A stretch of DNA of 64,000 nt from an uncultured Latescibacterota bacterium (GTDB taxonomy: Bacteria; Latescibacterota; UBA2968). The notes under the pieces were generated by a model that was not told the DNA's origin, searched no databases, and was given only the letters and a program-made list of their open reading frames with translations. This document shows positions 1 to 64,000 of the stretch, piece by piece. The position numbers were made by a program, and so were the translations under genes. Where the stretch lies: NCBI GenBank assembly GCA_951812755.1, contig OX638329.1, positions 5,030,522-5,094,521 of the forward strand, in the 5' to 3' direction. Numbering within the stretch: the stretch's first letter is position 1; each line of letters opens with the position of its first letter.

Positions 1-1
1 C

Positions 2-1069
2 ATCGGCTACAGTCTCGCCTTCAACACCGATGGCATGGAAGCCGGTTCGACCAACATAAATTCCTTTGTCGGCGGTTTAGGCACCATGTTCTTATCCGGT
101 GTGACCGCCAGTAGCCTGTCTGGCACCATTCCCGAAACAGTTTTTATCACCTTCCAGATGACCTTTGCCATCATCACCCCGGCCCTCATCGTCGGTGCTT
201 TTGCAGAGCGCATGAAATTCTCGGCCATGATTCTGTTCTCAATCCTCTGGTCCATGGTCGTTTACGCGCCTATCTGCCACATGGCCTGGAGTGGTGATGG
301 TTCCTTCTTTGGAGACATGGGCGTGCTCGACTTTGCAGGTGGCACGGTTGTACACATCAACGCGGGTATCGCAGCACTCGTCGCGTGTATTGTCATTGGC
401 AAACGCCAGGGCTATCCCGATACACTTATGGCCCCTCACAGTCTGACAATCACCGTTATAGGTGCGTCTATGCTATGGGTCGGTTGGTTCGGCTTTAATG
501 CCGGAAGTGCTGTTGCAGCCGACGGAGCCGCAGGCATGGCCATGCTCGTCACGCAGGTAGCCACCGCATCTGCAACACTGGGTTGGATGGCCGCCGAATG
601 GATCAAACACGGCAAACCCAGTATCCTGGGTGCTGTCACGGGTGCTGTTGCCGGTCTCGTCGCCATCACCCCTGCTTCGGGCAGTGTAGGACCGATGGGC
701 GCGATTGTCGTTGGCCTGGCCTCTGGTGTCCTCTGCTTCTGGGCCGCCACCAGCCTCAAGCGCGCATTGGGCTATGACGACTCCCTCGATGCTTTCGGTG
801 TTCACGGCATAGGCGGTATTGTAGGTGCACTCCTCACGGGCATCTTTGCCGCGGAAAGCCTCGGTGGACAAGGGCTTAGTGCCGATTCTATCGGCGGACA
901 ATTCGTCGTACAGCTCATCGGCGTCGTCTTCACCATTGTCTATTGCGGTGTCTTATCCTTCATCTTGCTCAAAATCGTCGATGCCATCGTCGGTTTACGA
1001 GTCTCACAAGACGAAGAAACCGAAGGACTCGATATCGCGCTCCACGACGAACGAGGCTACAATTATTAA
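2..1069 (+). CDS. amt: Ammonium transporter, Amt family (5' end outside window)
   Basis: Inner-membrane channel protein that takes up ammonium as a trimer. The reading frame is already open at the left edge, so the signal peptide and first helices are missing. The remaining 355 codons align almost residue for residue with the complete amt copy at 1736. Both pore histidines are visible, in VVHINAG and FGVHGIGG, with hydrophobic helices throughout. The C-terminal tail ends LDIALHDERGYNY like its paralogue; in this family the cytoplasmic tail contacts PII proteins. It lies upstream of glnB and is separated from it by two hairpin terminators, so the two are probably not one transcript. Identity with the second copy is patchy, with perfect runs such as 362-420 against 2348-2406. 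Confidence 0.95.
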   Translation: MGYSLAFNTDGMEAGSTNINSFVGGLGTMFLSGVTASSLSGTIPETVFITFQMTFAIITPALIVGAFAERMKFSAMILFSILWSMVVYAPICHMAWSGDGSFFGDMGVLDFAGGTVVHINAGIAALVACIVIGKRQGYPDTLMAPHSLTITVIGASMLWVGWFGFNAGSAVAADGAAGMAMLVTQVATASATLGWMAAEWIKHGKPSILGAVTGAVAGLVAITPASGSVGPMGAIVVGLASGVLCFWAATSLKRALGYDDSLDAFGVHGIGGIVGALLTGIFAAESLGGQGLSADSIGGQFVVQLIGVVFTIVYCGVLSFILLKIVDAIVGLRVSQDEETEGLDIALHDERGYNY

Positions 1070-1084
1070 AAACTGTTAGCCAAA

Positions 1085-1157
1085 CCAAAAGAGCGGGCAC
1101 ATCGTGCCCGCTCTTTTGGTTTCTCAGGCGCACTTCTCCACGAAGTGCGCTTTTTTT
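1085..1157 (+). terminator. Tandem rho-independent terminators after first amt
   Basis: Two hairpins stand back to back. The first is a long stem at 1085-1119 around the loop ATC, with AAAAGAGCGGGCAC pairing to its complement. The second pairs GCGCACTTC (1128-1136) with GAAGTGCGC (1142-1150) and is followed by seven T. They isolate amt from glnB. Confidence 0.85.
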
Positions 1158-1162
1158 CTTCT

Positions 1163-1190
1163 TTGTAATTCAAAAATCAGGTTTTATAAT
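1163..1190 (+). promoter_or_regulatory. Sigma-70-like promoter of glnB
   Basis: TTGTAA (1163-1168) and TATAAT (1185-1190) are separated by 16 bases. Transcription would start near 1197, about 60 bases before the glnB start and just after the upstream terminators. Confidence 0.6.
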
Positions 1191-1255
1191 ACACGACCTC
1201 GGAAATGGATCGAAAAGCGATCCCGATCACACACCTTATGAAGGAGGAGTACAGT

Positions 1256-1594
1256 ATGAAACTCATCACAGCAGTCATCCAGCCCCACAAGCTGGACGAT
1301 GTGCGCGCAGCACTCGGCGACATCGGCATCCAGGGCATGACCGTCACGGAAGCGCGCGGCTTTGGACGCCAAAGAGGACACCGGGAAGTCTATCGCGGTG
1401 CCGAATACATCGTCGATTTTCTACCCAAAGCCAAGCTGGAGATCGCCATTGATGACGATATGGTTGATCGCGCTATTGATGCGATAGAGCATGCAGCCAA
1501 GACGGGCAATGTAGGTGATGGGAAAATTTTTGTCACAGATTTGGGACAAGCTGTTCGCATTCGAACGGGTGAAACCGGACCCGACGCACTTTAG
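1256..1594 (+). CDS. glnB: Nitrogen regulatory PII protein
   Basis: Small trimeric signalling protein that reads 2-oxoglutarate, ATP/ADP and glutamine status and controls partners such as Amt channels. At 112 residues it has the standard family length. The T-loop is typical: GFGRQRGHREVYRGAEYIVD places the uridylylation tyrosine at position 51. The C-terminal signature GDGKIFV is present, followed by the conserved IRTGE. The ATG at 1256 is chosen over an in-frame ATG at 1205 because it has AAGGAGG upstream and gives the canonical MKLITAVI start. It sits between two amt genes, as in glnK-amtB loci, so ammonium-channel gating is the likely main task. GlnB and GlnK cannot be told apart from sequence alone. 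Confidence 0.97.
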   Translation: MKLITAVIQPHKLDDVRAALGDIGIQGMTVTEARGFGRQRGHREVYRGAEYIVDFLPKAKLEIAIDDDMVDRAIDAIEHAAKTGNVGDGKIFVTDLGQAVRIRTGETGPDAL

Positions 1595-1644
1595 AACCTG
1601 CTTGAAAATGGATGGCCCCTGGGCGCGACCAGTCTTACATCATT

Positions 1645-1716
1645 CCGCGAAAATCTGCGATCAAACAGAGTTTTAATCTGCGCCATCCTATAATCCGCGA
1701 AAATCCGCGATCAAAC
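1645..1716 (+). repeat. Direct repeat between glnB and amt
   Basis: The unit CCGCGAAAATCYGCGATCAA plus AC occurs at 1645-1666 and again at 1695-1716, with one base different. It fills most of the 141-base gap. It looks like a dispersed short repeat rather than a regulatory site. Confidence 0.6.
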
Positions 1717-1735
1717 TATTGGAGGGAACACAAAT

Positions 1736-3058
1736 ATGAAACGCCACTCTTACATCTTAGCAAGCCTCATGCTCATCTTAGGACTCCCAGACCTCGCACT
1801 TGCCGATGGACACGAACTCAACGGCAGCGACACAGCCTGGCTACTCACCGCAACTGCCCTGGTGCTATTTATGACCATCCCCGGCCTCGCCCTCTTTTAC
1901 GGCGGCCTCGTACGCACCAAAAATGTACTCTCCGTCCTCATGCAGTGCTTTGCACTCACCGCAATATTGAGCGTCGTCTGGGTCATCATCGGCTATAGTC
2001 TCGCCTTCAACACCAATGGCATGGAAGCCGGCCTGACCAACCTCAACTCCTTTATCGGTGGTCTGGGCACCGCGTTCTTATCCGGTGTGACAGCCGATAG
2101 CCTCTCCGGTACAATTCCAGAAACGGTCTTCATCACCTTTCAAATGACCTTCTTCATCATCACACCTGCGCTCATTGTCGGGGCTTTTGCCGAACGCATG
2201 AAATTTTCAGCCGTACTCTTATTTTCTGTACTCTGGGGCATTTTGGTTTACGCGCCTATCTGCCACATGACATGGGGTGGTGACGGTTCCTTCTTTGGCG
2301 ACATGGGCGTACTCGACTTTGCAGGTGGACTCGTTGTACACATCAATGCGGGTATCGCAGCACTCGTCGCGTGTATTGTCATTGGCAAACGCCAGGGCTA
2401 TCCCGACGCACAAATTTTGCCACACAGCCTCAGCCTTACAGTCGTTGGCGCATCCATGCTGTGGGTCGGTTGGTTCGGCTTTAATGCCGGAAGTGCTGTC
2501 GCTGCCGACGGAGCCGCAGGCATGGCCATGCTCGTCACGCAGATATCTGCCGCAGTCGCCACCTCCACCTGGATGTTTATCGAATGGATCAAAAACGGCA
2601 AACCCAGCATCCTGGGTGCGGTCACAGGCACCATTGCCGGCTTGGGCGCCATTACACCGGCTTCGGGCAGCGTAGGTCCCCTGGGTGCAATTGTCATCGG
2701 CCTTGCTGCCGGTGCGATTTGCTTTTGGGCATCCACGGCGCTCAAACGCAAATTGGGCTACGACGACTCCCTCGACGTCTTTGGCGTTCACGGCGTGGGC
2801 GGCATTATTGGCACCCTGCTATGTGGTATTTTTGTCGTCAAAAGTTTGGGCGGTCAGGGATTGGCCGAAGGCATGACCATGGGCAGTCAATTCACCGCTC
2901 AACTGATCGCGGTCATTATCACCGTCGTCTATTGCGGCGTGGTATCCTTCATCCTGCTCAAAATTGTTGACGCCGCCGTTGGCCTGCGTGTCTCGCAAGA
3001 AGAAGAAACCGGAGGACTCGATATTGCCCTCCACGACGAGCGCGGCTACAATTATTAA
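1736..3058 (+). CDS. amt: Ammonium transporter, Amt family
   Basis: Complete 440-residue ammonium channel. An N-terminal signal peptide ending near LALADG is followed by about eleven membrane helices. The pore histidines lie in VVHINAG (about residue 204) and FGVHGVGG (about 350), and the C-terminal tail ends HDERGYNY. A strong ribosome site (TTGGAGGGA) precedes the ATG. It is a near-duplicate of the truncated copy at the left edge. The arrangement amt-glnB-amt suggests one PII protein gating two channels. Differences between the copies cluster in some helices while other stretches are identical at DNA level, which points to gene conversion. Confidence 0.97.
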   Translation: MKRHSYILASLMLILGLPDLALADGHELNGSDTAWLLTATALVLFMTIPGLALFYGGLVRTKNVLSVLMQCFALTAILSVVWVIIGYSLAFNTNGMEAGLTNLNSFIGGLGTAFLSGVTADSLSGTIPETVFITFQMTFFIITPALIVGAFAERMKFSAVLLFSVLWGILVYAPICHMTWGGDGSFFGDMGVLDFAGGLVVHINAGIAALVACIVIGKRQGYPDAQILPHSLSLTVVGASMLWVGWFGFNAGSAVAADGAAGMAMLVTQISAAVATSTWMFIEWIKNGKPSILGAVTGTIAGLGAITPASGSVGPLGAIVIGLAAGAICFWASTALKRKLGYDDSLDVFGVHGVGGIIGTLLCGIFVVKSLGGQGLAEGMTMGSQFTAQLIAVIITVVYCGVVSFILLKIVDAAVGLRVSQEEETGGLDIALHDERGYNY

Positions 3059-3083
3059 CAACCGCTTGACAAAGCGGACGAAA

Positions 3084-3117
3084 AAAAAGCGGGCACTGTG
3101 TACTCGCTTTTTTTATT
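3084..3117 (+). terminator. Probable terminator after second amt
   Basis: An A-run plus GCG pairs imperfectly with CGC plus a T-run across a short CAC/GTG inner stem (3084-3117). It is weaker than the pair after the first amt. Confidence 0.5.
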
Positions 3118-3190
3118 GTTGCAATTATTTTTCAGACACCTTTATTTCTCACCGACAATAGTTATAATCCACCCATAGAAAGGATTTAAG

Positions 3191-4150
3191 ATGAAAATTG
3201 TTTTACACCCCCCTGTCGATGAAGACCTTTGCCAACAAGTTCGAGACACGGCTCCCAACGCCGAAGTTGTCATGGCAGATAATCACAATGTCATTGAAGC
3301 TGTCGCAGATGCCGAAATTATATTTGGAAATTTTTCGTCTGAAATTGTCAGTGCAGCCCCCAATCTCAAATGGATTCAATCCACGAGTGCTGGCATGGAC
3401 AAAGCACTGATCCCCGAAGTCGCCAACAGTGACATCACAATATGCAATGCCAGCGGCGTCCATGCCGTTCAGGTCGCCGAACACGCCTGGGCACTCACCA
3501 CTGCCCTCACGCGCGGGCTACACGTTTCTTTTCGCCATCAACTCGACCATGCCTGGACGCGCCCACCACTTGCCGACTTATTGGAAGCCACCATTCTCAT
3601 CGTCGGATTTGGCGGCATTGGTCAATACTATGCACAACTCGCCCAGGGCTATGACGCGCGTCTGATTGCGCTGGATATCCAGGGCGGAGACAAACCCGAT
3701 TATGTCGAAGCGATCTGGGACATGGACCGCCTGGATGAAGGTTTGCAAATAGCCGATGTCGTATTTATCGCCGTGCCGTACACACCCGAAACCGAAAAAC
3801 TCATCAATGCTCGCACCCTGAGCCTGATGAAAAACACAGCCTTTCTGATCAACACAGCACGCGGTCCCATCGTCGATGAAACCGCTTTAGCCGAAGGCCT
3901 CACAAACGGCGAAATCGCCGGCGCTGGCCTGGACGTGTTTGAAAAAGAACCCCTATCTCCCGACAGCCCGCTCTGGGACATGGAAAATGTCATCATCACC
4001 CCACACGCTGCTGGCGGGTCTCCCAATCGACACAACCGAACCGTTGGATTCTTCTGTCAGAATCTAAAACGCTATCAGGCGGGCGAACCGCTCTTTAACG
4101 AAGTTGACAAATCCCTCGGATATCCAAAAAGGGAACGACGCGTCAAATGA
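3191..4150 (+). CDS. D-2-hydroxyacid dehydrogenase, NAD-dependent
   Basis: Cytoplasmic oxidoreductase that interconverts a 2-hydroxyacid and a 2-ketoacid; the substrate cannot be read from sequence. At 319 residues the family layout is complete: a split catalytic domain around a central Rossmann domain with IVGFGGIGQ. The catalytic triad is visible as Arg in NTARGPIVD, Glu in DVFEKEPL and His in TPHAAGG. The ribosome site AAAGGATT precedes the ATG, and a TATAAT box lies at 3163. The stop codon overlaps the sulfatase start as ATGA, so the two are translationally coupled, suggesting work on the same substrate or its breakdown product. Confidence 0.92.
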   Translation: MKIVLHPPVDEDLCQQVRDTAPNAEVVMADNHNVIEAVADAEIIFGNFSSEIVSAAPNLKWIQSTSAGMDKALIPEVANSDITICNASGVHAVQVAEHAWALTTALTRGLHVSFRHQLDHAWTRPPLADLLEATILIVGFGGIGQYYAQLAQGYDARLIALDIQGGDKPDYVEAIWDMDRLDEGLQIADVVFIAVPYTPETEKLINARTLSLMKNTAFLINTARGPIVDETALAEGLTNGEIAGAGLDVFEKEPLSPDSPLWDMENVIITPHAAGGSPNRHNRTVGFFCQNLKRYQAGEPLFNEVDKSLGYPKRERRVK

Positions 4151-5745
4151 AAAAACCCAATATCATCGTCATTCTCGTAGATGACATGGGCTATTCGGAT
4201 CTCGGTTCTTATGGTGGCGAGATCCGAACGCCCAACCTGGATCGCCTATCGGCAAATGGCTTGCGATTCACGCAAAGTTACAACTCTGCCCGCTGTTGTC
4301 CCTCTCGCGCTTCGCTGCTCACAGGCCTGTATTCTCATCAGGCTGGAATCGCCAATTTTACGGGACCTGACCGAACCGCCGAATGGGGACCGGCCTATTT
4401 GGGGCGGTTAAACAACAACTGCGTGACATTGGCAGAAGTCCTCAAAACCTCGGGCTACAGCACCTATGGCGTCGGCAAATGGCACGTTGGTGATCAACCT
4501 AACCCAACAGACCGGGGATTTGACGAATACTACGGATTCATCAAAGGCCACAGCGCCCCGCAATGGGATCCGTCTTATTATCATCGCTATCCCGAAACTC
4601 GAACACCCGAACTTTCTTTTACCGACGATGCATTCTACGCAACAGAAGCATTCAACGATTACGCCGTAGAATTTATCGACCAGGCGCAACAAAAAGACAA
4701 TCCCTATTTCCTCTACCTCGCCCACTCGGCCCCGCATTTTCCCTTACATGCCCCGGCAGAAACCCGCGATTCATATCTCGATATTTACCGCCGAGGTTGG
4801 GATATATTGCGCCGTGAACGCTACGCACGCCAGAAAGAATCTGGCCTGGCAACAGAGAACTGGCAATTCACACCGCGTTCAATAGTCCCCATCGAAGAAA
4901 ATGATGCCATCGCAAATGGGTACAGCGGCAGACAGAATCCCGCATGGGAAGATCTCCCACAAGACCGACAGGAAGATCTCGCCTACCGAATGGCGGTCTT
5001 TTCTGCCATGATCGAACATATCGATCGCGGCATAGGCAGAATTATTGACCGCTTGGAAAAAACAGGAGAGCTGGACAACACACTCATCCTGTTTACAAGC
5101 GACAACGGCGCGTGTTACGAATGGGGACCTTTTGGATTTGACGAGCGCAGCAGATTGGGAGTCACCCATCTCCACACGGGTGAAGAACTCAAAAAAATCG
5201 GTGGGCCAGACACCTATCACTCTGTGGGCAGCGCGTGGTCGTGCCTGAGCAACACGCCGCTGCGCATGTACAAACACTACAACCACGAAGGCGGAAATTG
5301 CAGCCCATTCATCGCCCATTGGCCCGAAGGGATTGCGCAACCCGACCGCTGGGTTCGCACCCCCATGCACCTGTTTGACATCATGCCGACTATATGCGAA
5401 ATTACCGAAGCCGAATATCCCGAAACGCACAATGGAGAACGCATTCACCCGCAAGAAGGGACGAGCCTCGCACCCCTATTCAACGCACAAGACCTGCCCG
5501 AGCGCAGTCTGTGTTTCGACCACTTTGAAGCCAGCGCCATACGCAGAGGAAAATGGAAATTGCTAAAGGGCAATACCCGATATCCCAACAAAAATTGGGA
5601 ACTATACGATATGGAAATAGACCGCTGTGAAACCAGCGATCTATCAGCAGAACACCCCGAACTGGTAAAATCACTCGAGCGGGAATGGACCGAATGGGCC
5701 ATGCGGGTTAAAGTACATCCTTATTACAAGGAGGCGCCCCCATGA
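4147..5745 (+). CDS. Sulfatase (type I, formylglycine-dependent)
   Basis: Hydrolyses sulfate esters. The 532-residue protein has the arylsulfatase N-terminal core: metal ligands D12-D13 in VILVDDMGY, and CCPSRASLLTG with Cys50 as the residue converted to formylglycine by a maturase that is not in this window. A second metal motif, TSDNGA, lies near residue 320. No signal peptide is visible, so it is probably cytoplasmic, unlike most secreted carbohydrate sulfatases. The gene overlaps its neighbours by four bases on both sides (ATGA at 4147 and 5742), which fixes the start. The natural substrate is unknown. Confidence 0.93.
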   Translation: MKKPNIIVILVDDMGYSDLGSYGGEIRTPNLDRLSANGLRFTQSYNSARCCPSRASLLTGLYSHQAGIANFTGPDRTAEWGPAYLGRLNNNCVTLAEVLKTSGYSTYGVGKWHVGDQPNPTDRGFDEYYGFIKGHSAPQWDPSYYHRYPETRTPELSFTDDAFYATEAFNDYAVEFIDQAQQKDNPYFLYLAHSAPHFPLHAPAETRDSYLDIYRRGWDILRRERYARQKESGLATENWQFTPRSIVPIEENDAIANGYSGRQNPAWEDLPQDRQEDLAYRMAVFSAMIEHIDRGIGRIIDRLEKTGELDNTLILFTSDNGACYEWGPFGFDERSRLGVTHLHTGEELKKIGGPDTYHSVGSAWSCLSNTPLRMYKHYNHEGGNCSPFIAHWPEGIAQPDRWVRTPMHLFDIMPTICEITEAEYPETHNGERIHPQEGTSLAPLFNAQDLPERSLCFDHFEASAIRRGKWKLLKGNTRYPNKNWELYDMEIDRCETSDLSAEHPELVKSLEREWTEWAMRVKVHPYYKEAPP

Positions 5746-7031
5746 ACATAACCCAATTTACAATGGAAGAGGTGCGTTGTTTTGCCGAACGCCAGCAATT
5801 TAAAATTCGGCCCCTGACTTTTTTGGTCGGAGAAAACAGCACTGGCAAGACAACAGCGCTGGCATGTTTTCAAGTATTGGCAAATTGTTTGAAGAATGGA
5901 GAAGTGGATTTCAATTCAGACCCTTATTCAATGGGCATCTTTCGGGATATTGTCAGAAATAGCAGACCAAAAGGCAATGCTTTTAAGTTGGGATTTACTT
6001 TTACTGGTGATCAAGAAGATGTCGAATATACCGTTGAATGTGTGCAAAAAAAGGATAGGTTTGAGCCTGCTATCGAGTCGGTAACGATAAAATTCACCGA
6101 CGGTGAGATCGTTTTCAAAACAGAAGATAGAGTGGAAAGGGGTATGCGTTTAGCCTCTTTTGATGAAGACCGTAATCAATATTATGTAGATGTAGCCCTT
6201 TTGGATCAGGTTTCTCTCTCCTTACTTCTAAATTATTGTACCAACATAATAGAACGGAGATATGAGGGCGAAAATCCCTTAGTAGAATATGTACTAAAAA
6301 AATACAAAGATATTGGAAGAATGGGAGACCTACACAACATATCTGTATTTAGTACATCACCGGTTCGCTCACGTCCCGAACGGACTTATGATCTAACGCG
6401 AGAATTTAATGACCCCGAAGGAAGCGATGTACCAATGCAGCTAATGCGGATAGCATCAACAAAAAAAGACGAATGGGAAGCCTTAAAACAAGCATTGGTC
6501 GAATTTGGCAAGAGTTCGGGACTATTTCAGAATATCGAAATTCAAAACCTCGGCGGATCCCTGGGCGCTCCTTTTCAAATAAAAATTAAAGTGCGAGGAC
6601 CCAATTCCAATATCATTGATGTGGGCTATGGTGTCAGTCAAATTTTGCCAATTTTGATACATATTTTAAGTCCTCCTCCTCTTGCTCAATGGCAGAATAC
6701 CTACTTCTTATTACAACAGCCTGAAGTCCATCTACACCCAACGGCGCAAGCCCAACTCTCTTCTTTATTGGCATCATCGGCAAGCCAGGGTGATCAATCT
6801 TTCATCGTTGAAACGCACAGCGACTACATGATTGACCGCGCACGCATTGAAATCAGGAAAGGCACCATCAGCCCTGAAGATGTGTCGTTGATATATTTGG
6901 AACCCAAGGGCCGCGTTGTCAATGTGCATAATATCAGCTTTGATAAGATCGGTAATATGACTGGCGTACCAACGCATTACAGAAAATTTTTCCTGAAAGA
7001 ATACCGCCAGCTCATGGGTTTTGAGGACTAA
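5742..7031 (+). CDS. AAA family ATPase, OLD/ABC-like (AAA_15/AAA_21 type)
   Basis: Predicted ATPase of 429 residues with an SMC-like fold. Walker A is GENSTGKTT near residue 30. The signature and Walker B region reads YFLLQQPEVHLHP near 325-337, with Gln in place of the more common Glu-Gln pair (LIEQPEVHLHP). The D-loop/H-loop segment is VETHSDYMIDR. The C-terminus, GVPTHYRKFFLKEYRQLMGF, is typical of stand-alone predicted ATPases that lack a TOPRIM domain. It overlaps the sulfatase by ATGA and is followed two bases later by a PIN-like gene. Such ATPase/nuclease pairs often act in defence or toxin-antitoxin systems; that role is inferred here. Its base composition is more A+T-rich than the sulfatase, hinting at separate acquisition. 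Confidence 0.85.
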   Translation: MNITQFTMEEVRCFAERQQFKIRPLTFLVGENSTGKTTALACFQVLANCLKNGEVDFNSDPYSMGIFRDIVRNSRPKGNAFKLGFTFTGDQEDVEYTVECVQKKDRFEPAIESVTIKFTDGEIVFKTEDRVERGMRLASFDEDRNQYYVDVALLDQVSLSLLLNYCTNIIERRYEGENPLVEYVLKKYKDIGRMGDLHNISVFSTSPVRSRPERTYDLTREFNDPEGSDVPMQLMRIASTKKDEWEALKQALVEFGKSSGLFQNIEIQNLGGSLGAPFQIKIKVRGPNSNIIDVGYGVSQILPILIHILSPPPLAQWQNTYFLLQQPEVHLHPTAQAQLSSLLASSASQGDQSFIVETHSDYMIDRARIEIRKGTISPEDVSLIYLEPKGRVVNVHNISFDKIGNMTGVPTHYRKFFLKEYRQLMGFED

Positions 7032-7032
7032 T

Positions 7033-7642
7033 ATGTGTGTTATTTTGGATGCCAATATGTTTAGAAGCTGTTTTAAAACTCATTCTGCCCCTCCCCGTCT
7101 ATGCTCTATTGCCCTGTCATTCTGAGCGGAGCGTAGCGGAGTCGAAGAATCTCTTACCAACTCAGGTGGAAAAGATGCTTCGGCTACGCTCAGCATGACA
7201 AAACGCCTGACATGCGTAACATCAGGTATTAATTTTAAAACAGCTTCTTAGCGAATTTAAGGACCAAGACAATGAAGACATGCAACCCCTGTGGAATTGG
7301 TTGGAAAACAAAAATGGCAAAATAGCTTACACCAATACCAGGAAATTTGACGAAGAATGGGAAAGAGGGGGCGTAACCGATTTGATAAAACTATTGAAAC
7401 AAGCTGAGAAACTCAAAGAGATACCCGCGCCGGATGTGCAAGAAAAAGAGAATGAACTAAGAGGTAAAATAGTATCCGATGACCCGCATATTATTGCATT
7501 AGCCATTGTCGCAGACGTAACAGTACTTGTCTCCAGCGATCAGGCATTGCATCGGGACTTCAAGAATCGCAATCTGGTCGGCGGCAAAGTATATCAAAAC
7601 AAAAAACATGCACGCCTGCTTACCAAGGATACCTGTCCTTAG
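7033..7642 (+). pseudogene. PIN-like domain protein, interrupted by a miniature element
   Basis: The start reads MCVILDANMF, with the acidic LDAN motif of PIN nucleases. After ten codons the frame is broken by an inserted element at 7064-7247. Removing the element and one copy of the TTA duplication restores an uninterrupted 140-codon frame that continues SEFKDQDNEDMQPLWNW. Later segments, SDDPHIIALAI and VSSDQALHRDF, supply the other acidic positions expected of a PIN-like fold. The remaining open part (from ATG 7280) lacks the first catalytic Asp. It was evidently the partner of the ATPase just upstream and is now probably inactive. Confidence 0.85.
7064..7247. mobile_element. MITE-like element A (184 bp) with TTA target duplication
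   Basis: The terminal inverted repeat GAAGCTGTTTTAAAA (7064-7078) matches TTTTAAAACAGCTTC (7233-7247). It is flanked by TTA on both sides (7061-7063 and 7248-7250). It encodes no protein. The core carries the dispersed motif ATTCTGAGCGGAGCG and its inverted partner, and most of it matches the reverse complement of element B at 29944-30125. It must have been moved by a transposase elsewhere. Confidence 0.85.
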
Positions 7643-7648
7643 TTGCCT

Positions 7649-8695
7649 TCACCTCACCTTCTCAACAAACGGCCACATAAGATCGCTATAGAAGCGGTGG
7701 CCCGCGGCGCCGTAGTGGTGTTCGATATGGTCAGGAACACCGGCGATCTCGTAGAGACGCGCGATACCTTCAACCGCGCGATCAACTTCGGGCACGGGAA
7801 ATAGCCTATCCTGTTTCCCATTCACAATACAGAGATGGCGCGGGGCAATAAGACCCACAACATCCCAGATCTCGCCAAAGCGCAAAATGCCGGGCACCGC
7901 ATTACAATCGCAATGGTGAATCAAACCACTGGCGCCCACAAGCGTACAAAAAGAGCAACTCGGCACAGCAATAGTAATGCGAGGATCAACCGCGGCGGCA
8001 TAACAGGTAATAACCCCACCGCCCGAGTTGCCCATAACCAGAATCGTAGATGTATCGATCTCGGGAATATCCTGTGCCCAATCAATAAGACGCATCACAT
8101 CCCACACCCGCTCACCCGTCGCAGTGCGCCCGGCGAGCAAAGCGTGCATAAACTGGCTACGGCAATCGCGGTCGCCGTGGCGCTTGTTAATATCGGGAAT
8201 AGCTGTAGTACTCGTGCCGCGTGCAGCGGGCGCAATGGCGGCAAACCCGCGCTTGACCGCCTGAACAGCAACATCGCGGTCTTCCGCCTCGATCTTTTTG
8301 CGATGATCGTCATCGCTCGCTTTCCCAATATACGTATCCATCCCGTATTTATCGTGCCCGTGTGGCAAAACAGCGAGCAGAAAGGGACCATCCCCCTTGG
8401 GTTGGAGATACCAGAACGGCAAACCAAAATGCGGTTCCGTAGTAATAACACCCGGTTGCAACGTATAATCGCCCATATCTTGCGCTGCCCCGCGTTGCAC
8501 CTGAATCGTGTGATCGCCCAGAGACGCGCCAATACTTTCAAGACCCAGCATGTGCTGAAGCACCGGGCGCGCCTCCTCTTGCCATTGCAAAAAAGACTCG
8601 CGATCCGTTGCTCGACACGCGACATAGCGCAGATCATCGGCATAAAGAGAGTCGAGATAAGTGCGAACAGCACCACTGTGTTCGGGATGTTCCAT
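7649..8695 (-). CDS. Alpha/beta hydrolase, acetyl-xylan-esterase/dienelactone-hydrolase-like
   Basis: Esterase-type hydrolase of 348 residues. The nucleophile elbow is GNSGGG near residue 220. Asp in GKQDRLFP and His in AAGHRFYS complete a plausible triad. An N-terminal extension of about 100 residues precedes the core, as in the Abhydrolase_7/acetyl xylan esterase group. No signal peptide is visible. The start ATG at 8695 has GAAAGG upstream. It is divergently placed from the phosphatase gene with only 25 bases between the starts, so the promoters must lie inside the opposing coding regions. The substrate is unknown; a carbohydrate ester is plausible given its neighbours. Confidence 0.8.
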   Translation of the reverse strand: MEHPEHSGAVRTYLDSLYADDLRYVACRATDRESFLQWQEEARPVLQHMLGLESIGASLGDHTIQVQRGAAQDMGDYTLQPGVITTEPHFGLPFWYLQPKGDGPFLLAVLPHGHDKYGMDTYIGKASDDDHRKKIEAEDRDVAVQAVKRGFAAIAPAARGTSTTAIPDINKRHGDRDCRSQFMHALLAGRTATGERVWDVMRLIDWAQDIPEIDTSTILVMGNSGGGVITCYAAAVDPRITIAVPSCSFCTLVGASGLIHHCDCNAVPGILRFGEIWDVVGLIAPRHLCIVNGKQDRLFPVPEVDRAVEGIARLYEIAGVPDHIEHHYGAAGHRFYSDLMWPFVEKVR

Positions 8696-8720
8696 ATTAA
8701 AAACCTTTCAAGGAAAAAAA

Positions 8721-9488
8721 ATGGCAGACACACTGCGTGAAGTACTGGATTTTGCAACAGATGCCGCCTGGCAAGCCGGGCGGATCACACTGCGGTATTT
8801 TCAGACCGGCGTCGAGGTAGAAGAAAAGGCTGATGAATCACCTGTAACGGCTGCGGACAGAGGGGTCGAGACAAAATTGAGAGAATTGATTGAAGCGCGT
8901 TTTCCCAACGACGGCATTTTGGGAGAAGAGCACGGAGACAAAAAAGGCACAACCGGCCGGCGATGGATTTTAGACCCCATTGACGGCACAAAATCATTCG
9001 TACACGGCGTACCACTCTACGGAGTACTGGTCGGTGTGGAGATAGAAGATGAACCCGCCGTTGGCGTCGCTCATTTTCCAGCACTAAATGAAATGATTTG
9101 TGCTGCCAAAGGATTGGGTTGCACCTGGAATGGTCGTCCCGCGCGGGTATCTGATATATCGGATATCCAGGACGCGACCGTGATTTTGACCGATTTCGTG
9201 AATGGGCATGGGCGAGACGAAGCCATGAACCGAATTTGCTCACGCGCCAAACTCGTGCGCGGCTGGGGCGATTGTTATGGTCACATGCTCGTCGCAACCG
9301 GGCGTGCAGAAATCATGCTCGATCCCATTATGAGCGTATGGGATTGCGCTGCCCTCGCACCCATCCTGAAAGAAGCGGGCGGCACATTCACAACCTGGAG
9401 TGGCGAAGCGACCATCTGGGGCAACGAAGCCGTGGGTACAAACGGGGCGTTATTTGAAGAAGTGATGGCATTGATCAAAAGGCGATAG
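8721..9488 (+). CDS. Inositol-monophosphatase-family phosphatase, possibly histidinol-phosphatase (HisN type)
   Basis: Mg-dependent phosphomonoesterase of 255 residues. Metal sites are GEEHG near residue 72 and the signature WILDPIDGTKSFVHG near 85-99. The third site is WDCAALAPILKEAGG. The wording DPIDGTKSFVHGVPLYG is closer to HisN histidinol phosphatases than to classical inositol monophosphatases, but no his genes are nearby, so the substrate stays open. The ATG at 8721 (after AAGGA) is preferred to an in-frame ATG at 8661 that would run into the divergent gene. Confidence 0.85.
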   Translation: MADTLREVLDFATDAAWQAGRITLRYFQTGVEVEEKADESPVTAADRGVETKLRELIEARFPNDGILGEEHGDKKGTTGRRWILDPIDGTKSFVHGVPLYGVLVGVEIEDEPAVGVAHFPALNEMICAAKGLGCTWNGRPARVSDISDIQDATVILTDFVNGHGRDEAMNRICSRAKLVRGWGDCYGHMLVATGRAEIMLDPIMSVWDCAALAPILKEAGGTFTTWSGEATIWGNEAVGTNGALFEEVMALIKRR

Positions 9489-9527
9489 ATAAGGTTGACA
9501 GTTGCTCCATTAATATCGAATTTTAAT

Positions 9528-9887
9528 ATGATCTGGCAAGGTATTGATAGAGAGGGCGTGCAAATTATTATTGACCAGGATGCGTGGGCACGCCACGTAT
9601 TGAAGCATCCTGAAATCGCGCCATTTCTCAATGAAGTTGCTTATACGATGGGCAACCCTGAGCACATTTTTCCAGATATACGTCCAGATGAGCCTAACCG
9701 TTATTTCAGAAGATTGTACTGTAAAGGACTTTTATCGGATTATTTTTTTGAACACTACGTGCGAGTTGCAGTAAAATACGTGCGACAAGCGAATGGAGAA
9801 TTTATTGGTTTTTATTCTTCGAGTTGGTTCCAGCGTACGATTGTAGAACCCCATTCAGAATTGGAGAGCATTCACCATGTTGATTAG
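9528..9887 (+). CDS. Small protein resembling phage-type PBECR/barnase-like nucleases
   Basis: Predicted protein of 119 residues from ATG 9528; an upstream TTG at 9495 would add 11 residues and cannot be excluded. The layout of a W..H.-HPE helix, then NPEHIF, then YFRRLYCKG, a strand HYVRVAVKYV and FIGFYSSSW resembles the small PBECR superfamily (phage-barnase-EndoU-colicin-RelE folds) often seen in toxins and phage-borne nucleases. That is pattern recognition, not a verified match. It overlaps the next gene by 11 bases, the arrangement expected of a two-gene toxin-antitoxin-like unit. Confidence 0.5.
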   Translation: MIWQGIDREGVQIIIDQDAWARHVLKHPEIAPFLNEVAYTMGNPEHIFPDIRPDEPNRYFRRLYCKGLLSDYFFEHYVRVAVKYVRQANGEFIGFYSSSWFQRTIVEPHSELESIHHVD

Positions 9888-10161
9888 AGAACTTGCGTAT
9901 GATACAGATGAAGATCAACTCGATTTGTTGATTGATGCTTTAGAGCCCGAAGCATCAGAGATGATCCCCGTTGGAGATGATATTTTTTTGCGGCGATCTA
10001 TTGAAACGGGCAAAATAGTTGGCGCAGTTATAGAAAATTATAGTCTCTGGCGGTCAGGACAATATATGGCAAAAGATATGACACCGGATTTGCGTACCGC
10101 ATATCAGCATATTGTTCGTTATCTGAACGTGGTAAAAAATAAGAACGTCGCCGCAGTTTAA
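9877..10161 (+). CDS. Small acidic protein, DUF2283-like (possible antitoxin partner)
   Basis: A 94-residue protein that starts inside the end of the preceding gene. An acidic N-terminal stretch (TDEDQLDLLIDALEPEASE) is followed by VGDDIFLRRSIETGKIVGAV. The latter resembles the short DUF2283 pattern in which a hydrophobic/acidic strand pair ends with G-x-IVG. The remainder, about 40 residues, is unrecognised. Overlap with the PBECR-like gene suggests the two products act together. Its stop overlaps the end of the convergent RidA-like gene by four bases. Confidence 0.5.
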   Translation: MLIRELAYDTDEDQLDLLIDALEPEASEMIPVGDDIFLRRSIETGKIVGAVIENYSLWRSGQYMAKDMTPDLRTAYQHIVRYLNVVKNKNVAAV

Positions 10162-11357
10162 TCTACAAATATCGAGCGATTTGAAATACCGCAGATGCAA
10201 TCTTCGCGCATGAATCCCGGCACAAATTGGGCGGTTCGGCCAGAAGGTGCCACGCCTGTGTAATAGCCCGAGAATTGTTCGTTGAAAGTAGTCAGACGGT
10301 CACGCGAAGCCTCACTTCTCTCCGCAGCCACAATGTACGCATTGTTGAAAACCCCATTTTCTTTTACCCCTGCGCCGCCTGCTGCTTTGATATGCCCGTC
10401 AATCGTATTGAGAATGACGTCTGCATCGTCGCCGCCAACACCGCTTATGAGCACCTCGGATACCCCCTGCCGCCGAATGGCAGTCCATGTACTGAAACCA
10501 TCTACAATCTCCCCCGATCGATCAATAACGACATCGCCAGTGACACAGCGCGGTTGGGGTTCAACAATACCATCGAGATTGGGAATGCGCGAGACCGGAT
10601 AAATTCTACCGGCGGGGCGGTAGTCGCCAAAATAATCGGCAATTACTTCGCGCACGGTTTCAATGCGCGTCCAGGTTCCCGAAGGATTGTCGTCAATCGC
10701 GACGAGCACCTCGAGATACGCGGTTTGGGTTTTGAAATCCACATTGTCAGCCGCGAGCTTTTTTTCGTACTGTTCTACGAGCACAAATTCCATCTCTTGT
10801 TTGAGATCATCGCCGAGTGTCGTAACAGTATTGCCCCCGGCATCGGTATGCATCACCGACGCGCCGCTGGGTTGGTGATCGGTCCAGGCACCGTATTCGA
10901 TCTTCCCATCGCCAAAGGAAATATCCTCGCCCTTAACAGCTTTAATTTCCACCTCAAAAAGTGCTACTGGATCTGGAAACCCTTCTCCATGGGTAAAACG
11001 CGCCATGCGATTGGATTTGAGTTCGCAACCCGTCACAGCATCAATCATAGGGCCATATACGGCATTGAACGCATCTCGGTAAGCCTCGCAGTCGTCACGG
11101 CGATCAGATGGCGTCGTCCACAAAACATCGGTTTTGTACACATCGCCCCAGTTCGCGCCCGCACGCGCAAGCCCCAGACTCAGGTTCTCAATGGTGCCAA
11201 ACCACTCTGACCCGAGTTCATTGGGATACTGCGTACCCACATTGCCGCTGGGTTCAACGAGGCGCACGACCTGATCGTCGTCATAAGTCATAACGACTTC
11301 GGCTGTACTACAAAAAATGGGAATGGGCTTGTGACGGATAATATTGACGCTTGCCAT
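10158..11357 (-). CDS. Tandem RidA (YjgF/YER057c/UK114)-like protein
   Basis: A 399-residue protein containing at least two RidA-type modules. The first (about residues 35-140) shows GTQYPNELGSEWFGTIENL and the helix YKTDVLWTTPSDRRDDCEAY. A second strand-helix set appears around 225-270 (TAYLEVLVAIDDNPSGTWTR), and a third around 295-395 (EVLISGVGGDDADVILNTID onward). Single RidA proteins are about 130 residues and deaminate reactive enamines/imines. Whether any of these modules keeps the catalytic arginine is unclear. No export signal is visible. The neighbouring genes do not reveal a pathway. Confidence 0.65.
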   Translation of the reverse strand: MASVNIIRHKPIPIFCSTAEVVMTYDDDQVVRLVEPSGNVGTQYPNELGSEWFGTIENLSLGLARAGANWGDVYKTDVLWTTPSDRRDDCEAYRDAFNAVYGPMIDAVTGCELKSNRMARFTHGEGFPDPVALFEVEIKAVKGEDISFGDGKIEYGAWTDHQPSGASVMHTDAGGNTVTTLGDDLKQEMEFVLVEQYEKKLAADNVDFKTQTAYLEVLVAIDDNPSGTWTRIETVREVIADYFGDYRPAGRIYPVSRIPNLDGIVEPQPRCVTGDVVIDRSGEIVDGFSTWTAIRRQGVSEVLISGVGGDDADVILNTIDGHIKAAGGAGVKENGVFNNAYIVAAERSEASRDRLTTFNEQFSGYYTGVAPSGRTAQFVPGFMREDCICGISNRSIFVD

Positions 11358-11381
11358 AGTGAGAAATCCTTTATTTTAAGG

Positions 11382-12089
11382 TTACCAGATATCGCTGAGA
11401 TCCAATACAAACCCCGGTAAAATGGGACCGGCGGATAGAGAATTGGGATTTTCGAGTACTTCAACGGGAACATGCGGGCGATAAATATAGACGGTTTTTT
11501 GCGGTGGCACAATGAGCCAGCCGAGTTGCAGGCCGTTGTCGATATACTCTTCCATTTTCTTTTTTAAGACGGGAATACGGTCAGAGGGTGATTTGAGTTC
11601 AATCGCAAAATCTGGACAGAGGGGCAGGAATCGATCTTGTTCTCTCCTGGTCAACTCATCGTAACGCCACCGCAACACCCACGAGGCATCCGGCGATCGA
11701 GTGGCCTTGTTGGGCAAATAAAATCCGGTCGAGGAATCAAATGCAATGCCCGTGCCATCTCGTTTTGTCCATAAATGCAACTGCGTTGTAAGCTCTGCAT
11801 TGCGATTGCCCGTCGCTGCTCCCGTTGGTGGCATAATCAGTATTTCCCCTTCTGCATTACGCTCAATACGCACATCGTGGGTACGCTGGCAAAATACAAA
11901 GAATTGATCTTCTGTCATATCGATAAAAGGCGTTATATCGGTTTCCATTGTCGATACCTCTGATGGTATAAGAACGATCTCCCCCTCAGCATTGCACATG
12001 ATACGCATCTCGCCATTGTGCGCCCAGATTTGAAAAAATTGTTCTTCTGTGAGTTCCAAAACGGGTTTTGTGTCGAGTGTGGTTGCCAT
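11382..12089 (-). CDS. Uma2-family (DUF820) restriction-endonuclease-like protein with duplicated N-terminal segment
   Basis: Putative PD-(D/E)XK nuclease of the Uma2 family, 235 residues. The core at about 80-220 carries SPDASWV and PDFAIELKSPSD, the acidic and E-x-K positions of the fold. The strand KTVYIYRP and the P-x-L-PGFVLDL ending are usual. The N-terminal motif LTEEQFFQIWAHNGEMRI...AEGEIVLIPS (about 10-42) is repeated as MTEDQFFVFCQRTHDVRI...AEGEILIMPP (about 47-78), whereas the family normally has one copy. The start at 12089 has AGAGAGG upstream and is preferred over 12140. Function in Uma2 proteins is largely unknown. Confidence 0.85.
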   Translation of the reverse strand: MATTLDTKPVLELTEEQFFQIWAHNGEMRIMCNAEGEIVLIPSEVSTMETDITPFIDMTEDQFFVFCQRTHDVRIERNAEGEILIMPPTGAATGNRNAELTTQLHLWTKRDGTGIAFDSSTGFYLPNKATRSPDASWVLRWRYDELTRREQDRFLPLCPDFAIELKSPSDRIPVLKKKMEEYIDNGLQLGWLIVPPQKTVYIYRPHVPVEVLENPNSLSAGPILPGFVLDLSDIW

Positions 12090-12169
12090 TGTAAATACCT
12101 CTCTTGACAGCGTGATATCTTTTTCCAAAGATAGAACCAAAAATACGCAATGTCAATGCGCGGGGATGA

Positions 12170-12922
12170 TCAGCTATCTTTGGATTGAAAAAACGCCCGC
12201 GCTTCGGCCAGAGATTCGCGGTTGCCAATATCGAGAACACCGCCTTCAATATCGTAAGCAAAAACGGTTTCGCATGCGTGCAACCACTCCAAAAAATGCC
12301 CGGGCGCATCGGGATTGCCTCCGTTATTGACGTATTCTTTAAAGCGAGGCAGTATCGACGCCGGATAAATATAAACGGGCGATGCCGACCACTCGGATAT
12401 GGGGCTATCGGGTTTTTCAATAAATTGCAAAACGCGATTATCTTTGTCTAACTGGACATTGCCCCTGCGCTTGCGGTCATCGTAGTCGGGATTGTGGCGC
12501 ACAGCAACATGAGATGCGGGATTAGATTTGAATGTATTGATCAATTTTTGGAGAGAAAACAGCAGAATATTATCCGCAGCGAGAATGAGAACATCATCGG
12601 CAATATCGCGTGCTTCAATAGCAAACTGGATATCGCCCACAGCGCCCAATCGGTCGCCGTTGGAAGTCGTGCCATCGTCGAGTATCTCAGTCTCCACCCC
12701 AGTATGTATCGCTCTATTTGCACGCGCCCAATCGGCAAAGCGCCCGTAAAACCGGTGATTGGTCACCACATAAACACCATCGATATCCGCAATAGTTTTA
12801 ATCTGTTCAATCAGATAATCGAGAATCGTCTTGCCACCCACTTTGAGCAGAGGCTTGGGAAAATTTTTGGTGAGAGGATACAGCCGCGTGGCGTATCCCG
12901 CCGCAAGAATAATAGCTTTCAC
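12170..12922 (-). CDS. Sugar-1-phosphate nucleotidylyltransferase
   Basis: Cytoplasmic enzyme of 250 residues that would join a nucleotide to a sugar 1-phosphate. The N-terminal signature MKAIILAAGYATRLYPLT and KNFPKPLLKVGGK is that of the NTP_transferase fold. AADNILLFSL holds the metal-binding Asp, and FIEKPDSP is the sugar-binding strand. It lacks the C-terminal left-handed helix of bifunctional members. Its ATG overlaps the stop of the upstream kinase gene (ATGA), so the two are coupled: the kinase would make the sugar 1-phosphate and this enzyme would activate it. Galacturonic acid 1-phosphate is the inferred substrate. Confidence 0.85.
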   Translation of the reverse strand: MKAIILAAGYATRLYPLTKNFPKPLLKVGGKTILDYLIEQIKTIADIDGVYVVTNHRFYGRFADWARANRAIHTGVETEILDDGTTSNGDRLGAVGDIQFAIEARDIADDVLILAADNILLFSLQKLINTFKSNPASHVAVRHNPDYDDRKRRGNVQLDKDNRVLQFIEKPDSPISEWSASPVYIYPASILPRFKEYVNNGGNPDAPGHFLEWLHACETVFAYDIEGGVLDIGNRESLAEARAFFQSKDS

Positions 12923-14100
12923 AGAATCCTAACTCCAGCGTCGGGTTGACAAATAAAGACCGGGGCATTTTTTGATAAATCGGGATATTTGGCTCCATAA
13001 GCCGATTGAACCTGTTCAATCGCTGCACTGGATTTTTGGGGATTGACCAGCGCAACACAACAGCCTCGGAATCCGGCGCCGCTAAACCTGGCACCGTAAA
13101 TCCCATCGGTTTCAATGAGAATACGATAGAGATCTATAAGAGGTTTACTGCCGCATTCGTAATTCTCAATAGAACTGCGCCCAGACTCGGCGATGCCCCT
13201 GCCAAACGTCTTGAGATCGCCAGCGCGCCAGGCATCAATACCCAGACGCACGCGCTCAGATTCCGTAAAAAAATGTCTGGCGCGTTTGGCAGGGGCATCG
13301 CTCAACAGGTTTTTATGCATTTCGTATTCTTCAAAAGTAATATTGCCGAGCAATGGTTCTCGATTGGATCGCCCCACGGCATTGAGCAATATTCGCGCTG
13401 CACGGGCGCATTCATCTACCCGCGTGTTATACCCTGTCGAAACCAGAGCCTCGCGCAAGCCCGATTGAGCAATCAGAATATCAAAGTCTGGCATAATATT
13501 GGACCGGGGAATCAATTCGTGCGTGGCCGAAGCGCAATCAATCACCGTGAGAAAGCCCTTTTGCGATAACAGGATCGCCGATTGATCCAGAATCCCATTT
13601 TTGAGACCGAGATAGCCATTCTCAATCGCCTGATCGAGCCGAATATTATCTGCGGGCGACAGGGACAAATCATTGGCCTCTTCATAAGCGAGCAAATACG
13701 CCACGCCAATAGCGGCTGATGAACTCAAGCCCCCTTCGTTCATTCTGCCCGCCGTAAGCCCCGTAATCCCGCGTGTGAGCTTATGACCCTGTTGCTGCAA
13801 TGCGCGCACTGCACCGCGCGAGAAATTGCCCCAATCCCCATCTATTTTATCGGGTACATCGTCCAGTGCAAACGAGACCTCGCCCTCAAAAGTAAGACTC
13901 TGAAGATGCGTATTGGCATCGCCCGATGGCGCAAAAGCGAGGTACACAGCCTGATCAATAGCCATAGCCGTAACTTGCCCGAGTTGGTGATCAATATGCG
14001 CGCCAAGCGGACATATCCGATAGGGCGATCGCACAACGCGCACATCGGTAGGCGCAATACCAAATCGGCGATTCATTTCAGTTTTGAGTTGGTCTGTCAT
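12919..14100 (-). CDS. GHMP kinase, galacturonokinase-like
   Basis: A 393-residue GHMP-superfamily sugar kinase. The substrate-binding segment SPYRICPLGAHIDHQ (about 25-39) replaces the galactokinase signature R-V-N-L-I-G-E-H-x-D-Y. The ATP loop is GGLSSSAAIG, followed by ENGYLGLKNGILDQSAI, SSIENYECG and the C-terminal ARFSGAGFRGCC. From memory of the plant protein, these wordings match Arabidopsis galacturonokinase more closely than bacterial GalK; an alignment would be needed to prove it. The reaction would be galacturonate plus ATP to galacturonate 1-phosphate, feeding the nucleotidyltransferase encoded immediately downstream. It is divergent from the mannonate dehydratase gene, another uronate enzyme. 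Confidence 0.8.
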   Translation of the reverse strand: MTDQLKTEMNRRFGIAPTDVRVVRSPYRICPLGAHIDHQLGQVTAMAIDQAVYLAFAPSGDANTHLQSLTFEGEVSFALDDVPDKIDGDWGNFSRGAVRALQQQGHKLTRGITGLTAGRMNEGGLSSSAAIGVAYLLAYEEANDLSLSPADNIRLDQAIENGYLGLKNGILDQSAILLSQKGFLTVIDCASATHELIPRSNIMPDFDILIAQSGLREALVSTGYNTRVDECARAARILLNAVGRSNREPLLGNITFEEYEMHKNLLSDAPAKRARHFFTESERVRLGIDAWRAGDLKTFGRGIAESGRSSIENYECGSKPLIDLYRILIETDGIYGARFSGAGFRGCCVALVNPQKSSAAIEQVQSAYGAKYPDLSKNAPVFICQPDAGVRIL

Positions 14101-14116
14101 GATCGGTCAATGGTAG

Positions 14117-14174
14117 GGGCGAAAAATCTTTCGCCCAAATCCAAACGTACGGACGGATTTCAAACCCGTCCGTA
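14117..14174. repeat. Two adjacent hairpin repeats between divergent uronate genes
   Basis: GGGCGAAA pairs with TTTCGCCC around the loop AATC (14117-14136). TACGGACGG (14148-14156) pairs with CCGTCCGTA (14166-14174). Neither has a T-run on either strand, so they look like dispersed palindromic repeats, though they occupy the shared promoter region of the 12919 and 14217 genes. Confidence 0.6.
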
Positions 14175-14216
14175 TCTAGCAATCAAATACATTACCAAAA
14201 AAGGAGAACAACCGCA

Positions 14217-15245
14217 ATGCCACAAATCAAAATAGGCAAGGGTATTGGCGATATTTCAGAGCAAACATTGCGCTTTTATCGACAAATTGGGGTCGATGCG
14301 GTATCGATACCAACGCGATGGCGCACAGAACCGGGAACGGGCGAACGCAAACTGGTACCGCCGACACAGACGGGACCAAAAGGCGTGCAAGGAGGGATAT
14401 GGGATGAGCGGGAATTGCAACGCATCAAAGCGAGGATCGAGTTATATGATCTAACGCCTCTAATCGCGGGATTGGGTATTTCAGGGCGCGTATTAATGGG
14501 TCAACCGGGCAGAGAGGACGATCTGAAAATTATAAAAGCCAATATCGAAATCGCAGGACGGCTGGGACTTCGGGCATTGAACTACAGTTTCACAGCCCTC
14601 AGAGCATCGGAAGGATATGCGGCGCAGAAAGGTGCGGGACGCGGCGGCGCAGATCTGCGGGATTTTGACAACGAGCGGATAGCCAACCTCCCACCTCTCA
14701 ATTCAATTGGGCGAATTGGGATGGATAAAATGTGGGATAATCTGACCTATTTTTTGGAAAACGCGGTCCCAACAGCAGAAAAAGCGGGTGTACAGTTGGC
14801 CGCACATCCCAATGATCCACCAATTCCAGAATATCGCGGCGTTGCCCAACCCCTGGGCGACATCGCGGGCATGCAACGGTTGATCGAAGTGATAGACAGC
14901 CCATCCAATTGCATTTTTTACGACACGGGCGTAATGACGGAAAAAGGTGCCGATGCCGTCGAGATGATTCGCTATTTTGGGTCGCGGAACCGCATTGGAA
15001 CCGTGCATTTCCGAAATGTGAAAGTGGAAATACCCCGATTTAAGTATATCGAGACCTTCCACGATGACGGCGAATGCGATATGTTTGCCTGCGTACAGGC
15101 ATTCCAAGAGGTGGGTTATAACGGCATGATTGACCCCGACCACACGCCGGGCATCCTGGGCGATACACCGGATACGCGCATCGGCTGGGCGTATGCCATT
15201 GGTCAAATGGTGGCGATGAGAAATGCCGTGGAAAGAAACAAATAA
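14217..15245 (+). CDS. Mannonate dehydratase-like protein (UxuA family)
   Basis: TIM-barrel sugar-acid dehydratase, 342 residues, close to the UxuA family length. Conserved features include HPNDPPIPEYRGV near 198, the metal-binding HFRNVKVE near 264, and FHDDGECDM near 281 corresponding to F-x-D-E-G-x-x-D-M of UxuA. In the known pathway it converts D-mannonate to 2-keto-3-deoxygluconate during glucuronate breakdown. The ribosome site AAAGGAGAA precedes the ATG. Together with the divergent galacturonokinase-like gene it suggests uronate metabolism. Some UxuA homologues act on other sugars, so the exact substrate is uncertain. Confidence 0.85.
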   Translation: MPQIKIGKGIGDISEQTLRFYRQIGVDAVSIPTRWRTEPGTGERKLVPPTQTGPKGVQGGIWDERELQRIKARIELYDLTPLIAGLGISGRVLMGQPGREDDLKIIKANIEIAGRLGLRALNYSFTALRASEGYAAQKGAGRGGADLRDFDNERIANLPPLNSIGRIGMDKMWDNLTYFLENAVPTAEKAGVQLAAHPNDPPIPEYRGVAQPLGDIAGMQRLIEVIDSPSNCIFYDTGVMTEKGADAVEMIRYFGSRNRIGTVHFRNVKVEIPRFKYIETFHDDGECDMFACVQAFQEVGYNGMIDPDHTPGILGDTPDTRIGWAYAIGQMVAMRNAVERNK

Positions 15246-15277
15246 AAAAAGCCCCAACGCGGAAAAGCGTTGGGGCT
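15244..15277 (-). terminator. Rho-independent terminator of the 41-residue gene
   Basis: AGCCCCAACGC (15250-15260) pairs perfectly with GCGTTGGGGCT (15267-15277). On the minus strand the stem is followed by seven T (15250-15244), so it serves the small gene ending at 15295. On the plus strand it lacks a T-run but may still weaken read-through from uxuA. Confidence 0.85.
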
Positions 15278-15294
15278 GCATGTGATATTGTGTG

Positions 15295-15420
15295 TCAGAA
15301 ACTGAGAACACTATAAACCAGAGTAATCGCAAAAATCACGCCTATAATTCCCATGGCGACTTTGAATTGCAAGCTGATTCTATCCTCTTCCCGGTCGCGC
15401 AGTTCGTTGAAAGTCTGCAT
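15295..15420 (-). CDS. 41-residue single-span membrane peptide
   Basis: A short gene in the gap between uxuA and the cytochrome gene. The product has a charged N-terminus (MQTFNELRDREEDRISLQFK) followed by one membrane helix (VAMGIIGVIFAITLVYSVLSF). Support comes from a strong ribosome site, AAAGGGGGAGAG, just before the ATG at 15420, and from a rho-independent terminator 18 bases after the stop. The frame stays open upstream to 15543, but only the 15420 start has a ribosome site. The function is unknown; the form resembles small regulatory membrane peptides. Confidence 0.6.
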   Translation of the reverse strand: MQTFNELRDREEDRISLQFKVAMGIIGVIFAITLVYSVLSF

Positions 15421-15575
15421 GGCTCTCCCCCTTTGAATGGTGCGCACGGAATGTCTTATATAAATAATACTAATTTTTTGTATTAAGTCAATAGACAAAT
15501 ACGACTCTTGACAATTTATGCAGATAAATCTATCGTTTGCCATCGCTTTTGTATGAATGTCATACTCGGAGAAAT

Positions 15576-16547
15576 ATGCAAATGAAGTGGGTGGTCGTAA
15601 TTGTAACTGTTATAGTTGTGGGTGCGCTGGGCGTTGCCTACCATCTGAAGACCAATTATCCAAAAGCAGACCCGCCTTATAATATTCGCGTAACAGGCAC
15701 CCCCGAACAGATCGCGCGGGGACGTTATTTAGCCAATCACGTCACGGTATGTCTCGAATGCCATTCAACGCGGGACTGGGCGCATTATTCTGCGCCACCG
15801 CTACCGGGCACCGAGGGCAAAGGCGGCGAAGTATTTCCCGAAACAGCGGGATTTCCGGGCACCTTGATCGCGCCCAATATTACACCGGCAGCTTTGGGAG
15901 ATTGGACAGACGGCGAAATCATTCGAGCTTTTACCAGCGGCGTAAATAAAAACGGCGATCCGCTTTTCCCACTGATGCCCTATCGCGCATATCGAAATCT
16001 CATGCCGGCAGATATTGACGCCATTGTCGCTTATGTGCGTACATTGGCGCCCATTGACCATATTCCACCGCGATCCAAATTGAATTTTCCCATAAACTTG
16101 ATTGTACGCACAATGCCAGAACCCTATAAACTCCCCAAGCCAGTTGATCGTACAGACCCCGTTGCTTATGGCAAGTATTTGGCGACCATTGCCGGATGTG
16201 CCACTTGCCATACGCCTCATGATCAAAAACAGAGGCAGCCTGTTGAAGACATGCAATTCGCCGGAGGATTTCATTTTCGATTACCCAGCGGCAAAACCGT
16301 GCAATCGGCCAATATTACACCCGACATAGAAACGGGTATTGGGCACTGGCAAAAACAATATTTCATCGGGCGTTTCAGGCAATTTGCCGGGGAAAAAGCA
16401 AAACACATTCTATTGCAGGATGGCATGAACAGCGTGATGCCCTGGACAATGTACGCGGGCATGACAGACGAAGACCTCGGTGCCATCTACGACTATCTAC
16501 AAACCGTCGCGCCAATTCGAAATGCCGTTGAACGGTTTGTAGAATAA
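15576..16547 (+). CDS. Membrane-anchored diheme cytochrome c
   Basis: Electron carrier of 323 residues with an uncleaved signal anchor (WVVVIVTVIVVGALGVAY) and the heme domains outside the inner membrane. Two heme sites are visible: CLECH near residue 60 and CATCH near 209. Each is followed by APNITP or SANITP loops and methionine candidates (PLMPYRAYR; VMPWTMYAG), as in the cytochrome c subunits of alcohol and gluconate dehydrogenases. The start at 15576 has GGAGAA in place and skips a longer in-frame option at 15537. No partner dehydrogenase lies next to it; the esterase gene follows 13 bases later. Confidence 0.9.
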   Translation: MQMKWVVVIVTVIVVGALGVAYHLKTNYPKADPPYNIRVTGTPEQIARGRYLANHVTVCLECHSTRDWAHYSAPPLPGTEGKGGEVFPETAGFPGTLIAPNITPAALGDWTDGEIIRAFTSGVNKNGDPLFPLMPYRAYRNLMPADIDAIVAYVRTLAPIDHIPPRSKLNFPINLIVRTMPEPYKLPKPVDRTDPVAYGKYLATIAGCATCHTPHDQKQRQPVEDMQFAGGFHFRLPSGKTVQSANITPDIETGIGHWQKQYFIGRFRQFAGEKAKHILLQDGMNSVMPWTMYAGMTDEDLGAIYDYLQTVAPIRNAVERFVE

Positions 16548-16560
16548 TAAAGAGGAAAGA

Positions 16561-17337
16561 ATGAACACGGGTTCTGGAGCATTTAATTTTGATCGCGTCA
16601 AAGTATGGTATCATTGCCCTCAAGACCATCTTGCCGACCTGCCAGTAGTATTTGCCCTGCACGGGGCCTCGCGCAATGCCAGCACCTATCGCGACACCTG
16701 GGCCAGCCATGCCGATATGCACGGATTTTTGTTATTGGCCCCGGAATTTTCACTGGCGAATTATCCAGATGAAGAGACATTTAACCTCGGCAATGTATTT
16801 GCCGAAGATGGCACGCGAAATGCCAGGGTCGATTGGTCCTTTCAAGTCATTGAAGGCATTTTTGATCACGTCAAAAAACGCGTGGGACTCCGAGCATCGT
16901 CCTACGGATTTTATGGACATTCGGCGGGTAGCCAGTTTGTACATCGATTTTTGTACTTCATGCCTCAATCGCATGCACATATCTTTGTAGCCGCTAACGC
17001 TGGATGGTACACCATGCCCACATTCAAACAGACCTATCCCTATGGATTGACCGAATCGGGTCTGACTGTCGCGGATCTGAAACGGTCGTTGAACCAGCGG
17101 GTTGTGATACTCCTGGGCACTGATGATGTGGATGTAAACCACCCCAAATTGAGGCGCACGCCGCAGGCGATGATGCAGGGCGCACACCGCTTTGAGCGCG
17201 GTCACACATTTTTTGAAACGGCAAAACGCGAAGCCGACGCACTCAATGTGCCGTTCAACTGGCAGTTAGATACAGTGCCCAATGTGGGACACAACAATGC
17301 GGGAATGGCAAAAGTAGGCGTTGCGTATTTGGTGTGA
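16561..17337 (+). CDS. Alpha/beta hydrolase, PHB-depolymerase/feruloyl-esterase-like
   Basis: Esterase-type protein of 258 residues. The oxyanion segment FALHGASRNASTYRD lies near 33, the nucleophile elbow YGHSAGSQ near 120, Asp in LLGTDDVDV near 185 and a terminal His in VPNVGHNNAG near 244. No signal peptide is present. It follows the cytochrome gene by 13 bases with AAAGAGGAAAGA before the ATG, so the two are probably co-transcribed. The ester substrate cannot be inferred. Confidence 0.8.
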   Translation: MNTGSGAFNFDRVKVWYHCPQDHLADLPVVFALHGASRNASTYRDTWASHADMHGFLLLAPEFSLANYPDEETFNLGNVFAEDGTRNARVDWSFQVIEGIFDHVKKRVGLRASSYGFYGHSAGSQFVHRFLYFMPQSHAHIFVAANAGWYTMPTFKQTYPYGLTESGLTVADLKRSLNQRVVILLGTDDVDVNHPKLRRTPQAMMQGAHRFERGHTFFETAKREADALNVPFNWQLDTVPNVGHNNAGMAKVGVAYLV

Positions 17338-17405
17338 TCCGCAGATGAACGCAAATAAAAAAGAGGACTGGGGGCTTGGATAGGCTAATCGCTTATAAAT
17401 GAAAG

Positions 17406-17436
17406 AATGGCCGCGATCCCTGTTATCGCGGCCATT
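17406..17436 (-). terminator. Strong hairpin terminator
   Basis: AATGGCCGCGAT (17406-17417) pairs perfectly with ATCGCGGCCATT (17425-17436). On the minus strand TCTTTCATTT follows. It ends the putative minus-strand transcript and could also stop plus-strand transcription of the esterase gene. Confidence 0.75.
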
Positions 17437-17523
17437 TATGTACTGCAAGTCATAGAACCTCCTATGTCAGCCGATCGGGTGAGAGGCTCTAACACCCGAC
17501 CGCTGGGTACAGATTGGTGGCAT
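17436..17523 (-). other. Two very short frames with strong ribosome sites
   Basis: Frame 1 (17523-17467) encodes 18 residues and frame 2 (17453-17436) encodes 5. Each has AGGAGGTT five to six bases before ATG. Frame 2 ends on the first bases of the terminator stem. The arrangement looks like leader peptides or attenuation-type control rather than ordinary genes. Confidence 0.35.
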
Positions 17524-17749
17524 AGTAACCTCCTCTTGTGCGTATTGCGGCCCGTCACACCCACCCGCGGTTCGATGAACTTTCTATGCCCTATGTGTTT
17601 ATATGCGAAGGTCTAAAGAACGGTATCCAAGTCGGGTTACCGAATGGCGGTAACGAGTCCGACACCAAAAAAGACCAGATGTAAAACACGCGGGCGAGAA
17701 CCTTTTCGAGCGGAATGCCGCCTGACGATTCATATCGCCTGTTGTTTAG

Positions 17750-17779
17750 AATATAACCCGATAAATTGCGGGATGTCAA
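17750..17779 (-). promoter_or_regulatory. Sigma-70-like promoter of the minus-strand transcript
   Basis: TTGACA lies at 17779-17774 and TATATT at 17755-17750, with 18 bases between. It fires away from the dioxygenase gene at 17887. Confidence 0.65.
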
Positions 17780-17805
17780 GAGTCAATTTGAAACTTTTTT
17801 TTGCT

Positions 17806-17820
17806 ATTGTTAGGAACAAT
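17806..17820. promoter_or_regulatory. Palindrome between divergent transcripts
   Basis: ATTGTT-AGG-AACAAT is a perfect inverted repeat lying between the minus-strand promoter and the dioxygenase start. Its position suits an operator. The remaining bases up to 17886 show only the ribosome site ATAGGAGAA. Confidence 0.35.
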
Positions 17821-17886
17821 TATGCACTATATATCAGTATCCAATCCGCGCTAATCATTTTAGCCATAAAATAGGAGAACGCAGAT

Positions 17887-19482
17887 ATGGGATATGGCAA
17901 ACGAGAAGAGCCGAAATTATTTAACGACGAGCAAATGCGTCAATTTATCGCAGACGGGTACGTAATTTTTAAGCCAAATGTGCCCGATAATCTGCACGAA
18001 ACCATCCGGCAAAAACTACAATTTATGGTAGATGAAGAGTTCAATTACGGCAACAATGTGCTACCTCGCGTTCCCGAGATGGACCGCATCTTGAACAGCC
18101 CGGAAGTCCGGGGCGCGCTCATCAGCGTACTCGGCCCGGGATATATCGAACACCCACACCGGTTTTGTCACTACATCCCACCCGACGCAACACAACGAAC
18201 ACTCGCTCAAAATTGTCATCAAGATTCTTACACGCCTCTGGGACGCCCGCGACAACACTACCCGCGCTTTGCGCGCATCATGTACTATCCACAGGATTCA
18301 CCCGTTGAAATCGGTCCCACGCACGCGATTCCCGGCACACATTATCACAGGCGATTGACCGATAAAGACCGCCAAAACGCCATTCCAATAGCCGGTAACG
18401 CCGGCACAGTATCCATCACGCATTTTGATATAGGACACGCCGCAGGCATCAACGCGCTTCGACAACCCCGGCATATGATCAAATTCATCTATGTGCGCGC
18501 AGAAGAACCGACCAAACCCTCGTGGGATTGCCAATATCATATCTGGCGAAACCCCAAAACATACAAAACACCGCATGATCTGCACCTAATCTGGTCGCAT
18601 ATATGGGATTGGCTATGTGGCAAAAAGGATCGATACGAAAGTTTTCGCGCATCAGACCCTGCAGTTTGTGAATTAGAAGACTTGCATCACGACAACCTGG
18701 ACAAACAACTCGCAGCCATGCATTCAATAGCCGCAACAAAAAATGCCGATGCAATTCCAGCACTGATTCACAAGCTCAATTCCGCCGAACAGTGGACGCG
18801 CCTCGCGGCTGTATATACCCTGGGCGCAATCGGTCAACCCGCGGTTCAACCCCTTGTAGAAGCACTCTTAGATGCTGCCGCACACAAAGACGATGATCCC
18901 GTACCCCAATCATGGAATGAAGGCGCCATATCGATGGAAGATACCGCACATGCGCTTGCCGCCATAGGCACACCTTCACTAAATGCGCTGATCGGACTGC
19001 TGGACAATCCAGGTGAATGGGCACGTATCAACGCGGCCTTCGCACTCGGTGAAATGGATTCTCTGGCGACACAAGCCATACCCGCACTCACGCGCTGTTT
19101 GGACGATGCCTCTCACTGCGTTGTGCGAACAGCCACAGATGCGCTGGGTAGCATTCGGCAAAACAGCGAAGAATTTATATCCGTACTCGAGCGGCTCCTC
19201 AAAGTGGGACGCCCCGAATGGCAAATGCCCGACCGACGCGACTGGACGCCCTACGATCAGGTCCGCGTCAACGCCGCAATGGTATTTACGCGCCTGGGCA
19301 AAGACGCCACATCTGCCGAAGCCCTTCTGCTCGACACATTATCCGACCCCAACGGTCACGTCGCCGCATTTGCTCTGGAAGCATTGCGGCGGATAGGCAC
19401 ACCCTCGGCAATAGATGGCGTCATGGAATATCTGATGACGCGGCGGTGGGATGAAAGCATTGAGAAAGGAAGACTGTTTTGA
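17887..19482 (+). CDS. Phytanoyl-CoA dioxygenase (PhyH) family protein fused to HEAT repeats
   Basis: A 531-residue fusion. The first 250 or so residues form a PhyH-type Fe(II)/2-oxoglutarate dioxygenase: iron ligands H111 and D113 in CHQDSY, distal His184 in DIGHAAG, and Arg192 as the likely 2-oxoglutarate anchor. From about 270 to the end there are repeated helical pairs such as AIPALIHKLNSAEQWTRLAA, VQPLVEALLDA and LGEMDSLATQAIPALTRCLD, typical of HEAT/PBS-lyase repeats. Such repeats usually mediate protein contacts. The hydroxylation substrate is unknown. The stop overlaps the next gene's TTG start, implying coupling to the BNR protein. Confidence 0.88.
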   Translation: MGYGKREEPKLFNDEQMRQFIADGYVIFKPNVPDNLHETIRQKLQFMVDEEFNYGNNVLPRVPEMDRILNSPEVRGALISVLGPGYIEHPHRFCHYIPPDATQRTLAQNCHQDSYTPLGRPRQHYPRFARIMYYPQDSPVEIGPTHAIPGTHYHRRLTDKDRQNAIPIAGNAGTVSITHFDIGHAAGINALRQPRHMIKFIYVRAEEPTKPSWDCQYHIWRNPKTYKTPHDLHLIWSHIWDWLCGKKDRYESFRASDPAVCELEDLHHDNLDKQLAAMHSIAATKNADAIPALIHKLNSAEQWTRLAAVYTLGAIGQPAVQPLVEALLDAAAHKDDDPVPQSWNEGAISMEDTAHALAAIGTPSLNALIGLLDNPGEWARINAAFALGEMDSLATQAIPALTRCLDDASHCVVRTATDALGSIRQNSEEFISVLERLLKVGRPEWQMPDRRDWTPYDQVRVNAAMVFTRLGKDATSAEALLLDTLSDPNGHVAAFALEALRRIGTPSAIDGVMEYLMTRRWDESIEKGRLF

Positions 19483-20729
19483 ATACACAACACCTGATTT
19501 CAACGCAGGGATCGGACCGTGGAACCGGATATAACATGAGCGGGAAACTGATTCGGCGCGATGGCAAATTATTCATCGGATGGTTGGATGCCCCGCCAGC
19601 AAAGGGCACACAGGCGAGAATCATGATAGGCGTTTGTGACGAAGTATCTGGCGAGATGCATCGGGCATTTCAAATTGGCGAAGGCATTGACAACCACTGT
19701 GGCCCCGCCATGGTACTGGACGGCAACGGACGATTGCACGCCCTCGTCGGAGCGCATCACGGACCGTTTTTTTATCGGTGGTCAGACAACCCTGAAGATC
19801 CAAATACCTGGAGTGAAGCAGAGGCATTGGGCACATTGGGCACATATCCCAGCCTGACAGTAGATCAGCACGGAACACTTCACCTATCACATCGCGAGAG
19901 CGGGGACAGATGGGCCATGTGGTACCGACGAAAAAAAACCAACCAGAACTGGGAACCACCGCACGCAATAGCCGTCAGCCCGGTCGCGGGATACAATCAT
20001 TTCATGCAATCTCTGACCACAGGACCAGACGGAACCCTGCATCTAATATTTCAATTTCACTTTGCGGAATCTGGACATGCAGCAGACTGCCGGGGACGCG
20101 CAGCAGTACATGCATATTCAGAAGACGGCGGCGACACATGGTTTAACGAAGGCACGCGCTTTGAAGACCCATTGACAATGGAAACAATGCGAGCCATTTG
20201 TCACGATCCACACGGCGGAGATGGTCAGCACAGTGTGCGCGTGGGCAATCACGTCGTAGATGCAAACGATCAACCGTGGTTCTTCTGCTCGTATCCCGGG
20301 TATCAAAGCGGCGTATTGTGGCACCGCAGCGATGCGGGATGGGAGCCTGTGGATCTATCCCCAGTCCTCAATGGCTTAAACATGGAAGGTGGACGCGCGA
20401 CATCGCTATCCCGAGATCACAAAGGCAGATTGCACTTTGCATTTGCAACACATCCGCACAAAAAGCGGTGTGAATGGTTCAGCCCCGACCTGGAATTATT
20501 TCATGCAATACTCGACGAAAAAGGCGGGTTGGTCTCCTTAGACCAACTCACGGAAACCGACAACGCAGCAGCGAATTGGTTACCCGCACTGGAGCAATGG
20601 GACTGGACGCGACCTCATCAAAAATTCGATAATGGTCACTGGATGATGTACACACGCGGATTAAATGCCGGCGGCATTGGCGGCGATAACAAAAGCGCAT
20701 TGAAGACAAAAATTTATTTAACCCGATAA
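19479..20729 (+). CDS. BNR-repeat (BNR_4/sialidase-like) protein
   Basis: A 416-residue protein with beta-propeller features: repeated phrases of the Asp-box kind such as YSEDGGDTWFNEG and DQHGTLHLSHRESG, SRDHKGRLHFAF, and GPDGTLHLIFQF. The N-terminal region GYNMSGKLIRRDGKLFIGWL matches the start of BNR_4 proteins linked to glycan handling. No signal peptide is seen. The start is taken as TTG at 19479, overlapping the preceding stop (TTGA) with GAAAGGAAGA upstream; an ATG at 19536 is the alternative. The catalytic residues of true sialidases are not evident, so the activity is open. Confidence 0.75.
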   Translation: MNTQHLISTQGSDRGTGYNMSGKLIRRDGKLFIGWLDAPPAKGTQARIMIGVCDEVSGEMHRAFQIGEGIDNHCGPAMVLDGNGRLHALVGAHHGPFFYRWSDNPEDPNTWSEAEALGTLGTYPSLTVDQHGTLHLSHRESGDRWAMWYRRKKTNQNWEPPHAIAVSPVAGYNHFMQSLTTGPDGTLHLIFQFHFAESGHAADCRGRAAVHAYSEDGGDTWFNEGTRFEDPLTMETMRAICHDPHGGDGQHSVRVGNHVVDANDQPWFFCSYPGYQSGVLWHRSDAGWEPVDLSPVLNGLNMEGGRATSLSRDHKGRLHFAFATHPHKKRCEWFSPDLELFHAILDEKGGLVSLDQLTETDNAAANWLPALEQWDWTRPHQKFDNGHWMMYTRGLNAGGIGGDNKSALKTKIYLTR

Positions 20730-20749
20730 CGCGAGGTCGAGAAAAGGAT

Positions 20750-20818
20750 GCTGTGGGAGCGGCATCCCTGCCGCGATCAGGGTCGGGGAGCGATGTACAA
20801 CTGGTCGTTAGACCAGTT
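20750..20818. repeat. Dispersed repeat and hairpin in the gap before the receptor operon
   Basis: A GTGGGAGCGGCATCCCTGCC motif lies near 20753-20773. It is followed by the perfect stem AACTGGTC (20799-20806), loop GTTA, GACCAGTT (20811-20818). There is no T-run, so this looks like a dispersed intergenic repeat rather than a clear terminator. Confidence 0.45.
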
Positions 20819-20857
20819 CAAAGGATTTCCCTCCTACGTGACTACAAGAATTTAAAT

Positions 20858-20940
20858 AGTTACTTCTAAAAAGAGTTGACATACAAGATCATTTACTTTA
20901 TTTTCTTGAGTAACTCTAAAAAACAGAGAACTCTAAAACC
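20858..20940 (+). promoter_or_regulatory. Promoter with repeated operator-like sequences, receptor operon
   Basis: TTGACA (20876-20881) and TATTTT (20899-20904) are 17 bases apart. Related sequences flank the promoter: AGTTACTTCTAAAAAGAG at 20858-20875, AGTAACTCTAAAAAACAGAG at 20909-20928 and AACTCTAAAA at 20929-20938. GAGTAACTC at 20908-20916 is also a small palindrome. The operon's own winged-helix protein (21509-21835) is the obvious candidate to bind here. Confidence 0.6.
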
Positions 20941-20958
20941 TATCAAAGGAGGAATCAA

Positions 20959-21528
20959 ATGCAACCCACGCAAAAATTTGAAGAGGACGTAGCCTTCGTC
21001 CGCGAAGCCGTTGAAAAACGCGATAGGAGGCAATACAACTCCATTGCCATAGTCGTGCTCTGGGCCATCATCCTCGTTGCCGGTTATGTGGTCAACGATT
21101 TTCGTCCCGAAATAAGCCACCTCTATTGGCCCATTGCGACCTCCATCGGATTTCTGATCAGCATCTGGATCGGCGTGCGGGCAAAGCGGGTGGAAGGCGT
21201 TGCAAGACGCAGCGAAGGGGCTAAGCACACCCTGCACTGGGGCAGCTTATTTTTTACGATTGCCGCTATTGTGTTCATCGCCCAGCGACACAGCCTGGAT
21301 GGCTGGGTAATGGGCCAGTACATCACTCTAATCTCTGGTGTCACCTGGTACCTGGGCGGTCTGCACCTGGATCGCCGCTTTCTTCTGCCCGGCATCGTAT
21401 GCATCGTGAGTGCCCCTGCTGTTGACTATCTCGCTCCCTACCCCTGGACCATGGCCGGCCTCGCCATCGCCGCCAGCCTCATCATTAGCGCCTTATGGAT
21501 GAAACCTCATGAAAAAAGCACCGTCTAA
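20959..21528 (+). CDS. Multi-pass inner-membrane protein of unknown function
   Basis: A 189-residue protein. A charged N-terminal helix (about 1-28) is followed by about five or six membrane segments, for example SIAIVVLWAIILVAGYVV, LYWPIATSIGFLISIWIGV, WGSLFFTIAAIVFIA and MAGLAIAASLIISALWM. I recognise no family. It is the first gene of the receptor operon and has AAAGGAGGAA before the ATG. Its last 20 bases overlap the regulator gene. Pairing a small membrane protein with a winged-helix regulator in this order suggests a sensor or accessory role. Confidence 0.75.
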   Translation: MQPTQKFEEDVAFVREAVEKRDRRQYNSIAIVVLWAIILVAGYVVNDFRPEISHLYWPIATSIGFLISIWIGVRAKRVEGVARRSEGAKHTLHWGSLFFTIAAIVFIAQRHSLDGWVMGQYITLISGVTWYLGGLHLDRRFLLPGIVCIVSAPAVDYLAPYPWTMAGLAIAASLIISALWMKPHEKSTV

Positions 21529-21835
21529 CACCTCCGACAGTCTTGCTCGACTGGACAAACTGCTGGAACACCGATCTCGGCTCGGCACCTGCGTGCTCCT
21601 CGCCGACACCGATGCCATGACTTTTACCAGTCTGAAACAATTGCTAAAAGAAACCGACGGCAACATGGGCGCACACCTGCGAAAACTGGAAGACATGGGC
21701 TATGTCGATATTGACAAGCGATTTGAAAACCGAAAACCCGTCACCTGGTACAGCCTCACGAAAAAAGGCCGCAGGTCTTTAACCACACACTTAAAAGCCC
21801 TGCAAATCGTAATCCAGAGTGCTGGTATCGACTAA
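21509..21835 (+). CDS. Winged-helix transcriptional regulator (MarR/PadR-like, HTH_34 type)
   Basis: A 108-residue DNA-binding protein. The recognition region is FTSLKQLLKETDGNMGAHLR, followed by KLEDMGYVDIDKRFENRKPV and TWYSLTKKGRRSL, which form the wing and third helix of the winged-helix DNA-binding family. No sensor domain is present. It overlaps the upstream membrane-protein gene by 20 bases. It probably binds the repeated sequences around the operon promoter at 20858-20940 and so controls its own operon, including the receptor. Confidence 0.85.
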   Translation: MKKAPSNTSDSLARLDKLLEHRSRLGTCVLLADTDAMTFTSLKQLLKETDGNMGAHLRKLEDMGYVDIDKRFENRKPVTWYSLTKKGRRSLTTHLKALQIVIQSAGID

Positions 21836-21848
21836 CAGGCGTACAAAC

Positions 21849-24083
21849 ATGAAACATCTCCCCACATCCACAGCGCGATGGGCAAAGGTCCTCCTCCTTC
21901 TGTCTTTCGCTATGACCGCCCTTGCACAGAATCACGCCTTTGTCCAGGGCCAGGTACTCGACGAAACAGGCCGACCAATAGCCTATGTCAACGTGCAAAT
22001 CACGGGCACAATTGACGGCGCAATCACCGACCGCGACGGACGCTTTGCCTTCTCCACGCAGCACATGGGCAAATGCGATCTGAGCGCCTCCTTCATCGGC
22101 TATGAAACCGCCCACAAGACTCTGCATCTCTCCCAAGGCGATACCACAACAGTTCGCCTCATCCTGCGCCTCGCCCTCATCCAACTCGACGAAACCATCG
22201 TCACAGGAAGTACCTATACCACTGGGGAAGACGAAACCGTAACCCTCTCCCCCCTGGACGTCGTGACAACACCCGGCGCTTCCGCAGATATTTTCCGCGC
22301 ATTCAAAACCTTCCCCGGCGTTGCAACCGTCGATGACGGCGCTGGCCTTTTTGTGCGCGGAGGCGACGTAAGCGAAACCGTCATATTGCTCGGACAAGCT
22401 ACAGTCGTGCATCCCTACAAATACGAATCGCCCACAGGCGGCGTCTTCGGCACCATCTCTCCCTTTATGGTACAGGGCACGGTCTTTTCCACAGGCGGAT
22501 TTCCCGCACGCTATGGCAACGCGCTTTCCGCTGTGCTGTCCATGGAAACCCAGAACATGCCCGTGCAAAAAAGCTACACACTCAACCTGGGCCTCGCCGC
22601 TGGCTCTCTCGGCCTCAACCTGCCCCTTGTCTCCGACAAATTGGGCGTACGCTTCACCGGCAACCTCAGCTTTACCGATCTATTGTTTCGCATCAACCGC
22701 CACAGCAGCACGTTCACCACCACACCGCGCGGACACGACGGCAACCTCAATTTGATCTACCAGTACTCGCCGACCGGACGCCTCAAATTCTTCAGCTTCA
22801 ACGCGAGTGACCGCCTGGGCGTGCGCGTCACAGAACCCTCCTTTGACGGCATTTACAAAGGCAGCACCAACAGCGCATTGCACAACCTCGAGTGGACAGA
22901 TGTATTTGCCCATTGGGTCATGCAGACCAGCGCTTCGCTCAACCACCACACTGCGCGGAAACAACTGGGCAATCTGGATTTCTCGCCCCGTGACCTGACC
23001 CTCAAACTTCGCACAGACATAGAACGCGCCCTCACCGCATCTGGATTCTTGCGCCTCGGCGGCGAAATCGAACACATGGACAACCGACTCAGGGGCAGCA
23101 TACCCCAGGGTGATATATTCGACCCCCAGGCAGATATCTTTGAACTCGACACATCCTACGGAGCAAGGCGTGCGGGTGCCTACTTTGAAATCGACTTTGA
23201 ACCTGCCCACCGCATCGTCGTCAATCTCGGCACACGCGCCGACCATCACAACCTGGGCAACCGATTTGCCATAGACCCGCGCGTATCTGCGCGCTACCAG
23301 TTCACCAAACACACAGACGCACGTCTCGCCTGGGGCATCTATCATCAATTTCCCGATCCGTCCAAATACAACGCCACCAGCGGCAATCCCAGGCTAAGAC
23401 CTCAACGCGCACAACACAGGATCATCGGCCTGCACCACGAACGCGACCAGTTCATGATGCGGCTGGAGGCATACCACAAACCCTACTACAACCTCGTACT
23501 GGATCATCCCGACCTGAACCTCTCCAATGACGGCAAAGGTCACGCCTCTGGCCTGGACCTCTTCCTTAAACGCGGCGATTTTCTCAGCACGCGCTTCAGC
23601 GGGTGGATGGCCTACAGCCTGCTGAGATCGCGCCGCTTGCAGGTGCGCCACATCGGATCAGAAATGCATTACGAAGAAGCCCCATCGCCTTATGACATCA
23701 CGCACAACCTGACACTCGTCGCAAAAATGCGGCTCATAGACGACCTCAGCGGTGGCCTGACCGTGAAATATGCCACGAGTCGCCCTATCACCCCAATCGT
23801 AGGCGCAGTTCCCGTAGCAGACCAGAACTACTACCTGCCCATTGAAGGACGCATCGGCTCAGAACGGCTACCATCCTTTCGGCAAGTGGATGGGCAGTTG
23901 AGCTATTTGCTACCCTTTGGCGCGAATCACCAGATCATCTTCTATCTGGCGATCAACAACCTGTTCAACCGCGCCAATGTGCTCGACTACGACTACTCTA
24001 TAGACTACAGCCAACGCCAGCCCCGCACCACCACCTTTCGCCGATCCATTTACTTCGGAGCCACAGTTACTTTAAACCCGTAA
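21849..24083 (+). CDS. TonB-dependent outer-membrane receptor with carboxypeptidase-like regulatory domain
   Basis: A 744-residue outer-membrane protein. The signal peptide runs from MKHLPTSTARWAKVLLL to about ALAQN. A CarboxypepD_reg-like domain (about 25-105; VQGQVLDETGRPIAYVNVQI and GYETAHKTLHL) follows. The plug domain (about 125-230) carries FPGVATVDDGAGLFVRGGD, and a barrel of alternating strands reaches the C-terminus (TTFRRSIYFGATVTLNP). The ATG at 21849 begins the signal peptide; an in-frame upstream ATG at 21819 overlaps the regulator gene. The transported ligand is unknown, and no SusD-like partner is present. The TPR protein follows 16 bases later. Confidence 0.92.
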   Translation: MKHLPTSTARWAKVLLLLSFAMTALAQNHAFVQGQVLDETGRPIAYVNVQITGTIDGAITDRDGRFAFSTQHMGKCDLSASFIGYETAHKTLHLSQGDTTTVRLILRLALIQLDETIVTGSTYTTGEDETVTLSPLDVVTTPGASADIFRAFKTFPGVATVDDGAGLFVRGGDVSETVILLGQATVVHPYKYESPTGGVFGTISPFMVQGTVFSTGGFPARYGNALSAVLSMETQNMPVQKSYTLNLGLAAGSLGLNLPLVSDKLGVRFTGNLSFTDLLFRINRHSSTFTTTPRGHDGNLNLIYQYSPTGRLKFFSFNASDRLGVRVTEPSFDGIYKGSTNSALHNLEWTDVFAHWVMQTSASLNHHTARKQLGNLDFSPRDLTLKLRTDIERALTASGFLRLGGEIEHMDNRLRGSIPQGDIFDPQADIFELDTSYGARRAGAYFEIDFEPAHRIVVNLGTRADHHNLGNRFAIDPRVSARYQFTKHTDARLAWGIYHQFPDPSKYNATSGNPRLRPQRAQHRIIGLHHERDQFMMRLEAYHKPYYNLVLDHPDLNLSNDGKGHASGLDLFLKRGDFLSTRFSGWMAYSLLRSRRLQVRHIGSEMHYEEAPSPYDITHNLTLVAKMRLIDDLSGGLTVKYATSRPITPIVGAVPVADQNYYLPIEGRIGSERLPSFRQVDGQLSYLLPFGANHQIIFYLAINNLFNRANVLDYDYSIDYSQRQPRTTTFRRSIYFGATVTLNP

Positions 24084-24099
24084 ACTCAGGAGAACAGCC

Positions 24100-24960
24100 A
24101 TGCAATACATTTTACTCGCACTCATCGTCTCTCTCATCATCCTCACACAAAAAGGATATGCGGTTGCACAGCAATCAACAGATGGACAAAATCCCGACCA
24201 GCCGACTGTCAAATCTGACGAACCCGCACAACCCGCTGCCGATCTCCTCACCAGCGGCAAAAATATCCTGCAACAGGGTATAAACGAGAACAATCTCGAC
24301 ACTATGTACGCCGCCCGGGCGACATTTGAACGCGCCCTGACTGATAAAAGCCTCTCGGTCTGGAGCCATTACTACATCGCCCTCACCGACTACCGCATCG
24401 CCAACAATCTCTTAGCCCAGGGCAAAAAGAACAAAGACCAGGCCTCTAAGCACCTCAAAGAAGCGGCTGAGCATTTGGAAGAAGCCACCCGTGAAGATAT
24501 CACTCGTGAAGATGCCAAAACGATCGCTGCCGAAGTCTATGCACTGCTCTCAAGCGTGTATGGGCGGCAAATCAGCCTGAGTGGGATCAAAGGCATGTTC
24601 CTGGGACCCAAATCAGGCAACCTTCTAAAAAAAGCCGGGCAACTCGCACCCGACAATCCGCGCGTAGCCCTGACCGCGGCCATCAGTGCCTTTAACACGC
24701 CCAAAATGTGGGGTGGAAGCAAAGAACGGGCACTGGAAGGATTTCAGCGCGCCGCATATCTCTTTTCTCAAGAAAAACCGACCGATCCCATCCATCCCGT
24801 CTGGGGACACAGCGAGACCTATACCTGGCTGGGCATCGCGTATATGGACCGTGATGAGGAAGATTCAGCGAGAGAGGCTTTTGAAAAAGCGCTGGAGATT
24901 GATCCAGATAACGGCTGGGTCAAATACGATCTGTTGCCGAAGGTGAAAAAGGAGAATTAG
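24100..24960 (+). CDS. Exported TPR-repeat protein
   Basis: A 286-residue protein with an N-terminal signal peptide (ILLALIVSLIILTQKGYAVA). It is followed by a low-complexity linker and helical repeats: TMYAARATFERALTDKSLSV at about 66-85 and a clear C-terminal TPR, WLGIAYMDRDEEDSAREAF then EKALEIDPDN, near 243-272. The location is the periplasm or outer-membrane inner face. The gene follows the receptor gene closely with CAGGAG upstream, so the product probably assists the receptor or processes what it imports. Confidence 0.85.
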   Translation: MQYILLALIVSLIILTQKGYAVAQQSTDGQNPDQPTVKSDEPAQPAADLLTSGKNILQQGINENNLDTMYAARATFERALTDKSLSVWSHYYIALTDYRIANNLLAQGKKNKDQASKHLKEAAEHLEEATREDITREDAKTIAAEVYALLSSVYGRQISLSGIKGMFLGPKSGNLLKKAGQLAPDNPRVALTAAISAFNTPKMWGGSKERALEGFQRAAYLFSQEKPTDPIHPVWGHSETYTWLGIAYMDRDEEDSAREAFEKALEIDPDNGWVKYDLLPKVKKEN

Positions 24961-24976
24961 AATATTGGTCTAAAGC

Positions 24977-25035
24977 ATAATATTGCGCGCAATATTATAT
25001 CTCAGCTTGCTAAAAAAGTAAAAAGTAAGTATAAT
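24977..25035 (+). promoter_or_regulatory. Promoter and 22-base palindrome of the antitoxin-PIN operon
   Basis: A perfect palindrome with half-site ATAATATTGCG occupies 24977-24998. Nine bases later comes TTGCTA (25007-25012), a 17-base spacer and TATAAT (25030-25035). Transcription would start near 25042, about 50 bases before the antitoxin. The palindrome is a natural operator for autoregulation by the toxin-antitoxin complex. Confidence 0.65.
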
Positions 25036-25089
25036 CGGAAGAATTGCCCTGTAAGCGGTAGTTTGCGAAATGTAGAGAAAGGAGATGGC

Positions 25090-25320
25090 ATGGCGGATCA
25101 CCTGGAAGAAGTCTATAAAAAATATGTCAAACCTTTACCCACAGCAGAGCGCCTACGCTTGTTAGAGATGACGGTTCATGATTTGGCACTTACCGCCCCA
25201 CAGGACACCAAAGAACGGAGTATTCTGGAGTTGCGTGGGTTAGGCAAAGAAATTTGGAAAGGTGTAGATCCTCAAAAGTATGTTGACGGTCTTCGAGAAG
25301 AATGGGATCATCGACAGTGA
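25090..25320 (+). CDS. Antitoxin of a PIN-toxin pair
   Basis: A 76-residue protein. N-terminal KPLPTAERLRLLEMTVHDLA is a helix common in small antitoxins, and the C-terminal pattern LGKEIWKGVDPQKYVDGLRE plus EWD is typical of antitoxins encoded just before PIN-domain toxins. The start at 25090 has GAAAGGAGA upstream; the longer in-frame start at 25063 lacks a ribosome site. It overlaps the toxin gene. The strong promoter and palindrome upstream support an autoregulated module. Confidence 0.75.
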   Translation: MADHLEEVYKKYVKPLPTAERLRLLEMTVHDLALTAPQDTKERSILELRGLGKEIWKGVDPQKYVDGLREEWDHRQ

Positions 25321-25805
25321 TCACACTGGATGACGCATTGGCAGATGTGACAACAGTGGGATGCGATACGCCACTCATCATTTATTTGATCGAAATGCAT
25401 CCCGAATACGATGTATTGGTTACTGAGATTTTTCGGAGGATTGAGCAAGGAATCATTACAGGATTTACCTCAGCCATTACCTTGACGGAAGTTTTAACTC
25501 AACCTCTGAAACAAGGACAGATTCATCTACAAAAAGAATATCGAGATTTGTTGCTTCATAGTGCCAACTTTTATATGTTACCTGTCAATGTAGAGATAGC
25601 CGAGCAAGCCGCTGTTCTTCGAGCGCAGTATGGGTTACGCACACCTGATGCACTGCAAGTTGCTGTTGCTAAAACGGCGAATTGCCAAGTCTTTTTGACC
25701 AATGATAAAGATCTCAAACGCGTAGAGGACGTGAAAGTACTTGTTCTCGATGAATTAGCATTTAAACAAGAAGATGAAACAGATAGAGGTGTGGTAGATG
25801 TTTGA
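25317..25805 (+). CDS. PIN-domain ribonuclease toxin (VapC-like)
   Basis: A protein of 162 residues from GTG 25317, which overlaps the antitoxin stop as GTGA; ATG 25302 would add five residues. The PIN acidic residues are visible: CDTPLIIYLIE with Asp near 17, Glu in ITLTEVLTQP near 58, Asp in RTPDALQVAVA and Asp in FLTNDKDL. PIN toxins cleave RNA and are silenced by the cognate antitoxin. No break in the frame is seen, so the module appears intact, in contrast to the disrupted PIN-like gene near 7 kb. A terminator follows within 25 bases. Confidence 0.85.
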   Translation: MITLDDALADVTTVGCDTPLIIYLIEMHPEYDVLVTEIFRRIEQGIITGFTSAITLTEVLTQPLKQGQIHLQKEYRDLLLHSANFYMLPVNVEIAEQAAVLRAQYGLRTPDALQVAVAKTANCQVFLTNDKDLKRVEDVKVLVLDELAFKQEDETDRGVVDV

Positions 25806-25828
25806 ATGACGATGATAAAATAGAAGAA

Positions 25829-25860
25829 GCGATTCCACTCAGGAATCGCCTTTTTTATTT
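25829..25860 (+). terminator. Rho-independent terminator after the PIN toxin gene
   Basis: GCGATTCC (25829-25836), loop ACTCA, GGAATCGC (25842-25849), then C and a T-rich tail. It separates the toxin module from the oxidoreductase gene. Confidence 0.85.
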
Positions 25861-25924
25861 TTTTAGTTCAAGGATTATAATTTCAAACAAAAATGCTGAA
25901 AACCCAACCCACAAAGGAATGCAC

Positions 25925-27016
25925 ATGTCCAACGACAACATCATCCGCGTCGCCATCGGCGGTCAGGGCCGCAGTGGATACAACATCCATGCCAAACAAT
26001 TGAACCAGATGCCCGACAAATTCAAAATTGTAGCCGTGGCCGATCAATTGCCCGAGCGCAGGCGCGATGCCCGCGAACAATTTGGAGCCGAAGCTTATGA
26101 AGACTGGCAAGACATGGTCAAAGCGGGTGGATACGATCTCTTTATCAACGCCCTGCACCAGCCCCTGCACCCCGTCGCCAGCATTGCCGCTCTCAAAGCG
26201 GGTGGCCATGTCGTATGCGAAAAACCCACCTGCAAAACCGTGGCGCAATTCGACGACATCGTTCAGACAGCCAGAGACAACAACCGCGTCTTTGCCCCCT
26301 TTCAGAACAACCGGTTACAACCCTACTTTGACAAAATACAGGAAATCATCAACTCGGGCGTTCTGGGCAAAATTGTGTACATCCGATCCTCCTGGGGCGG
26401 TTTTTCGCGGCGCTGGGACTGGCAAACCCGTCAGGAAAACTGGGGCGGTGGCCTGCTCAACACAGGACCCCATCCCGTTGATCAAGCCCTCTGCCTCTTT
26501 GGCTTTGACCGCACCCCCAGCGTCTTTGCCCGAATGGACTGCAACAACCCCTTTGATGGCGATGCCGACGATCACTGCACCGTCACATTGTACGACCCCG
26601 AACGACAGGCACCCCAAATCGACATCGTCGTAAGCAACTACCTGCATTATCCACAAAACGACACCTACACCATTAACGGCACCTATGGCGGTCTCACAGG
26701 GGGATCATCAGCACTCAAATGGCGTTATTTTGACCCCGAAAAAGCGCCCAAACACGACATGTGGACCTGGTCGGTAAATCGACAATACACCCGCGAAGAA
26801 CTCGACTGGACCGAAGAAACGTGGACACTCGAAGAAGAAAAGAAAAACAACAGTTCTCCCTCCGTCTCACTCGAAAGCGGTCCCGAACGCTTCTACAACA
26901 ACATCTACGACGTCCTCAAAAACAACGGCGAACTCCTCATCGCACCCGCGCAAGTACGCACACAAATCGCCGTAATAGAAGAATCTCATCGGCAAAATCC
27001 ACTCCCCAAAAAATAA
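25925..27016 (+). CDS. Gfo/Idh/MocA-family oxidoreductase
   Basis: NAD(P)-dependent sugar or cyclitol dehydrogenase type, 363 residues. The Rossmann motif VAIGGQGRSGYN lies at the N-terminus, the family EKP signature in HVVCEKPTCK near 100, and NTGPHPVDQALCLFG near 180 holds the catalytic His region. The ATG at 25925 follows AAAGGAATG; the open frame extends upstream to 25802 only through the preceding terminator. Twenty-one bases separate it from the amidohydrolase gene, indicating a two-gene catabolic unit. The substrate is unknown. Confidence 0.9.
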   Translation: MSNDNIIRVAIGGQGRSGYNIHAKQLNQMPDKFKIVAVADQLPERRRDAREQFGAEAYEDWQDMVKAGGYDLFINALHQPLHPVASIAALKAGGHVVCEKPTCKTVAQFDDIVQTARDNNRVFAPFQNNRLQPYFDKIQEIINSGVLGKIVYIRSSWGGFSRRWDWQTRQENWGGGLLNTGPHPVDQALCLFGFDRTPSVFARMDCNNPFDGDADDHCTVTLYDPERQAPQIDIVVSNYLHYPQNDTYTINGTYGGLTGGSSALKWRYFDPEKAPKHDMWTWSVNRQYTREELDWTEETWTLEEEKKNNSSPSVSLESGPERFYNNIYDVLKNNGELLIAPAQVRTQIAVIEESHRQNPLPKK

Positions 27017-27037
27017 AGCACAGCAAAGGAAAACCCC

Positions 27038-27889
27038 ATGAGCATCCCCATCTTAGACACCCATCAACACCTCATCTACCCGGGCAAATACCCCTATTCG
27101 TGGACCGATAGCCTACCGCCACTCAAAGGCAATGCCTTCCACATCGAAGACTATTTGACCCTCACAAAAGGCAGCGGCATCACGCGCACCATTTTCATGG
27201 AAGCCTCGCCCGATGACCCTCACTGGCGGGACGAAACGCAATTTGTTTATGAACTATCCGAACAACCCAACGCCATAATCGAAGGCGTCATCGCCAACTG
27301 TCGTCCCGAATCCCCCTCTGGATTTGAAGCCTATATCGAATCTGTCCAGCATCCCAAACTCGTCGGCTTTCGCCGCATCCTGCACACCATGCCCGACGAC
27401 CTCTCCCAATCGGATCACTTTGCAACAAACATCCGCCTCCTCGAAAAATACAACCTCACCTTCGACCTCTGCTTCCGCGCCGACCAACTACCCATCGCCC
27501 GCGACCTCGCGCAAAAATGTCCAGAGGTCCAATTTATCCTCGACCACTGTGGCGTACCGGATATTGCAAACAACGAGACAGATCCCTGGCGTGACCACAT
27601 CGCGCAAATAGCCGCCCTGCCCAATGTCGCATGCAAAATCTCGGGCGTCCTCGCCTATTGCGCCGAGGGAAACACCACCACCGAAGCGGTACGCCCTTAT
27701 GTTGAACACTGCATCGAAAGCTTCGGCTGGAACCGCGTGGTCTGGGGCAGCGACTGGCCCGTATGCAACACGCGGTCCGATCTGCCTACCTGGGTGCAAA
27801 TATCCCGCGAAATCGTCGCCAATGCCGACATGTCAGACCAGGAAAAACTCTTCCACAAAAATGCAGAACGCATCTATCTCAAAAAATAA
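27038..27889 (+). CDS. Amidohydrolase family 2 (TIM-barrel lactonase-like)
   Basis: Metal-dependent hydrolase of 283 residues with the amidohydrolase_2 pattern: DTHQHLIYP at the start, GFRRILHTMPDD near 110, FILDHCGVPD near 168 and WGSDWPVCN near 240 with the metal-site Asp. Members act on sugar lactones or aromatic acids; the wording is near L-fucono- and rhamnono-lactonase-like proteins. It sits directly after the Gfo/Idh/MocA gene, which fits a pathway in which the dehydrogenase forms a lactone and this enzyme opens it. The following SDR gene is convergent. Confidence 0.87.
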   Translation: MSIPILDTHQHLIYPGKYPYSWTDSLPPLKGNAFHIEDYLTLTKGSGITRTIFMEASPDDPHWRDETQFVYELSEQPNAIIEGVIANCRPESPSGFEAYIESVQHPKLVGFRRILHTMPDDLSQSDHFATNIRLLEKYNLTFDLCFRADQLPIARDLAQKCPEVQFILDHCGVPDIANNETDPWRDHIAQIAALPNVACKISGVLAYCAEGNTTTEAVRPYVEHCIESFGWNRVVWGSDWPVCNTRSDLPTWVQISREIVANADMSDQEKLFHKNAERIYLKK

Positions 27890-27895
27890 TAATAG

Positions 27896-28690
27896 TCACC
27901 CAACACGCGCGCTTAATCCCCCATCCACCGGGAGCAAAACGCCCGTAATATACTTCGCCTCATCCGAAGCGAGGAACACCGCAGCAGCCGCCACATCCCA
28001 CGCCGACCCCATTTTTTTTTCAAGAGGCACCTGTGCAGCGCGTTCTTCGCGAAGCGCATCCCGGTTGACACCCTGATCTCGAACGCGGGATTCAATCGCC
28101 ATCGGCGTATCCATCAGACCGGGCAAAATCGCATTTACGCGTACACCATAAGGCGCGTTCTCAAGCGCGAGATTCTGCGTAAGCGCATTGATCCCGGCCT
28201 TGGTGATTTTGTACGCAAGCGTCCTGGGGCGAAAGCACACAGCCGCCGTAGAAGAAATATTGACGATAACACCACTTCTCTGCGCACGCATAACGGGAAG
28301 CACATATTTACAGGTCAGAAACAACCCCTTGAGATTGATATCCATAAGTCGCTGCCAGTCTTCACCACTCAGGTCAACAGAACCACCATCGCCCCTCAGC
28401 GTACCGACATTATTGTGCAGAATATCGATACGCCCATAGCGATGGACGCAGGTCTCGGCAATAGCCCGACAATCATCTTCAATTGTAATATCTGCGCCGA
28501 GCACCGACGCGCTATTCTCCTGTGCAATCATCTGCGCGGTCTCTTCTGCAGACGCTATATCTCTATCCACCAGAAGCACCTGCGCGCCCGCCCTGGCAAA
28601 GCGAATAGCAGTCGCTCGCCCATTGCCAATAGTCTCGCCCGCCGACTGCCCTGCCCCAACGACAACCGCTATTTTGTTTTTAAGCTGCAT
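27896..28690 (-). CDS. Short-chain dehydrogenase/reductase
   Basis: NAD(P)-dependent oxidoreductase of 264 residues. The cofactor loop VVGAGQSAGETIGNG (about 10-24) is longer than the usual G-x-x-x-G-x-G. The catalytic Ser lies in NISSTAAV and the Tyr-x-x-x-Lys pair in AYKITKAG. The C-terminal LASDEAKYITGVLLPVDGG is standard. It is followed on the same strand by nothing and preceded by the beta-helix gene six bases away, so the two are co-transcribed. The substrate is unknown. Confidence 0.9.
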   Translation of the reverse strand: MQLKNKIAVVVGAGQSAGETIGNGRATAIRFARAGAQVLLVDRDIASAEETAQMIAQENSASVLGADITIEDDCRAIAETCVHRYGRIDILHNNVGTLRGDGGSVDLSGEDWQRLMDINLKGLFLTCKYVLPVMRAQRSGVIVNISSTAAVCFRPRTLAYKITKAGINALTQNLALENAPYGVRVNAILPGLMDTPMAIESRVRDQGVNRDALREERAAQVPLEKKMGSAWDVAAAAVFLASDEAKYITGVLLPVDGGLSARVG

Positions 28691-28696
28691 ATACTC

Positions 28697-29923
28697 TTAC
28701 TCCGCCGCGCACGCCTGCACAACATCCGACGCCATATTGACAAAAGTATTCCCTTCAATCACTGTTCCGCGCGCTTCGCGCTCAATAGCAATCCCCACCT
28801 TCTGCTTTTCTCCTCCAGAATCCTCAATCCGATTATCTCGAATCTCCACATCATACGTCGTACCGCGGATCTCAATCCCATACCCATTCTCGGCAAAACC
28901 ATTATCGCGGATCACACACGAATGAATCTCATTTCTGTGTGCCCCTCGAAACTCGGATAAAGGCGTCCGAAACAAAATGCCCACCTTGTGATTACCCGCA
29001 ATCTCGCAATTGACAATGCGGTTATCCGTATCTCTGTGTCCAATTGAAATGCCAAAATCCCGATTGTCCAAACACGCACAATTCTCGGCGACACCATCCG
29101 ACACACCCCAGCAAAAGAAAATACCCTGACTATTGCCCGTTGATCGACACAGACGAAAACGCGGCCGTTGCGATCCGCTTCCCGGATGAAATCCCAGATT
29201 GGCATTGTTCTCCGACACGCAATTTTCAAAAACAAAATCATCGCAAACCTGAAAACTGAACCCATCGCCATTGTAATTGCGTGCCGTCACATTCCGAAAA
29301 GTATAGCGATGGCAACGCTGCAAAAACACCGCACCCGAATAATTTCCATTGATCTCTTCATTCTCCTCCATATTGCCATCCAGAACCAAATTCTCAATGT
29401 TCACATCGCAAACCCCTTCTTCCGCCGTCAAAATGGGGAAAATCGTCGCCAGAGTCGCCCGTTCATCCAGCCACATATTCTTGTACACGCGCTTGCTAAG
29501 CGAAATCACCGATCCCTCAATCGCCGTCACTGTATCTTTCACAACCGTCATCCCGGACTTGCCATAAGACCGCAACATCACCCCGCATCCCACGCCAAAC
29601 CCACGCGCATCCTCCACCTCGACCCGTGCCTCATACCAATCGGAATCCCGCACCAAAGGGGTCACAACCCCCTCGGCCTTCTGCAGCACCGTCGCACTAC
29701 CCGACCCGCGCACAGTCAAATTTGGATGCAGATAAAGCGCGTTACGCATCGTATATACCCCTGGCAAAATCTGCAAAATACCACCGCCCAGACGGTGCAA
29801 ATAATCCGCACCAGCCTGCAAAACCCGATCTTCGCCCCCCTGCAAATCCCCCTCGTCCTGCCCCACTGTCAATACCATCTCTCGCCGCTCTGTCATAGGC
29901 CGATTAGCAGAAAAATCCGACAT
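28697..29923 (-). CDS. Right-handed parallel beta-helix repeat protein
   Basis: A 408-residue protein with a pectate-lyase-like coil. After GGGILQILPGVYTMRNALYL, successive turns show N-x-V or F-x-N patterns: FRNVTARNYNGDGFSFQVC, VFENCVSENNANLGFHPGSG, IVNCEIAGNHKVGILF, and VEIRDNRIEDSGG. No signal peptide is visible, unusual for this fold. The start is set at 29923 where TAAGGAGCTTCGAC precedes ATG; the in-frame ATG at 29944 would place the ribosome site inside the gene. A mobile element lies about 20 bases upstream of the start. Enzymatic activity (lyase, epimerase or hydrolase) is undetermined. It is not the same subtype as the beta-helix domain in the giant protein. Confidence 0.82.
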   Translation of the reverse strand: MSDFSANRPMTERREMVLTVGQDEGDLQGGEDRVLQAGADYLHRLGGGILQILPGVYTMRNALYLHPNLTVRGSGSATVLQKAEGVVTPLVRDSDWYEARVEVEDARGFGVGCGVMLRSYGKSGMTVVKDTVTAIEGSVISLSKRVYKNMWLDERATLATIFPILTAEEGVCDVNIENLVLDGNMEENEEINGNYSGAVFLQRCHRYTFRNVTARNYNGDGFSFQVCDDFVFENCVSENNANLGFHPGSGSQRPRFRLCRSTGNSQGIFFCWGVSDGVAENCACLDNRDFGISIGHRDTDNRIVNCEIAGNHKVGILFRTPLSEFRGAHRNEIHSCVIRDNGFAENGYGIEIRGTTYDVEIRDNRIEDSGGEKQKVGIAIEREARGTVIEGNTFVNMASDVVQACAAE

Positions 29924-29943
29924 GTCGAAGCTCCTTAAATTCA

Positions 29944-30125
29944 TAACTGATGTTACGCATGTCTGGCGTTTTTGTCATGCTGAGCGGAGTGGAACGGAGC
30001 CGAAGCATCTGTTCCACCTGCGTTGTAGTAAATTCTTCGACTCCGCTGCGCGGAGTTTATCTTGAGCGAAGTCGAAAGGCTCAGAATGACAGGCACATTA
30101 TATTGTGCCTATGCGTAACATCAGT
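29944..30125. mobile_element. MITE-like element B (182 bp) with CAT target duplication
   Basis: The terminal inverted repeat AACTGATGTTACGCAT (29944-29959) matches ATGCGTAACATCAGTT (30110-30125), flanked by CAT at 29941-29943 and 30126-30128. The core matches the reverse complement of element A (7064-7247), including the ATGCTGAGCGG and ATTCTTCGACTCCGCT motifs. It encodes no protein. It ends about 20 bases upstream of the beta-helix gene start, inside that gene's promoter region. Confidence 0.8.
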
Positions 30126-30181
30126 TCATAAGTTATCTCACACGCACAAAGATAAGAATGGATTGCCACGCATCCAAAGAC

Positions 30182-30212
30182 AAAAAAATACCCGGCGAGA
30201 ACCGGGTATTTT
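30182..30212 (-). terminator. Terminator of the giant gene
   Basis: AAAATACCCGG (30185-30195) pairs with CCGGGTATTTT (30202-30212), and the minus strand then runs into T. The same stem and CGAGAA loop occur at 51039-51066 after the DUF1961-like gene. Confidence 0.85.
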
Positions 30213-30230
30213 ACTCACTACGATTTTCGA

Positions 30231-33200
30231 TCACCGCGATGCCGACCATAACACCTGCACAGGAATAGTCTGCGTGGCCGTTGTGCCTTCTGAAGAGGTC
30301 GCTGTCACCGTGATTTGGCACCCTTCCGTATGCAACAACGACGTATTATTGGGTGGATTGCTTGCCGCCGTGATTATCACTTTTGAACCCCTCACCCTTA
30401 CCGTCGCAATATCCGTATCAGATGATGTTGCACTGTAGGAGACGATGCTTGTATCATACTTCTTTATGAAGTTGTCGGACACGTTTACCTCGAAGGTAGG
30501 AATAGATGGGCTTAGCAGGAGCAAGACTTCCAATAGGGTGAGTGGTATCCCCCCCCTGTGCCTTAATAGGCTCACTTTTTCAATCTTGCCCTTAGGTAAA
30601 ACAGTCGGAGCGGTAAGCGGCGTATTTCTAAGCATTTCCCATTCTGTGCGCAGATTGTTTAGCCAGAAAGGAACGCTTCCCGTACGCAATGCGAGTTGGG
30701 CTTCAAAAAGAGAACTGGGTTTAACGGAAGCACCCTTGGACTCCAAAATGCCTGTATCACGACCAACAGGATCATTAACGCCGTGTATCCCAACAATTAT
30801 AGGTCTTACCCAAAAAGGATAACTCAAAAAAGAATAGTTTCCTTTGTGTTGTGCAGCTAACCTGTTGTAATTCCAGAGAACCAGGCGATTTAGATGATTG
30901 GGAGGTGTACCACCTCCGCTACTACCTTTGAGGTGTCCTCCGCTACAACGGTCCCAAAGATTATCGTAACTCGGGTTTGTCATATGAGCATCCATTTGTT
31001 GACCCGAATCCATATCAGAATAATAAAAAACATTACCAGAAGCATTATGAGTAATACTTGTACCATGATCGTAATTATCAGTATAAGCTGTAATATCCTC
31101 TATTAACCCTGTCCATATAGAATTTGCATTCTGAACTACAACTGAGTAGTGACCACGATTACCAGCAGTGGTAAGCTGATAGAGAGATATATTAGCACTA
31201 TTAACAGCTACATATGCTCTTACAACATTGATAAAAGAACAACGACGCATCCAGGAGTTGACACAATTACTAAAATTAACAGAAGTATAGCCTCCAAACC
31301 ACAACGACCTCTCTGCGTCAGATAGACCCGCGTCATTGAAAGCATGTGAATATCTCTTTAAGAATGACCCCTGAAAACATATATCTTCTATCCCTACTTC
31401 TTCAAGAGGAGAGAAAGTATGTATCGTAAAACCGTGAGTCGCATTGATAGGGGTCCGAATAGGCGAATGAAACCGAACTCGATTCCCACTTATTTCAGCA
31501 ATCTGATGAATCTCGTTTATTACAATCTCATTAGCGCGATCCCAGCCCCAGGAATCTTCAAAGTCGCCACGACTAAGAGGATGGAGATATTCATCGATAG
31601 CTGCCTGAGTGCTATTCTTCATTTTCATTCTGACCCACTGGCCGACAGATAATCGCGCTGTGCTTCTAACAGTAATCCAGTGAGATTCCCTATCAGAATC
31701 AGCATTTACTGTAGTAACCCTCTTGGCTGAAGAAGAAGCCCGGATACTAATCATCGTCGGAGTACCCCAAGGTACATTACCAACACCCTGATTGACTTGT
31801 CTGATAATTGTACCACCATCTCTACTGCCACTACCCCTCAACACTATATTACTACCTTCAATCGTGATAGATGAGTTACGATCAGCGGCGTTTTTATCAG
31901 CATCAGTAAAGACGAGAAATTCACCCGGTGGAAAGAAGACAATACCACTACCATTGTTCTCTGCTGCATCAATGGCTGCCTGGATAGCAGGCTGGTCAGA
32001 CTCGTTATCATCGGGGATGGCTCCATAATCTGTGACATCGAACATGGGATGCATGACATCGGGCACTGGCTCGCTGAAGTAGTGATAGCCCGCGTAGGAA
32101 AAATCGGGTAAAATGGGTACTGTGCCATTTCTCCTGGCCTCCACAAAGTTTACCCAGGTAGATGGCACGGCGGATGTGTATCCCAGAATTTCCGACCAGG
32201 GTCCACTAACCTTCTCGTTTCCTGCTCTAACCACCACCTTATAGACACTGTCATCCGGGGGCATGATGGTATATTCAAGACTGCCACTTGTCCACGCCTC
32301 GTCAAGGAAAGTCCAGTTGGCGATAACGCTCTCATCATCGCCGAGGCGAATATAGCGTATATCAAACTCGCTGATGCCAGAGGCATGAATATGAAATGGT
32401 GACTCCCAGGTGACTGTGAATTGTCCATTGCCAGGCTCCATGCTCAGGTTCCTCGGCATACCGAGTACACGCTGCGTACCAAATTCCTGATGGGTCGCCG
32501 TGCCGTCGGCATTGAAATCTACCTTCAAGATGGGATACCGGAACGCTCCAACGAGGGATGTCCCAAAGTGCCAGGGCGCATCAGCCATCTCATCACCTGT
32601 TACATCTTCGTCATCCCAGGTCGCATAAATACCAGAATATGATATCGGACCCCGTAACTCTGAGGCCGTCTTGCCCATTATATCCGAGCGTAAGGTACTA
32701 TTAGAAGATATTAGATTCGCTCCGTCGCCTTTGCTCTGACCGGTCACATCTATGTCCCAATAGCTGTCGCTGAATGTCGCTGTTGCACTGGGGGCACTCA
32801 TTCTACCGGCAAATCCACCAGTCCTATCTTCTATACTACCCGATACTCTGGTCGAAGTATAGCAGTTCACGACAGAGCCAGACCCTGCGTTCCACCCTAT
32901 CAAACCACCAGCGTTGCCACTCGTATTCACGCTTCCATATGCATAGCAGGCCAACAAAGTACCGTAATTCACTCCGACCAGGCCACCGCCACTCGTAGTG
33001 TTGTCTATACTTACCCGCGCGTAACTCGTGCGAATCGTGCCATTGTTCCGCCCTGCGAGACCACCCGCCCAATCCGTGGACTTCACCTGCCCCGTCACAT
33101 AACAGTTAGATATCTCACCAGACGTATTACCAACCAGGCCACCAACCGCGTCCCCACCACTTACATTGACATCAATGAGGCCCACGTTTTGAATCGTGCC

Positions 33201-36200
33201 TGAAAACGACCCGAACAGACCAGCCTGACTGAGTTGATCGACATACAGGTAGGAGATAGTATGTCCACCTCCCTGGAATATGGCAGTGAACTTGTGTGCA
33301 GATGTCCCAATAGGCTCCCAGCCTTCACCCCCGGCCCACCAGGCCCGGTTCACCCTGCCTGAGACATAGCTATCATAGTACTTGAAATCCAAATCCTCCA
33401 TCAGTTCATAGCCTATACAGCCAGATTGCGGGCAACCCATCCCAACAGGCGCCTCGGAAAATGCGCTGGCGTAAGCAACCTGATCAAGAGAAGGAACGTT
33501 GCCATCACCATCCATATCGTAGCGGATGGCGTTTAGTTGTTCCAGATAAGAAATCTCAATGAGACCATCATCGTCAGTGTCGTAGTCCATAGGACTCGTT
33601 ATCCCTGTGCCTGACTCAGACCACTCCCCTGTGCCTTCGGCATTATGCGCAAGCACCTGAACTTCATAGGTCGTGTTAGCCTGCAATGGGGTCAGCGTCG
33701 TGCTTGTGCCTGCGCCATCGTAATTCGCATCGGTGAATTCATCGCCGCTATCCTTGATACGGTATTGCACATCGTAATCGGTGATAGGAGGACCGGTGTT
33801 CTCTGGTGCTACCCAACTCCAGCGCAGGCTTGTGGATGAGACCGCTACCGCCACTGGTGCATCGGGCTTACCCGGTCTTTCCTCTACATCGGTCAGGTTG
33901 ATACTCACATTGATGCTTGCACCAAAACCCTGACGATCTAACACAGCGATTGTCACAAAATAGCTCTGCTGCGTCTCATAGTCGTAGGTAATACCGTGCT
34001 TCGTCAGAAGCTGACCACTCTTCTGTACGATGTCAAAATTATCTCGACCACTAACATTAAAGATAAAATAGCGCAGAGTCGCCTCATTCGGGTCCGTTGC
34101 AGCCACAGGGGCACCAATATTCTGTCCCCCCTCCGTGTTCTCGGCTAATTCGCGTGTGATTAAGTTTCCTTGTTCAACGAACGAGGGTTGGGCGTTAGTT
34201 CCGAGCCGCTTCCAAATACCTGGCTCAGACCACTCCCCATTCCCTTCGGCATTATTTGCGCGCACTCGAACTGCATAATCTTCGCCAGTTGACAAATCAC
34301 TGATTGTCGTGCTTGTGTGCATACCATCGTGGGTCCAGGGAGTGAAATTGTCACTGTTGCCCTCACTGTATTGCACATCGTAGTCGTCGATAGGAGGACC
34401 GGTGTTCTCTGGTGCTGTCCAGGTCACACTCAAATCTGTGGGCGGTGACCCTCTTAATACCGGTGCATCCGGCTTGCCGGGTGGCTCTGCTACATCGTTC
34501 AGAGTGATCGTCACGTCAATGGACGTCTCGCCATCCAGACCATCTGACACAACGGCCCTCACCGAATAGCTTGCCTTCTCCTCATAGTTGTAGGTAATAC
34601 CTGAACTCGTCAGAAGCTGACCATTTGTTTCATCAAAGGCGAAACTTTCTGCATCCGTCCCTTCAAGACGGTAGGTCAGTTCGTCTCCATCCATGTCTGT
34701 CGCAGCCATCGGTTCTCCAATGGCCTGTACCTCCACTGTGTTCTCGGCAAAGCTACGCGTGGTGCTCATCCCATCACTGAACGTCGGCACTTGATTCGCC
34801 TCAGTCATCCCTTCCCCTGAATCAGACCACTCCCCTATGCCTTCGGCATTACGCGCACTCACCTGAACTTCATAATTCGTGTTTGGGATCAACTCTGAAA
34901 TTGAGACAATTAAGTCCGTACCATTGTGCCTCGCGTCGGTGAAATCGTCGTTGGTGTCACTGAAACGATATTGCACATCGTAGTTGATGGCAAGAGGACC
35001 GGTGTTTTCTGGCACTGCCCAGGTCGCCCTCAAGCTCGTATGTGATACCGCTGCCACCGTTGGCGCATCCGGCTTGCCTGGTACCTCGTCGGGCTGGTTG
35101 AGCACTGCCACAGTAATCACCTGCTCCCGCGTCAGTTCTCGAACACCCACACCACTTGTCGCAGAGACCTCCACGATATACTCGTTGTTGCCAGCAATAT
35201 TCGGTGGAACAGTACTTGCAGTATCTGTGGGACGCTCAAAGTCAGGCACTGTCTGGAAGCTCAATACACCTGTATTTGGAACAATCGAGAACTTGTCCTG
35301 ATCCGCCCCGCCAGTAATCGCATAGCCCTCAATTCTGTCCTCGAGATCACTATCATTGGCAACCACCGTACCAACTGCCGTGTTATTCTCCACTACATTA
35401 AACTTCGCAGTACTGGTAAAAGACGGTCCAACGTTGTCATTCGTTATCCCCATACCCGACTCAGACCATTCCCCTGTGCCTTCGGCATTACGCGCAAGCA
35501 CCTGAAACTCATAGGTCGTGTTGGCCTGCAATGGGGTCAGCGTCGTGGTCAGATCCGTGCCATCATACTCCGCATCGGTAAATTCGTCGCCGCTACTATT
35601 GATACGGTATTGCACATCGTAGTCGGTAATCTCAGGACCCATGTTCTCTGGCACTCTCCAGGTCACCATCAAGCTGTTCATGGTTGCCGCGACCACTGTT
35701 GGTGCCATAGGCGCTGCAGGAGCCTCGTCCACATCAATCACCGTGATGATAAGCTCCTGGTTTGCCGTTCGTTCCCGGTCACCATCTCCACTCGTCGCCA
35801 TGACCAGCACGATATATGGGATTGCATCTCGTACCTCAAAGTTGGACGCTGTATTAATGCTCAACACACCTGTCGTTGGATCAATTGAGAACTTGTCCTG
35901 ATCGATTCCACCAATAATCACATAGCCGATGCTGTCACCGCTATCGTAATCCTCGGCAACCACTGTACCGACCTGTGTGGTATTTTCCTCTACATTGAAC
36001 ATCTCGCTACTGGTAAATCTCGGTGCGAAGTTGTCACTGGTTAGCCATATACCTGACCCAGACCAGTCTCCGGTCCCCTCATCATTCGTCGCACTTACCT
36101 GTACCTCATAGGCCTCGTTCAGTTCCAACTGTGTCAGCGTCACGGTCAGATGCGTGCCGTCGTGGCCCGCATCGGTGAAATCGCCGCCGCTGTTAAAGAT

Positions 36201-39200
36201 ACGATACTGCACATCGTAATCGGTGATAGGAGGACCCGTGTTCTCTGGCGCTGTCCAAGTCAGGGTCAAGCTCATGGATGAAGCCGCTGCCACCGTTGGG
36301 GCATCCGGCCTGCCTGGCACCTCGGTCTCATCCTTCACTGTCACTGTGATCGCCTGTGTCGCTGTCATTAACCGAGCACCTGCACCACCCGTCGCTGTGA
36401 CCTCCACAACATACGTGTTGTTACCATCCACATCCCCTGCAACCTCATAGTTGGGGGCTGTCTTAAAACTCAACGCACCTGTTTCTGACACAATCGAGAA
36501 CTTATTCTGATCGTCCCCACCAGTAAGCGCGTAGCTCGTGATGCTATCATCTGCATCCACATCTTCAGCGACCACTTTTCCGACTGATGGCTCATTTTCT
36601 GCCACCTCGAAGGACGCTGCACTGCTGAAAATTGGTGCCTCATTCACATCCATCACCGTTACCTTGATCGTATCGCGTGCTGTGAGTTCCCGATCACCCA
36701 TCCCACCCGTCGCCGTGACATACACGATGTATTCATTGTTATCCGCTGCATTGACCGGGTCGGTCACGGCCACATCGGTCGGCATCTCGAAGTTCGGGGC
36801 TACCTTGAAGGTCAATACACCAGTCTGATCATCAATCTCAAACTGTCCCCCATCTGCACCCGTAGCAATACCATAACTTTCTATATCATCACCTGTATCT
36901 GCATCACTCGCACTGACCGTCACGATATCCGCTGTGCTGTTCTCATTCACACTGATTGCTGATACGCTCGTGAACACGGGGGCAACATTGGCTGATGTCA
37001 TCTTTTCAAGCGTATCTGACCAGTCACTTTCCCCTTCACCGCTCTTTGCACGCACCTGTATATCATAGCTCGTGTTCTGAGTCAAAGGCGATATGGTGTA
37101 TTCCAAAGCACCTCCATTAACACTGGTCCAGACATCAAGCTTATCTGTCCAGTTGGTATCTATCGCTTTGTGCTCACTCGTTTCACTGCTCAGGATATAG
37201 CGTACATCATAAGCCGTGATAGGAGGACCGGTGTTCGTCGGTTCACTCCAACTGATCTTCAGACTGTTCATCGTTGCTTCTGCTATCGTCGGTGCAGCAG
37301 GCTTACCTGGCGCTTCCCCATCCACATCAGTTACTGTCACCTTGATCGTATCACTTGCTGTGAGTTCCCGATCACTCGTCCCACCTGTCGCAGACACGAT
37401 CACGATGTATTCATTATTCTCCGCCGCATTGGATGGATCGGTAACCGCAACATCCTTCGCATCCTCATAGTTGGGAGCTACATTGAAGCTCAATGCACCG
37501 GTAGATGCATCAATATCAAACTGTGACCCATCTGCATCAGTAACAATACCATAGCCCGTGACACTGTCATCAGTATCGGCATCCATCGCACTCACCGTGA
37601 CGATGGCCCCTGTGCTGTTCTCATTCACACTGATTGGCGAGACAGCAGTGAAAACAGGCGCCTCATTCTCATCCACCACACTCACTGTGATCGCCTGTGT
37701 TGCCGTCATTAACCGAGCACCTGCACCACCCGTCGCTGTCACCTCCACAACATACGTGTTGTTACCATCCACATCCCCTGCAACCTCATAGTTGGGGGCT
37801 GTCTTAAAACTCAACGCACCTGTTTCTGACACAATCGAGAACTTATTCTGATCGTCCCCACCAGTAAGCGTATAACCTGTGATGCTATCCTCACTATCCA
37901 CATCTTCTGCGACCACTGTGCCGACTGAGGGCTCATTTTCTGCCACCTCGAAGGATGCTGCACTGCTAAAGACCGGTGCCTCATTCACATTTGTCACTGT
38001 CACTGTAAGTGTATCGCTCGCTGTGAGTGCCCGATCACCTGTCCCACCCGTCGCCGTGACATACACGATGTATTCATTGTTATCCGCTGCATTGGATGGA
38101 TCGGTCACGGCCACATCAGTAGGATCTTCATAGTTGGGTGCTACCTTGAAGGTCAACACACCCGTAGATGCACCAATAGAGAACTGCTCCCCATCTGCAC
38201 CCGTAGCAATACCATAACTTTCTATATCATCACCCGTATCTGCATCCATCGCACTGACCGTCACGATATCTGCCGTGCTGTTCTCATTCACAGAAATTGG
38301 CGAGATAGCTGTAAAGACCGGGGCTTGATTCACGCCTGTCTTCCCTACACGAGTATCGGACCACTCACTCATCCCTTCCGCACTCTTTGCTCTCACCTGA
38401 ACATCGTAAGAAGTATTGGGAGCCAACGAGCTAATCGTGTATTCAAGTGCACCACTCGTCCAAGCATTCTTCTGCACTGTCCATTTATCATCATCTGCCT
38501 TATCCTCGTCACTGGCACTCGTCAGAATGTGGCGCACATCATAAGCCTTAATAGGGGGTCCTGTGTTCGTCGGTTCACTCCAACTGATCTTCAGACTGTT
38601 CACCGTTGAGGCTGCTATCGTCGGGGTAGCAGGCTTACCCGGTGCTTCTCCATCCACATCCATCACGGTCACCTTGATTGTATCGCGTGCTGTGAGTTCC
38701 CGATCACCCATCCCACCTGTCGCAGACACGATCACGATGTATTCATTATTGTTGGCATCATTGTTGTTAGCCGAATTGTCAGGGTCAGTAAATGCAACAT
38801 CCTTCGCATCCTCATAGTTGGGAGCGGCACTGAAGCTCAACGCACCGGTAGATACATCAATCTCAAACTGCTCCCCATCTGCACCCGTAGCAATACCATA
38901 ACTTTCTATATCATCACTCGTATCTGCATCCATCGCACTCACCGTCACAATATCCGCTGTGATATTCTCACTCACAGTGAACGATGATGCACTCGTGATA
39001 ACTGGTGCCACATTCGCACGCGTTGTCCCTGCTACTGTATCTGACCAGTCGCTCATCCCTTCCGCACTCTTTGCACGCACTTGCATATCATAGGAAGTGT
39101 TGGGGTCCAAACCATCAATCGTGTATTCAAGCGCACCGCTCGTCCAGGCATCCGTCTCTACCGTCCAATTATCATCATCTGTCTCATCTGCACTGCTCAG

Positions 39201-42200
39201 GATATAGCGTATATCATAAGCCGTGATAGGAGGACCTGTGTTCGTCGGGGCTGTCCATTGCACCTTCAAGCTATTCAATGTTGCTTCTGCCACCGTCGGC
39301 ATAGCAGGCTTACCCGGTGCTTCCCCATCCACATCTGTCACTGTCACTGTAAGTGTATCTCTTCCTGTCAAGACACGATCACCTGTCCCACTCGTCGCAG
39401 AGATGATCACGATATATTCATTATTGTTGGCATTATTGTTGTTGGCTGAATTAGTAGCATCAGTAAAGGCAACATCGGTGGGCATCTCATAGTTGGGAGC
39501 GGCATTGAAACTCAATGCACCGGTAGATACATCAATATCAAACTGTGACCCATCTGCATCAGGAACAATACCGTAGCCCGTTACACTGTCATCAGTATCT
39601 GCATCCATCGCACTCACGGTCACAATAGCCCCTGTGCTGTTCTCATTCACAGAAATCGGCGATATGTCGGTGATGACCGGTTCCTCGTTCTCATCTTTCA
39701 CATTCACTGTGATCGCCTGTGTCGCTGTCATTAACCGAGCATCTGCTCCCCCTGTTGCTGTGACCTCCACAAGGTACGTGTTGTTACCATCCACATCCCC
39801 TGCAACCTCATAGTTGGAGGCTGTCTTAAAGCTCAAGGCACCTGTTTCTGACACAATCGAGAACTTATTCTGATCGTCCCCACCAGTAAGCGCGTAGCTC
39901 GTGATGCTGTCCTCACTATCCTCATCTTCTGCAACCACTGTGCCGACTGATGGCTTATTTTCAGCCACTTCAAAGGACCCTGCACTGCTGAAGACCGGTG
40001 CCTCATTCTCATCCGTCACTGTCACCTTGATCGTATCGCTTGCTGTCAGCACTCGTGCATCCTCTCCGCCTGTCGCCATGACAAATACGATGTACTCATT
40101 ATTCCCCGCTGCATTGGATGGATTACTAACTGCGACATCCTTGGCATCCTCAAAGTTGGGGGCTACCTTGAACGTTAGCACACCTGAAGTGGTGCCTATA
40201 TCGAACTGTGTCCCATCGGCAGCGTTGGTATCAATGGTATAACTCTCAATCTCGTCATCATCATCGGCATCTGTCGCACTCACGGTAACTATAGCGGCAA
40301 CGCTGTTCTCATCTACTGACTGCGGTGGGACAGCCACGAAGACAGGTGCCTGATTCTGCGTTGTCGTCCCCACCACAGTATCAGACCACGCACTCATCCC
40401 TTCAGCGTTCTCTGCGCGAACCTGAATATCGTAATCCGTGTTCTGGTCTAATGGACTGATCGTATATTCAAGCGCACCGCTCGTCCAGGCATCCGTCTCT
40501 ACCGTCCAATTATCATCATCTGTCTCATCTGCACTCGTCAGGATATAGCGTACATCATAAGCCGTGATAGGAGGACCTGTGTTCGTCGGTTCACTCCAAC
40601 TGATCTTCAGACTGTTCATCGTTGCTTCTGCTATCGTCGGTGCAGCAGGCTTACCCGGTGCTTCCCCATCCACATCTGTCACTGTCACTGTAAGTGTATC
40701 TCTTCCTGTCAAGACACGATCACCTGTCCCACTCGTCGCAGAGATGATCACGATATATTCATTATTGTTGGCATCATTGTTGTTGGCTGAATTAGTAGCA
40801 TCAGTAAAGGCAACATCGGTGGGCATCTCATAGTTGGGAGCTACACTGAAGCTCAATGCACCGGTAGATACATCAATATCAAACTGTGACCCATCTGCAT
40901 CAGTAACAATGCCATAGCCCGTGACACTGTCATCGGTATCGGCATCCATCGCTCTCACGGTCACAATGGCCGTGGTGATATTCTCATTCACACTGATCGG
41001 TGAGACAGCAGCGAAGACCGGCGCCTCATTCTCATCCACCACACTCACTGTGATCGCCTGTGTTGCCGTCATTAACCGAGCACCTGCTCCCCCTGTCGCT
41101 GTCACCTCCACAAGGTACGTGTTGTTACCATCCACATCCCCTGCAACCTCATAGTTGGGGGCTGTCTTAAAACTCAACGCACCTGTTTCTGACACAATCG
41201 AGAACTTATTCTGATCGTCCCCACCAGTAAGCGTATAACCTGTGATGCTATCATCTGCATCCACATCTTCAGCGACCACTGTGCCGACTGAGGGCTTATT
41301 TTCAGCCACTTCAAAGGACCCTGCACTGCTGAAGACCGGTGCCTCATTCTCATCCGTCAAGCTGATTGTCACTGCAATCGTCACACTGCCACCCTGACCA
41401 TCCTCTACTTTCACACGCACCGAATACTCATCCTTCGTCTCATAGTCATACGTAACATTGGCCTTCGTCTCAAGCTGACCACTCGTTGAAACAATGCTGA
41501 AACTCTCCTTATCTGTCCCCTCAAGACTATAGGTCAGCGTGCCCCCATCGTTGTCTGTCGCTCCCACAGGGGTCCCAATGTTCTCGTCCGCTGCGGTGTT
41601 CTCTGCAAAACTGCGCGTCGTGCTTGTCCCATCGGTGAATGTCGGTGCTTGATTCGCGTTGGTTATCCCCTCACCCGACTCAGACCACTCACTTTCCCCT
41701 TCATCGCTCTTTGCACGCACCTGCACTTCATACGTCGTATTGGTAGCCAACTGTGTCAGCATCGTGCTCTGATCCGTGCCATCATACTCTGTATCGGTGA
41801 AATTATCACCGCTGTTCTTAATGCGGTATTGTACATCGTAGTCGGTGATCGCAGGACCCGTGTTCGTCGGCTTACTCCAACTCACCTTCAGACTGTTCAA
41901 TGTGGCTTCTGCTATTGTCGGTGCAGCGGGCTTTCCAGGCGGTTCAGTCACATCCTTCACTGTTACAGTAAGTGTGTCTCTCACCGTCAGGGCATGTGCA
42001 CCTGCACCTCCTGTCGCAGACACGATCACGATATACTCATTATTCTTCTCCTCACTGTCGTAGGTCGGATTGTCAGGATCAGTAAATTCAACATCCTTGG
42101 GCTCTTCATAGTTCGGTGCGGCATTGAAGGTCAACGCACCCGTCTGTGCTACACTGGAGAACGTGATCGAGAACTGTGACCCATCAGCGCCTGCAACAAT

Positions 42201-45200
42201 GTCATACCCTGTGATGTCATCCTCATTATCTGCGTCTGTTGCACTCACCAAGACAATGATCCCTGTGCTGTTCTCGTCCACTCTAAAGGCTGATACACTC
42301 GTGAACACAGGGGCCACATTAGCCTCTGTCGTCCCGACAACCATATCTGACCAGGCACCTTCTCCTTCAGCATTCTTTGCTCGCACCTGTATATCATAGC
42401 TCGTGTTCTGAGTCAAAGGCGATATGGTGTATTCCAAAGCACCTCCATTAACACTGGTCCAGACATCAAACTTATCTGTCCAGTTGGTATCTATCGCTTT
42501 GTGCTCACTCGTTTCACTGCTCAGGATATAGCGTACATCATAAGCCGTGATAGGAGGACCGGTGTTCGTCGGTTCACTCCAACTGATCTTCAGACTGTTC
42601 ATCGTTGCTTCTGCTATCGTCGGTGCAGCAGGCTTACCTGGCGCTTCCCCATCCACATCAGTTACTGTCACCTTGATCGTATCACTTGCTATGAGTTCCC
42701 GATCACTCGTCCCACCTGTCGCAGACACGATCACGATATATTCATTATTGTTGGCATCATTGTTGTTGGCTGAATTAGTAGCATCGGTAAAGGCAACATC
42801 GGTGGGCATCTCATAGTTGGGAGCGGCACTGAAGCTCAATGCACCGGTAGATACATCAATATCAAACTGTGACCCATCTGCATCAGTAACAATACCATAG
42901 CCCGTGACACTGTCATCAGTATCTGCATCCATCGCTCTCACGGTGACGATGGCCCCTGTGCTGTTCTCACTCACACTGATTGGCGAGACAGCAGCGAAAA
43001 CAGGCGCCTCATTCTCATCCACCACACTCACGGTGATTGCCTGTGGTGCCGTCATTAACCGAGCACCTGCACCACCCGTCGCTGTCACCTCCACAACATA
43101 CGTGTTGTTACCATCCACATCCCCTGCAACCTCATAGTTGGGGGCTGTCTTAAAACTCAACGCACCTGTTTCTGACACAATCGAGAACTTATTCTGATCG
43201 TCCCCACCCGTAAGCGTATAACCTGTGATGCTATCCTCACTATCCACATCTTCTGCGACCACTGTGCCGACTGAGGGCTCATTTTCTGCCACCTCGAAGG
43301 ATGCTGCACTGCTGAAGACCGGTGCCTCATTCACATTTGTCACTGTCACTGTAAGTGTATCGCTCGCTGTGAGTGCCCGATCACCTGTCCCACCCGTCGC
43401 CGTGACATACACGATGTATTCATTATTCTCCGCTGCATTGGATGGATCGGTCACGGCCACATCAGTAGGATCTTCATAGTTGGGTGCTACCTTGAAGGTC
43501 AACACACCCGTAGATGCACCAATAGAGAACTGCTCCCCATCTGCACCCGTAGCAATACCATAACTTTCTATATCATCACTCGTATCTGCATCCATCGCAC
43601 TCACCGTCACAATATCCGCTGTGATATTCTCACTCACAGTGAACGATGATGCACTCGTGATAACTGGTGCCACATTCGCACGCGTTGTCCCTGCTACTGT
43701 ATCTGACCAGTCGCTCATCCCTTCCGCACTCTTTGCACGCACTTGCATATCATAGGAAGTGTTGGGGTCCAAACCATCAATCGTGTATTCAAGCGCACCG
43801 CTCGTCCAGGCATCCGTCTCTACCGTCCAATTATCATCATCTGTCTCATCTGCACTCGTCAGGATATAGCGTACATCATAAGCCGTGATAGGAGGACCTG
43901 TGTTCGTCGGGGCTGTCCATTGCACCTTCAAGCTATTCAATGTTGCTTCTGCCACCGTCGGCATAGCAGGCTTACCCGGTGCTTCCCCATCCACATCTGT
44001 CACTGTCACTGTAAGTGTATCTCTTCCTGTCAAGACACGATCACCTGTCCCACTCGTCGCAGAGATGATCACGATATATTCATTATTGTTGGCATTATTG
44101 TTGTTGGCTGAATTAGTAGCATCAGTAAAGGCAACATCGGTGGGCATCTCATAGTTGGGAGCGGCATTGAAACTCAATGCACCGGTAGATACATCAATAT
44201 CAAACTGTGACCCATCTGCATCAGGAACAATACCGTAGCCCGTTACACTGTCATCGGTATCTGCATCCATCGCTCTCACGGTCACAATGGCTGTGGTGAT
44301 ATTCTCATTCACACTAATCGGCGAGACAGCAGTGAAAACAGGCGCCTCATTCTCATCCACCACACTCACTGTGATCGCCTGTGTTGCCGTCATTAACCGA
44401 GCACCTGCACCACCCGTCGCTGTGACCTCCACAACATACGTGTTGTTACCATCCACATCCCCTGCAACCTCATAGTTGGGGGCTGTCTTAAAACTCAACG
44501 CACCTGTTTCTGACACAATCGAGAACTTATTCTGATCGTCCCCACCAGTAAGCGCGTAGCTCGTGATGCTATCATCTGCATCCACATCTTCAGCGACCAC
44601 TTTTCCGACTGATGGCTCATTTTCTGCCACCTCGAAGGACGCTGCACTGCTGAAAATTGGTGCCTCATTCACATCCATCACCGTTACCTTGATCGTATCG
44701 CGTGCTGTGAGTTCCCGATCACCCATCCCACCCGTCGCCGTGACATACACGATGTATTCATTGTTATCCGCTGCATTGACCGGGTCGGTCACGGCCACAT
44801 CGGTCGGCATCTCGAAGTTCGGGGCTACCTTGAAGGTCAATACACCAGTCTGATCATCAATCTCAAACTGTCCCCCATCTGCACCCGTAGCAATACCATA
44901 ACTTTCTATATCATCACCTGTATCTGCATCACTCGCACTGACCGTCACGATATCCGCTGTGCTGTTCTCATTCACACTGATTGCTGATACGCTCGTGAAC
45001 ACGGGGGCAACATTGGCTGATGTCATCTTTTCAAGCGTATCTGACCAGTCACTTTCCCCTTCACCGCTCTTTGCACGCACCTGTATATCATAGCTCGTGT
45101 TCTGAGTCAAAGGCGATATGGTGTATTCCAAAGCACCTCCATTAACACTGGTCCAGACATCAAGCTTATCTGTCCAGTTGGTATCTATCGCTTTGTGCTC

Positions 45201-48200
45201 ACTCGTTTCACTGCTCAGGATATAGCGTACATCATAAGCCGTGATAGGAGGACCGGTGTTCGTCGGTTCACTCCAACTGATCTTCAGACTGTTCATCGTT
45301 GCTTCTGCTATCGTCGGTGCAGCAGGCTTACCTGGCGCTTCCCCATCCACATCAGTTACTGTCACCTTGATCGTATCACTTGCTGTGAGTTCCCGATCAC
45401 TCGTCCCACCTGTCGCAGACACGATCACGATGTATTCATTATTGTTGGCATCATTGTTGTTGGCTGAATTAGTAGCATCGGTAAAGGCAACATCGGTGGG
45501 CATCTCATAGTTGGGAGCGGCACTGAAGCTCAATGCACCGGTAGATACATCAATATCAAACTGTGACCCATCTGCATCAGTAACAATACCATAGCCCGTG
45601 ACACTGTCATCGGTATCTGCATCCATCGCTCTCACGGTCACAATGGCTGTGGTGATATTCTCATTCACACTGATCGGTGAGACAGCAGCGAAGACCGGCG
45701 CCTCATTCTCATCCACCACACTCACTGTGATCGCCTGTGTTGCCGTCATTAACCGAGCACCTGCACCACCCGTCGCTGTCACCTCCACAACATACGTGTT
45801 GTTACCATCCACATCCCCTGCAACCTCATAGTTGGGGGCTGTCTTAAAACTCAACGCACCTGTTTCTGACACAATCGAGAACTTATTCTGATCGTCCCCA
45901 CCAGTAAGCGCGTAGCTCGTGATGCTGTCATCTGCATCCACATCTTCAGCGACCACTGTGCCGACTGAGGGCTTATTTTCAGCCACTTCAAAGGACCCTG
46001 CACTGCTGAAGACCGGTGCCTCATTCTCATCCGTCAAGCTGATCGTCACTGCAATCGTCACACTGCCACCCTGACCATCCTCTACTTTCACACGCACCGA
46101 ATACTCATCCTTCGTCTCATAGTCATACGTAACATTGGCCTTCGTCTCAAGCTGACCACTCGTTGAAACAATGCTGAAACTCTCCTTATCTGTCCCCTCA
46201 AGACTATAGGTCAGCGTGCCCCCATCGTTGTCTGTCGCTCCCACAGGGGTCCCAATGTTCTCGTCCGCTGCGGTGTTCTCTGCAAAACTGCGCGTCGTGC
46301 TTGTCCCATCGGTGAATGTCGGTGCTTGATTCGCGTTGGTTATCCCCTCACCCGACTCAGACCACTCACTTTCCCCTTCATCGCTCTTTGCACGCACCTG
46401 CACTTCATACGTCGTATTGGTAGCCAACTGTGTCAGCGTCGTGCTCTGATCCGTGCCATCATACTCTGCATCGGTGAAATTATCACCGCTGTTCTTAATG
46501 CGGTATTGTACATCGTAGTCGGTGATCGCAGGACCCGTGTTCGTCGGCTTACTCCAACTCACCTTCAGACTGTTCAATGTGGCTTCTGCTATCGTCGGTG
46601 CAGCGGGCACACCTGGTGCTTCCCCATCCACATCCGTCACTGTCACCTTGATCGTATCGCGTGCTGTTAGTGCCCGATCACTCGTCCCACCTGTCGCAGA
46701 CACGATCACGATGTATTCATTATTGTTGGCATCATTGTTGTTGGCTGAATTAGCGGCATCGGTAAAAGCAACATCGGTGGGCATCTCATAGTTCGGGGCG
46801 GCATTGAAACTCAATACCCCAGTCTGATCATCTATCAAGAACTGTGCCTCGTCAGCACCTGGAACAATACCGTAGTCAGTGACACTGTCCTTATTATCTG
46901 CATCTTCGGCGACCACCTTGCCGACACTTGTGCTATTTTCCCGGACATCAAACGTCGCGCTACTGATGAAACGCGGCGACTGATTGACCGGTTCTACCGC
47001 GATGGAGAATAGTAGTTCGATCGTGTTTTCGTCCCCATCTGTCGCTCTCCATTTATATTCCGTTGTCTCTATTGCAACCGTCGGCGTACCGCTAATCGTA
47101 CGCGTCTCGCCATCCAGCACCAGACCGTCAGGCAGTGCCGGCGTGAGCGTATAGCCAATTATACCCGTCCCGCCCGTCGCTTCGGGCAGTTGGATATCGT
47201 CAATCTCTCTCCCGGCCGTATAAGTCTGAGCAGGCACTGTCGCACCACCAAAGCTCAGTTTCACATCCGCCTTGTTCACCGTCACTGCTATGGTCTGCTC
47301 CGCAGTCTGATTCGAACCCGCAGCATCTCGCGCAGTCACAGTAACCGTCGCTGTGCCCTCAGCCACAGGCGTGAGCGTCACTACAGAATCCGACACATCC
47401 ACCTTTGCAATGGCTTCATCACTCGACACGACCTCATAGGTCAAAACATCGTTATCAGGATCAGAGAACTTGCCCGATACATCAACTCTCACGCCTTCAT
47501 CACCCACCCTCAACGTCTGTGCTTCAAACCTTCCCACCGCCACTGGCGTGCGGTTGGTTCTCACACCAACCCCAAAGAGTGAGAACATATCGGTATAACC
47601 GCAGACCACATCGTTATCTACGCGCTGCCTCTCGAGTAATTCCCAGGCACTCGCCCCCTCATCGTAGTGAACAACCATAGGACCAGAAATATCTCCAGGC
47701 ACAGGCAAACAGATCTCCACAGACGCTTGCAACGCATCACCGATATTAACGTCTCGGCTATTGACTCGAACCATCAACTCTATATCAAAAAGCGATGAAC
47801 TACCGGGAATGGTAAATCCTGCTTGAGGAGGAACATCCGCTGCATCGGAAACCGCAACCACGACGCCTTCTGCGAAGACCCCCTCAACCTCCTCCTGCGG
47901 GATAGTAGCAGGAAGATCCGCTTGCGTGACGACGATTTTACCCCCTTCACCAGTGACAGGGGACAGATCAATAATCGCATAGCCATCCTGAAACTGCACA
48001 AGCTTCGGTTCCTCTTTGGGTGGCGTATAGACTGGTATGCCCGAAACAGGCTCAGACCATTCGCTTGCACCATCAGAATTATAGGCGCGAACTCGAACCT
48101 GATATAATTGACCATTTTCCAGGAAGCTGTTTTGATACCGAGGCACATCTATTTTATGATAGTAAACAGACGTATTCGTACGACCATAGATCGTCTTGCG

Positions 48201-49409
48201 GGTTCCCCAGGGACCCTTCTCTCCCCTGCGAATCTCAGCATGATACCCCCTTACTGGCGGCCTCCCCCGCTCATCAGGCACCGCAGCGTAGTGGACGGTG
48301 AGGGACTCGTTGTCCGGAATGACCAGAAAGTTCGACGGTGACGAAGAAGGCGGTTCTTTCAAATCGTTAATTTTGATGATCACCAAAAGACGCGCTGTCC
48401 CCCCCTGCCCATCGCTCGCCTCAACAATTACGGAGTAGGTCGTCCGATGTTCATAGTCATACGTGATGCCTTCCTTTGTCTGAAGCTGACCCGTGCCTGC
48501 GTCAAAGACAAAAAGATCTACATCCGTACCACTGAGGTGGTAGGTCACAATATTGCCGTCAGCATCCGTGGCAGAGATGGGATCACCTATCGGTTCACCC
48601 CCCGGCGTGTTCTCATCTATAAAGTATGTCACATAAGTCTTGGACGTGAAGACCGGTGCGCGATTCACCCATTTGCCATAGCTCTGGATAAAAATCAAAT
48701 AATCCTCTACCCCAATCGCACCATCGCCATTCAGGTCGTATTTGACCTCATAATGCTCTTGTCCCACACGAGAGCCAAACCCCTTGTTGAACAGCAAAAG
48801 GTCTTGTAAATCCACAAACCCACTTCCATCAAAATCTGGGGAAGGCAGCACAGCGACCTGTAACGCGACACGTACATTCAACACAGCACTTTCAACTTGC
48901 CCGTCCCGATCAAGCTGGGCACGCACCAATAGAATCTCTGTGTTTGAAAAAGCATCTGTTGTGCGAAAACGAATCGTGCCGATAAGACCGCTGTTGACCG
49001 TTGCAGCCCCACTCAAAGACGCTATGTCGATCTCAACAGAGGTAGGATTTGTACCCTCTTCTACACGCACATCGGGATCTGGCAACACATCACCCGCATC
49101 AAATCCTGAATAAACAACTTGAGTGGCATTGTATTCAAAACGCGCAGAAAGACGGCTAACAGACCGTATGGAATCATTACGGGCCCTGCTTTGAATACCT
49201 GTACCAAAAATCTGAATAGAAACATCCTGATTGGGGGATACATCAAGAGACTGGACAGCCTGGTCACCTTCAGACTCGTCTAAATCCAGAAGAAGGGAAA
49301 AGCTATTGGTCTGTGAGAGGAGAGAAAACGTTTGAATAAACAAAGCGATAAATATAATCCCAAAGACTAACGGTAGTAACGAGCGCACAGAAAATAATGA
49401 TCTGGGCAT
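30231..49409 (-). CDS. Giant secreted multidomain protein (cadherin/FN3/GLUG/parallel beta-helix), 6392 residues
   Basis: One uninterrupted frame starting at ATG 49409 with TAAAGG upstream. Approximate order: signal peptide (1-35); cohesin-like domain (35-185); dockerin-like calcium pair, DFDGSGFVDLQDLLLF and DLNGDGAIGVEDYLIF (188-245); one cadherin; one FN3; an unrecognised region; Ig-like segments (613-806). An array of about 27 cadherin-like domains (SFEVAENEPSVG, calcium loops DADTDD) and 14 FN3 domains (NTGPPITAYDVRY) then runs to about 5270. GLUG-like repeats (5283-5590), one FN3, a pectate-lyase-type beta-helix (5750-6270; DYGAIPDDNESDQPAIQAAI) and a short Ig-like end follow. It is probably a calcium-stiffened surface protein that presents a glycan-binding or glycan-cleaving tip. 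No sorting domain was recognised at the C-terminus. Confidence 0.9.
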   Translation of the reverse strand: MPRSLFSVRSLLPLVFGIIFIALFIQTFSLLSQTNSFSLLLDLDESEGDQAVQSLDVSPNQDVSIQIFGTGIQSRARNDSIRSVSRLSARFEYNATQVVYSGFDAGDVLPDPDVRVEEGTNPTSVEIDIASLSGAATVNSGLIGTIRFRTTDAFSNTEILLVRAQLDRDGQVESAVLNVRVALQVAVLPSPDFDGSGFVDLQDLLLFNKGFGSRVGQEHYEVKYDLNGDGAIGVEDYLIFIQSYGKWVNRAPVFTSKTYVTYFIDENTPGGEPIGDPISATDADGNIVTYHLSGTDVDLFVFDAGTGQLQTKEGITYDYEHRTTYSVIVEASDGQGGTARLLVIIKINDLKEPPSSSPSNFLVIPDNESLTVHYAAVPDERGRPPVRGYHAEIRRGEKGPWGTRKTIYGRTNTSVYYHKIDVPRYQNSFLENGQLYQVRVRAYNSDGASEWSEPVSGIPVYTPPKEEPKLVQFQDGYAIIDLSPVTGEGGKIVVTQADLPATIPQEEVEGVFAEGVVVAVSDAADVPPQAGFTIPGSSSLFDIELMVRVNSRDVNIGDALQASVEICLPVPGDISGPMVVHYDEGASAWELLERQRVDNDVVCGYTDMFSLFGVGVRTNRTPVAVGRFEAQTLRVGDEGVRVDVSGKFSDPDNDVLTYEVVSSDEAIAKVDVSDSVVTLTPVAEGTATVTVTARDAAGSNQTAEQTIAVTVNKADVKLSFGGATVPAQTYTAGREIDDIQLPEATGGTGIIGYTLTPALPDGLVLDGETRTISGTPTVAIETTEYKWRATDGDENTIELLFSIAVEPVNQSPRFISSATFDVRENSTSVGKVVAEDADNKDSVTDYGIVPGADEAQFLIDDQTGVLSFNAAPNYEMPTDVAFTDAANSANNNDANNNEYIVIVSATGGTSDRALTARDTIKVTVTDVDGEAPGVPAAPTIAEATLNSLKVSWSKPTNTGPAITDYDVQYRIKNSGDNFTDAEYDGTDQSTTLTQLATNTTYEVQVRAKSDEGESEWSESGEGITNANQAPTFTDGTSTTRSFAENTAADENIGTPVGATDNDGGTLTYSLEGTDKESFSIVSTSGQLETKANVTYDYETKDEYSVRVKVEDGQGGSVTIAVTISLTDENEAPVFSSAGSFEVAENKPSVGTVVAEDVDADDSITSYALTGGDDQNKFSIVSETGALSFKTAPNYEVAGDVDGNNTYVVEVTATGGAGARLMTATQAITVSVVDENEAPVFAAVSPISVNENITTAIVTVRAMDADTDDSVTGYGIVTDADGSQFDIDVSTGALSFSAAPNYEMPTDVAFTDATNSANNNDANNNEYIVIVSATGGTSDRELTASDTIKVTVTDVDGEAPGKPAAPTIAEATMNSLKISWSEPTNTGPPITAYDVRYILSSETSEHKAIDTNWTDKLDVWTSVNGGALEYTISPLTQNTSYDIQVRAKSGEGESDWSDTLEKMTSANVAPVFTSVSAISVNENSTADIVTVSASDADTGDDIESYGIATGADGGQFEIDDQTGVLTFKVAPNFEMPTDVAVTDPVNAADNNEYIVYVTATGGMGDRELTARDTIKVTVMDVNEAPIFSSAASFEVAENEPSVGKVVAEDVDADDSITSYALTGGDDQNKFSIVSETGALSFKTAPNYEVAGDVDGNNTYVVEVTATGGAGARLMTATQAITVSVVDENEAPVFTAVSPISVNENITTAIVTVRAMDADTDDSVTGYGIVPDADGSQFDIDVSTGALSFNAAPNYEMPTDVAFTDATNSANNNNANNNEYIVIISATSGTGDRVLTGRDTLTVTVTDVDGEAPGKPAMPTVAEATLNSLKVQWTAPTNTGPPITAYDVRYILTSADETDDDNWTVETDAWTSGALEYTIDGLDPNTSYDMQVRAKSAEGMSDWSDTVAGTTRANVAPVITSASSFTVSENITADIVTVSAMDADTSDDIESYGIATGADGEQFSIGASTGVLTFKVAPNYEDPTDVAVTDPSNAAENNEYIVYVTATGGTGDRALTASDTLTVTVTNVNEAPVFSSAASFEVAENEPSVGTVVAEDVDSEDSITGYTLTGGDDQNKFSIVSETGALSFKTAPNYEVAGDVDGNNTYVVEVTATGGAGARLMTAPQAITVSVVDENEAPVFAAVSPISVSENSTGAIVTVRAMDADTDDSVTGYGIVTDADGSQFDIDVSTGALSFSAAPNYEMPTDVAFTDATNSANNNDANNNEYIVIVSATGGTSDRELIASDTIKVTVTDVDGEAPGKPAAPTIAEATMNSLKISWSEPTNTGPPITAYDVRYILSSETSEHKAIDTNWTDKFDVWTSVNGGALEYTISPLTQNTSYDIQVRAKNAEGEGAWSDMVVGTTEANVAPVFTSVSAFRVDENSTGIIVLVSATDADNEDDITGYDIVAGADGSQFSITFSSVAQTGALTFNAAPNYEEPKDVEFTDPDNPTYDSEEKNNEYIVIVSATGGAGAHALTVRDTLTVTVKDVTEPPGKPAAPTIAEATLNSLKVSWSKPTNTGPAITDYDVQYRIKNSGDNFTDTEYDGTDQSTMLTQLATNTTYEVQVRAKSDEGESEWSESGEGITNANQAPTFTDGTSTTRSFAENTAADENIGTPVGATDNDGGTLTYSLEGTDKESFSIVSTSGQLETKANVTYDYETKDEYSVRVKVEDGQGGSVTIAVTISLTDENEAPVFSSAGSFEVAENKPSVGTVVAEDVDADDSITGYTLTGGDDQNKFSIVSETGALSFKTAPNYEVAGDVDGNNTYLVEVTATGGAGARLMTATQAITVSVVDENEAPVFAAVSPISVNENITTAIVTVRAMDADTDDSVTGYGIVTDADGSQFDIDVSTGALSFSVAPNYEMPTDVAFTDATNSANNNDANNNEYIVIISATSGTGDRVLTGRDTLTVTVTDVDGEAPGKPAAPTIAEATMNSLKISWSEPTNTGPPITAYDVRYILTSADETDDDNWTVETDAWTSGALEYTISPLDQNTDYDIQVRAENAEGMSAWSDTVVGTTTQNQAPVFVAVPPQSVDENSVAAIVTVSATDADDDDEIESYTIDTNAADGTQFDIGTTSGVLTFKVAPNFEDAKDVAVSNPSNAAGNNEYIVFVMATGGEDARVLTASDTIKVTVTDENEAPVFSSAGSFEVAENKPSVGTVVAEDEDSEDSITSYALTGGDDQNKFSIVSETGALSFKTASNYEVAGDVDGNNTYLVEVTATGGADARLMTATQAITVNVKDENEEPVITDISPISVNENSTGAIVTVSAMDADTDDSVTGYGIVPDADGSQFDIDVSTGALSFNAAPNYEMPTDVAFTDATNSANNNNANNNEYIVIISATSGTGDRVLTGRDTLTVTVTDVDGEAPGKPAMPTVAEATLNSLKVQWTAPTNTGPPITAYDIRYILSSADETDDDNWTVETDAWTSGALEYTIDGLDPNTSYDMQVRAKSAEGMSDWSDTVAGTTRANVAPVITSASSFTVSENITADIVTVSAMDADTSDDIESYGIATGADGEQFEIDVSTGALSFSAAPNYEDAKDVAFTDPDNSANNNDANNNEYIVIVSATGGMGDRELTARDTIKVTVMDVDGEAPGKPATPTIAASTVNSLKISWSEPTNTGPPIKAYDVRHILTSASDEDKADDDKWTVQKNAWTSGALEYTISSLAPNTSYDVQVRAKSAEGMSEWSDTRVGKTGVNQAPVFTAISPISVNENSTADIVTVSAMDADTGDDIESYGIATGADGEQFSIGASTGVLTFKVAPNYEDPTDVAVTDPSNAADNNEYIVYVTATGGTGDRALTASDTLTVTVTNVNEAPVFSSAASFEVAENEPSVGTVVAEDVDSEDSITGYTLTGGDDQNKFSIVSETGALSFKTAPNYEVAGDVDGNNTYVVEVTATGGAGARLMTATQAITVSVVDENEAPVFTAVSPISVNENSTGAIVTVSAMDADTDDSVTGYGIVTDADGSQFDIDASTGALSFNVAPNYEDAKDVAVTDPSNAAENNEYIVIVSATGGTSDRELTASDTIKVTVTDVDGEAPGKPAAPTIAEATMNSLKISWSEPTNTGPPITAYDVRYILSSETSEHKAIDTNWTDKLDVWTSVNGGALEYTISPLTQNTSYDIQVRAKSGEGESDWSDTLEKMTSANVAPVFTSVSAISVNENSTADIVTVSASDADTGDDIESYGIATGADGGQFEIDDQTGVLTFKVAPNFEMPTDVAVTDPVNAADNNEYIVYVTATGGMGDRELTARDTIKVTVMDVNEAPIFSSAASFEVAENEPSVGKVVAEDVDADDSITSYALTGGDDQNKFSIVSETGALSFKTAPNYEVAGDVDGNNTYVVEVTATGGAGARLMTATQAITVTVKDETEVPGRPDAPTVAAASSMSLTLTWTAPENTGPPITDYDVQYRIFNSGGDFTDAGHDGTHLTVTLTQLELNEAYEVQVSATNDEGTGDWSGSGIWLTSDNFAPRFTSSEMFNVEENTTQVGTVVAEDYDSGDSIGYVIIGGIDQDKFSIDPTTGVLSINTASNFEVRDAIPYIVLVMATSGDGDRERTANQELIITVIDVDEAPAAPMAPTVVAATMNSLMVTWRVPENMGPEITDYDVQYRINSSGDEFTDAEYDGTDLTTTLTPLQANTTYEFQVLARNAEGTGEWSESGMGITNDNVGPSFTSTAKFNVVENNTAVGTVVANDSDLEDRIEGYAITGGADQDKFSIVPNTGVLSFQTVPDFERPTDTASTVPPNIAGNNEYIVEVSATSGVGVRELTREQVITVAVLNQPDEVPGKPDAPTVAAVSHTSLRATWAVPENTGPLAINYDVQYRFSDTNDDFTDARHNGTDLIVSISELIPNTNYEVQVSARNAEGIGEWSDSGEGMTEANQVPTFSDGMSTTRSFAENTVEVQAIGEPMAATDMDGDELTYRLEGTDAESFAFDETNGQLLTSSGITYNYEEKASYSVRAVVSDGLDGETSIDVTITLNDVAEPPGKPDAPVLRGSPPTDLSVTWTAPENTGPPIDDYDVQYSEGNSDNFTPWTHDGMHTSTTISDLSTGEDYAVRVRANNAEGNGEWSEPGIWKRLGTNAQPSFVEQGNLITRELAENTEGGQNIGAPVAATDPNEATLRYFIFNVSGRDNFDIVQKSGQLLTKHGITYDYETQQSYFVTIAVLDRQGFGASINVSINLTDVEERPGKPDAPVAVAVSSTSLRWSWVAPENTGPPITDYDVQYRIKDSGDEFTDANYDGAGTSTTLTPLQANTTYEVQVLAHNAEGTGEWSESGTGITSPMDYDTDDDGLIEISYLEQLNAIRYDMDGDGNVPSLDQVAYASAFSEAPVGMGCPQSGCIGYELMEDLDFKYYDSYVSGRVNRAWWAGGEGWEPIGTSAHKFTAIFQGGGHTISYLYVDQLSQAGLFGSFSGTIQNVGLIDVNVSGGDAVGGLVGNTSGEISNCYVTGQVKSTDWAGGLAGRNNGTIRTSYARVSIDNTTSGGGLVGVNYGTLLACYAYGSVNTSGNAGGLIGWNAGSGSVVNCYTSTRVSGSIEDRTGGFAGRMSAPSATATFSDSYWDIDVTGQSKGDGANLISSNSTLRSDIMGKTASELRGPISYSGIYATWDDEDVTGDEMADAPWHFGTSLVGAFRYPILKVDFNADGTATHQEFGTQRVLGMPRNLSMEPGNGQFTVTWESPFHIHASGISEFDIRYIRLGDDESVIANWTFLDEAWTSGSLEYTIMPPDDSVYKVVVRAGNEKVSGPWSEILGYTSAVPSTWVNFVEARRNGTVPILPDFSYAGYHYFSEPVPDVMHPMFDVTDYGAIPDDNESDQPAIQAAIDAAENNGSGIVFFPPGEFLVFTDADKNAADRNSSITIEGSNIVLRGSGSRDGGTIIRQVNQGVGNVPWGTPTMISIRASSSAKRVTTVNADSDRESHWITVRSTARLSVGQWVRMKMKNSTQAAIDEYLHPLSRGDFEDSWGWDRANEIVINEIHQIAEISGNRVRFHSPIRTPINATHGFTIHTFSPLEEVGIEDICFQGSFLKRYSHAFNDAGLSDAERSLWFGGYTSVNFSNCVNSWMRRCSFINVVRAYVAVNSANISLYQLTTAGNRGHYSVVVQNANSIWTGLIEDITAYTDNYDHGTSITHNASGNVFYYSDMDSGQQMDAHMTNPSYDNLWDRCSGGHLKGSSGGGTPPNHLNRLVLWNYNRLAAQHKGNYSFLSYPFWVRPIIVGIHGVNDPVGRDTGILESKGASVKPSSLFEAQLALRTGSVPFWLNNLRTEWEMLRNTPLTAPTVLPKGKIEKVSLLRHRGGIPLTLLEVLLLLSPSIPTFEVNVSDNFIKKYDTSIVSYSATSSDTDIATVRVRGSKVIITAASNPPNNTSLLHTEGCQITVTATSSEGTTATQTIPVQVLWSASR
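33600..46990 (-). repeat. Mosaic of near-identical long repeats encoding cadherin-cadherin-FN3 blocks
   Basis: Within the giant gene, blocks recur at DNA level. About 36400-37390 matches 44425-45415 (offset 8025), 39000-39590 matches 43660-44250 (offset about 4662), 37860-38200 matches 43206-43546 (offset 5346), and 41320-41990 matches 45997-46620 (offset about 4677). Different offsets show a mosaic rather than a simple tandem array. Repeats nearer the C-terminus (33600-36300) are clearly more diverged. Confidence 0.85.
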
Positions 49410-49498
49410 GCTGTGCCTTTACATTAAGTCATCCACCAATCCATCATAGTGTTCAAAACAACTTATTTTATAGAGGCTTTTGGTTGCGGGCCCCAGAA

Positions 49499-49521
49499 AA
49501 GGATCGGAAAATCCGATCCTT
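49499..49521. terminator. Hairpin upstream of the giant gene
   Basis: AGGATCGGA (49500-49508), loop AAA, TCCGATCCT (49512-49520). On the minus strand TTTTCTGG follows, so it may terminate transcription entering from the old regulator. The 90 bases from here to the giant gene start must hold its promoter; none stands out clearly. Confidence 0.5.
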
Positions 49522-49532
49522 ATATCTCCGCA

Positions 49533-49845
49533 TCAATCTTGCCGCATCTGCGATATTTTGCTATCGTCTTTGGGAAAACCCGCACCGAGATCGAAAATGC
49601 TAATACTATATGCATCGTAGAGCACCACACCACCGTCCCATGTGGCAAACCAAAACTGATGCTCGCGATCCTGAAATACGGCGTTTACTAATTGAAAGGA
49701 TATGGTGGAACGCTGTTCCGTCGTACCAGCAAACACCACCCATTGTACCGAACCACAACCGCTCTTGACTGTCCTCGCAAAGAAAAAAAATCTGGTTGTG
49801 GACAAGACCATCCAGTAAGGAACCTTATGAAATGGGTGAGGAAAA
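49533..49845 (-). pseudogene. Remnant of a beta-propeller/AAA+ regulator gene
   Basis: Two pieces match the regulator at 54042-57251. One frame reads DGLVHNQIFFLCEDSQERLW, FGTMGGVCWYDGTAFHH (compare DGLVHDQIFFICNDSQERLW). A shifted frame then reads VNAVFQDREHQFWFATW and YDAYSISIFDLGAGFPKD (compare AVLHDREHQFWFATW and YDAHSISVFDLSAG). The intervening propeller blades, the rest of the propeller, Y_Y_Y, AAA+ and HTH parts are gone. Even the leader before the start resembles that of the intact gene (AAGGTTC). Its position just upstream of the giant gene mirrors the intact regulator upstream of the small beta-helix gene. Confidence 0.85.
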
Positions 49846-49924
49846 CTGGTCTATAAATTTTAACATACGTTTGCAAATGAAAAGATAATAATAAATTTCT
49901 CTAAATTCAAAGACAAATTTACCT

Positions 49925-51026
49925 GAGGGTTGTGCATAATTCAATCCCAGACGGCCTTGATGTGTGAAACGGCTCGTATAGGCATTCGCCAAACGCTATT
50001 CATAATCATGGCCACTTGCAGGGTAAAGACAGCCAAAGTGAGATATGTCCGGACATTGTCTAATGATTTCTTGGCGATCTGTTTGTGATTATCCGTAGCA
50101 TCAATCAGCTTGGCAATCAGGTCGAAGATCGGTTCAATCGCTGTTCTACGCAGTCGGCTAAGGTTTTGATTTTCTGTCTGTTGTAGGAAGCGATGATAAT
50201 TTTTGGCATAGCGTCCGTTGACCCATTTGATGGCCGGAGTGAGTAAGACGATGCCTGCTTTTGCCCATTGTCTGATCCGCATAGCTTTGGTATAGGCGTT
50301 ATCAGCGACAACGCTGTATGGGTCTAATTGCTTGAAAATGTGGGCTTCTTTTTCGTCCAAGATTTGGCTTTCAGAAACCGATGCCGTGTCAACGCTTACC
50401 AGTCGTGGAAAGCCATTTTCTGTGCAGGTGACATGCAAGCCATACCCATAGACCCAACCGTGATAGGCACTTTTACTTTAGGTGGCGTCCTGATCAAGAT
50501 TGCGTAGCCTGTCTGGGATATGACCTCTTTTGCGATCCTTCTGATGCCAGACAGGCCCCTTTGCTTTGAACAGGCTTTTATCCTCAAAGAGTTCTTTGCT
50601 TCTAAAGTCTTCTTCTAAATCCTGTGCAAAACTGCCCACAAAAGCAATAAAATCCTGAAGCGTATGATATAGAGCTTTATACCGTCGTAAAATGGTTGTG
50701 CGATGTGGCAAACGCTTAAAATTCAGATATTTGTGATGTTCAGGATGATTCTCTAACCAGCGATGTTGAGCACTAAATTCTGTGATGTGGCGCATTTGCA
50801 TCCACAGGAAGAAGGTCAGAAAGGATTTATCCTTGAAATCGAAGGGACGCCCCGGTTTAGGCGTGCTCATTTGTTCTTGTGTAAATTTGTCAAAGAGCGT
50901 ATGTATCAGTTCGACATAGTCGGTGAATCTTGGTTTTGCCATCCGTCGCCTCCTTATGAAATAGGGTTATTTCTATAAGTGGCGACTTTTTACCGACTAT
51001 GTCAATAATATTTATGCACAACCCTC
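49925..51026 (-). mobile_element. Insertion sequence, about 1.1 kb, with 8-bp target duplication
   Basis: The terminal inverted repeats GAGGGTTGTGCATAA (49925-49939) and TTATGCACAACCCTC (51012-51026) are perfect over 15 bases. ATTTACCT is duplicated at 49917-49924 and 51027-51034. Length, ends and an 8-bp duplication fit an IS5-superfamily element such as the ISH1-like group; the family assignment is tentative. It inserted between the DUF1961-like gene's terminator and the regulator remnant. Confidence 0.9.
49941..50942 (-). pseudogene. DDE transposase interrupted by an in-frame stop
   Basis: The N-terminal part (50942-50478) reads PGRPFDFKDKSFLTFFLWMQ and HRWLENHPEHHKYLNFKRLP, the DUF772-like region of IS5-type transposases. 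A TAA at 50478-50480 interrupts it. The same frame continues SKSAYHGWVYGYGLH, then DDE-region segments LVSVDTASVSESQIL, VVADNAYTKAMRI and RRTAIEPIFDLIAKL, ending at 49941. No frameshift is present; one codon change would restore 333 residues. The element is probably immobile on its own. Confidence 0.88.
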
Positions 51027-51035
51027 ATTTACCTA

Positions 51036-51066
51036 ATAAAAATACCCGGCGAGAACCGGGTATTTT
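51036..51066 (-). terminator. Terminator of the beta-helix/DUF1961 operon
   Basis: AAAATACCCGG (51039-51049), loop CGAGAA, CCGGGTATTTT (51056-51066), then TTTTATTAGG on the minus strand. Stem and loop are identical to the terminator of the giant gene at 30185-30212. Confidence 0.85.
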
Positions 51067-51092
51067 AGCACGTAAAAATAGTCTGTGAGCCT

Positions 51093-51923
51093 TTATATCT
51101 GAGCACTAACCTCATGCACCTTCAAATTTGCATATTCGCCAATCAAAGGCGCCATCTGTCGAAAACCGATCTTGCCACCACCGAGCAAAGGCCCATACGT
51201 CTGCCCATCATCAACCCAGTGGAAAATCTTCAAATCGCGAATATAAAAAACAACCTCAGCACCGCATTTGATCAGCGTAATCGGGTATGGCGGAATAGCA
51301 TCGTCAACAGAAGGCAGGGGATCAGCTCCCTGACAGACCATGTGAAAACCATAACTCTTGCGCAAATTGCAAACTTGAAAAGCACGTTCTTTGAGTGCCT
51401 TCCGCCGAAAATAGGACACATGAAACGCATTGATATCGCTGCTGTGATACTGCTTGTATTCGCCAGCCCGTGGCGCCAATGACGAATCAAATATATCTTC
51501 ACCGCCTCGTCCCAAAGCAGAAAAAAATAGAATGCACAACCCCGGCTCGCGCACCGGCCAAAAATCCCATGTCACGGCAATATCCGCTGGAAAATCTTCA
51601 GGACACCAGAAAACAAAATTTGCCGCCTGCCCTTCCCCGGGATCGCGGCGATTCTCCATTCGCATGCGACCGTTCGGAAAAGTGATTGCAGCATCTCCCT
51701 CCATCCGAAATCCTTCAATATCTGATGAGGAAGACAGGGGATTATCGTAAAGCAATTCTCCAAATTCAAAATTATCCATAACACCACTCCTGACGCGTTG
51801 ACGTATCGGGTTCTTCGCCGCATGGACAGTCTGCCTCAAAAACAGCGGCGCACTGCCAAAAGATACTGAAAACAGTGCCATATTGCTGCATTTAATAAAC
51901 GCCCTGCGCGTCCATTCCATCAT
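51093..51923 (-). CDS. Exported DUF1961/YesU-like protein with Tat-type signal
   Basis: A 276-residue protein. The N-terminus MMEWTRRAFIKCSNMALFSV carries a twin-arginine motif (T-R-R-A-F-I-K), suggesting export in folded form. The mature part has FVFWCPEDFPADIAVTWDFW, LCILFFSALGRGGEDIFD, YHSSDINAFHVSYFRRKALK and KIFHWVDDG, as in the DUF1961 jelly-roll family found near pectin and rhamnogalacturonan genes. ATG 51923 with CAGGAGACTAAA upstream is preferred to 51974. It follows the beta-helix gene by 14 bases, so both belong to one operon that probably acts on the same polysaccharide. Confidence 0.8.
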   Translation of the reverse strand: MMEWTRRAFIKCSNMALFSVSFGSAPLFLRQTVHAAKNPIRQRVRSGVMDNFEFGELLYDNPLSSSSDIEGFRMEGDAAITFPNGRMRMENRRDPGEGQAANFVFWCPEDFPADIAVTWDFWPVREPGLCILFFSALGRGGEDIFDSSLAPRAGEYKQYHSSDINAFHVSYFRRKALKERAFQVCNLRKSYGFHMVCQGADPLPSVDDAIPPYPITLIKCGAEVVFYIRDLKIFHWVDDGQTYGPLLGGGKIGFRQMAPLIGEYANLKVHEVSAQI

Positions 51924-51937
51924 TTTAGTCTCCTGTA

Positions 51938-53662
51938 TCACTTTGAAAGCGGGATTTTGCGAAGCGTTTCCCATTCCGTACGCAGATCCTTTAGCCAGAT
52001 AGGCAGCTTTCCAATACGCAAAACAAGTTGCGCCTCAAAAAGAGATTCTGGCTCAACTGGGCTACCGTTGGATTCCAAAACCTCAAGCGTATTTTCATTG
52101 AAAGTGACGGGATTGCCGTGAAATCCCACAACAATCGGATGCAAAAATCGGAGATACCCCTGCCAAAAATCGTAGCGCGCATCATCCCCCCCATGGTTGA
52201 AATTCCAAAACACAAGATGCCTGAGATGGTGGGGCGGAACGCCGGTACCGCTACTGCCAGACAACCTGCCATTATTCACACAGTCGTACAAATTGGCATA
52301 GCTGGGATCGGTCTTATGGATATCAAGGGGCTGGTCTGGAGCCATATCAAAACGATAGATCACATTGCCAGTTGAGCTATGGCTCATACCCACGCCATGA
52401 TGCTGGCCTCGAATCGCACGGGTGTTTCTCTGAGCATTGATAAGAGGGACCGTGCTATAAGGCGCCTGGCCTGCAATATCTTCGGACAGCCCAAACCATA
52501 TCCCGTAACTGCCCTGGCTGCTAAAAGAAGTATGGCCCTTATTCCCCGCTATTGTAACCTGATAAATCGCTACAGCAGCACTGGCAGTACATCTAAGTCC
52601 GCGATTGACATGCATTAAAGAGACGCGCCGAACCCAGGAATTGACACACCGGTTGAATGAGAGAAAACTCCAGCCCGAATTGTGAATGTCATTTTTGTGA
52701 TGGACAAATGACTCAAAGAACGAGCCGTGAAAACTGACGTCTTCAACACCGACTTCTTCGAGATGCGGCAAGGACTGCACCCGCCAATTATGCGCATGAT
52801 TCACACGGGTATGCAGGGGTTCATTGAGCCGAACCCGATTGCCCTGAATCTCGGCAATGCTGTGTTCTTCCCGTATGGTAATCCCCTCATCGAAAAGTAT
52901 TTTCCAGCGTCTTTCAGGCGAACGCGGGGCGAGGAACTCATTAATTGCTTCTCCCTCCTTAGTATTCATAGAGACCCAAATCCACTGACCTACTGAGAGC
53001 CTGGAAGCATTATTCACTGTAATCCAAAAAGTTTCTCGCTCCGCACTCTCTGTAATACGCGCTAAGGCAGAACGACTGAAGCTAACAGGCTCGAAATGGA
53101 ACATACGAGGCACATAACCGGGTCTATCGGGATCGGGGGCCATGTAATTGACCATTCGGATAATCGTGCCCCCCTTACGGCTGCCACTACCTCGCAAAAC
53201 AATATTGCTACTGTGGACATAGATAGGCTCATTGTAGCCAGCATCATTTTTATCCGCATCGGTATTGACGAGAAATTCACCTGGTGGGAAAAAGACAACG
53301 CCCTTGCCATTGGCCTCTGCTGCGGCAATAGCAGCCTGGATAGCCTTCTGGTCAGACAGATCATCACCGGGTATCGCACCATACTTTGTAACATCGAAAA
53401 TAGGATGCGCGACATCGGGAACTGGCTTGTTGAAGTAGTGATATCCCGCGTAGGAAAAATCGGGCAAAATGGGTTCTGCTCCATTCTCTTTTGCCTTCAC
53501 GAACTGCTGATAAGTAGTCGAGATGCGTGGAGTTCCCGCTGGAATGGCAACATCTCGATCCCCTTCTGAACCATCCAGATTCAGAGATGGTTGAATCAAC
53601 AGCACAATAACTGCAAAGGTCCAAACACATGTGAAACGCACGCGATGTGGCAATTCAGACAT
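51938..53662 (-). CDS. Secreted pectate-lyase-3-type parallel beta-helix protein
   Basis: A 574-residue protein with a signal peptide (FTCVWTFAVIVLLIQPSLNL). The fold signature FDVTKYGAIPGDDLSDQKAI near 92 and KGVVFFPPGEFLVNTD near 128 is followed by beta-helix turns such as VEDVSFHGSFFESFVHH, NSWVRRVSLMHVNRGLR and VAIYQVTIAGNKGHTSF. From about residue 60 it is homologous to the C-terminal domain of the giant protein (for example FSYAGYHYF, SSNIVLRGSGSR, LRTEWETLRKIPLSK). A GGGAGAG ribosome site precedes the ATG. Catalytic type is unknown. It lies between the propeller regulator and the DUF1961-like gene. Confidence 0.88.
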   Translation of the reverse strand: MSELPHRVRFTCVWTFAVIVLLIQPSLNLDGSEGDRDVAIPAGTPRISTTYQQFVKAKENGAEPILPDFSYAGYHYFNKPVPDVAHPIFDVTKYGAIPGDDLSDQKAIQAAIAAAEANGKGVVFFPPGEFLVNTDADKNDAGYNEPIYVHSSNIVLRGSGSRKGGTIIRMVNYMAPDPDRPGYVPRMFHFEPVSFSRSALARITESAERETFWITVNNASRLSVGQWIWVSMNTKEGEAINEFLAPRSPERRWKILFDEGITIREEHSIAEIQGNRVRLNEPLHTRVNHAHNWRVQSLPHLEEVGVEDVSFHGSFFESFVHHKNDIHNSGWSFLSFNRCVNSWVRRVSLMHVNRGLRCTASAAVAIYQVTIAGNKGHTSFSSQGSYGIWFGLSEDIAGQAPYSTVPLINAQRNTRAIRGQHHGVGMSHSSTGNVIYRFDMAPDQPLDIHKTDPSYANLYDCVNNGRLSGSSGTGVPPHHLRHLVFWNFNHGGDDARYDFWQGYLRFLHPIVVGFHGNPVTFNENTLEVLESNGSPVEPESLFEAQLVLRIGKLPIWLKDLRTEWETLRKIPLSK

Positions 53663-53775
53663 ATTGTACTCTCCCGAAGATAAAATCAGCCATCAATCTA
53701 CGTCCAAGGCGATGCTCTCTGGAACATCCAATCCCGTACCCACAAGATACCAGGTGCCATTGTATAATATCAAAA

Positions 53776-53810
53776 AAACAAAAAGCTCTGGCAAAACACC
53801 AGAGCTTTTT
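53776..53810 (-). terminator. Terminator downstream of the regulator gene
   Basis: AAAAAGCTCTGG (53780-53791), loop CAAAACA, CCAGAGCTTTTT (53799-53810), with an extended T-rich tail on the minus strand. It separates regulator and beta-helix transcripts. Confidence 0.85.
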
Positions 53811-53932
53811 CTGTTCCAATTGTATAGAAATCGCGACTATTTGGTCAAAGTAGCTCACTCATCGCAACCAACATCACCAGATCCTTTTCACTCCATCCCC
53901 GATTAGGGACGTTCAATACCCAACTTTTCATC

Positions 53933-53952
53933 ATGGACGACCTATCGTCCAT
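53933..53952. promoter_or_regulatory. Inverted-repeat site, candidate binding site of the propeller regulator
   Basis: ATGGACGA-CCTA-TCGTCCAT. The same half-sites with the same 4-base spacing occur at 57446-57465 upstream of the regulator. This copy lies about 270 bases upstream of the beta-helix gene start. The rest of 53811-54041 contains no gene. Confidence 0.55.
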
Positions 53953-54041
53953 TAAATAGTCAATCTGGCTTCTTTGATCCCGTTATATGTAGCGTTTTAC
54001 AATAAAAGTCTCTATACCGTCTTAAAGGTGATATATCGCTC

Positions 54042-57000
54042 TTATAAAGAGCGTCTAATACCTAATTTCTGCATTCGGCTGTACAGAGTAGAAGGCGGCA
54101 ATTCCAGCCGCGCCGCCGCGCCCTCGTTTCCCTTGACCTTCCAGTTGGTGATTTTGAGTACTTCAAGGATATAGAGACGTTCAAATTCATTCAAAGACAC
54201 GATTTCGCGATCTTGAGAATCCGATAAGGAAGTCCACACCAGGTCCAGAGCAGCGCCTGGGATTCGCGAACGATACGATCCAAGATCCTCCAATACAATT
54301 TGAGAACCCTGACACACGGTTACGGCTCGCTGGATGGTATGCTCAAGTTCCCGCACATTCCCAGGCCAATCGTAGGTTTGCAACACCTCGATAACCTCTC
54401 GCGTCAAGGGAGCTATTTGCTTGCCTATATGCGCCGCCATGCGATTCTTGAAAAACTCGGTCAGATCCGGTATGTCCTCCTTGCGCTCGCGCAAAGGTGG
54501 CAAATAGAGCGGAAAGCCATAGATGCGATAATACAGATCCTCGCGAAAAGCACCTGCACGGACCATCTCCTCAAGGTTGCGATTCGTCGATGCCACAATC
54601 CGCGTCTGTGCCGTCAGTATCTCGCTACCACCAACGCGCTCATACGTGCCTTCTTCCAGCAAGCGCAACAGTTTGGCCTGCGTTTCCAGGGTCATATCGC
54701 CTATCTCATCCAAAAAGAGCGTGCCATCTTTGGCCAGTTCCACTTTGCCCAGCCTGCGAGAAACTGCGCTGGCAAAAGCTCCTTTCTCGTGACCAAACAG
54801 TTCACTATCAATTAGCGTTTCAGGCAGTGCACCGCAGTTGACCTGTATAAAAGGACCATCGCTATGGGTACTCTGTTCGTGTAATACCCGCGCAGCCAGT
54901 CCCTTGCCTACCCCCGTCTCGCCCAGAATCAGCACGGACAGATCAGTTGATGCCACCTCCATCAGTTTGGTCTGAAACTGGTGCAAAGCCTTGCTCCGCC
55001 CGATAAATTCATTGCCTTCCTGGTTGTTGAGTGCCGCTGTCAGAGCTTCAATACGCAAGTCCGGCTCTACTGAGATTTGCACCTGCGCCATCTCTGAGTA
55101 ATTGAGGTCGCGATCTATCGCTCTGACCTGAAAGGTGTAATCGCCTGGTGGCAAATCCCGGTAATGCGCCCGCATCTCTCGGGTTGCTGACTGCCAGTCG
55201 GGGTCGTAGCCCTTCAGGCGATAAACATAGAGCATGTCATCGGGATGAGTGGAAAAACTCAGACCCTTATACACGAAAATCACCTGCTGATCCGTCGTAG
55301 ATACAATGCCTTCTTCGAAGTTGTCATAGACCTGATTGGCGACAACTTGAATCAGGCGAACCATGGGTGGAATTTGTCGCAGACGGTAGCGTACTATGCC
55401 CCCTCCGGCGGTGCCAAACCAAAAAGTCCCGTCGCGATCTTCAAGTATCTGAAGAACCGGTCCTATATGCGGTGACTTGATGGTCTGGAAAAGCTGACCA
55501 TCGTAGTGAGCCACGCCCCCGTCTGTACCGATCCAGAGGTGGCCTTGCCGATCCTCGAACAAGCAACGGATGTAGTTGCTCGGCAGACCGTCTTCAGTCG
55601 TGAACGTTTGGAAGATCCTGCCATCAAAGCGGCAAAGACCGCCCTGAGTAGCGACCCACAGGTTTCCAGCCCGGTCTAATAGCAGATCAGTGACCCTTTG
55701 GTCTATCAGCCTATCTTCCATCCCATAAAATTTAAGACCCTCTTCGGGATACCAACGCGCGAAACTCTTGTAGTTATCGGAGAAACTTTGATTAGCGAGA
55801 TGAAAATAGACCTCTCTATTGCGCCCGACAATCACAGTGCCAATACGGCTAAAAGTATCTTGTCGCTCATCCTCTACAAAAATGGTTTGAAACGCCTCGT
55901 CTTGCTGATAAATAAGCTTCAATGGGCTGGTAAGAAAGTCCTCTTTTCTTTTTTTAGAGCCGTTTTCCCAATGACCGAGCAACAATTGCCCCTGCCAATC
56001 CTGGGCAATTGCACAAACACTACTTTCGCCTAAACCTGCGATTGTTTCTATTTTTTCAAACTTTTGTCCATCGTAGCAGAACAGGCCATTGCGGCCACCA
56101 AACCACAGGTACCCCTCGTGGTCCTCGTAGATGGCGAAACAGTTGTTGATATCAAAACTCTGCTCGGCACCTGCAAATGAAAGGTGCTTACCATTGAAGC
56201 GAAAGACGCTTTGGGTCAGATCGTTGGAAATAGGAGACACATACCCAATCCATATATCACCTCGACTGTCTTGCACCATCTGCGAGATCTCAACCAGGTC
56301 TTTAGATACTCCTGCACTCAGGTCGAAAACGCTGATACTATGCGCGTCGTAAAGTCCAATGCCGCCCCAGGTGGCGAACCAAAACTGATGCTCGCGGTCA
56401 TGGAGCACAGCTTTGACTTCGGGATGGGGCAAGCCATCGTCAGGGGTAAACCCGCTGAACCCGTCACCGTCCTGGTACAATACCCTGTCCGAGGTGCAGA
56501 GCCACATTCGGCCTTCCCTATCGCACTGAATTCTTCGCAGCCAATTCAAATCTACCCGAACAGACTGGAAGGCACCATCTGCATAGTACCAGAGACCATC
56601 GCGACGGTGATGCCGACCGATCCATACCTTGCCGGTATGGTCCTTGCCGACGATATAGCTGGTATAGTCTTGGGGAAACCCCTCCTCCTCTTCGTAGCGA
56701 TGGAAAGATGTACCGTCGAAACGAATGAGGTAGTCAAAGCCAAACCACAGATGGCCTTCCATATCCTGGGTGATGCCCCAACAAAAGGTTGGCCACTCAG
56801 GAGAAGGAGGCTGCTGGTAGTGCTGGAGATAGAGCGGAATCAAATCGTGGAAAGCCGTGCCGTCGTAATATCCCAGAGTGCGGTGCCCACCAAACCATAT
56901 ACGGCTCTCATTGTCTTCGTAGATGAACTGCACTGCTCGGCCTGCAATCCCCTCGTCTTCCAAATGGTGGAAATTTGCCCCGTCGTACCAGCAGACACCA

Positions 57001-57251
57001 TCTGTTGTACCGAACCACAATCGCTCTTGACTATCATTGCAAATAAAAAAAATCTGGTCGTGAACAAGACCGTCGCGTCGCGTAAAATTCTGAAACTCGT
57101 CCCCGTCGAAGCGACTAACACCGTTGCCCCAAGAGGCGAACCAGAGATAGCCTTCACCATCCTCCGCAATGTGTTCAATGCGCATCCCGGCCAGGCCATT
57201 GTACGGGGAATAAGTCCGCCAGGTGCCCGTGCGGTCAAGTGGCTTGATCAT
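54042..57251 (-). CDS. Beta-propeller/Y_Y_Y sensor fused to NtrC-type AAA+ activator with Fis HTH
   Basis: A one-component regulator of 1069 residues from ATG 57251, which has AAGG eight bases upstream; the frame also opens at TTG 57308. Residues about 10-640 are two-component-regulator propeller repeats (GEGYLWFASWGNGVSRFDGD, RAGNLWVATQGGLCRFDG). A Y_Y_Y domain follows (YVYRLKGYDPDW, RDLPPGDYTFQVRAID; about 665-720). The AAA+ domain (about 735-965) has Walker A GETGVGKG and Walker B GTLFLDEIGDM, and the Fis-type HTH is GNEGAAARLELPPSTLYSRM. No membrane segment or signal peptide is seen, and there is no kinase. The sigma-54 contact loop reads GAFASA instead of GAFTGA. The likely target is the beta-helix operon downstream. 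Confidence 0.9.
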   Translation of the reverse strand: MIKPLDRTGTWRTYSPYNGLAGMRIEHIAEDGEGYLWFASWGNGVSRFDGDEFQNFTRRDGLVHDQIFFICNDSQERLWFGTTDGVCWYDGANFHHLEDEGIAGRAVQFIYEDNESRIWFGGHRTLGYYDGTAFHDLIPLYLQHYQQPPSPEWPTFCWGITQDMEGHLWFGFDYLIRFDGTSFHRYEEEEGFPQDYTSYIVGKDHTGKVWIGRHHRRDGLWYYADGAFQSVRVDLNWLRRIQCDREGRMWLCTSDRVLYQDGDGFSGFTPDDGLPHPEVKAVLHDREHQFWFATWGGIGLYDAHSISVFDLSAGVSKDLVEISQMVQDSRGDIWIGYVSPISNDLTQSVFRFNGKHLSFAGAEQSFDINNCFAIYEDHEGYLWFGGRNGLFCYDGQKFEKIETIAGLGESSVCAIAQDWQGQLLLGHWENGSKKRKEDFLTSPLKLIYQQDEAFQTIFVEDERQDTFSRIGTVIVGRNREVYFHLANQSFSDNYKSFARWYPEEGLKFYGMEDRLIDQRVTDLLLDRAGNLWVATQGGLCRFDGRIFQTFTTEDGLPSNYIRCLFEDRQGHLWIGTDGGVAHYDGQLFQTIKSPHIGPVLQILEDRDGTFWFGTAGGGIVRYRLRQIPPMVRLIQVVANQVYDNFEEGIVSTTDQQVIFVYKGLSFSTHPDDMLYVYRLKGYDPDWQSATREMRAHYRDLPPGDYTFQVRAIDRDLNYSEMAQVQISVEPDLRIEALTAALNNQEGNEFIGRSKALHQFQTKLMEVASTDLSVLILGETGVGKGLAARVLHEQSTHSDGPFIQVNCGALPETLIDSELFGHEKGAFASAVSRRLGKVELAKDGTLFLDEIGDMTLETQAKLLRLLEEGTYERVGGSEILTAQTRIVASTNRNLEEMVRAGAFREDLYYRIYGFPLYLPPLRERKEDIPDLTEFFKNRMAAHIGKQIAPLTREVIEVLQTYDWPGNVRELEHTIQRAVTVCQGSQIVLEDLGSYRSRIPGAALDLVWTSLSDSQDREIVSLNEFERLYILEVLKITNWKVKGNEGAAARLELPPSTLYSRMQKLGIRRSL

Positions 57252-57440
57252 AAAAAAGAACCTTGTGATATGGATGAAAGAAAACCAGATAGGCTCAACT
57301 ATGTTCAAGACAGGCTTATTATTATCTGAGCCAAATTACATCTACAATATATGTGCCAATATAAATTTATTCAAGTAATTATATTTTCTAAGATATTATT
57401 TTTAATTGAGATATAACAATAAAAAACCAGACTAAATTTA

Positions 57441-57470
57441 CATGATTGGACGATATATCGTCCAATCATG
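57441..57470. promoter_or_regulatory. 30-base perfect palindrome upstream of the propeller regulator
   Basis: The half-site CATGATTGGACGATA is mirrored without a spacer. The core TTGGACGA-TATA-TCGTCCAA matches the site at 53933-53952. It lies about 190 bases upstream of the regulator start, a usual distance for an enhancer-type activator site. The surrounding 57309-57510 stretch is A+T-rich and holds no gene. Confidence 0.65.
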
Positions 57471-57515
57471 TAATGACTCTGAATTATATTTTGATTATTA
57501 TCAAATTCTTAAAAC

Positions 57516-57559
57516 AATAAGGGCGATATATAAACTTGAGACTATATACCGCCCTTATT
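57516..57559. terminator. Terminator after the aminotransferase unit
   Basis: AATAAGGGCGATATA (57516-57530) pairs with TATACCGCCCTTATT (57545-57559) with one mismatch. It lies just downstream (minus strand) of the 23-codon frame that follows the aminotransferase gene. Confidence 0.65.
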
Positions 57560-57578
57560 AAAAATATTTCTGACTCGT

Positions 57579-57650
57579 TCACGCAACGCCCCAGCCGGGA
57601 TATTTATCCGGATCGGCAAACTCCTGCCCCACATTCATATCCATCGTCAT
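57579..57650 (-). CDS. Putative 23-residue peptide coupled to the aminotransferase gene
   Basis: The ATG overlaps the aminotransferase stop codon (ATGA at 57650-57647) and has AAAGGAG directly upstream, inside the larger gene. The product is MTMDMNVGQEFADPDKYPGW followed by GVA. A terminator begins 20 bases after its stop. The overlap and ribosome site are convincing, but so short a frame may be chance. Function unknown. Confidence 0.35.
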   Translation of the reverse strand: MTMDMNVGQEFADPDKYPGWGVA

Positions 57651-58933
57651 ATCTCCTTTGCCACATCGGCAACCGCTTCAATCGTCGTATCGATCACGTC
57701 ATCTGTATGCGCTGTCGATAAAAACCACGCGCCTCGCTCCAGCGCGCGCACGCCTTTGTAATGAAGTGCCTCTGTAAATTTGATGTACTGCTCGCGATCG
57801 GCTTGAAGCGAACTCCGATAATCGACAACCGGAGCATCAACACCAAAGCCCACGTGAAAAATCTGCGGGAAACCCGCAACCCTGGCTTGAACACCATCAT
57901 CTCTTAGTGTGCGCGCAATGCCTTCCATAAGCCGATTGCCCCGCGCATTGAGCACATCAAACGTCTCTTTTTTGCCCAACTCCGTCAGCGTAGCGATCAC
58001 CGCAGCCATGGAAGCGGGTTGCGCATTATAAGTGCCTCCGTGCATTACATCCGCGACGAGCATATCCATCAAATCGCCCCGCCCGGCCAAACACGAAACC
58101 GGAAACCCATTGGCTATCGCCTTGCCAAACGTCGCCAGATCGGGCGTCACCCCAAAGTATTGCTGCGCGCCGCCAGGCGCCACGCGAAACCCCGTAATCA
58201 CCTCGTCAAAAATGAGCATCGTTCCCGTATCAGTACACACCTCTCGAACCCCTTCCAAATAGCCTTCAGCGGGAAAAATCGCGCTGGTATTGCACATCAC
58301 AGGCTCCATAATAACAGCGGCAATATCCCCGCGTTGCAGACGCGCACGCAGAAGCTCCAGATTATTCCAGGGAAGCACCTCAGTGTGCCGACCCGCCAAT
58401 AGGTCTTGTCCTGCACTGGCGGGAATGGGGATGGGCGCGTCAACCGGGCCATACTGATCAGACGAGGGCCCGACAGACCACAGCACATTGTCAAACCAGC
58501 CGTGATAATGCCCCTCAAATTTGATCGCAATTAACCGCTCTGTAGCCGCGCGTGCCAGGCGCAAAGCCGCTTGCACCACTTCGCTACCCGTGCAGTTAAA
58601 GCGCACCCGCTCCGCGCACGGCACCATATCGCAAACCATCCTGGCTGCTTCTTGCTCTACTGCTGTCTGTCCGGCAAAAAGAATGCCCGACTTGAGCTGT
58701 TCCCGAACAGCAGACAGCACGGGTTCCGGATCGTGCCCGAGAATCATCGGCCCCATGCCCAGATAATAATCGATCAACCGATTGCCATCCACATCGTAGA
58801 GATACGGCCCTTCGCCCCGTTCAAAAACCAGAGGCGTGGGAACCATCCCCAGCCGAAAATTGCTGTTCACACCGCCCGGCAAATAGCGCGAGGCTTCGGC
58901 GATCAAACGCCTGGATTTTTTAAACTTTTTCAT
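57647..58933 (-). CDS. Class III aminotransferase, glutamate-1-semialdehyde aminomutase-like
   Basis: PLP enzyme of 428 residues. N-terminal LPGGVNSNFRLGMVPTP and DVDGNRLIDYYLGMGPMILG match the HemL group. The cofactor loop is NCTGSEVVQAALRLARAAT, the Asp that pairs with the pyridine nitrogen is in LIFDEVITGFR, and the Schiff-base Lys is in TFGKAIANGFP. No haem genes are near, and many HemL-like proteins in such genomes transaminate other substrates, so the hemL name is withheld. A 23-codon frame overlaps its stop. The glycosyltransferase gene lies upstream on the same strand across a repeat-filled gap of 87 bases. Confidence 0.88.
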   Translation of the reverse strand: MKKFKKSRRLIAEASRYLPGGVNSNFRLGMVPTPLVFERGEGPYLYDVDGNRLIDYYLGMGPMILGHDPEPVLSAVREQLKSGILFAGQTAVEQEAARMVCDMVPCAERVRFNCTGSEVVQAALRLARAATERLIAIKFEGHYHGWFDNVLWSVGPSSDQYGPVDAPIPIPASAGQDLLAGRHTEVLPWNNLELLRARLQRGDIAAVIMEPVMCNTSAIFPAEGYLEGVREVCTDTGTMLIFDEVITGFRVAPGGAQQYFGVTPDLATFGKAIANGFPVSCLAGRGDLMDMLVADVMHGGTYNAQPASMAAVIATLTELGKKETFDVLNARGNRLMEGIARTLRDDGVQARVAGFPQIFHVGFGVDAPVVDYRSSLQADREQYIKFTEALHYKGVRALERGAWFLSTAHTDDVIDTTIEAVADVAKEI

Positions 58934-58969
58934 GTAATCCCCAAATTTTTACAGCGATCAGCTTATCCC

Positions 58970-59083
58970 ATCCATCCTTTTATCCTGTACAGCCTGATCC
59001 GCTTTCATCCTGTTCATCCTTCAATCCTGAAACCCCTGATCGCTTTCATCCTGTTCATCCTTCAATCCTGAAAATCCTGATCC
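58970..59083. repeat. 41-base tandem repeat running into the glycosyltransferase gene
   Basis: GCTTTCATCCTGTTCATCCT and the following TCAATCCTGAAA start at 59001 and again at 59042, a 41-base period, with a partial unit before 59000. The repeat supplies the last codons and stop of the glycosyltransferase gene and fills the gap to the aminotransferase gene. Confidence 0.8.
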
Positions 59084-60019
59084 GAGCTCCATAAATCGCA
59101 CACGCGAGGAAACATCTTCGAGAAGGGCGCGGTTGGTGGCGATGAGATCGGCGACAATACCGGTGAGAAACATCTGAAATCCAGCGAGCAAGAGGATAGC
59201 GGCGAGGATAAGCGATTGAATGTGGAGCTCGCCTTCGTCGGTAAAAAAGAAAAAATAGAGAAATCGGAGACCGATTAACGTGCCAAAAGCGAATACAACA
59301 GCACCAAAAGCTGAAAAAATGCGAAGTGCTTTGTAGCGTGCGTAAGTCCGCAGACTAATCATACCCGACTTAAAAACAAATACGCCCGGATTTTTGAAGA
59401 GGCGCGATTCGCGCGTTTTGGGATTTGTGCGAATGGACACAGTTTCGACAGCAAGACGGTCTTGACCCGCTTGCACAACGTGCTCCGCAGTGTGATCAAA
59501 ATCCGTGAACATCGACAAACGCAGGGCGGCATCTCGTGAATAGGCGCGAAAACCACTGGCGACATCGGGCACCTCAATATGGGCGAGGCGACTGATGACG
59601 CGGCTGCCCAAACGCTGTAACCATCGCTTAATAAAAGAAAAGTGGCCGATGCCACCTGTCTGCCGGTCTCCAATCACAATATGAGCACGCTTTTCGAGAA
59701 TGGGCTGAACGAGTATGACTATATCGGGGCCATAATACTGGTTATCCCCATCGGTATTGACAATAATATCAGCACCGAGTTTGAGGCAAGTGTCAAAACC
59801 CGCTTTGAATGCATGACCCAGGCCGCGATTTTGGGGGAATCTGACAATATGATCCACACCGAGACCGCGCGCGACTTCAGATGTGCGATCCGTAGAACCA
59901 TCGTCAATGACCAGAATCTCGACTTTATCAATACCGGGAACTTCACGCGGAATATCGTTAACCGTAGCGGGCAGGGTTTCTTCTTCGTTGAGGCAGGGGA
60001 TCTGGACAATTAGTTTCAT
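59021..60019 (-). CDS. Family 2 glycosyltransferase with C-terminal membrane helices (DPM1/GtrB-like)
   Basis: A 332-residue protein. The GT-A domain has VQIPCLNEEETLP, LVIDDGSTDRT and VNTDGDNQYYGPDI with the metal-binding DGD. DVASGFRAYSRDAAL is typical of polyprenyl-phosphate sugar transferases. Two membrane helices follow near 240-300 (FSAFGAVVFAFGTLIGL; SLILAAILLLAGFQMFLTGI). It likely loads a sugar on a lipid carrier at the inner membrane. The last 20 or so residues (SGFSGLKDEQDESDQGFQD) are encoded by the 41-base repeat, so the native C-terminus was probably replaced. It starts two bases after herA. Confidence 0.88.
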   Translation of the reverse strand: MKLIVQIPCLNEEETLPATVNDIPREVPGIDKVEILVIDDGSTDRTSEVARGLGVDHIVRFPQNRGLGHAFKAGFDTCLKLGADIIVNTDGDNQYYGPDIVILVQPILEKRAHIVIGDRQTGGIGHFSFIKRWLQRLGSRVISRLAHIEVPDVASGFRAYSRDAALRLSMFTDFDHTAEHVVQAGQDRLAVETVSIRTNPKTRESRLFKNPGVFVFKSGMISLRTYARYKALRIFSAFGAVVFAFGTLIGLRFLYFFFFTDEGELHIQSLILAAILLLAGFQMFLTGIVADLIATNRALLEDVSSRVRFMELGSGFSGLKDEQDESDQGFQD

Positions 60020-60021
60020 TT

Positions 60022-61695
60022 TTAATCGCCAAATATAGCAGCTGAAGCGGCTTCGGCCTTTTCCATTCTTTCTTCATCGGATAAATCGCCCATCGCTTTG
60101 TAAAAAATCTCATCGTAATCGCGCGTTTTGATAACCACGGGCATGGGGACTGCATGCCCAAATACAAGGGCTTGCTGTTTGGAATCGAGACTGGCCAGAA
60201 CACTGCGCAAGCCAGAGGCATTGGATACCCCTGTGAGCACCCCCTGGATGTCTTTTTCGTCATTGAGCAAAGCCGTGATTTTTGTGCCGAGTTGTGAAAG
60301 TACTTCTTCGTCAATGCCGGAGGGACGTTGATCAACCACGAGGAGCGAGACGTAGTATTTGCGCATTTCCCTGGCAATCGTGCCAAAAATGGTTTGCCGT
60401 GCAGTCGCGGGGTTGAGAAACTTGTGGGCTTCTTCAATAGTGATGACCAGGGGCCGGGGCTGATCTTCGGAATTTTGCGAGGCGTAAAATTTTTCGCTTT
60501 TTGTGACGTATTGTTCGTGAATACGACGCGAGAGAATATTCGCCACGAGCAAATAGGCGAGCATACTGGTCTGCCGACCAAATTCGAGCACAATGTGAAT
60601 ACCGCGGTCGATGTAATCCATCATTGTATCGACAGCATCGGCACCATTCAGACTATTGACCATAAAGGGAAAATTTTCAATGCGTTTAAGTTTGCGGTGC
60701 AACGCGGAAAGTGAGCTTTTATTTGCACCAATATCCTCGGCAAACTGCTCGACATCGGGACCGTCAAGAGAGAGCAATTGGCGCAGCCAGCGGTTTTTGT
60801 ACATCGCGTAAACCAGATAGGCAGATTCAGAAGCAGTAGGATTGAGTTGCAGTTCGTCTTGCAACGCAATAACATCTTCAACGGCGATCTGATCGTAGGT
60901 AATATACACTTCGTGATCTGGCTGAATACCGCGCTGTCGAGACGATTCGGGGTCGAGAGAAAATAGGGCGACCTGATTCCCAAAAAGTTGTTTGAGACCC
61001 TTGACAAAGCTATTTCCTTGACCGCCCTCTTTCATAGCGCGAAAACCGTATTCATTGTGCATATCAAAAATGAGATTGACGGCTTTCTTGTTTTTAATCA
61101 GGCCACACAACACCAGGCGCGTGAGAAAAGATTTTCCCGTGCCCGTTTTGCCAAAAATGCCATTGCTGCGCTCGACAAAGCGATTGAGATTGATACACAC
61201 CGGCGTATCCATGTCCAACGGCGTGCCCATGTTGAAAAACCGGTCGTCTTTTTCCTCGCTGCCAAAAACGCGCGATACATCTTCTTCTTCGGCTTCAACA
61301 ACTTTGGAAAAATGACTGGGAATAGTTTTCACCGGACGCGGTTCATCGACGACTTCTTCGCCCTGTTCCAGCATGAGCATAGGGCGCAGTGCAACGGTGA
61401 CATAGGTGCTGGCCCCATTGAGAACACTGTGCAACAACTGGTCGCTCTCTCGCGGCGGATAAAGCAAAATTTCGGGATTGGTCGCATCCAAACTCAAGTC
61501 GGTGATCATGGAGAAAAACTGATTTTTATAGCCCTCAATAACCACAAATTTGCCGGCTTTGACGTCTTCTACGCTACGGTCGGGGTTGAGCTTCATCTCA
61601 ACGCCCTCGGTCAAAGACCCTTGCGTGACAACGCCGATTTCGCCGCCATCCTGAATATTGGGCGAACCATTTAGATTATTCCAGAGATCGTTCAT
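60022..61695 (-). CDS. herA: HerA-type DNA translocase ATPase
   Basis: Hexameric FtsK/HerA-family ATPase of 557 residues that works with NurA in DNA end resection in archaea and some bacteria. An N-terminal HAS-barrel (about 15-120; GGEIGVVTQGSL, AGKFVVIEGYKNQFF) precedes Walker A GKTGTGKS at 182-189. Walker B is LVITIEEAHKFLNP near 424, and an arginine region lies at IAREMRKYYVSLLVVDQRPS. The HAS-barrel-like gene, the HicBA module and nurA lie upstream on the same strand, the order expected of a repair operon into which a toxin-antitoxin module has been inserted. Confidence 0.88.
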   Translation of the reverse strand: MNDLWNNLNGSPNIQDGGEIGVVTQGSLTEGVEMKLNPDRSVEDVKAGKFVVIEGYKNQFFSMITDLSLDATNPEILLYPPRESDQLLHSVLNGASTYVTVALRPMLMLEQGEEVVDEPRPVKTIPSHFSKVVEAEEEDVSRVFGSEEKDDRFFNMGTPLDMDTPVCINLNRFVERSNGIFGKTGTGKSFLTRLVLCGLIKNKKAVNLIFDMHNEYGFRAMKEGGQGNSFVKGLKQLFGNQVALFSLDPESSRQRGIQPDHEVYITYDQIAVEDVIALQDELQLNPTASESAYLVYAMYKNRWLRQLLSLDGPDVEQFAEDIGANKSSLSALHRKLKRIENFPFMVNSLNGADAVDTMMDYIDRGIHIVLEFGRQTSMLAYLLVANILSRRIHEQYVTKSEKFYASQNSEDQPRPLVITIEEAHKFLNPATARQTIFGTIAREMRKYYVSLLVVDQRPSGIDEEVLSQLGTKITALLNDEKDIQGVLTGVSNASGLRSVLASLDSKQQALVFGHAVPMPVVIKTRDYDEIFYKAMGDLSDEERMEKAEAASAAIFGD

Positions 61696-61732
61696 AAAAG
61701 ATAGCTTTCATACGTTCTTACACGCTTCACAA

Positions 61733-62329
61733 TTATTGCGAAATCCGCCGCATAATAGAACTCAGGCGATCGTAGTCGTCGCGGATAAGGCGACACAGGT
61801 CTTTGCCAATGCCCACCAGATAGGGCATATCCGAAGCGCGTGCTGCCCATGCATTTCTCACCGAGGCGATGATGAGATCGTCGGCGGGCAGGCGATTGCC
61901 ACATAAAATGCTGCGGAGAAAATCCCCACTATTGGTCAGGGCTTTAATTTCGGACTCAGTACATGGAAAAACAAAGCTGTGAATACCGGGCGGTTGCGGG
62001 GGCAAAACCTGTTGCGGACCGCGATCGTCGCCATACCCAATAATAACAGCTTCAAATTCAGTCTTGAGAAGTTCAAAAATTTGCGGTTGCTCTTCGCGCA
62101 ATTCTTGTTCGGTAAGCCCATAAGCCGTGGCGCGTCGATTGGGTTCAATAGAGTGCGTACACACATTGAAAACCAGGCCATATACAGGCAATGCACCAAG
62201 GGTCTTGACAAAGGAGCCGAACGGCGGTGCGCCATTTAGCTCCCGGCTTTCAGAAGTAAATTGCGAAGTAGAACTCTCGACAATTTCGCCAATATATTCA
62301 GTGCTGATATCAAGTTGTGTGAGTGCCAT
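61733..62329 (-). CDS. HAS-barrel-like protein associated with HerA/NurA
   Basis: A 198-residue protein. The N-terminal part, YIGEIVESSTSQFTSESREL and APPFGSFVKTL, resembles the HAS-barrel that begins HerA-type ATPases, here without an ATPase domain. The rest is helical with ADDLIIASVRNAWAARASDM. I know no enzymatic motif in it. Its place between nurA and herA suggests an adaptor or assembly factor for the resection complex. An ATG at 62329 follows AGAGGTTCCGC. Confidence 0.65.
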   Translation of the reverse strand: MALTQLDISTEYIGEIVESSTSQFTSESRELNGAPPFGSFVKTLGALPVYGLVFNVCTHSIEPNRRATAYGLTEQELREEQPQIFELLKTEFEAVIIGYGDDRGPQQVLPPQPPGIHSFVFPCTESEIKALTNSGDFLRSILCGNRLPADDLIIASVRNAWAARASDMPYLVGIGKDLCRLIRDDYDRLSSIMRRISQ

Positions 62330-62341
62330 GCGGAACCTCTA

Positions 62342-62574
62342 TCATAAAAGGGCATACCAATCTGACATTGTGATTTCGCGTTCAAGAATCGCTCCAATTT
62401 CTCGGACCATAAACCGCAATTGTGGCACAGAGTATTCAGAATTGGACGGGATGGACAATCGGTGATTTTGATAGGTCATAAACTGGTGACGTGTACCCGA
62501 ATAGGGCCCTCAAATCCGAGTTTGCGAAGCCGACGAATAAAATCGCGACGTTTACACGGTGTCCAACGATTCAT
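62342..62574 (-). pseudogene. hicA: HicA toxin gene with single-base frameshift
   Basis: The first frame reads MNRWTPCKRRDFIRRLRKLG then FEGP. A one-base loss in the CCCTATTCGG stretch near 62508 shifts the frame, after which the HicA sequence resumes: YSGTRHQFMTYQNHRLSIP, SEYSVPQLRFMVREIGAIL and MSDWYALL. The double-stranded-RNA-binding-type toxin normally carries its catalytic His in G-T-R-H. The total length is 233 bases, one short of a full 77-codon gene. It overlaps hicB by 23 bases. As written, translation stops after 32 residues, before the His. Confidence 0.85.
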
Positions 62575-62824
62575 GCATGGGCACCTTGTTTAAGTCAATA
62601 TCATTAATTACGGGAAGTCTATGTCCAAGTTTAATACCCACAAAAATCCAATCTTCAAGTATAGAATGAAGTTCCGATTCACAATCGCGAAGCGAATTGG
62701 CAAACGCCACCACACCCTTGCATACGGGAATACGTCCACCGAATGTACCATCTTCAAGTTTGTCATATTCGGCTTGCGCCATAAGGTCGTTAATATAATC
62801 CGTAAGGATAAATTGAGCCGCCAT
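62552..62824 (-). CDS. hicB: HicB-family antitoxin
   Basis: A 90-residue antitoxin. The partial RNase-H-like HicB fold is clear: YDKLEDGTFGGRIPVCKGVV, AFANSLRDCESELHSILEDW and LGHRLPVIND. It neutralises HicA by binding it. The gene precedes hicA (order BA) and starts 14 bases after the nurA stop. It is intact although its toxin is frameshifted. Confidence 0.85.
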   Translation of the reverse strand: MAAQFILTDYINDLMAQAEYDKLEDGTFGGRIPVCKGVVAFANSLRDCESELHSILEDWIFVGIKLGHRLPVINDIDLNKVPMHESLDTV

Positions 62825-62838
62825 GATGATACCCTTCG

Positions 62839-63999
62839 CTATACTGATGCAGCCATTTTTTTAAGTTGTTTGAGCGACTGTTCGGTTCTGATGTTGTTTT
62901 TGATAAAAGAGTCTTTTAAGAACTTAAAAAATATGTCGCGGTCGGCCCCGCGCACAATGGCGCGTTCGTGGGATTCGGATAGGACGACGGGATATCCGCG
63001 CCCCTTATCGACCTGATCGACAATCGCGGTGTGTACGAGGTCGAGCAACTCGCGGTCTTTGGCAACCCATTCGGGGATTTCGACGCGTCCAATTTCCCAA
63101 CCCGTGTGTACGTAAAAAAAGCAAATGCGGTGGGGACCATAATCCTCGAGAATTTTAGACGCGCTGCGATAAACGCCACTGCGCTCGCCGCGTTTGAGTT
63201 TGCGGGCATACAGCATATCGTCGGTAACGCCGGCAATGGGTTCACAAGGAATGGGTGCAGGCGGTTCAGAATCGCCATCAAAATCGAGAAGATGCTGCGC
63301 CTCGGCTGCTTTCCACGGGCACTTGTCGCAGTTGGGGGGCTGTTCGGGACAGAGTCCCACGCGCAGAGCATTGAGCACATCGGCACTGCCGGGATCTGAA
63401 ATATACCCGGCAATGGGAACGCGAAGTTCGCGCAGACGCTCCAAACCGGCGAGCGTGGTCTGGAGAGTTTCGCGGCGGAAATCGTAGGGTTTGCCTTCGA
63501 GCATCCACAAAATCAGGGTACCATCGGTCAGCCCGACACAGGTTCGACCTTCTGCGTGCGCCTGAGCAGAGAGGGCAACGACCTTTTCGAGTTCCATGGC
63601 ATTGCGCCGCACGCCAACAACTTCTCGGGTGATAGGGCTGCGCTTGCCCGCCCATTCCTGATAGAGGTCGTCTTCATCGTAAAAAAGCGTTGGTTCACTG
63701 TTTAACACGGGGCGTTCTCCCGTGCCGTAATGAATGACAACATAGCCAATATTGATCAAAAAACAATTGGCGACTTCGTGCCGGTCGGGGAAAATCTGAG
63801 ATCCATCGGCGGCAATAACCGTGAGTTCTTTGGGACGGTCGGGTCTTGGACACGCCTCGGTAATAGGCCCACCGAGTTGAGCAACCAGCCAGGAGGTGCG
63901 GCTGCGCGCAATTTTAATACCCAGAGTCTCCCAGGCATCTTCCCAGCGATCCATTTCGGAACACGCCAGATCAATACGGGCAAAAAAATCGTCTTGCAA
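62839..63999 (-). CDS. nurA: NurA-family 5'-3' nuclease (start near or beyond window edge)
   Basis: At least 386 residues. The NurA domain has its first acidic motif in VIAADGSQIFPDRHE (Asp about 65) and a second in VGLTDGTLILWML. Segments VPIAGYISDPGSADVLNALR, RICFFYVHTGWEIGRVEIPE and DKGRGYPVVLSESHERAIVR are the C-terminal part of the fold. A CPEQPPNCDKCPWK segment with three cysteines lies near 220. The only start inside the window is TTG at 63999, so the true start may lie outside. NurA partners HerA, encoded 1.1 kb downstream on the same strand. Confidence 0.87.
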   Translation of the reverse strand: MQDDFFARIDLACSEMDRWEDAWETLGIKIARSRTSWLVAQLGGPITEACPRPDRPKELTVIAADGSQIFPDRHEVANCFLINIGYVVIHYGTGERPVLNSEPTLFYDEDDLYQEWAGKRSPITREVVGVRRNAMELEKVVALSAQAHAEGRTCVGLTDGTLILWMLEGKPYDFRRETLQTTLAGLERLRELRVPIAGYISDPGSADVLNALRVGLCPEQPPNCDKCPWKAAEAQHLLDFDGDSEPPAPIPCEPIAGVTDDMLYARKLKRGERSGVYRSASKILEDYGPHRICFFYVHTGWEIGRVEIPEWVAKDRELLDLVHTAIVDQVDKGRGYPVVLSESHERAIVRGADRDIFFKFLKDSFIKNNIRTEQSLKQLKKMAASV

Positions 64000-64000
64000 A

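Follow-up and report, generated by a model that had tools for sequence, protein, structure and literature searches.

Within the window, the whole stretch of 64,000 nucleotides analysed here, a short putative transcription unit lies on the minus strand between two longer frames. On one side, a frame on the opposite strand (17887-19482, plus strand) reads away from the unit and encodes a PhyH-type dioxygenase domain fused to HEAT repeats (Pfam), and on the other side a converging frame of 258 residues (16561-17337) has no Pfam match. No co-directional gene follows closely behind the terminator of the unit; the next same-strand frame of at least 70 codons is found about 2 kb on, with two opposite-strand frames in between.

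All coordinates of the unit given below are on the minus strand. It opens with a promoter, TTGACA-18-TATATT (17750-17779), which matches the consensus at 11 of 12 positions and, with the start taken from the -10 box, would give a transcript of about 340 nt (17406-17744). The first ribosome site (17521-17534) consists of AGGAGG at 17534-17529 and ATG at 17523-17521, and starts mini-ORF 1 (17467-17523), read as MPPICTQRSGVRASHPIG and a stop, 18 codons. Hairpin 1 (17468-17505) lies between the starts of both mini-ORFs; it begins at +19, counting the A of the AUG as +1, and in the window copy there is no T run behind it. The second ribosome site (17451-17463; AGGAGG at 17463-17458, ATG at 17453-17451) starts mini-ORF 2 (17436-17453), read as the five codons of MTCST and a stop, and the unit closes with an intrinsic terminator (17406-17436), whose hairpin starts at +18 of the second AUG. 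These elements, namely the promoter, the terminator, the interval of about 340 bases, the two AGGAGG-ATG starts, the frames of 18 and 5 residues and the stem, had been named in a preliminary description; with the coordinates rechecked on the window sequence, each of them lies where it had been placed, and sequence, folding and conservation confirm them all. The unit is also overlapped by two minus-strand frames that start with TTG, 60 and 62 codons long, which were given no weight.

Counts of consensus sites are not above chance in this region: between 16000 and 19000, five promoter-like sites were found against 4.1 (sd 1.9) expected from shuffled sequence, and three terminator-like sites against 3.0 (sd 1.9), so the case for the unit rests on other evidence. 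Part of it comes from folding. Hairpin 1 has a folding z of -4.45 and the terminator hairpin one of -5.86, with none of 200 shuffles as good in either case, and the 349-nt stretch as a whole gives z -3.67, with none of 100 shuffles as good. Rfam had no match in the window, and the unit belongs to no Rfam family by the gathering cut-off; a permissive Rfam search of five member loci gave four weak matches, all short of the gathering score, and three of these fall outside the modules described below. RNase P RNA was rejected as an identity, the single RF00010 match of the host genome (307.7 bits) being elsewhere, and so was tmRNA, of which ARAGORN finds none in the window.

Conservation and genomic surroundings

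Each of the 10 other genomes of the same genus carries a single copy of the unit, 75-95% identical to the unit of the window, which settles that the observation is real. The preliminary description had named a lack of conservation in close relatives as the finding that would speak against it; the comparison was run, and the unit is conserved. Among the 11 genus members, mean pairwise identity is 0.93 over the promoter, 0.93-0.95 over the strands of the helices P1-P3 described below and 0.97 over the first Shine-Dalgarno (SD) and AUG (17537-17521), and falls to 0.67 upstream and 0.45 downstream of the unit. As far as the letters tell, this profile with its sharp edges is that of an RNA gene.

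Relatives' genomes that were searched are given G-numbers here, and loci in those genomes L-numbers. Four genus members were compared for their surroundings: frames of similar size flank the unit in G002, G006 and G009, and G008 has different neighbours, among them an opposite-strand frame of 202 codons that runs up to the end of the unit (the frame caller had picked a frame antisense to it). In G014, the gene that follows the unit is likewise on the opposite strand.

A long-range domain in the 5' part

The 5' part of the RNA is predicted to be closed by three long-range helices. P1 pairs GCGGC (17717-17721) with GCCGC (17547-17551), with 100% of cells paired and two of five pairs changed on both sides; P2 pairs CCGCTCG (17707-17713) with CGGGTGG (17561-17567), with 91.9% paired and two of seven pairs so changed; and P3 pairs GGTTC (17698-17702) with GAACC (17569-17573), with 95.6% paired and again two of five. 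Taken together over nine sequences, with the apical part omitted, 95.4% of cells are paired, 6 of 17 pairs are changed on both sides and the covariation score is 0.297. In 500 shuffles, the paired percentage, the two-sided counts (of pairs as well as of cells) and the covariation score were never reached, and sliding the helices out of register left 33-46% of cells paired; the count of further standard pair types was not significant (58 of 500 shuffles reach it).

The nine sequences are the window's own, those of G009, G005, G004, G007 and G008 (with the window, 6 of the 11 genus members) and those of G014, G012 and G013. Related sequences can exceed such shuffles without there being any structure; here, the changes on both sides of a pair are contributed by separate lineages (G014, G012 and G013), which argues against a mere effect of relatedness. 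G025 and G038 were left out of the pair count since MAFFT misaligned them; on reading by eye, the 5' strand of P1 is ACGGC in both, opposite GGCGT (one mismatch) and GTCGT, respectively. RNAalifold on 12 full sequences predicts 88 pairs, 11 of them changed on both sides, with a covariation energy of almost nil (-0.11); the covariation support quoted above is that of the trimmed domain with G012 and G013 added. For the apical domain (17588-17697), the consensus fold is predicted to contain GCCC..GGGC, GGTCT..AGACC and a GTTACCG..CGGTAAC hairpin. This domain is conserved less, at 0.83 among the 11 genus members, and by eye G025 and G038 have a much reduced version of it; the folding of the short G025 RNA does not surpass that of its shuffles (z -0.90, 31 of 200). 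P1-P3 are found also in G012 and G013 in leaders of genes for CBS-domain proteins, considered below, and are absent by eye from the host's own leader of that kind. We regard a three-helix domain P1-P3 as supported by this covariation. Together with conservation and with membership in the family described next, it favours the regulatory RNA among the identities that the preliminary description had offered.

Distribution of the module

With a sequence model of the core (R1), relatives were reached in further genera and families of the class, and reading them by eye brought out a recurring module: a strong SD, AUG-CCN-CCN (Met-Pro-Pro, MPP) and a hairpin, which is sometimes the terminator itself. 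A later model, R3, finds 36 sites at E up to 0.0052 in 23 of the 47 genomes of the class, where 24 of the 36 match by construction because R3 was built from 24 modules. By family, sites occur in 15 of 15 genomes of the host's family, in none of six of the order's other family, and in none of one and 8 of 25 in two further families. The models R1-R3 are of sequence only, R2 including a misaligned part of the hairpin, and searches of more than 40 genomes ran with stricter filters and with a limited number of candidates scored per genome (12 in one search), so absences in them are not proof.

Outside the class, five places at E up to 0.01 were found among 386 relatives, most of these outside the phylum, and all five look coding: L144-L147 (outside the phylum) and a place on contig 134 of G051 were rejected by eye as resembling coding sequence. 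Also rejected by eye were the weaker R3 matches L198-L202 and L204, as stretches inside coding sequence, and the weak matches L025, L042, L043, L046-L049, L054, L057, L058, L073 and L141-L143, as coding or chance. Loci L020, L022-L024, L050-L053, L055, L056, L124, L127-L129 and L203 lie outside the by-eye reading, as do listed places above E 0.01 that carry no locus number. A wider pattern scan of other genomes gave 16 stretches where, by our own estimate, about 15 are expected by chance. On these matches, the module family appears only in one class of Candidatus Latescibacterota, and no description of it was found in the literature, mostly open-access papers, on noncoding RNA, small RNA and leader peptides of Latescibacter and Latescibacterota.

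The genes downstream of modules in other relatives include those for an epimerase, a sigma factor, a redoxin and a PTPS-family protein, and in the group of G030 an ABC transporter gene lies behind a separate T-run hairpin (by eye; Pfam for G036). At L138 and L140 (G039 contig 221 and G031 contig 30), a module whose mini-ORF is longer (MPPG...RLHR) is found about 0.4 kb upstream of a gene of the sigma-70 family (Pfam for L140 only). At L045 (G030 contig 30), two MPP modules stand in tandem with a third SD-AUG frame (MPSVRNSFSRQGR) ahead of them, apparently in one transcription unit.

Module geometry and reading frames

The geometry of the module was read from 28 rows, which after removal of four duplicates with overlapping SD left 24 distinct modules; the module in front of the CBS gene of G007 stands outside this set, its frame of 73 residues exceeding the limit of 45. 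In 20 of the 24, the first base of the best hairpin falls at +19 to +21 (A of the AUG as +1), and GCG occupies +21 to +23 in 20 of the 24; many of the modules are from close relatives, so these counts are not independent. The mini-ORFs of the set are 6 to 32 codons long, with examples such as MPPGCL, MPPVCR, MPPDCFRRLG and MPPGYFWRSLRT. The position of the stop codon shifts while the hairpin stays; the distance from SD to hairpin thus appears to be kept better than the peptide.

Would the peptide nevertheless be the product? A gene for a functional micropeptide beginning with Met-Pro-Pro would account for the recurrence of MPP in the listed modules, and for residue 5 of these frames being often Cys or Tyr. 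Little is kept beyond MPP, while frame length runs over the whole range just given and up to 73 in the G007 leader. In the genus, mini-ORF 1 has three, three and two variable columns at codon positions 1, 2 and 3 (10 genomes, with few changes in all), and this lack of a coding signature makes a functional peptide unlikely. The second ribosome site and mini-ORF 2, moreover, are lost in G008. The small-peptide gene that had been considered in the preliminary description thus finds no support here; we hold a peptide gene to be unlikely, and the specific form of it set out above to be quite improbable.

The two codons after the AUG call for separate consideration. As CCNCC is contained in the search models and in most of the patterns, most of its invariance follows from the way the modules were found. 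Each of the four letters occurs at the third base of the second Pro codon (codon 3), whose CC does not change, which hints that proline rather than the letters of the RNA is kept. CCNCC could also be kept as RNA, as CCACC can pair weakly with GGAGG. Frames without Pro-Pro exist as well: mini-ORF 2 (MTCST) and the frames that come first in the host's CBS leader (MLPKPDS) and in G013 (MHRPDT). Consecutive Pro codons are present in mini-ORF 1 and absent from mini-ORF 2, and the host genome encodes EF-P (PF08207, E 3.9e-25), so that the window unit combines a Pro-Pro frame with a genome in which EF-P is available.

Sites for CsrA resemble SD sequences, and an RNA with several GGAGG sites might be thought to act as a CsrA sponge. 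Such a role would leave both the AUG and CCNCC unexplained, and CsrA (PF02599) was not found in the host genome at E up to 0.001 by a search that was positive in 3 of 14 controls, E. coli and B. subtilis included. We therefore rejected a Csr/Rsm sponge RNA, whose probability we consider close to negligible.

Copies in front of CBS-domain genes

A second copy of the module in the host (L167, contig C1:1038425-1038471) is located upstream of a gene whose protein has two CBS domains (Pfam, in the host and in G011). The pattern GGAGG-N1-8-ATGCCNCC occurs at seven distinct sites of the host genome and, by eye, only the window copy and this CBS leader are short frames in non-coding regions before a hairpin. 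The leader, at about 1038240-1038565 of contig C1, is arranged as a promoter (TTGACA-17-TATATT), the MLPKPDS mini-ORF, a second mini-ORF (MPPTNLCGSDGKSY) overlapping a hairpin with a T run and, no promoter-like site intervening, the gene. Its terminator is missing from the consensus scan because the loop is longer than the limit of the scan.

A search for CBS homologues in 15 genomes of the family, started from the gene behind the G012 module, gave a close homologue (E below 1e-35) in 10 and only distant ones in G003, G005, G009, G010 and G014. Each of the 10 genomes with a close homologue has an MPP leader on at least one CBS copy. For the host, G006, G007 and G008, the gene led to the leader, and the pattern used to read it made no demand for CCNCC; the leaders of G001, G002 and G004 were seen with a pattern that requires CCNCC; leaders are found also in G011, G012 and G013, and no MPP leader was found at the closer CBS homologue of G013 (contig 255). 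A terminator fold is present at the frame in the host's CBS leader, in G012 and on contig 176 of G014. In this last case (L135, about 3740-3850, reverse strand), the MPP leader and terminator precede a frame starting MTIQDIL, which begins like the CBS protein, soon diverges and stops, possibly a remnant of the gene.

The simplest reading of the CBS leader copies is that of pyrL-like terminators gated by ribosomes, where Pro-Pro may be the gate. The window copy shares part of this design. By sequence, it has a leader frame with a strong ribosome site, and an intrinsic terminator overlaps or closely follows a frame (mini-ORF 2 and the terminator of the window); a regulated gene downstream on the same strand is present behind the CBS leader copies and absent behind the window copy. 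A cis attenuator of a neighbouring gene in the window is hence unlikely, and the suggestion in the preliminary description of a leader-peptide attenuator holds for the same module before CBS genes, the host's included, which is attenuator-like, and not for the window copy, behind which no co-directional gene is close. Of the three identities it had offered, the preliminary description is borne out in part.

Perhaps the window copy was once such an attenuator, which by decay or relocation has lost the gene it controlled and now only terminates. The G014 leader in front of its short diverged CBS-like frame speaks for this, as do the leaders of G012 and G013, which combine a core of the window type with a CBS gene. 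A relic would be expected to drift, and all 11 genus members keep the promoter and the helices at identities of 0.93-0.95; G008 retains the unit amid other neighbours. On balance we find decay improbable.

Discussion

We propose that the window unit is a stand-alone structured RNA gene belonging to a family of ribosome-gated hairpin modules, of which it would be one of two copies found in the host, and we put the chance of this at about even. With no co-directional gene behind it, the window copy is probably a stand-alone RNA with ribosome-gated hairpins. When the AUG is in the P site, the ribosome extends over the message to about +16, and with codon 2 there to about +19, which would mean that a pause at Pro-Pro places its edge at the foot of the hairpin. 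Let us assume that this is how the gate works. A ribosome starting at the AUG would have its leading edge near the hairpin foot; moving on through the Pro-Pro codons, it would melt the hairpin and, in the leader copies, allow polymerase read-through, while a ribosome pausing at Pro-Pro, or one that never starts, would let the hairpin form. Applied to the window copy, such gating would determine how a small RNA is folded, how long it is or how stable; this RNA would act in trans, for instance by sequestering a binding partner of the P1-P3 domain, which it has in common with the CBS leaders of G012 and G013. The presence of P1-P3 in those leaders suggests a common binding partner, and its apparent absence from the host's own CBS leader makes a shared trans target a guess. 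In general terms, the modules might be lineage-specific RNA switches that read the speed of Met-Pro-Pro bond formation, as set by EF-P activity, prolyl-tRNA supply or initiation, through a hairpin at the leading edge of the ribosome, and that serve both as attenuators of CBS genes and as stand-alone regulatory RNAs; we put this forward tentatively, as a possibility well short of probable.

A different account would dispense with the gate. The unit could be a small structured RNA that draws 30S subunits or ribosomes to its strong SD sites and so serves as a decoy or platform; the short frames would then be by-products of initiation, and Pro-Pro would have no role. In favour of this, the SD and AUG are the best-kept part of the unit in the genus, the hairpin keeps its place near +20 although peptides vary after MPP and their stop codons shift, and G030 has three SD-AUG units in tandem. 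A decoy has no need of leader copies placed directly before a terminator and a CBS gene, and the four letters seen at the third base of codon 3 hint that Pro-Pro matters. We take this account to be a doubtful one that nevertheless deserves some weight.

If the gating model holds, the module would be a natural sensor of Pro-Pro translation built in compact form, and its stand-alone version a small RNA derived from an attenuator gated by ribosomes. Its small size makes the module open to direct testing in E. coli. The RNA family has no Rfam entry, and for the uncultured phylum in which it occurs, no RNA work was found in the literature searched.

Trans-acting RNAs derived from terminated leaders exist, and the window unit resembles them in being a leader-like RNA without its gene, where trans action is here only proposed. 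The CBS leaders have the same order of parts as the pyrBI (pyrL) attenuator of E. coli, where a ribosome on the leader frame that enters the intrinsic terminator prevents termination, and, in a polyproline-pyrL reporter, a Pro stretch ahead of that terminator raises termination in the absence of EF-P (PMC5021804). Unlike in pyrL, Pro-Pro here occupies codons 2-3, the distance to the hairpin is nearly fixed, the frame is often shorter than 20 codons and no gene follows the window copy. The mgtL leader of mgtA in Salmonella is similar in that it is a short frame with Pro codons in which translation speed sets the downstream hairpin and EF-P acts, the Pro codons making mgtA respond to EF-P (PMC6460261). 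The Pro codons of mgtL alternate, and stalling on them raises mgtA mRNA via alternative stem-loops (PMC6460261), whereas stalling in the module described here is predicted to favour the terminator.

What the first reader, a model, noticed from the sequence alone, without database searches (positions are those of the whole stretch)
30231..49409. 6392-residue secreted protein with recently shuffled DNA repeats
The N-terminal half of the cadherin/FN3 array contains long blocks nearly identical at DNA level with several different spacings (about 8025, 5346, 4677 and 4662 bases), while the C-terminal part of the array is diverged. This indicates repeated recent unequal recombination or conversion within one gene, yet the 19-kb frame stays open. 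Such a gene should vary in length between strains.
Basis: seen in the sequence. Interest (0 to 1): 0.65.

Follow-up and report, generated by a model that had tools for sequence, protein, structure and literature searches.

The report
Giant protein gene with self-recombining repeats
A bacterium of the Latescibacterota group carries a 19,000-base gene for a very long secreted protein whose repeats keep overwriting one another, and which has also exchanged sequence with a sister giant gene 4 million bases away that has the same front end but a different tail.

Summary
One minus-strand frame (49409→30231, 6392 aa) carries 23 cadherin-like and 14 FN3 domains. Multi-domain DNA blocks in it are 94–100% identical, at the stated spacings (8025: 1055/1055 bases). 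Intragenic recombination is supported: domain copies resemble each other more than their counterparts in a paralogous giant (5837 aa, same 6.53-Mb contig, 3.99 Mb away).
New here:
(1) The two giants share a 939-bp tract with 6 mismatches, inside sequence with synonymous divergence 0.63 and 0.26. The tract is the less conserved part in a sister species (64% against 73–74%), so it reflects ectopic conversion rather than constraint.
(2) The shared head carries different tails: pectate-lyase-like β-helix plus DUF4955 here, leucine-rich repeats in the paralogue.
(3) The paralogue and a sister-species homologue sit behind a propeller/σ54-activator gene and a perfect −24/−12 promoter. Here that regulator is a 350-bp remnant beside an IS, and the promoter is gone.
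The sister-species homologue has a roughly threefold shorter middle, but in a fragmented assembly. Strain-level length variation and assembly artefact cannot be tested here. A new variant of a known kind (giant repeat surface protein), moderately interesting.

The parts
30231..49409 (-). Giant ORF, 6392 aa, secreted multidomain protein
49320..49409 (-). N-terminal hydrophobic segment, signal peptide or signal anchor (residues 1-30)
   Evidence: Kyte-Doolittle scan
48840..49319 (-). Cohesin-like domain (residues 31-190)
   Evidence: weak Pfam match for this copy (E 0.031); 3 of 16 family members match Cohesin, best E 4.4e-4
48687..48836 (-). Dockerin type I domain (residues 192-241)
   Evidence: Pfam E 1.4e-5; family profile hits cellulosomal dockerins in the PDB, best E 1.6e-10
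47847..48785 (-). Conversion tract shared with the paralogous giant (gene nt 625-1563; 939 bp, 6 mismatches)
36327..46976 (-). Homogenised cadherin/FN3 array (residues 812-4361), mainly FN3-cad-cad-cad super-modules of about 1340 bp
44389..45443 (-). Repeat block A of spacing 8025, identical to 36364-37418
   Evidence: 1055/1055 bp
36364..37418 (-). Repeat block B of spacing 8025
45433..46592 (-). Repeat block A of spacing 4677 (98.3% to 40756-41915)
40756..41915 (-). Repeat block B of spacing 4677
43528..44255 (-). Repeat block A of spacing 4662 (99.6% to 38866-39593)
38866..39593 (-). Repeat block B of spacing 4662
42830..43601 (-). Repeat block A of spacing 5346 (98.2% to 37484-38255)
37484..38255 (-). 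Repeat block B of spacing 5346
33609..36317 (-). Diverged FN3/cadherin part of the array (residues 4365-5267)
32460..33602 (-). GLUG-repeat region
   Evidence: Pfam Glug
30600..32147 (-). Pectate-lyase/epimerase-like beta-helix plus DUF4955 tail (residues 5755-6270)
   Evidence: Pfam; homologues; 31 of 34 invariant polar residues of the family kept
30184..30213 (-). Intrinsic-terminator-like hairpin after the giant gene, identical to 51038-51067 after the DUF1961 gene
49461..49812 (-). Broken remnant of a propeller/sigma-54-activator regulator gene directly upstream of the giant (internal deletion, frame change, stop)
49925..51026 (-). IS element with 8-bp target duplication AGGTAAAT and inverted ends GAGGGTTGTGCATAA; second copy, 94% identical, at C1:433736

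Best explanation
The gene encodes a very long secreted rod: a cohesin-like and dockerin head, about 37 cadherin/FN3 domains, and a polysaccharide-active beta-helix tail. Shown from sequence: its repeats evolve in concert by in-frame homologous recombination within the gene (conversion and probably unequal crossover), and part of its head was homogenised with a paralogous giant 3.99 Mb away by conversion or an equivalent ectopic exchange. Inferred: homology between repeats lets copies be exchanged and array length change while the frame stays open, because all partners are in register by codons and dN is well below dS in most block pairs. Inferred: the head plus array is a chassis on which different tails are placed (lyase-like here, leucine-rich repeats in the paralogue, a separately derived lyase in a sister species). 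Inferred: the chassis normally sits in a cassette with a soluble propeller/sigma-54 activator and a -24/-12 promoter. This copy has lost both, so it is silent or expressed from another promoter. The likely role is binding and processing an extracellular polysaccharide at a distance from the cell; this last part is inference only (my confidence in it alone is about 0.45).
For: Mosaic of partner offsets with breakpoints inside domains. Trees: 7 copies of cadherin type A in this gene form a supported group (100/98) apart from the paralogue's 4; label changes 9 against 19.1 in shuffles for cadherins and 3 against 12.1 for FN3. dS medians within this gene against this gene versus paralogue: 0.21 vs 0.61, 0.51 vs 1.02, 0.29 vs 0.90 for three cadherin types. 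Tract: 939 bp with 6 mismatches, flank dS 0.63 and 0.26, score 182 against a maximum of 58 in 2000 permutations. Tract protein identity to G006 is 64%, flanks 73-74%. Paralogue with LRR tail. Lyase tails of this gene and G006 not one clade (AU p 0.01). Ten regulator loci outside the window hold 12 of the 58 perfect -24/-12 sites of the genome. No such site within 600 bp upstream of this ORF.
Against: No reads or second strain were available, so repeat order and copy number rest on one assembly. For FN3 domains the within-gene dS median (0.81) is close to the between-gene one (0.91), so homogenisation there is patchy. Conversion and unequal crossover cannot be separated inside the array. I found no characterised enzyme for the tail's family, and the structure prediction failed (pLDDT 34). 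The cohesin assignment is weak.
Confidence: 0.72

Rival explanations
1. Assembly artefact: the repeat order, identical blocks or shared tract come from misassembly or consensus smoothing of a repetitive gene.
For: No reads were available; 1055-bp perfect repeats are the kind of sequence that short reads cannot place; estimated contamination is 3.7%.
Against: The genome is one 6.53-Mb contig, 99.58% complete, which implies long reads (inference). Both giant frames are open over 19.2 and 17.5 kb. Most blocks are not identical but differ, largely at synonymous sites, which smoothing would not make. The tract ends lie within unique head sequence, not in the array.
Confidence: 0.1
2. Only tandem segmental duplication: the array grew by a few recent multi-domain duplications, without conversion.
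For: Long collinear blocks (for example 1160 bp at 4677) and super-modules of about 1340 bp with constant order.
Against: Neighbouring blocks point to partners in non-collinear order (7495-8654, then 11992-13046, then 9817-10544, then 11155-11926). A conversion-like tract exists between two genes 3.99 Mb apart, which tandem duplication cannot make.
Confidence: 0.15
3. The 939-bp tract came from outside: both giants, or one of them, received the segment by homologous recombination with DNA of a related cell rather than from each other.
For: Sequence exchange between genera and intragenic recombination in the population diversify the giant genes of Apilactobacillus kunkeei (PMC12863079).
Against: It needs two imports of the same segment or one import plus a conversion; the direct exchange is simpler (inference).
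Confidence: 0.12
4. Protein-level constraint keeps the blocks and the tract alike, with no recombination.
For: dN is below dS in most block pairs.
Against: Synonymous sites are also identical (0 differences over 242 sites in the 8025 block; dS 0.01 in the tract). The tract is less conserved than its flanks between species (64% against 73-74%).
Confidence: 0.02

Closest known systems
Giant1-5 surface proteins of Apilactobacillus kunkeei (PMC12863079)
   Same: Very large secreted proteins with an N-terminal signal, a long internal repeat region and a distinct end domain; diversified by recombination.
   Different: There the paralogous giants of one genome are under 20% identical and showed no recent gene conversion between them. 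Here two giants of one genome share a 939-bp tract at 99.4%. Repeats there are mainly alpha-helical in Giant1-3; here they are cadherin/FN3.
Bacterial cadherin-domain and FN3-array surface adhesins (general knowledge)
   Same: Tandem cadherin and FN3 domains with a DENEAPVF-type linker, N-terminal signal.
   Different: No known anchor or C-terminal secretion signal was identified here; the head has a dockerin and the tail is a beta-helix enzyme-like domain.
Cellulosome cohesin-dockerin systems
   Same: Dockerin type I domain in the head; the family profile hits cellulosomal dockerins first. Stand-alone relatives of the tail lyase carry an N-terminal dockerin-like segment too.
   Different: Cohesin-like and dockerin domains lie in the same protein, and the pair recurs in dozens of proteins of the genome; no scaffoldin with many cohesins was sought.
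Hybrid two-component regulators of Bacteroides polysaccharide loci (Reg_prop/Y_Y_Y sensors; general knowledge; PMC3243724 is one paper that uses these domain names)
   Same: Reg_prop propeller plus Y_Y_Y domain next to carbohydrate-active genes.
   Different: Here the output is a sigma-54 activator AAA+ domain in a protein with no predicted membrane segment, paired with -24/-12 promoters.

Membership tests
Giant repeat surface protein (A. kunkeei type and similar) | Very long ORF with N-terminal secretion signal and internal domain array | tested here: met
Giant repeat surface protein (A. kunkeei type and similar) | Surface location | not testable with these tools
   only an N-terminal hydrophobic segment is seen
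Concertedly evolving repeat gene | Copies within a gene more alike than counterparts in a paralogue or orthologue | tested here: met
   (clear for cadherin types A, B and C, patchy for FN3)
Concertedly evolving repeat gene | Length variation between strains | not testable with these tools
   only one genome per species; cross-species difference
Ectopic gene conversion | Tract of high identity with sharp ends between paralogues, not explained by constraint | tested here: met
Cohesin-dockerin (cellulosomal) component | Dockerin type I domain | tested here: met
Cohesin-dockerin (cellulosomal) component | Cohesin domain | tested here: inconclusive
   E 0.031 for this copy; 3 of 16 family members, best 4.4e-4
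Cohesin-dockerin (cellulosomal) component | Assembly with a partner through cohesin-dockerin binding | not testable with these tools
   needs a binding assay
Polysaccharide lyase/epimerase beta-helix | Homology to Pect-lyase_RHGA_epim | tested here: met
   Pfam; weak PDB matches to mannuronan epimerases and other chains
Polysaccharide lyase/epimerase beta-helix | Family-conserved polar residues kept | tested here: met
   31 of 34 kept; which of them are catalytic is unknown
Polysaccharide lyase/epimerase beta-helix | Enzyme activity and substrate | not testable with these tools
   no characterised close relative found; structure model failed

The most novel reading that the evidence does not exclude
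A dispersed cassette system: a propeller/sigma-54 activator, a -24/-12 promoter and a giant cohesin-like/dockerin/cadherin/FN3 chassis move and duplicate as a unit around the chromosome. Recombination keeps the heads alike across megabases while arrays are resized and tails (lyase, leucine-rich repeat) are exchanged, so one genome presents interchangeable long extracellular proteins under separate sensors. Copies cut off from their regulator, such as this one, may serve as silent donors of sequence.
Probability: 0.2. Interest if true: 0.75.

Novelty: new variant of a known kind. Interest (0 to 1): 0.47.

Why it matters
It gives a measurable case of gene conversion between two giant surface-protein genes of one bacterium, with a natural control (the tract is the less conserved part between species). 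If the cassette reading holds, it points to a way for uncultured bacteria to renew long extracellular proteins while keeping frame and regulation. It also warns that array lengths of such genes in fragmented metagenome assemblies cannot be taken at face value.

Tried and rejected
First coordinate choices were out of frame. Structure of the tail from a three-sequence alignment: unusable (pLDDT 33.8), so no fold search was run. DUF4955 literature: no papers. Latescibacteria with cohesin/dockerin literature: nothing useful. Papers on repeat-length variation: none by these terms. The first sigma-54 scan used a misplaced core offset and found nothing; corrected and independently. A single fusion origin for the lyase tails of this gene and G006 was rejected by the AU test (p 0.01), with a long branch as caveat. 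The idea that the IS removed the regulator was dropped: the IS has its own intact 8-bp target duplication, so the deletion is probably a separate event. The 30-bp repeat flanking the segment was first taken as an insertion scar; it is a terminator-like hairpin.

Full report
WHAT WAS CHECKED. The frame 49409→30231 on the minus strand is open for 6392 codons.

ANATOMY. Residues 1–30 are hydrophobic (signal peptide or anchor). Residues 31–190 are cohesin-like (weak) and 192–241 a dockerin. One cadherin-like and one FN3 domain, an unassigned region, a Big_9-like and a He_PIG domain follow. The array has 23 high-scoring cadherin and 14 high-scoring FN3 domains, mostly as FN3-cad-cad-cad super-modules of about 1340 bp. 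Then come GLUG repeats, another FN3, a pectate-lyase/epimerase-like β-helix with DUF4955, and a short end domain.

WHERE IT IS. The window is C1:5030522–5094521 of a genome in one 6,530,187-bp contig, 99.58% complete. A genome of the same genus (G004) matches contig for contig the record JAJEDY01, titled Candidatus Latescibacterota bacterium (L018, G060), so the organism belongs to that group under that name. Nothing in the evidence tells its habitat.

A SECOND GIANT. At C1:1075058–1092571 lies a 5837-aa paralogue with the same head and its own cadherin/FN3 array, but with a leucine-rich-repeat tail. It is the control that the single gene lacks. In trees of the domains, the copies of each gene cluster together although cadherin subtypes are shared: 9 label changes for cadherins against a shuffled mean of 19.1, 3 for FN3 against 12.1, none as low in 200 shuffles. 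Median dS within this gene against between genes is 0.21/0.61, 0.51/1.02 and 0.29/0.90 for the three cadherin subtypes, but only 0.81/0.91 for FN3. So homogenisation is real and uneven.

CONVERSION BETWEEN THE GIANTS. Between gene nt 625 and 1563 the two giants differ at 6 of 939 bases, four of them adjacent. Just upstream dS is 0.63, downstream 0.26, in the tract 0.01. The segment score is 182 against at most 58 in 2000 permutations. The tract is not a conserved stretch: against the sister-species homologue in G006 it is 64% identical, its flanks 73–74%. Ectopic gene conversion is the simplest cause; import from a related cell is the rival.

INSIDE THE ARRAY. Successive stretches find their best partner at offsets 4677, 8040, 1356, 2694, 8025, 4662, 5346 and so on, with switches inside domains. 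The order of partners is not collinear, so a few tandem duplications do not suffice. Conversion and unequal crossover cannot be told apart here. Among the eight long block pairs measured, dN is below dS in six, one has no differences and one (three differences) is the reverse, which fits selection on the protein.

LENGTH. The G006 homologue has the head, a shorter array and a lyase-type tail cut by the contig end. Head to tail is about 1.6 kaa, against about 4.9 kaa here. This agrees with length change, but G006 is in about 50 contigs and its array could be collapsed. Only three of eleven genomes of the genus, this one included, carry the head region at E ≤ 1e-50. No second strain was available.

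TAILS. The tail family exists as stand-alone proteins, often behind a dockerin-like segment, with one inside the window at 51938–53662. This gene's tail is the longest branch of the family but keeps 31 of 34 invariant polar residues. The G006 tail groups with a stand-alone protein of G005 (100/99), and one clade with this tail is rejected (AU p 0.01; long branches are a caveat). So the tails were probably joined or replaced separately.

REGULATION. The paralogue, and the homologous loci in G006, G004 and G003, lie next to a regulator of Reg_prop propeller, Y_Y_Y and σ54-activator domains, with no predicted membrane segment. The genome has ten loci of it outside the window (two of them broken), which hold within 1.2 kb 12 of the 58 perfect TTGGCAC-N5-TTGC sites; the reversed control pattern has none. 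By simple proportion of length about 0.5 would be expected there (my arithmetic). The paralogue and G006 have such a site between regulator and giant. In the window the giant's own regulator is reduced to fragments at 49461–49812 (residues 79–116 and 298–372 of the intact one), and no −24/−12 site lies within 600 bp upstream. An IS with its own 8-bp target duplication sits just beyond. Whether this copy is expressed is unknown; σ70-like sites exist but prove nothing. Beyond the regulator, the G006 and paralogue loci share no neighbours among the best matches of the stretches compared, which suggests that regulator and giant travel together.

WHAT IT DOES. Inference from the parts: a long secreted rod that carries a polysaccharide-acting domain and may dock with other dockerin/cohesin-bearing proteins. 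No enzyme activity, surface location or binding was shown. The structure attempt failed.

NOVELTY. Giant repeat surface proteins that evolve by recombination are known. In A. kunkeei the giants of one genome showed no recent conversion among themselves (PMC12863079). Recent exchange between two giants of one genome, shared heads with different tails, and loss of a dedicated σ54 cassette make this a new variant, not a new kind.

Noticed in passing
ten loci of genome contig C1 outside the window; window 54042-57308: A family of soluble propeller/Y_Y_Y/sigma-54-activator regulators, each one outside the window with a perfect -24/-12 site within 1.2 kb; the window copy has only a one-mismatch site at 57344-57359.
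   Followed up: partly
G000:C1 about 6290708-6319087; G008:C1:4853510-4884358: Even larger or similar open frames: 8739 and 4913 aa in the same genome, 10886 aa in G008.
   Followed up: no
window 48660-49325 and dozens of places in the genome: The cohesin-like plus dockerin head recurs in dozens of proteins of the genome, and parts of the head are matched in all 21 genomes searched.
   Followed up: partly
window 49925-51026: IS with 8-bp target duplication and a transposase in two frames; the 94% identical copy at C1:433736 has the same interruption, so it may be a programmed frameshift.
   Followed up: partly
window 30184-30213 and 51038-51067: Identical 30-bp terminator-like hairpin after the giant gene and after the DUF1961 gene.
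   Followed up: partly
window 25302-29944 and 51093-53662: Neighbours that suggest carbohydrate use: Gfo/Idh oxidoreductase, amidohydrolase, SDR, beta-helix protein, DUF1961 protein, stand-alone lyase-like protein.
   Followed up: no
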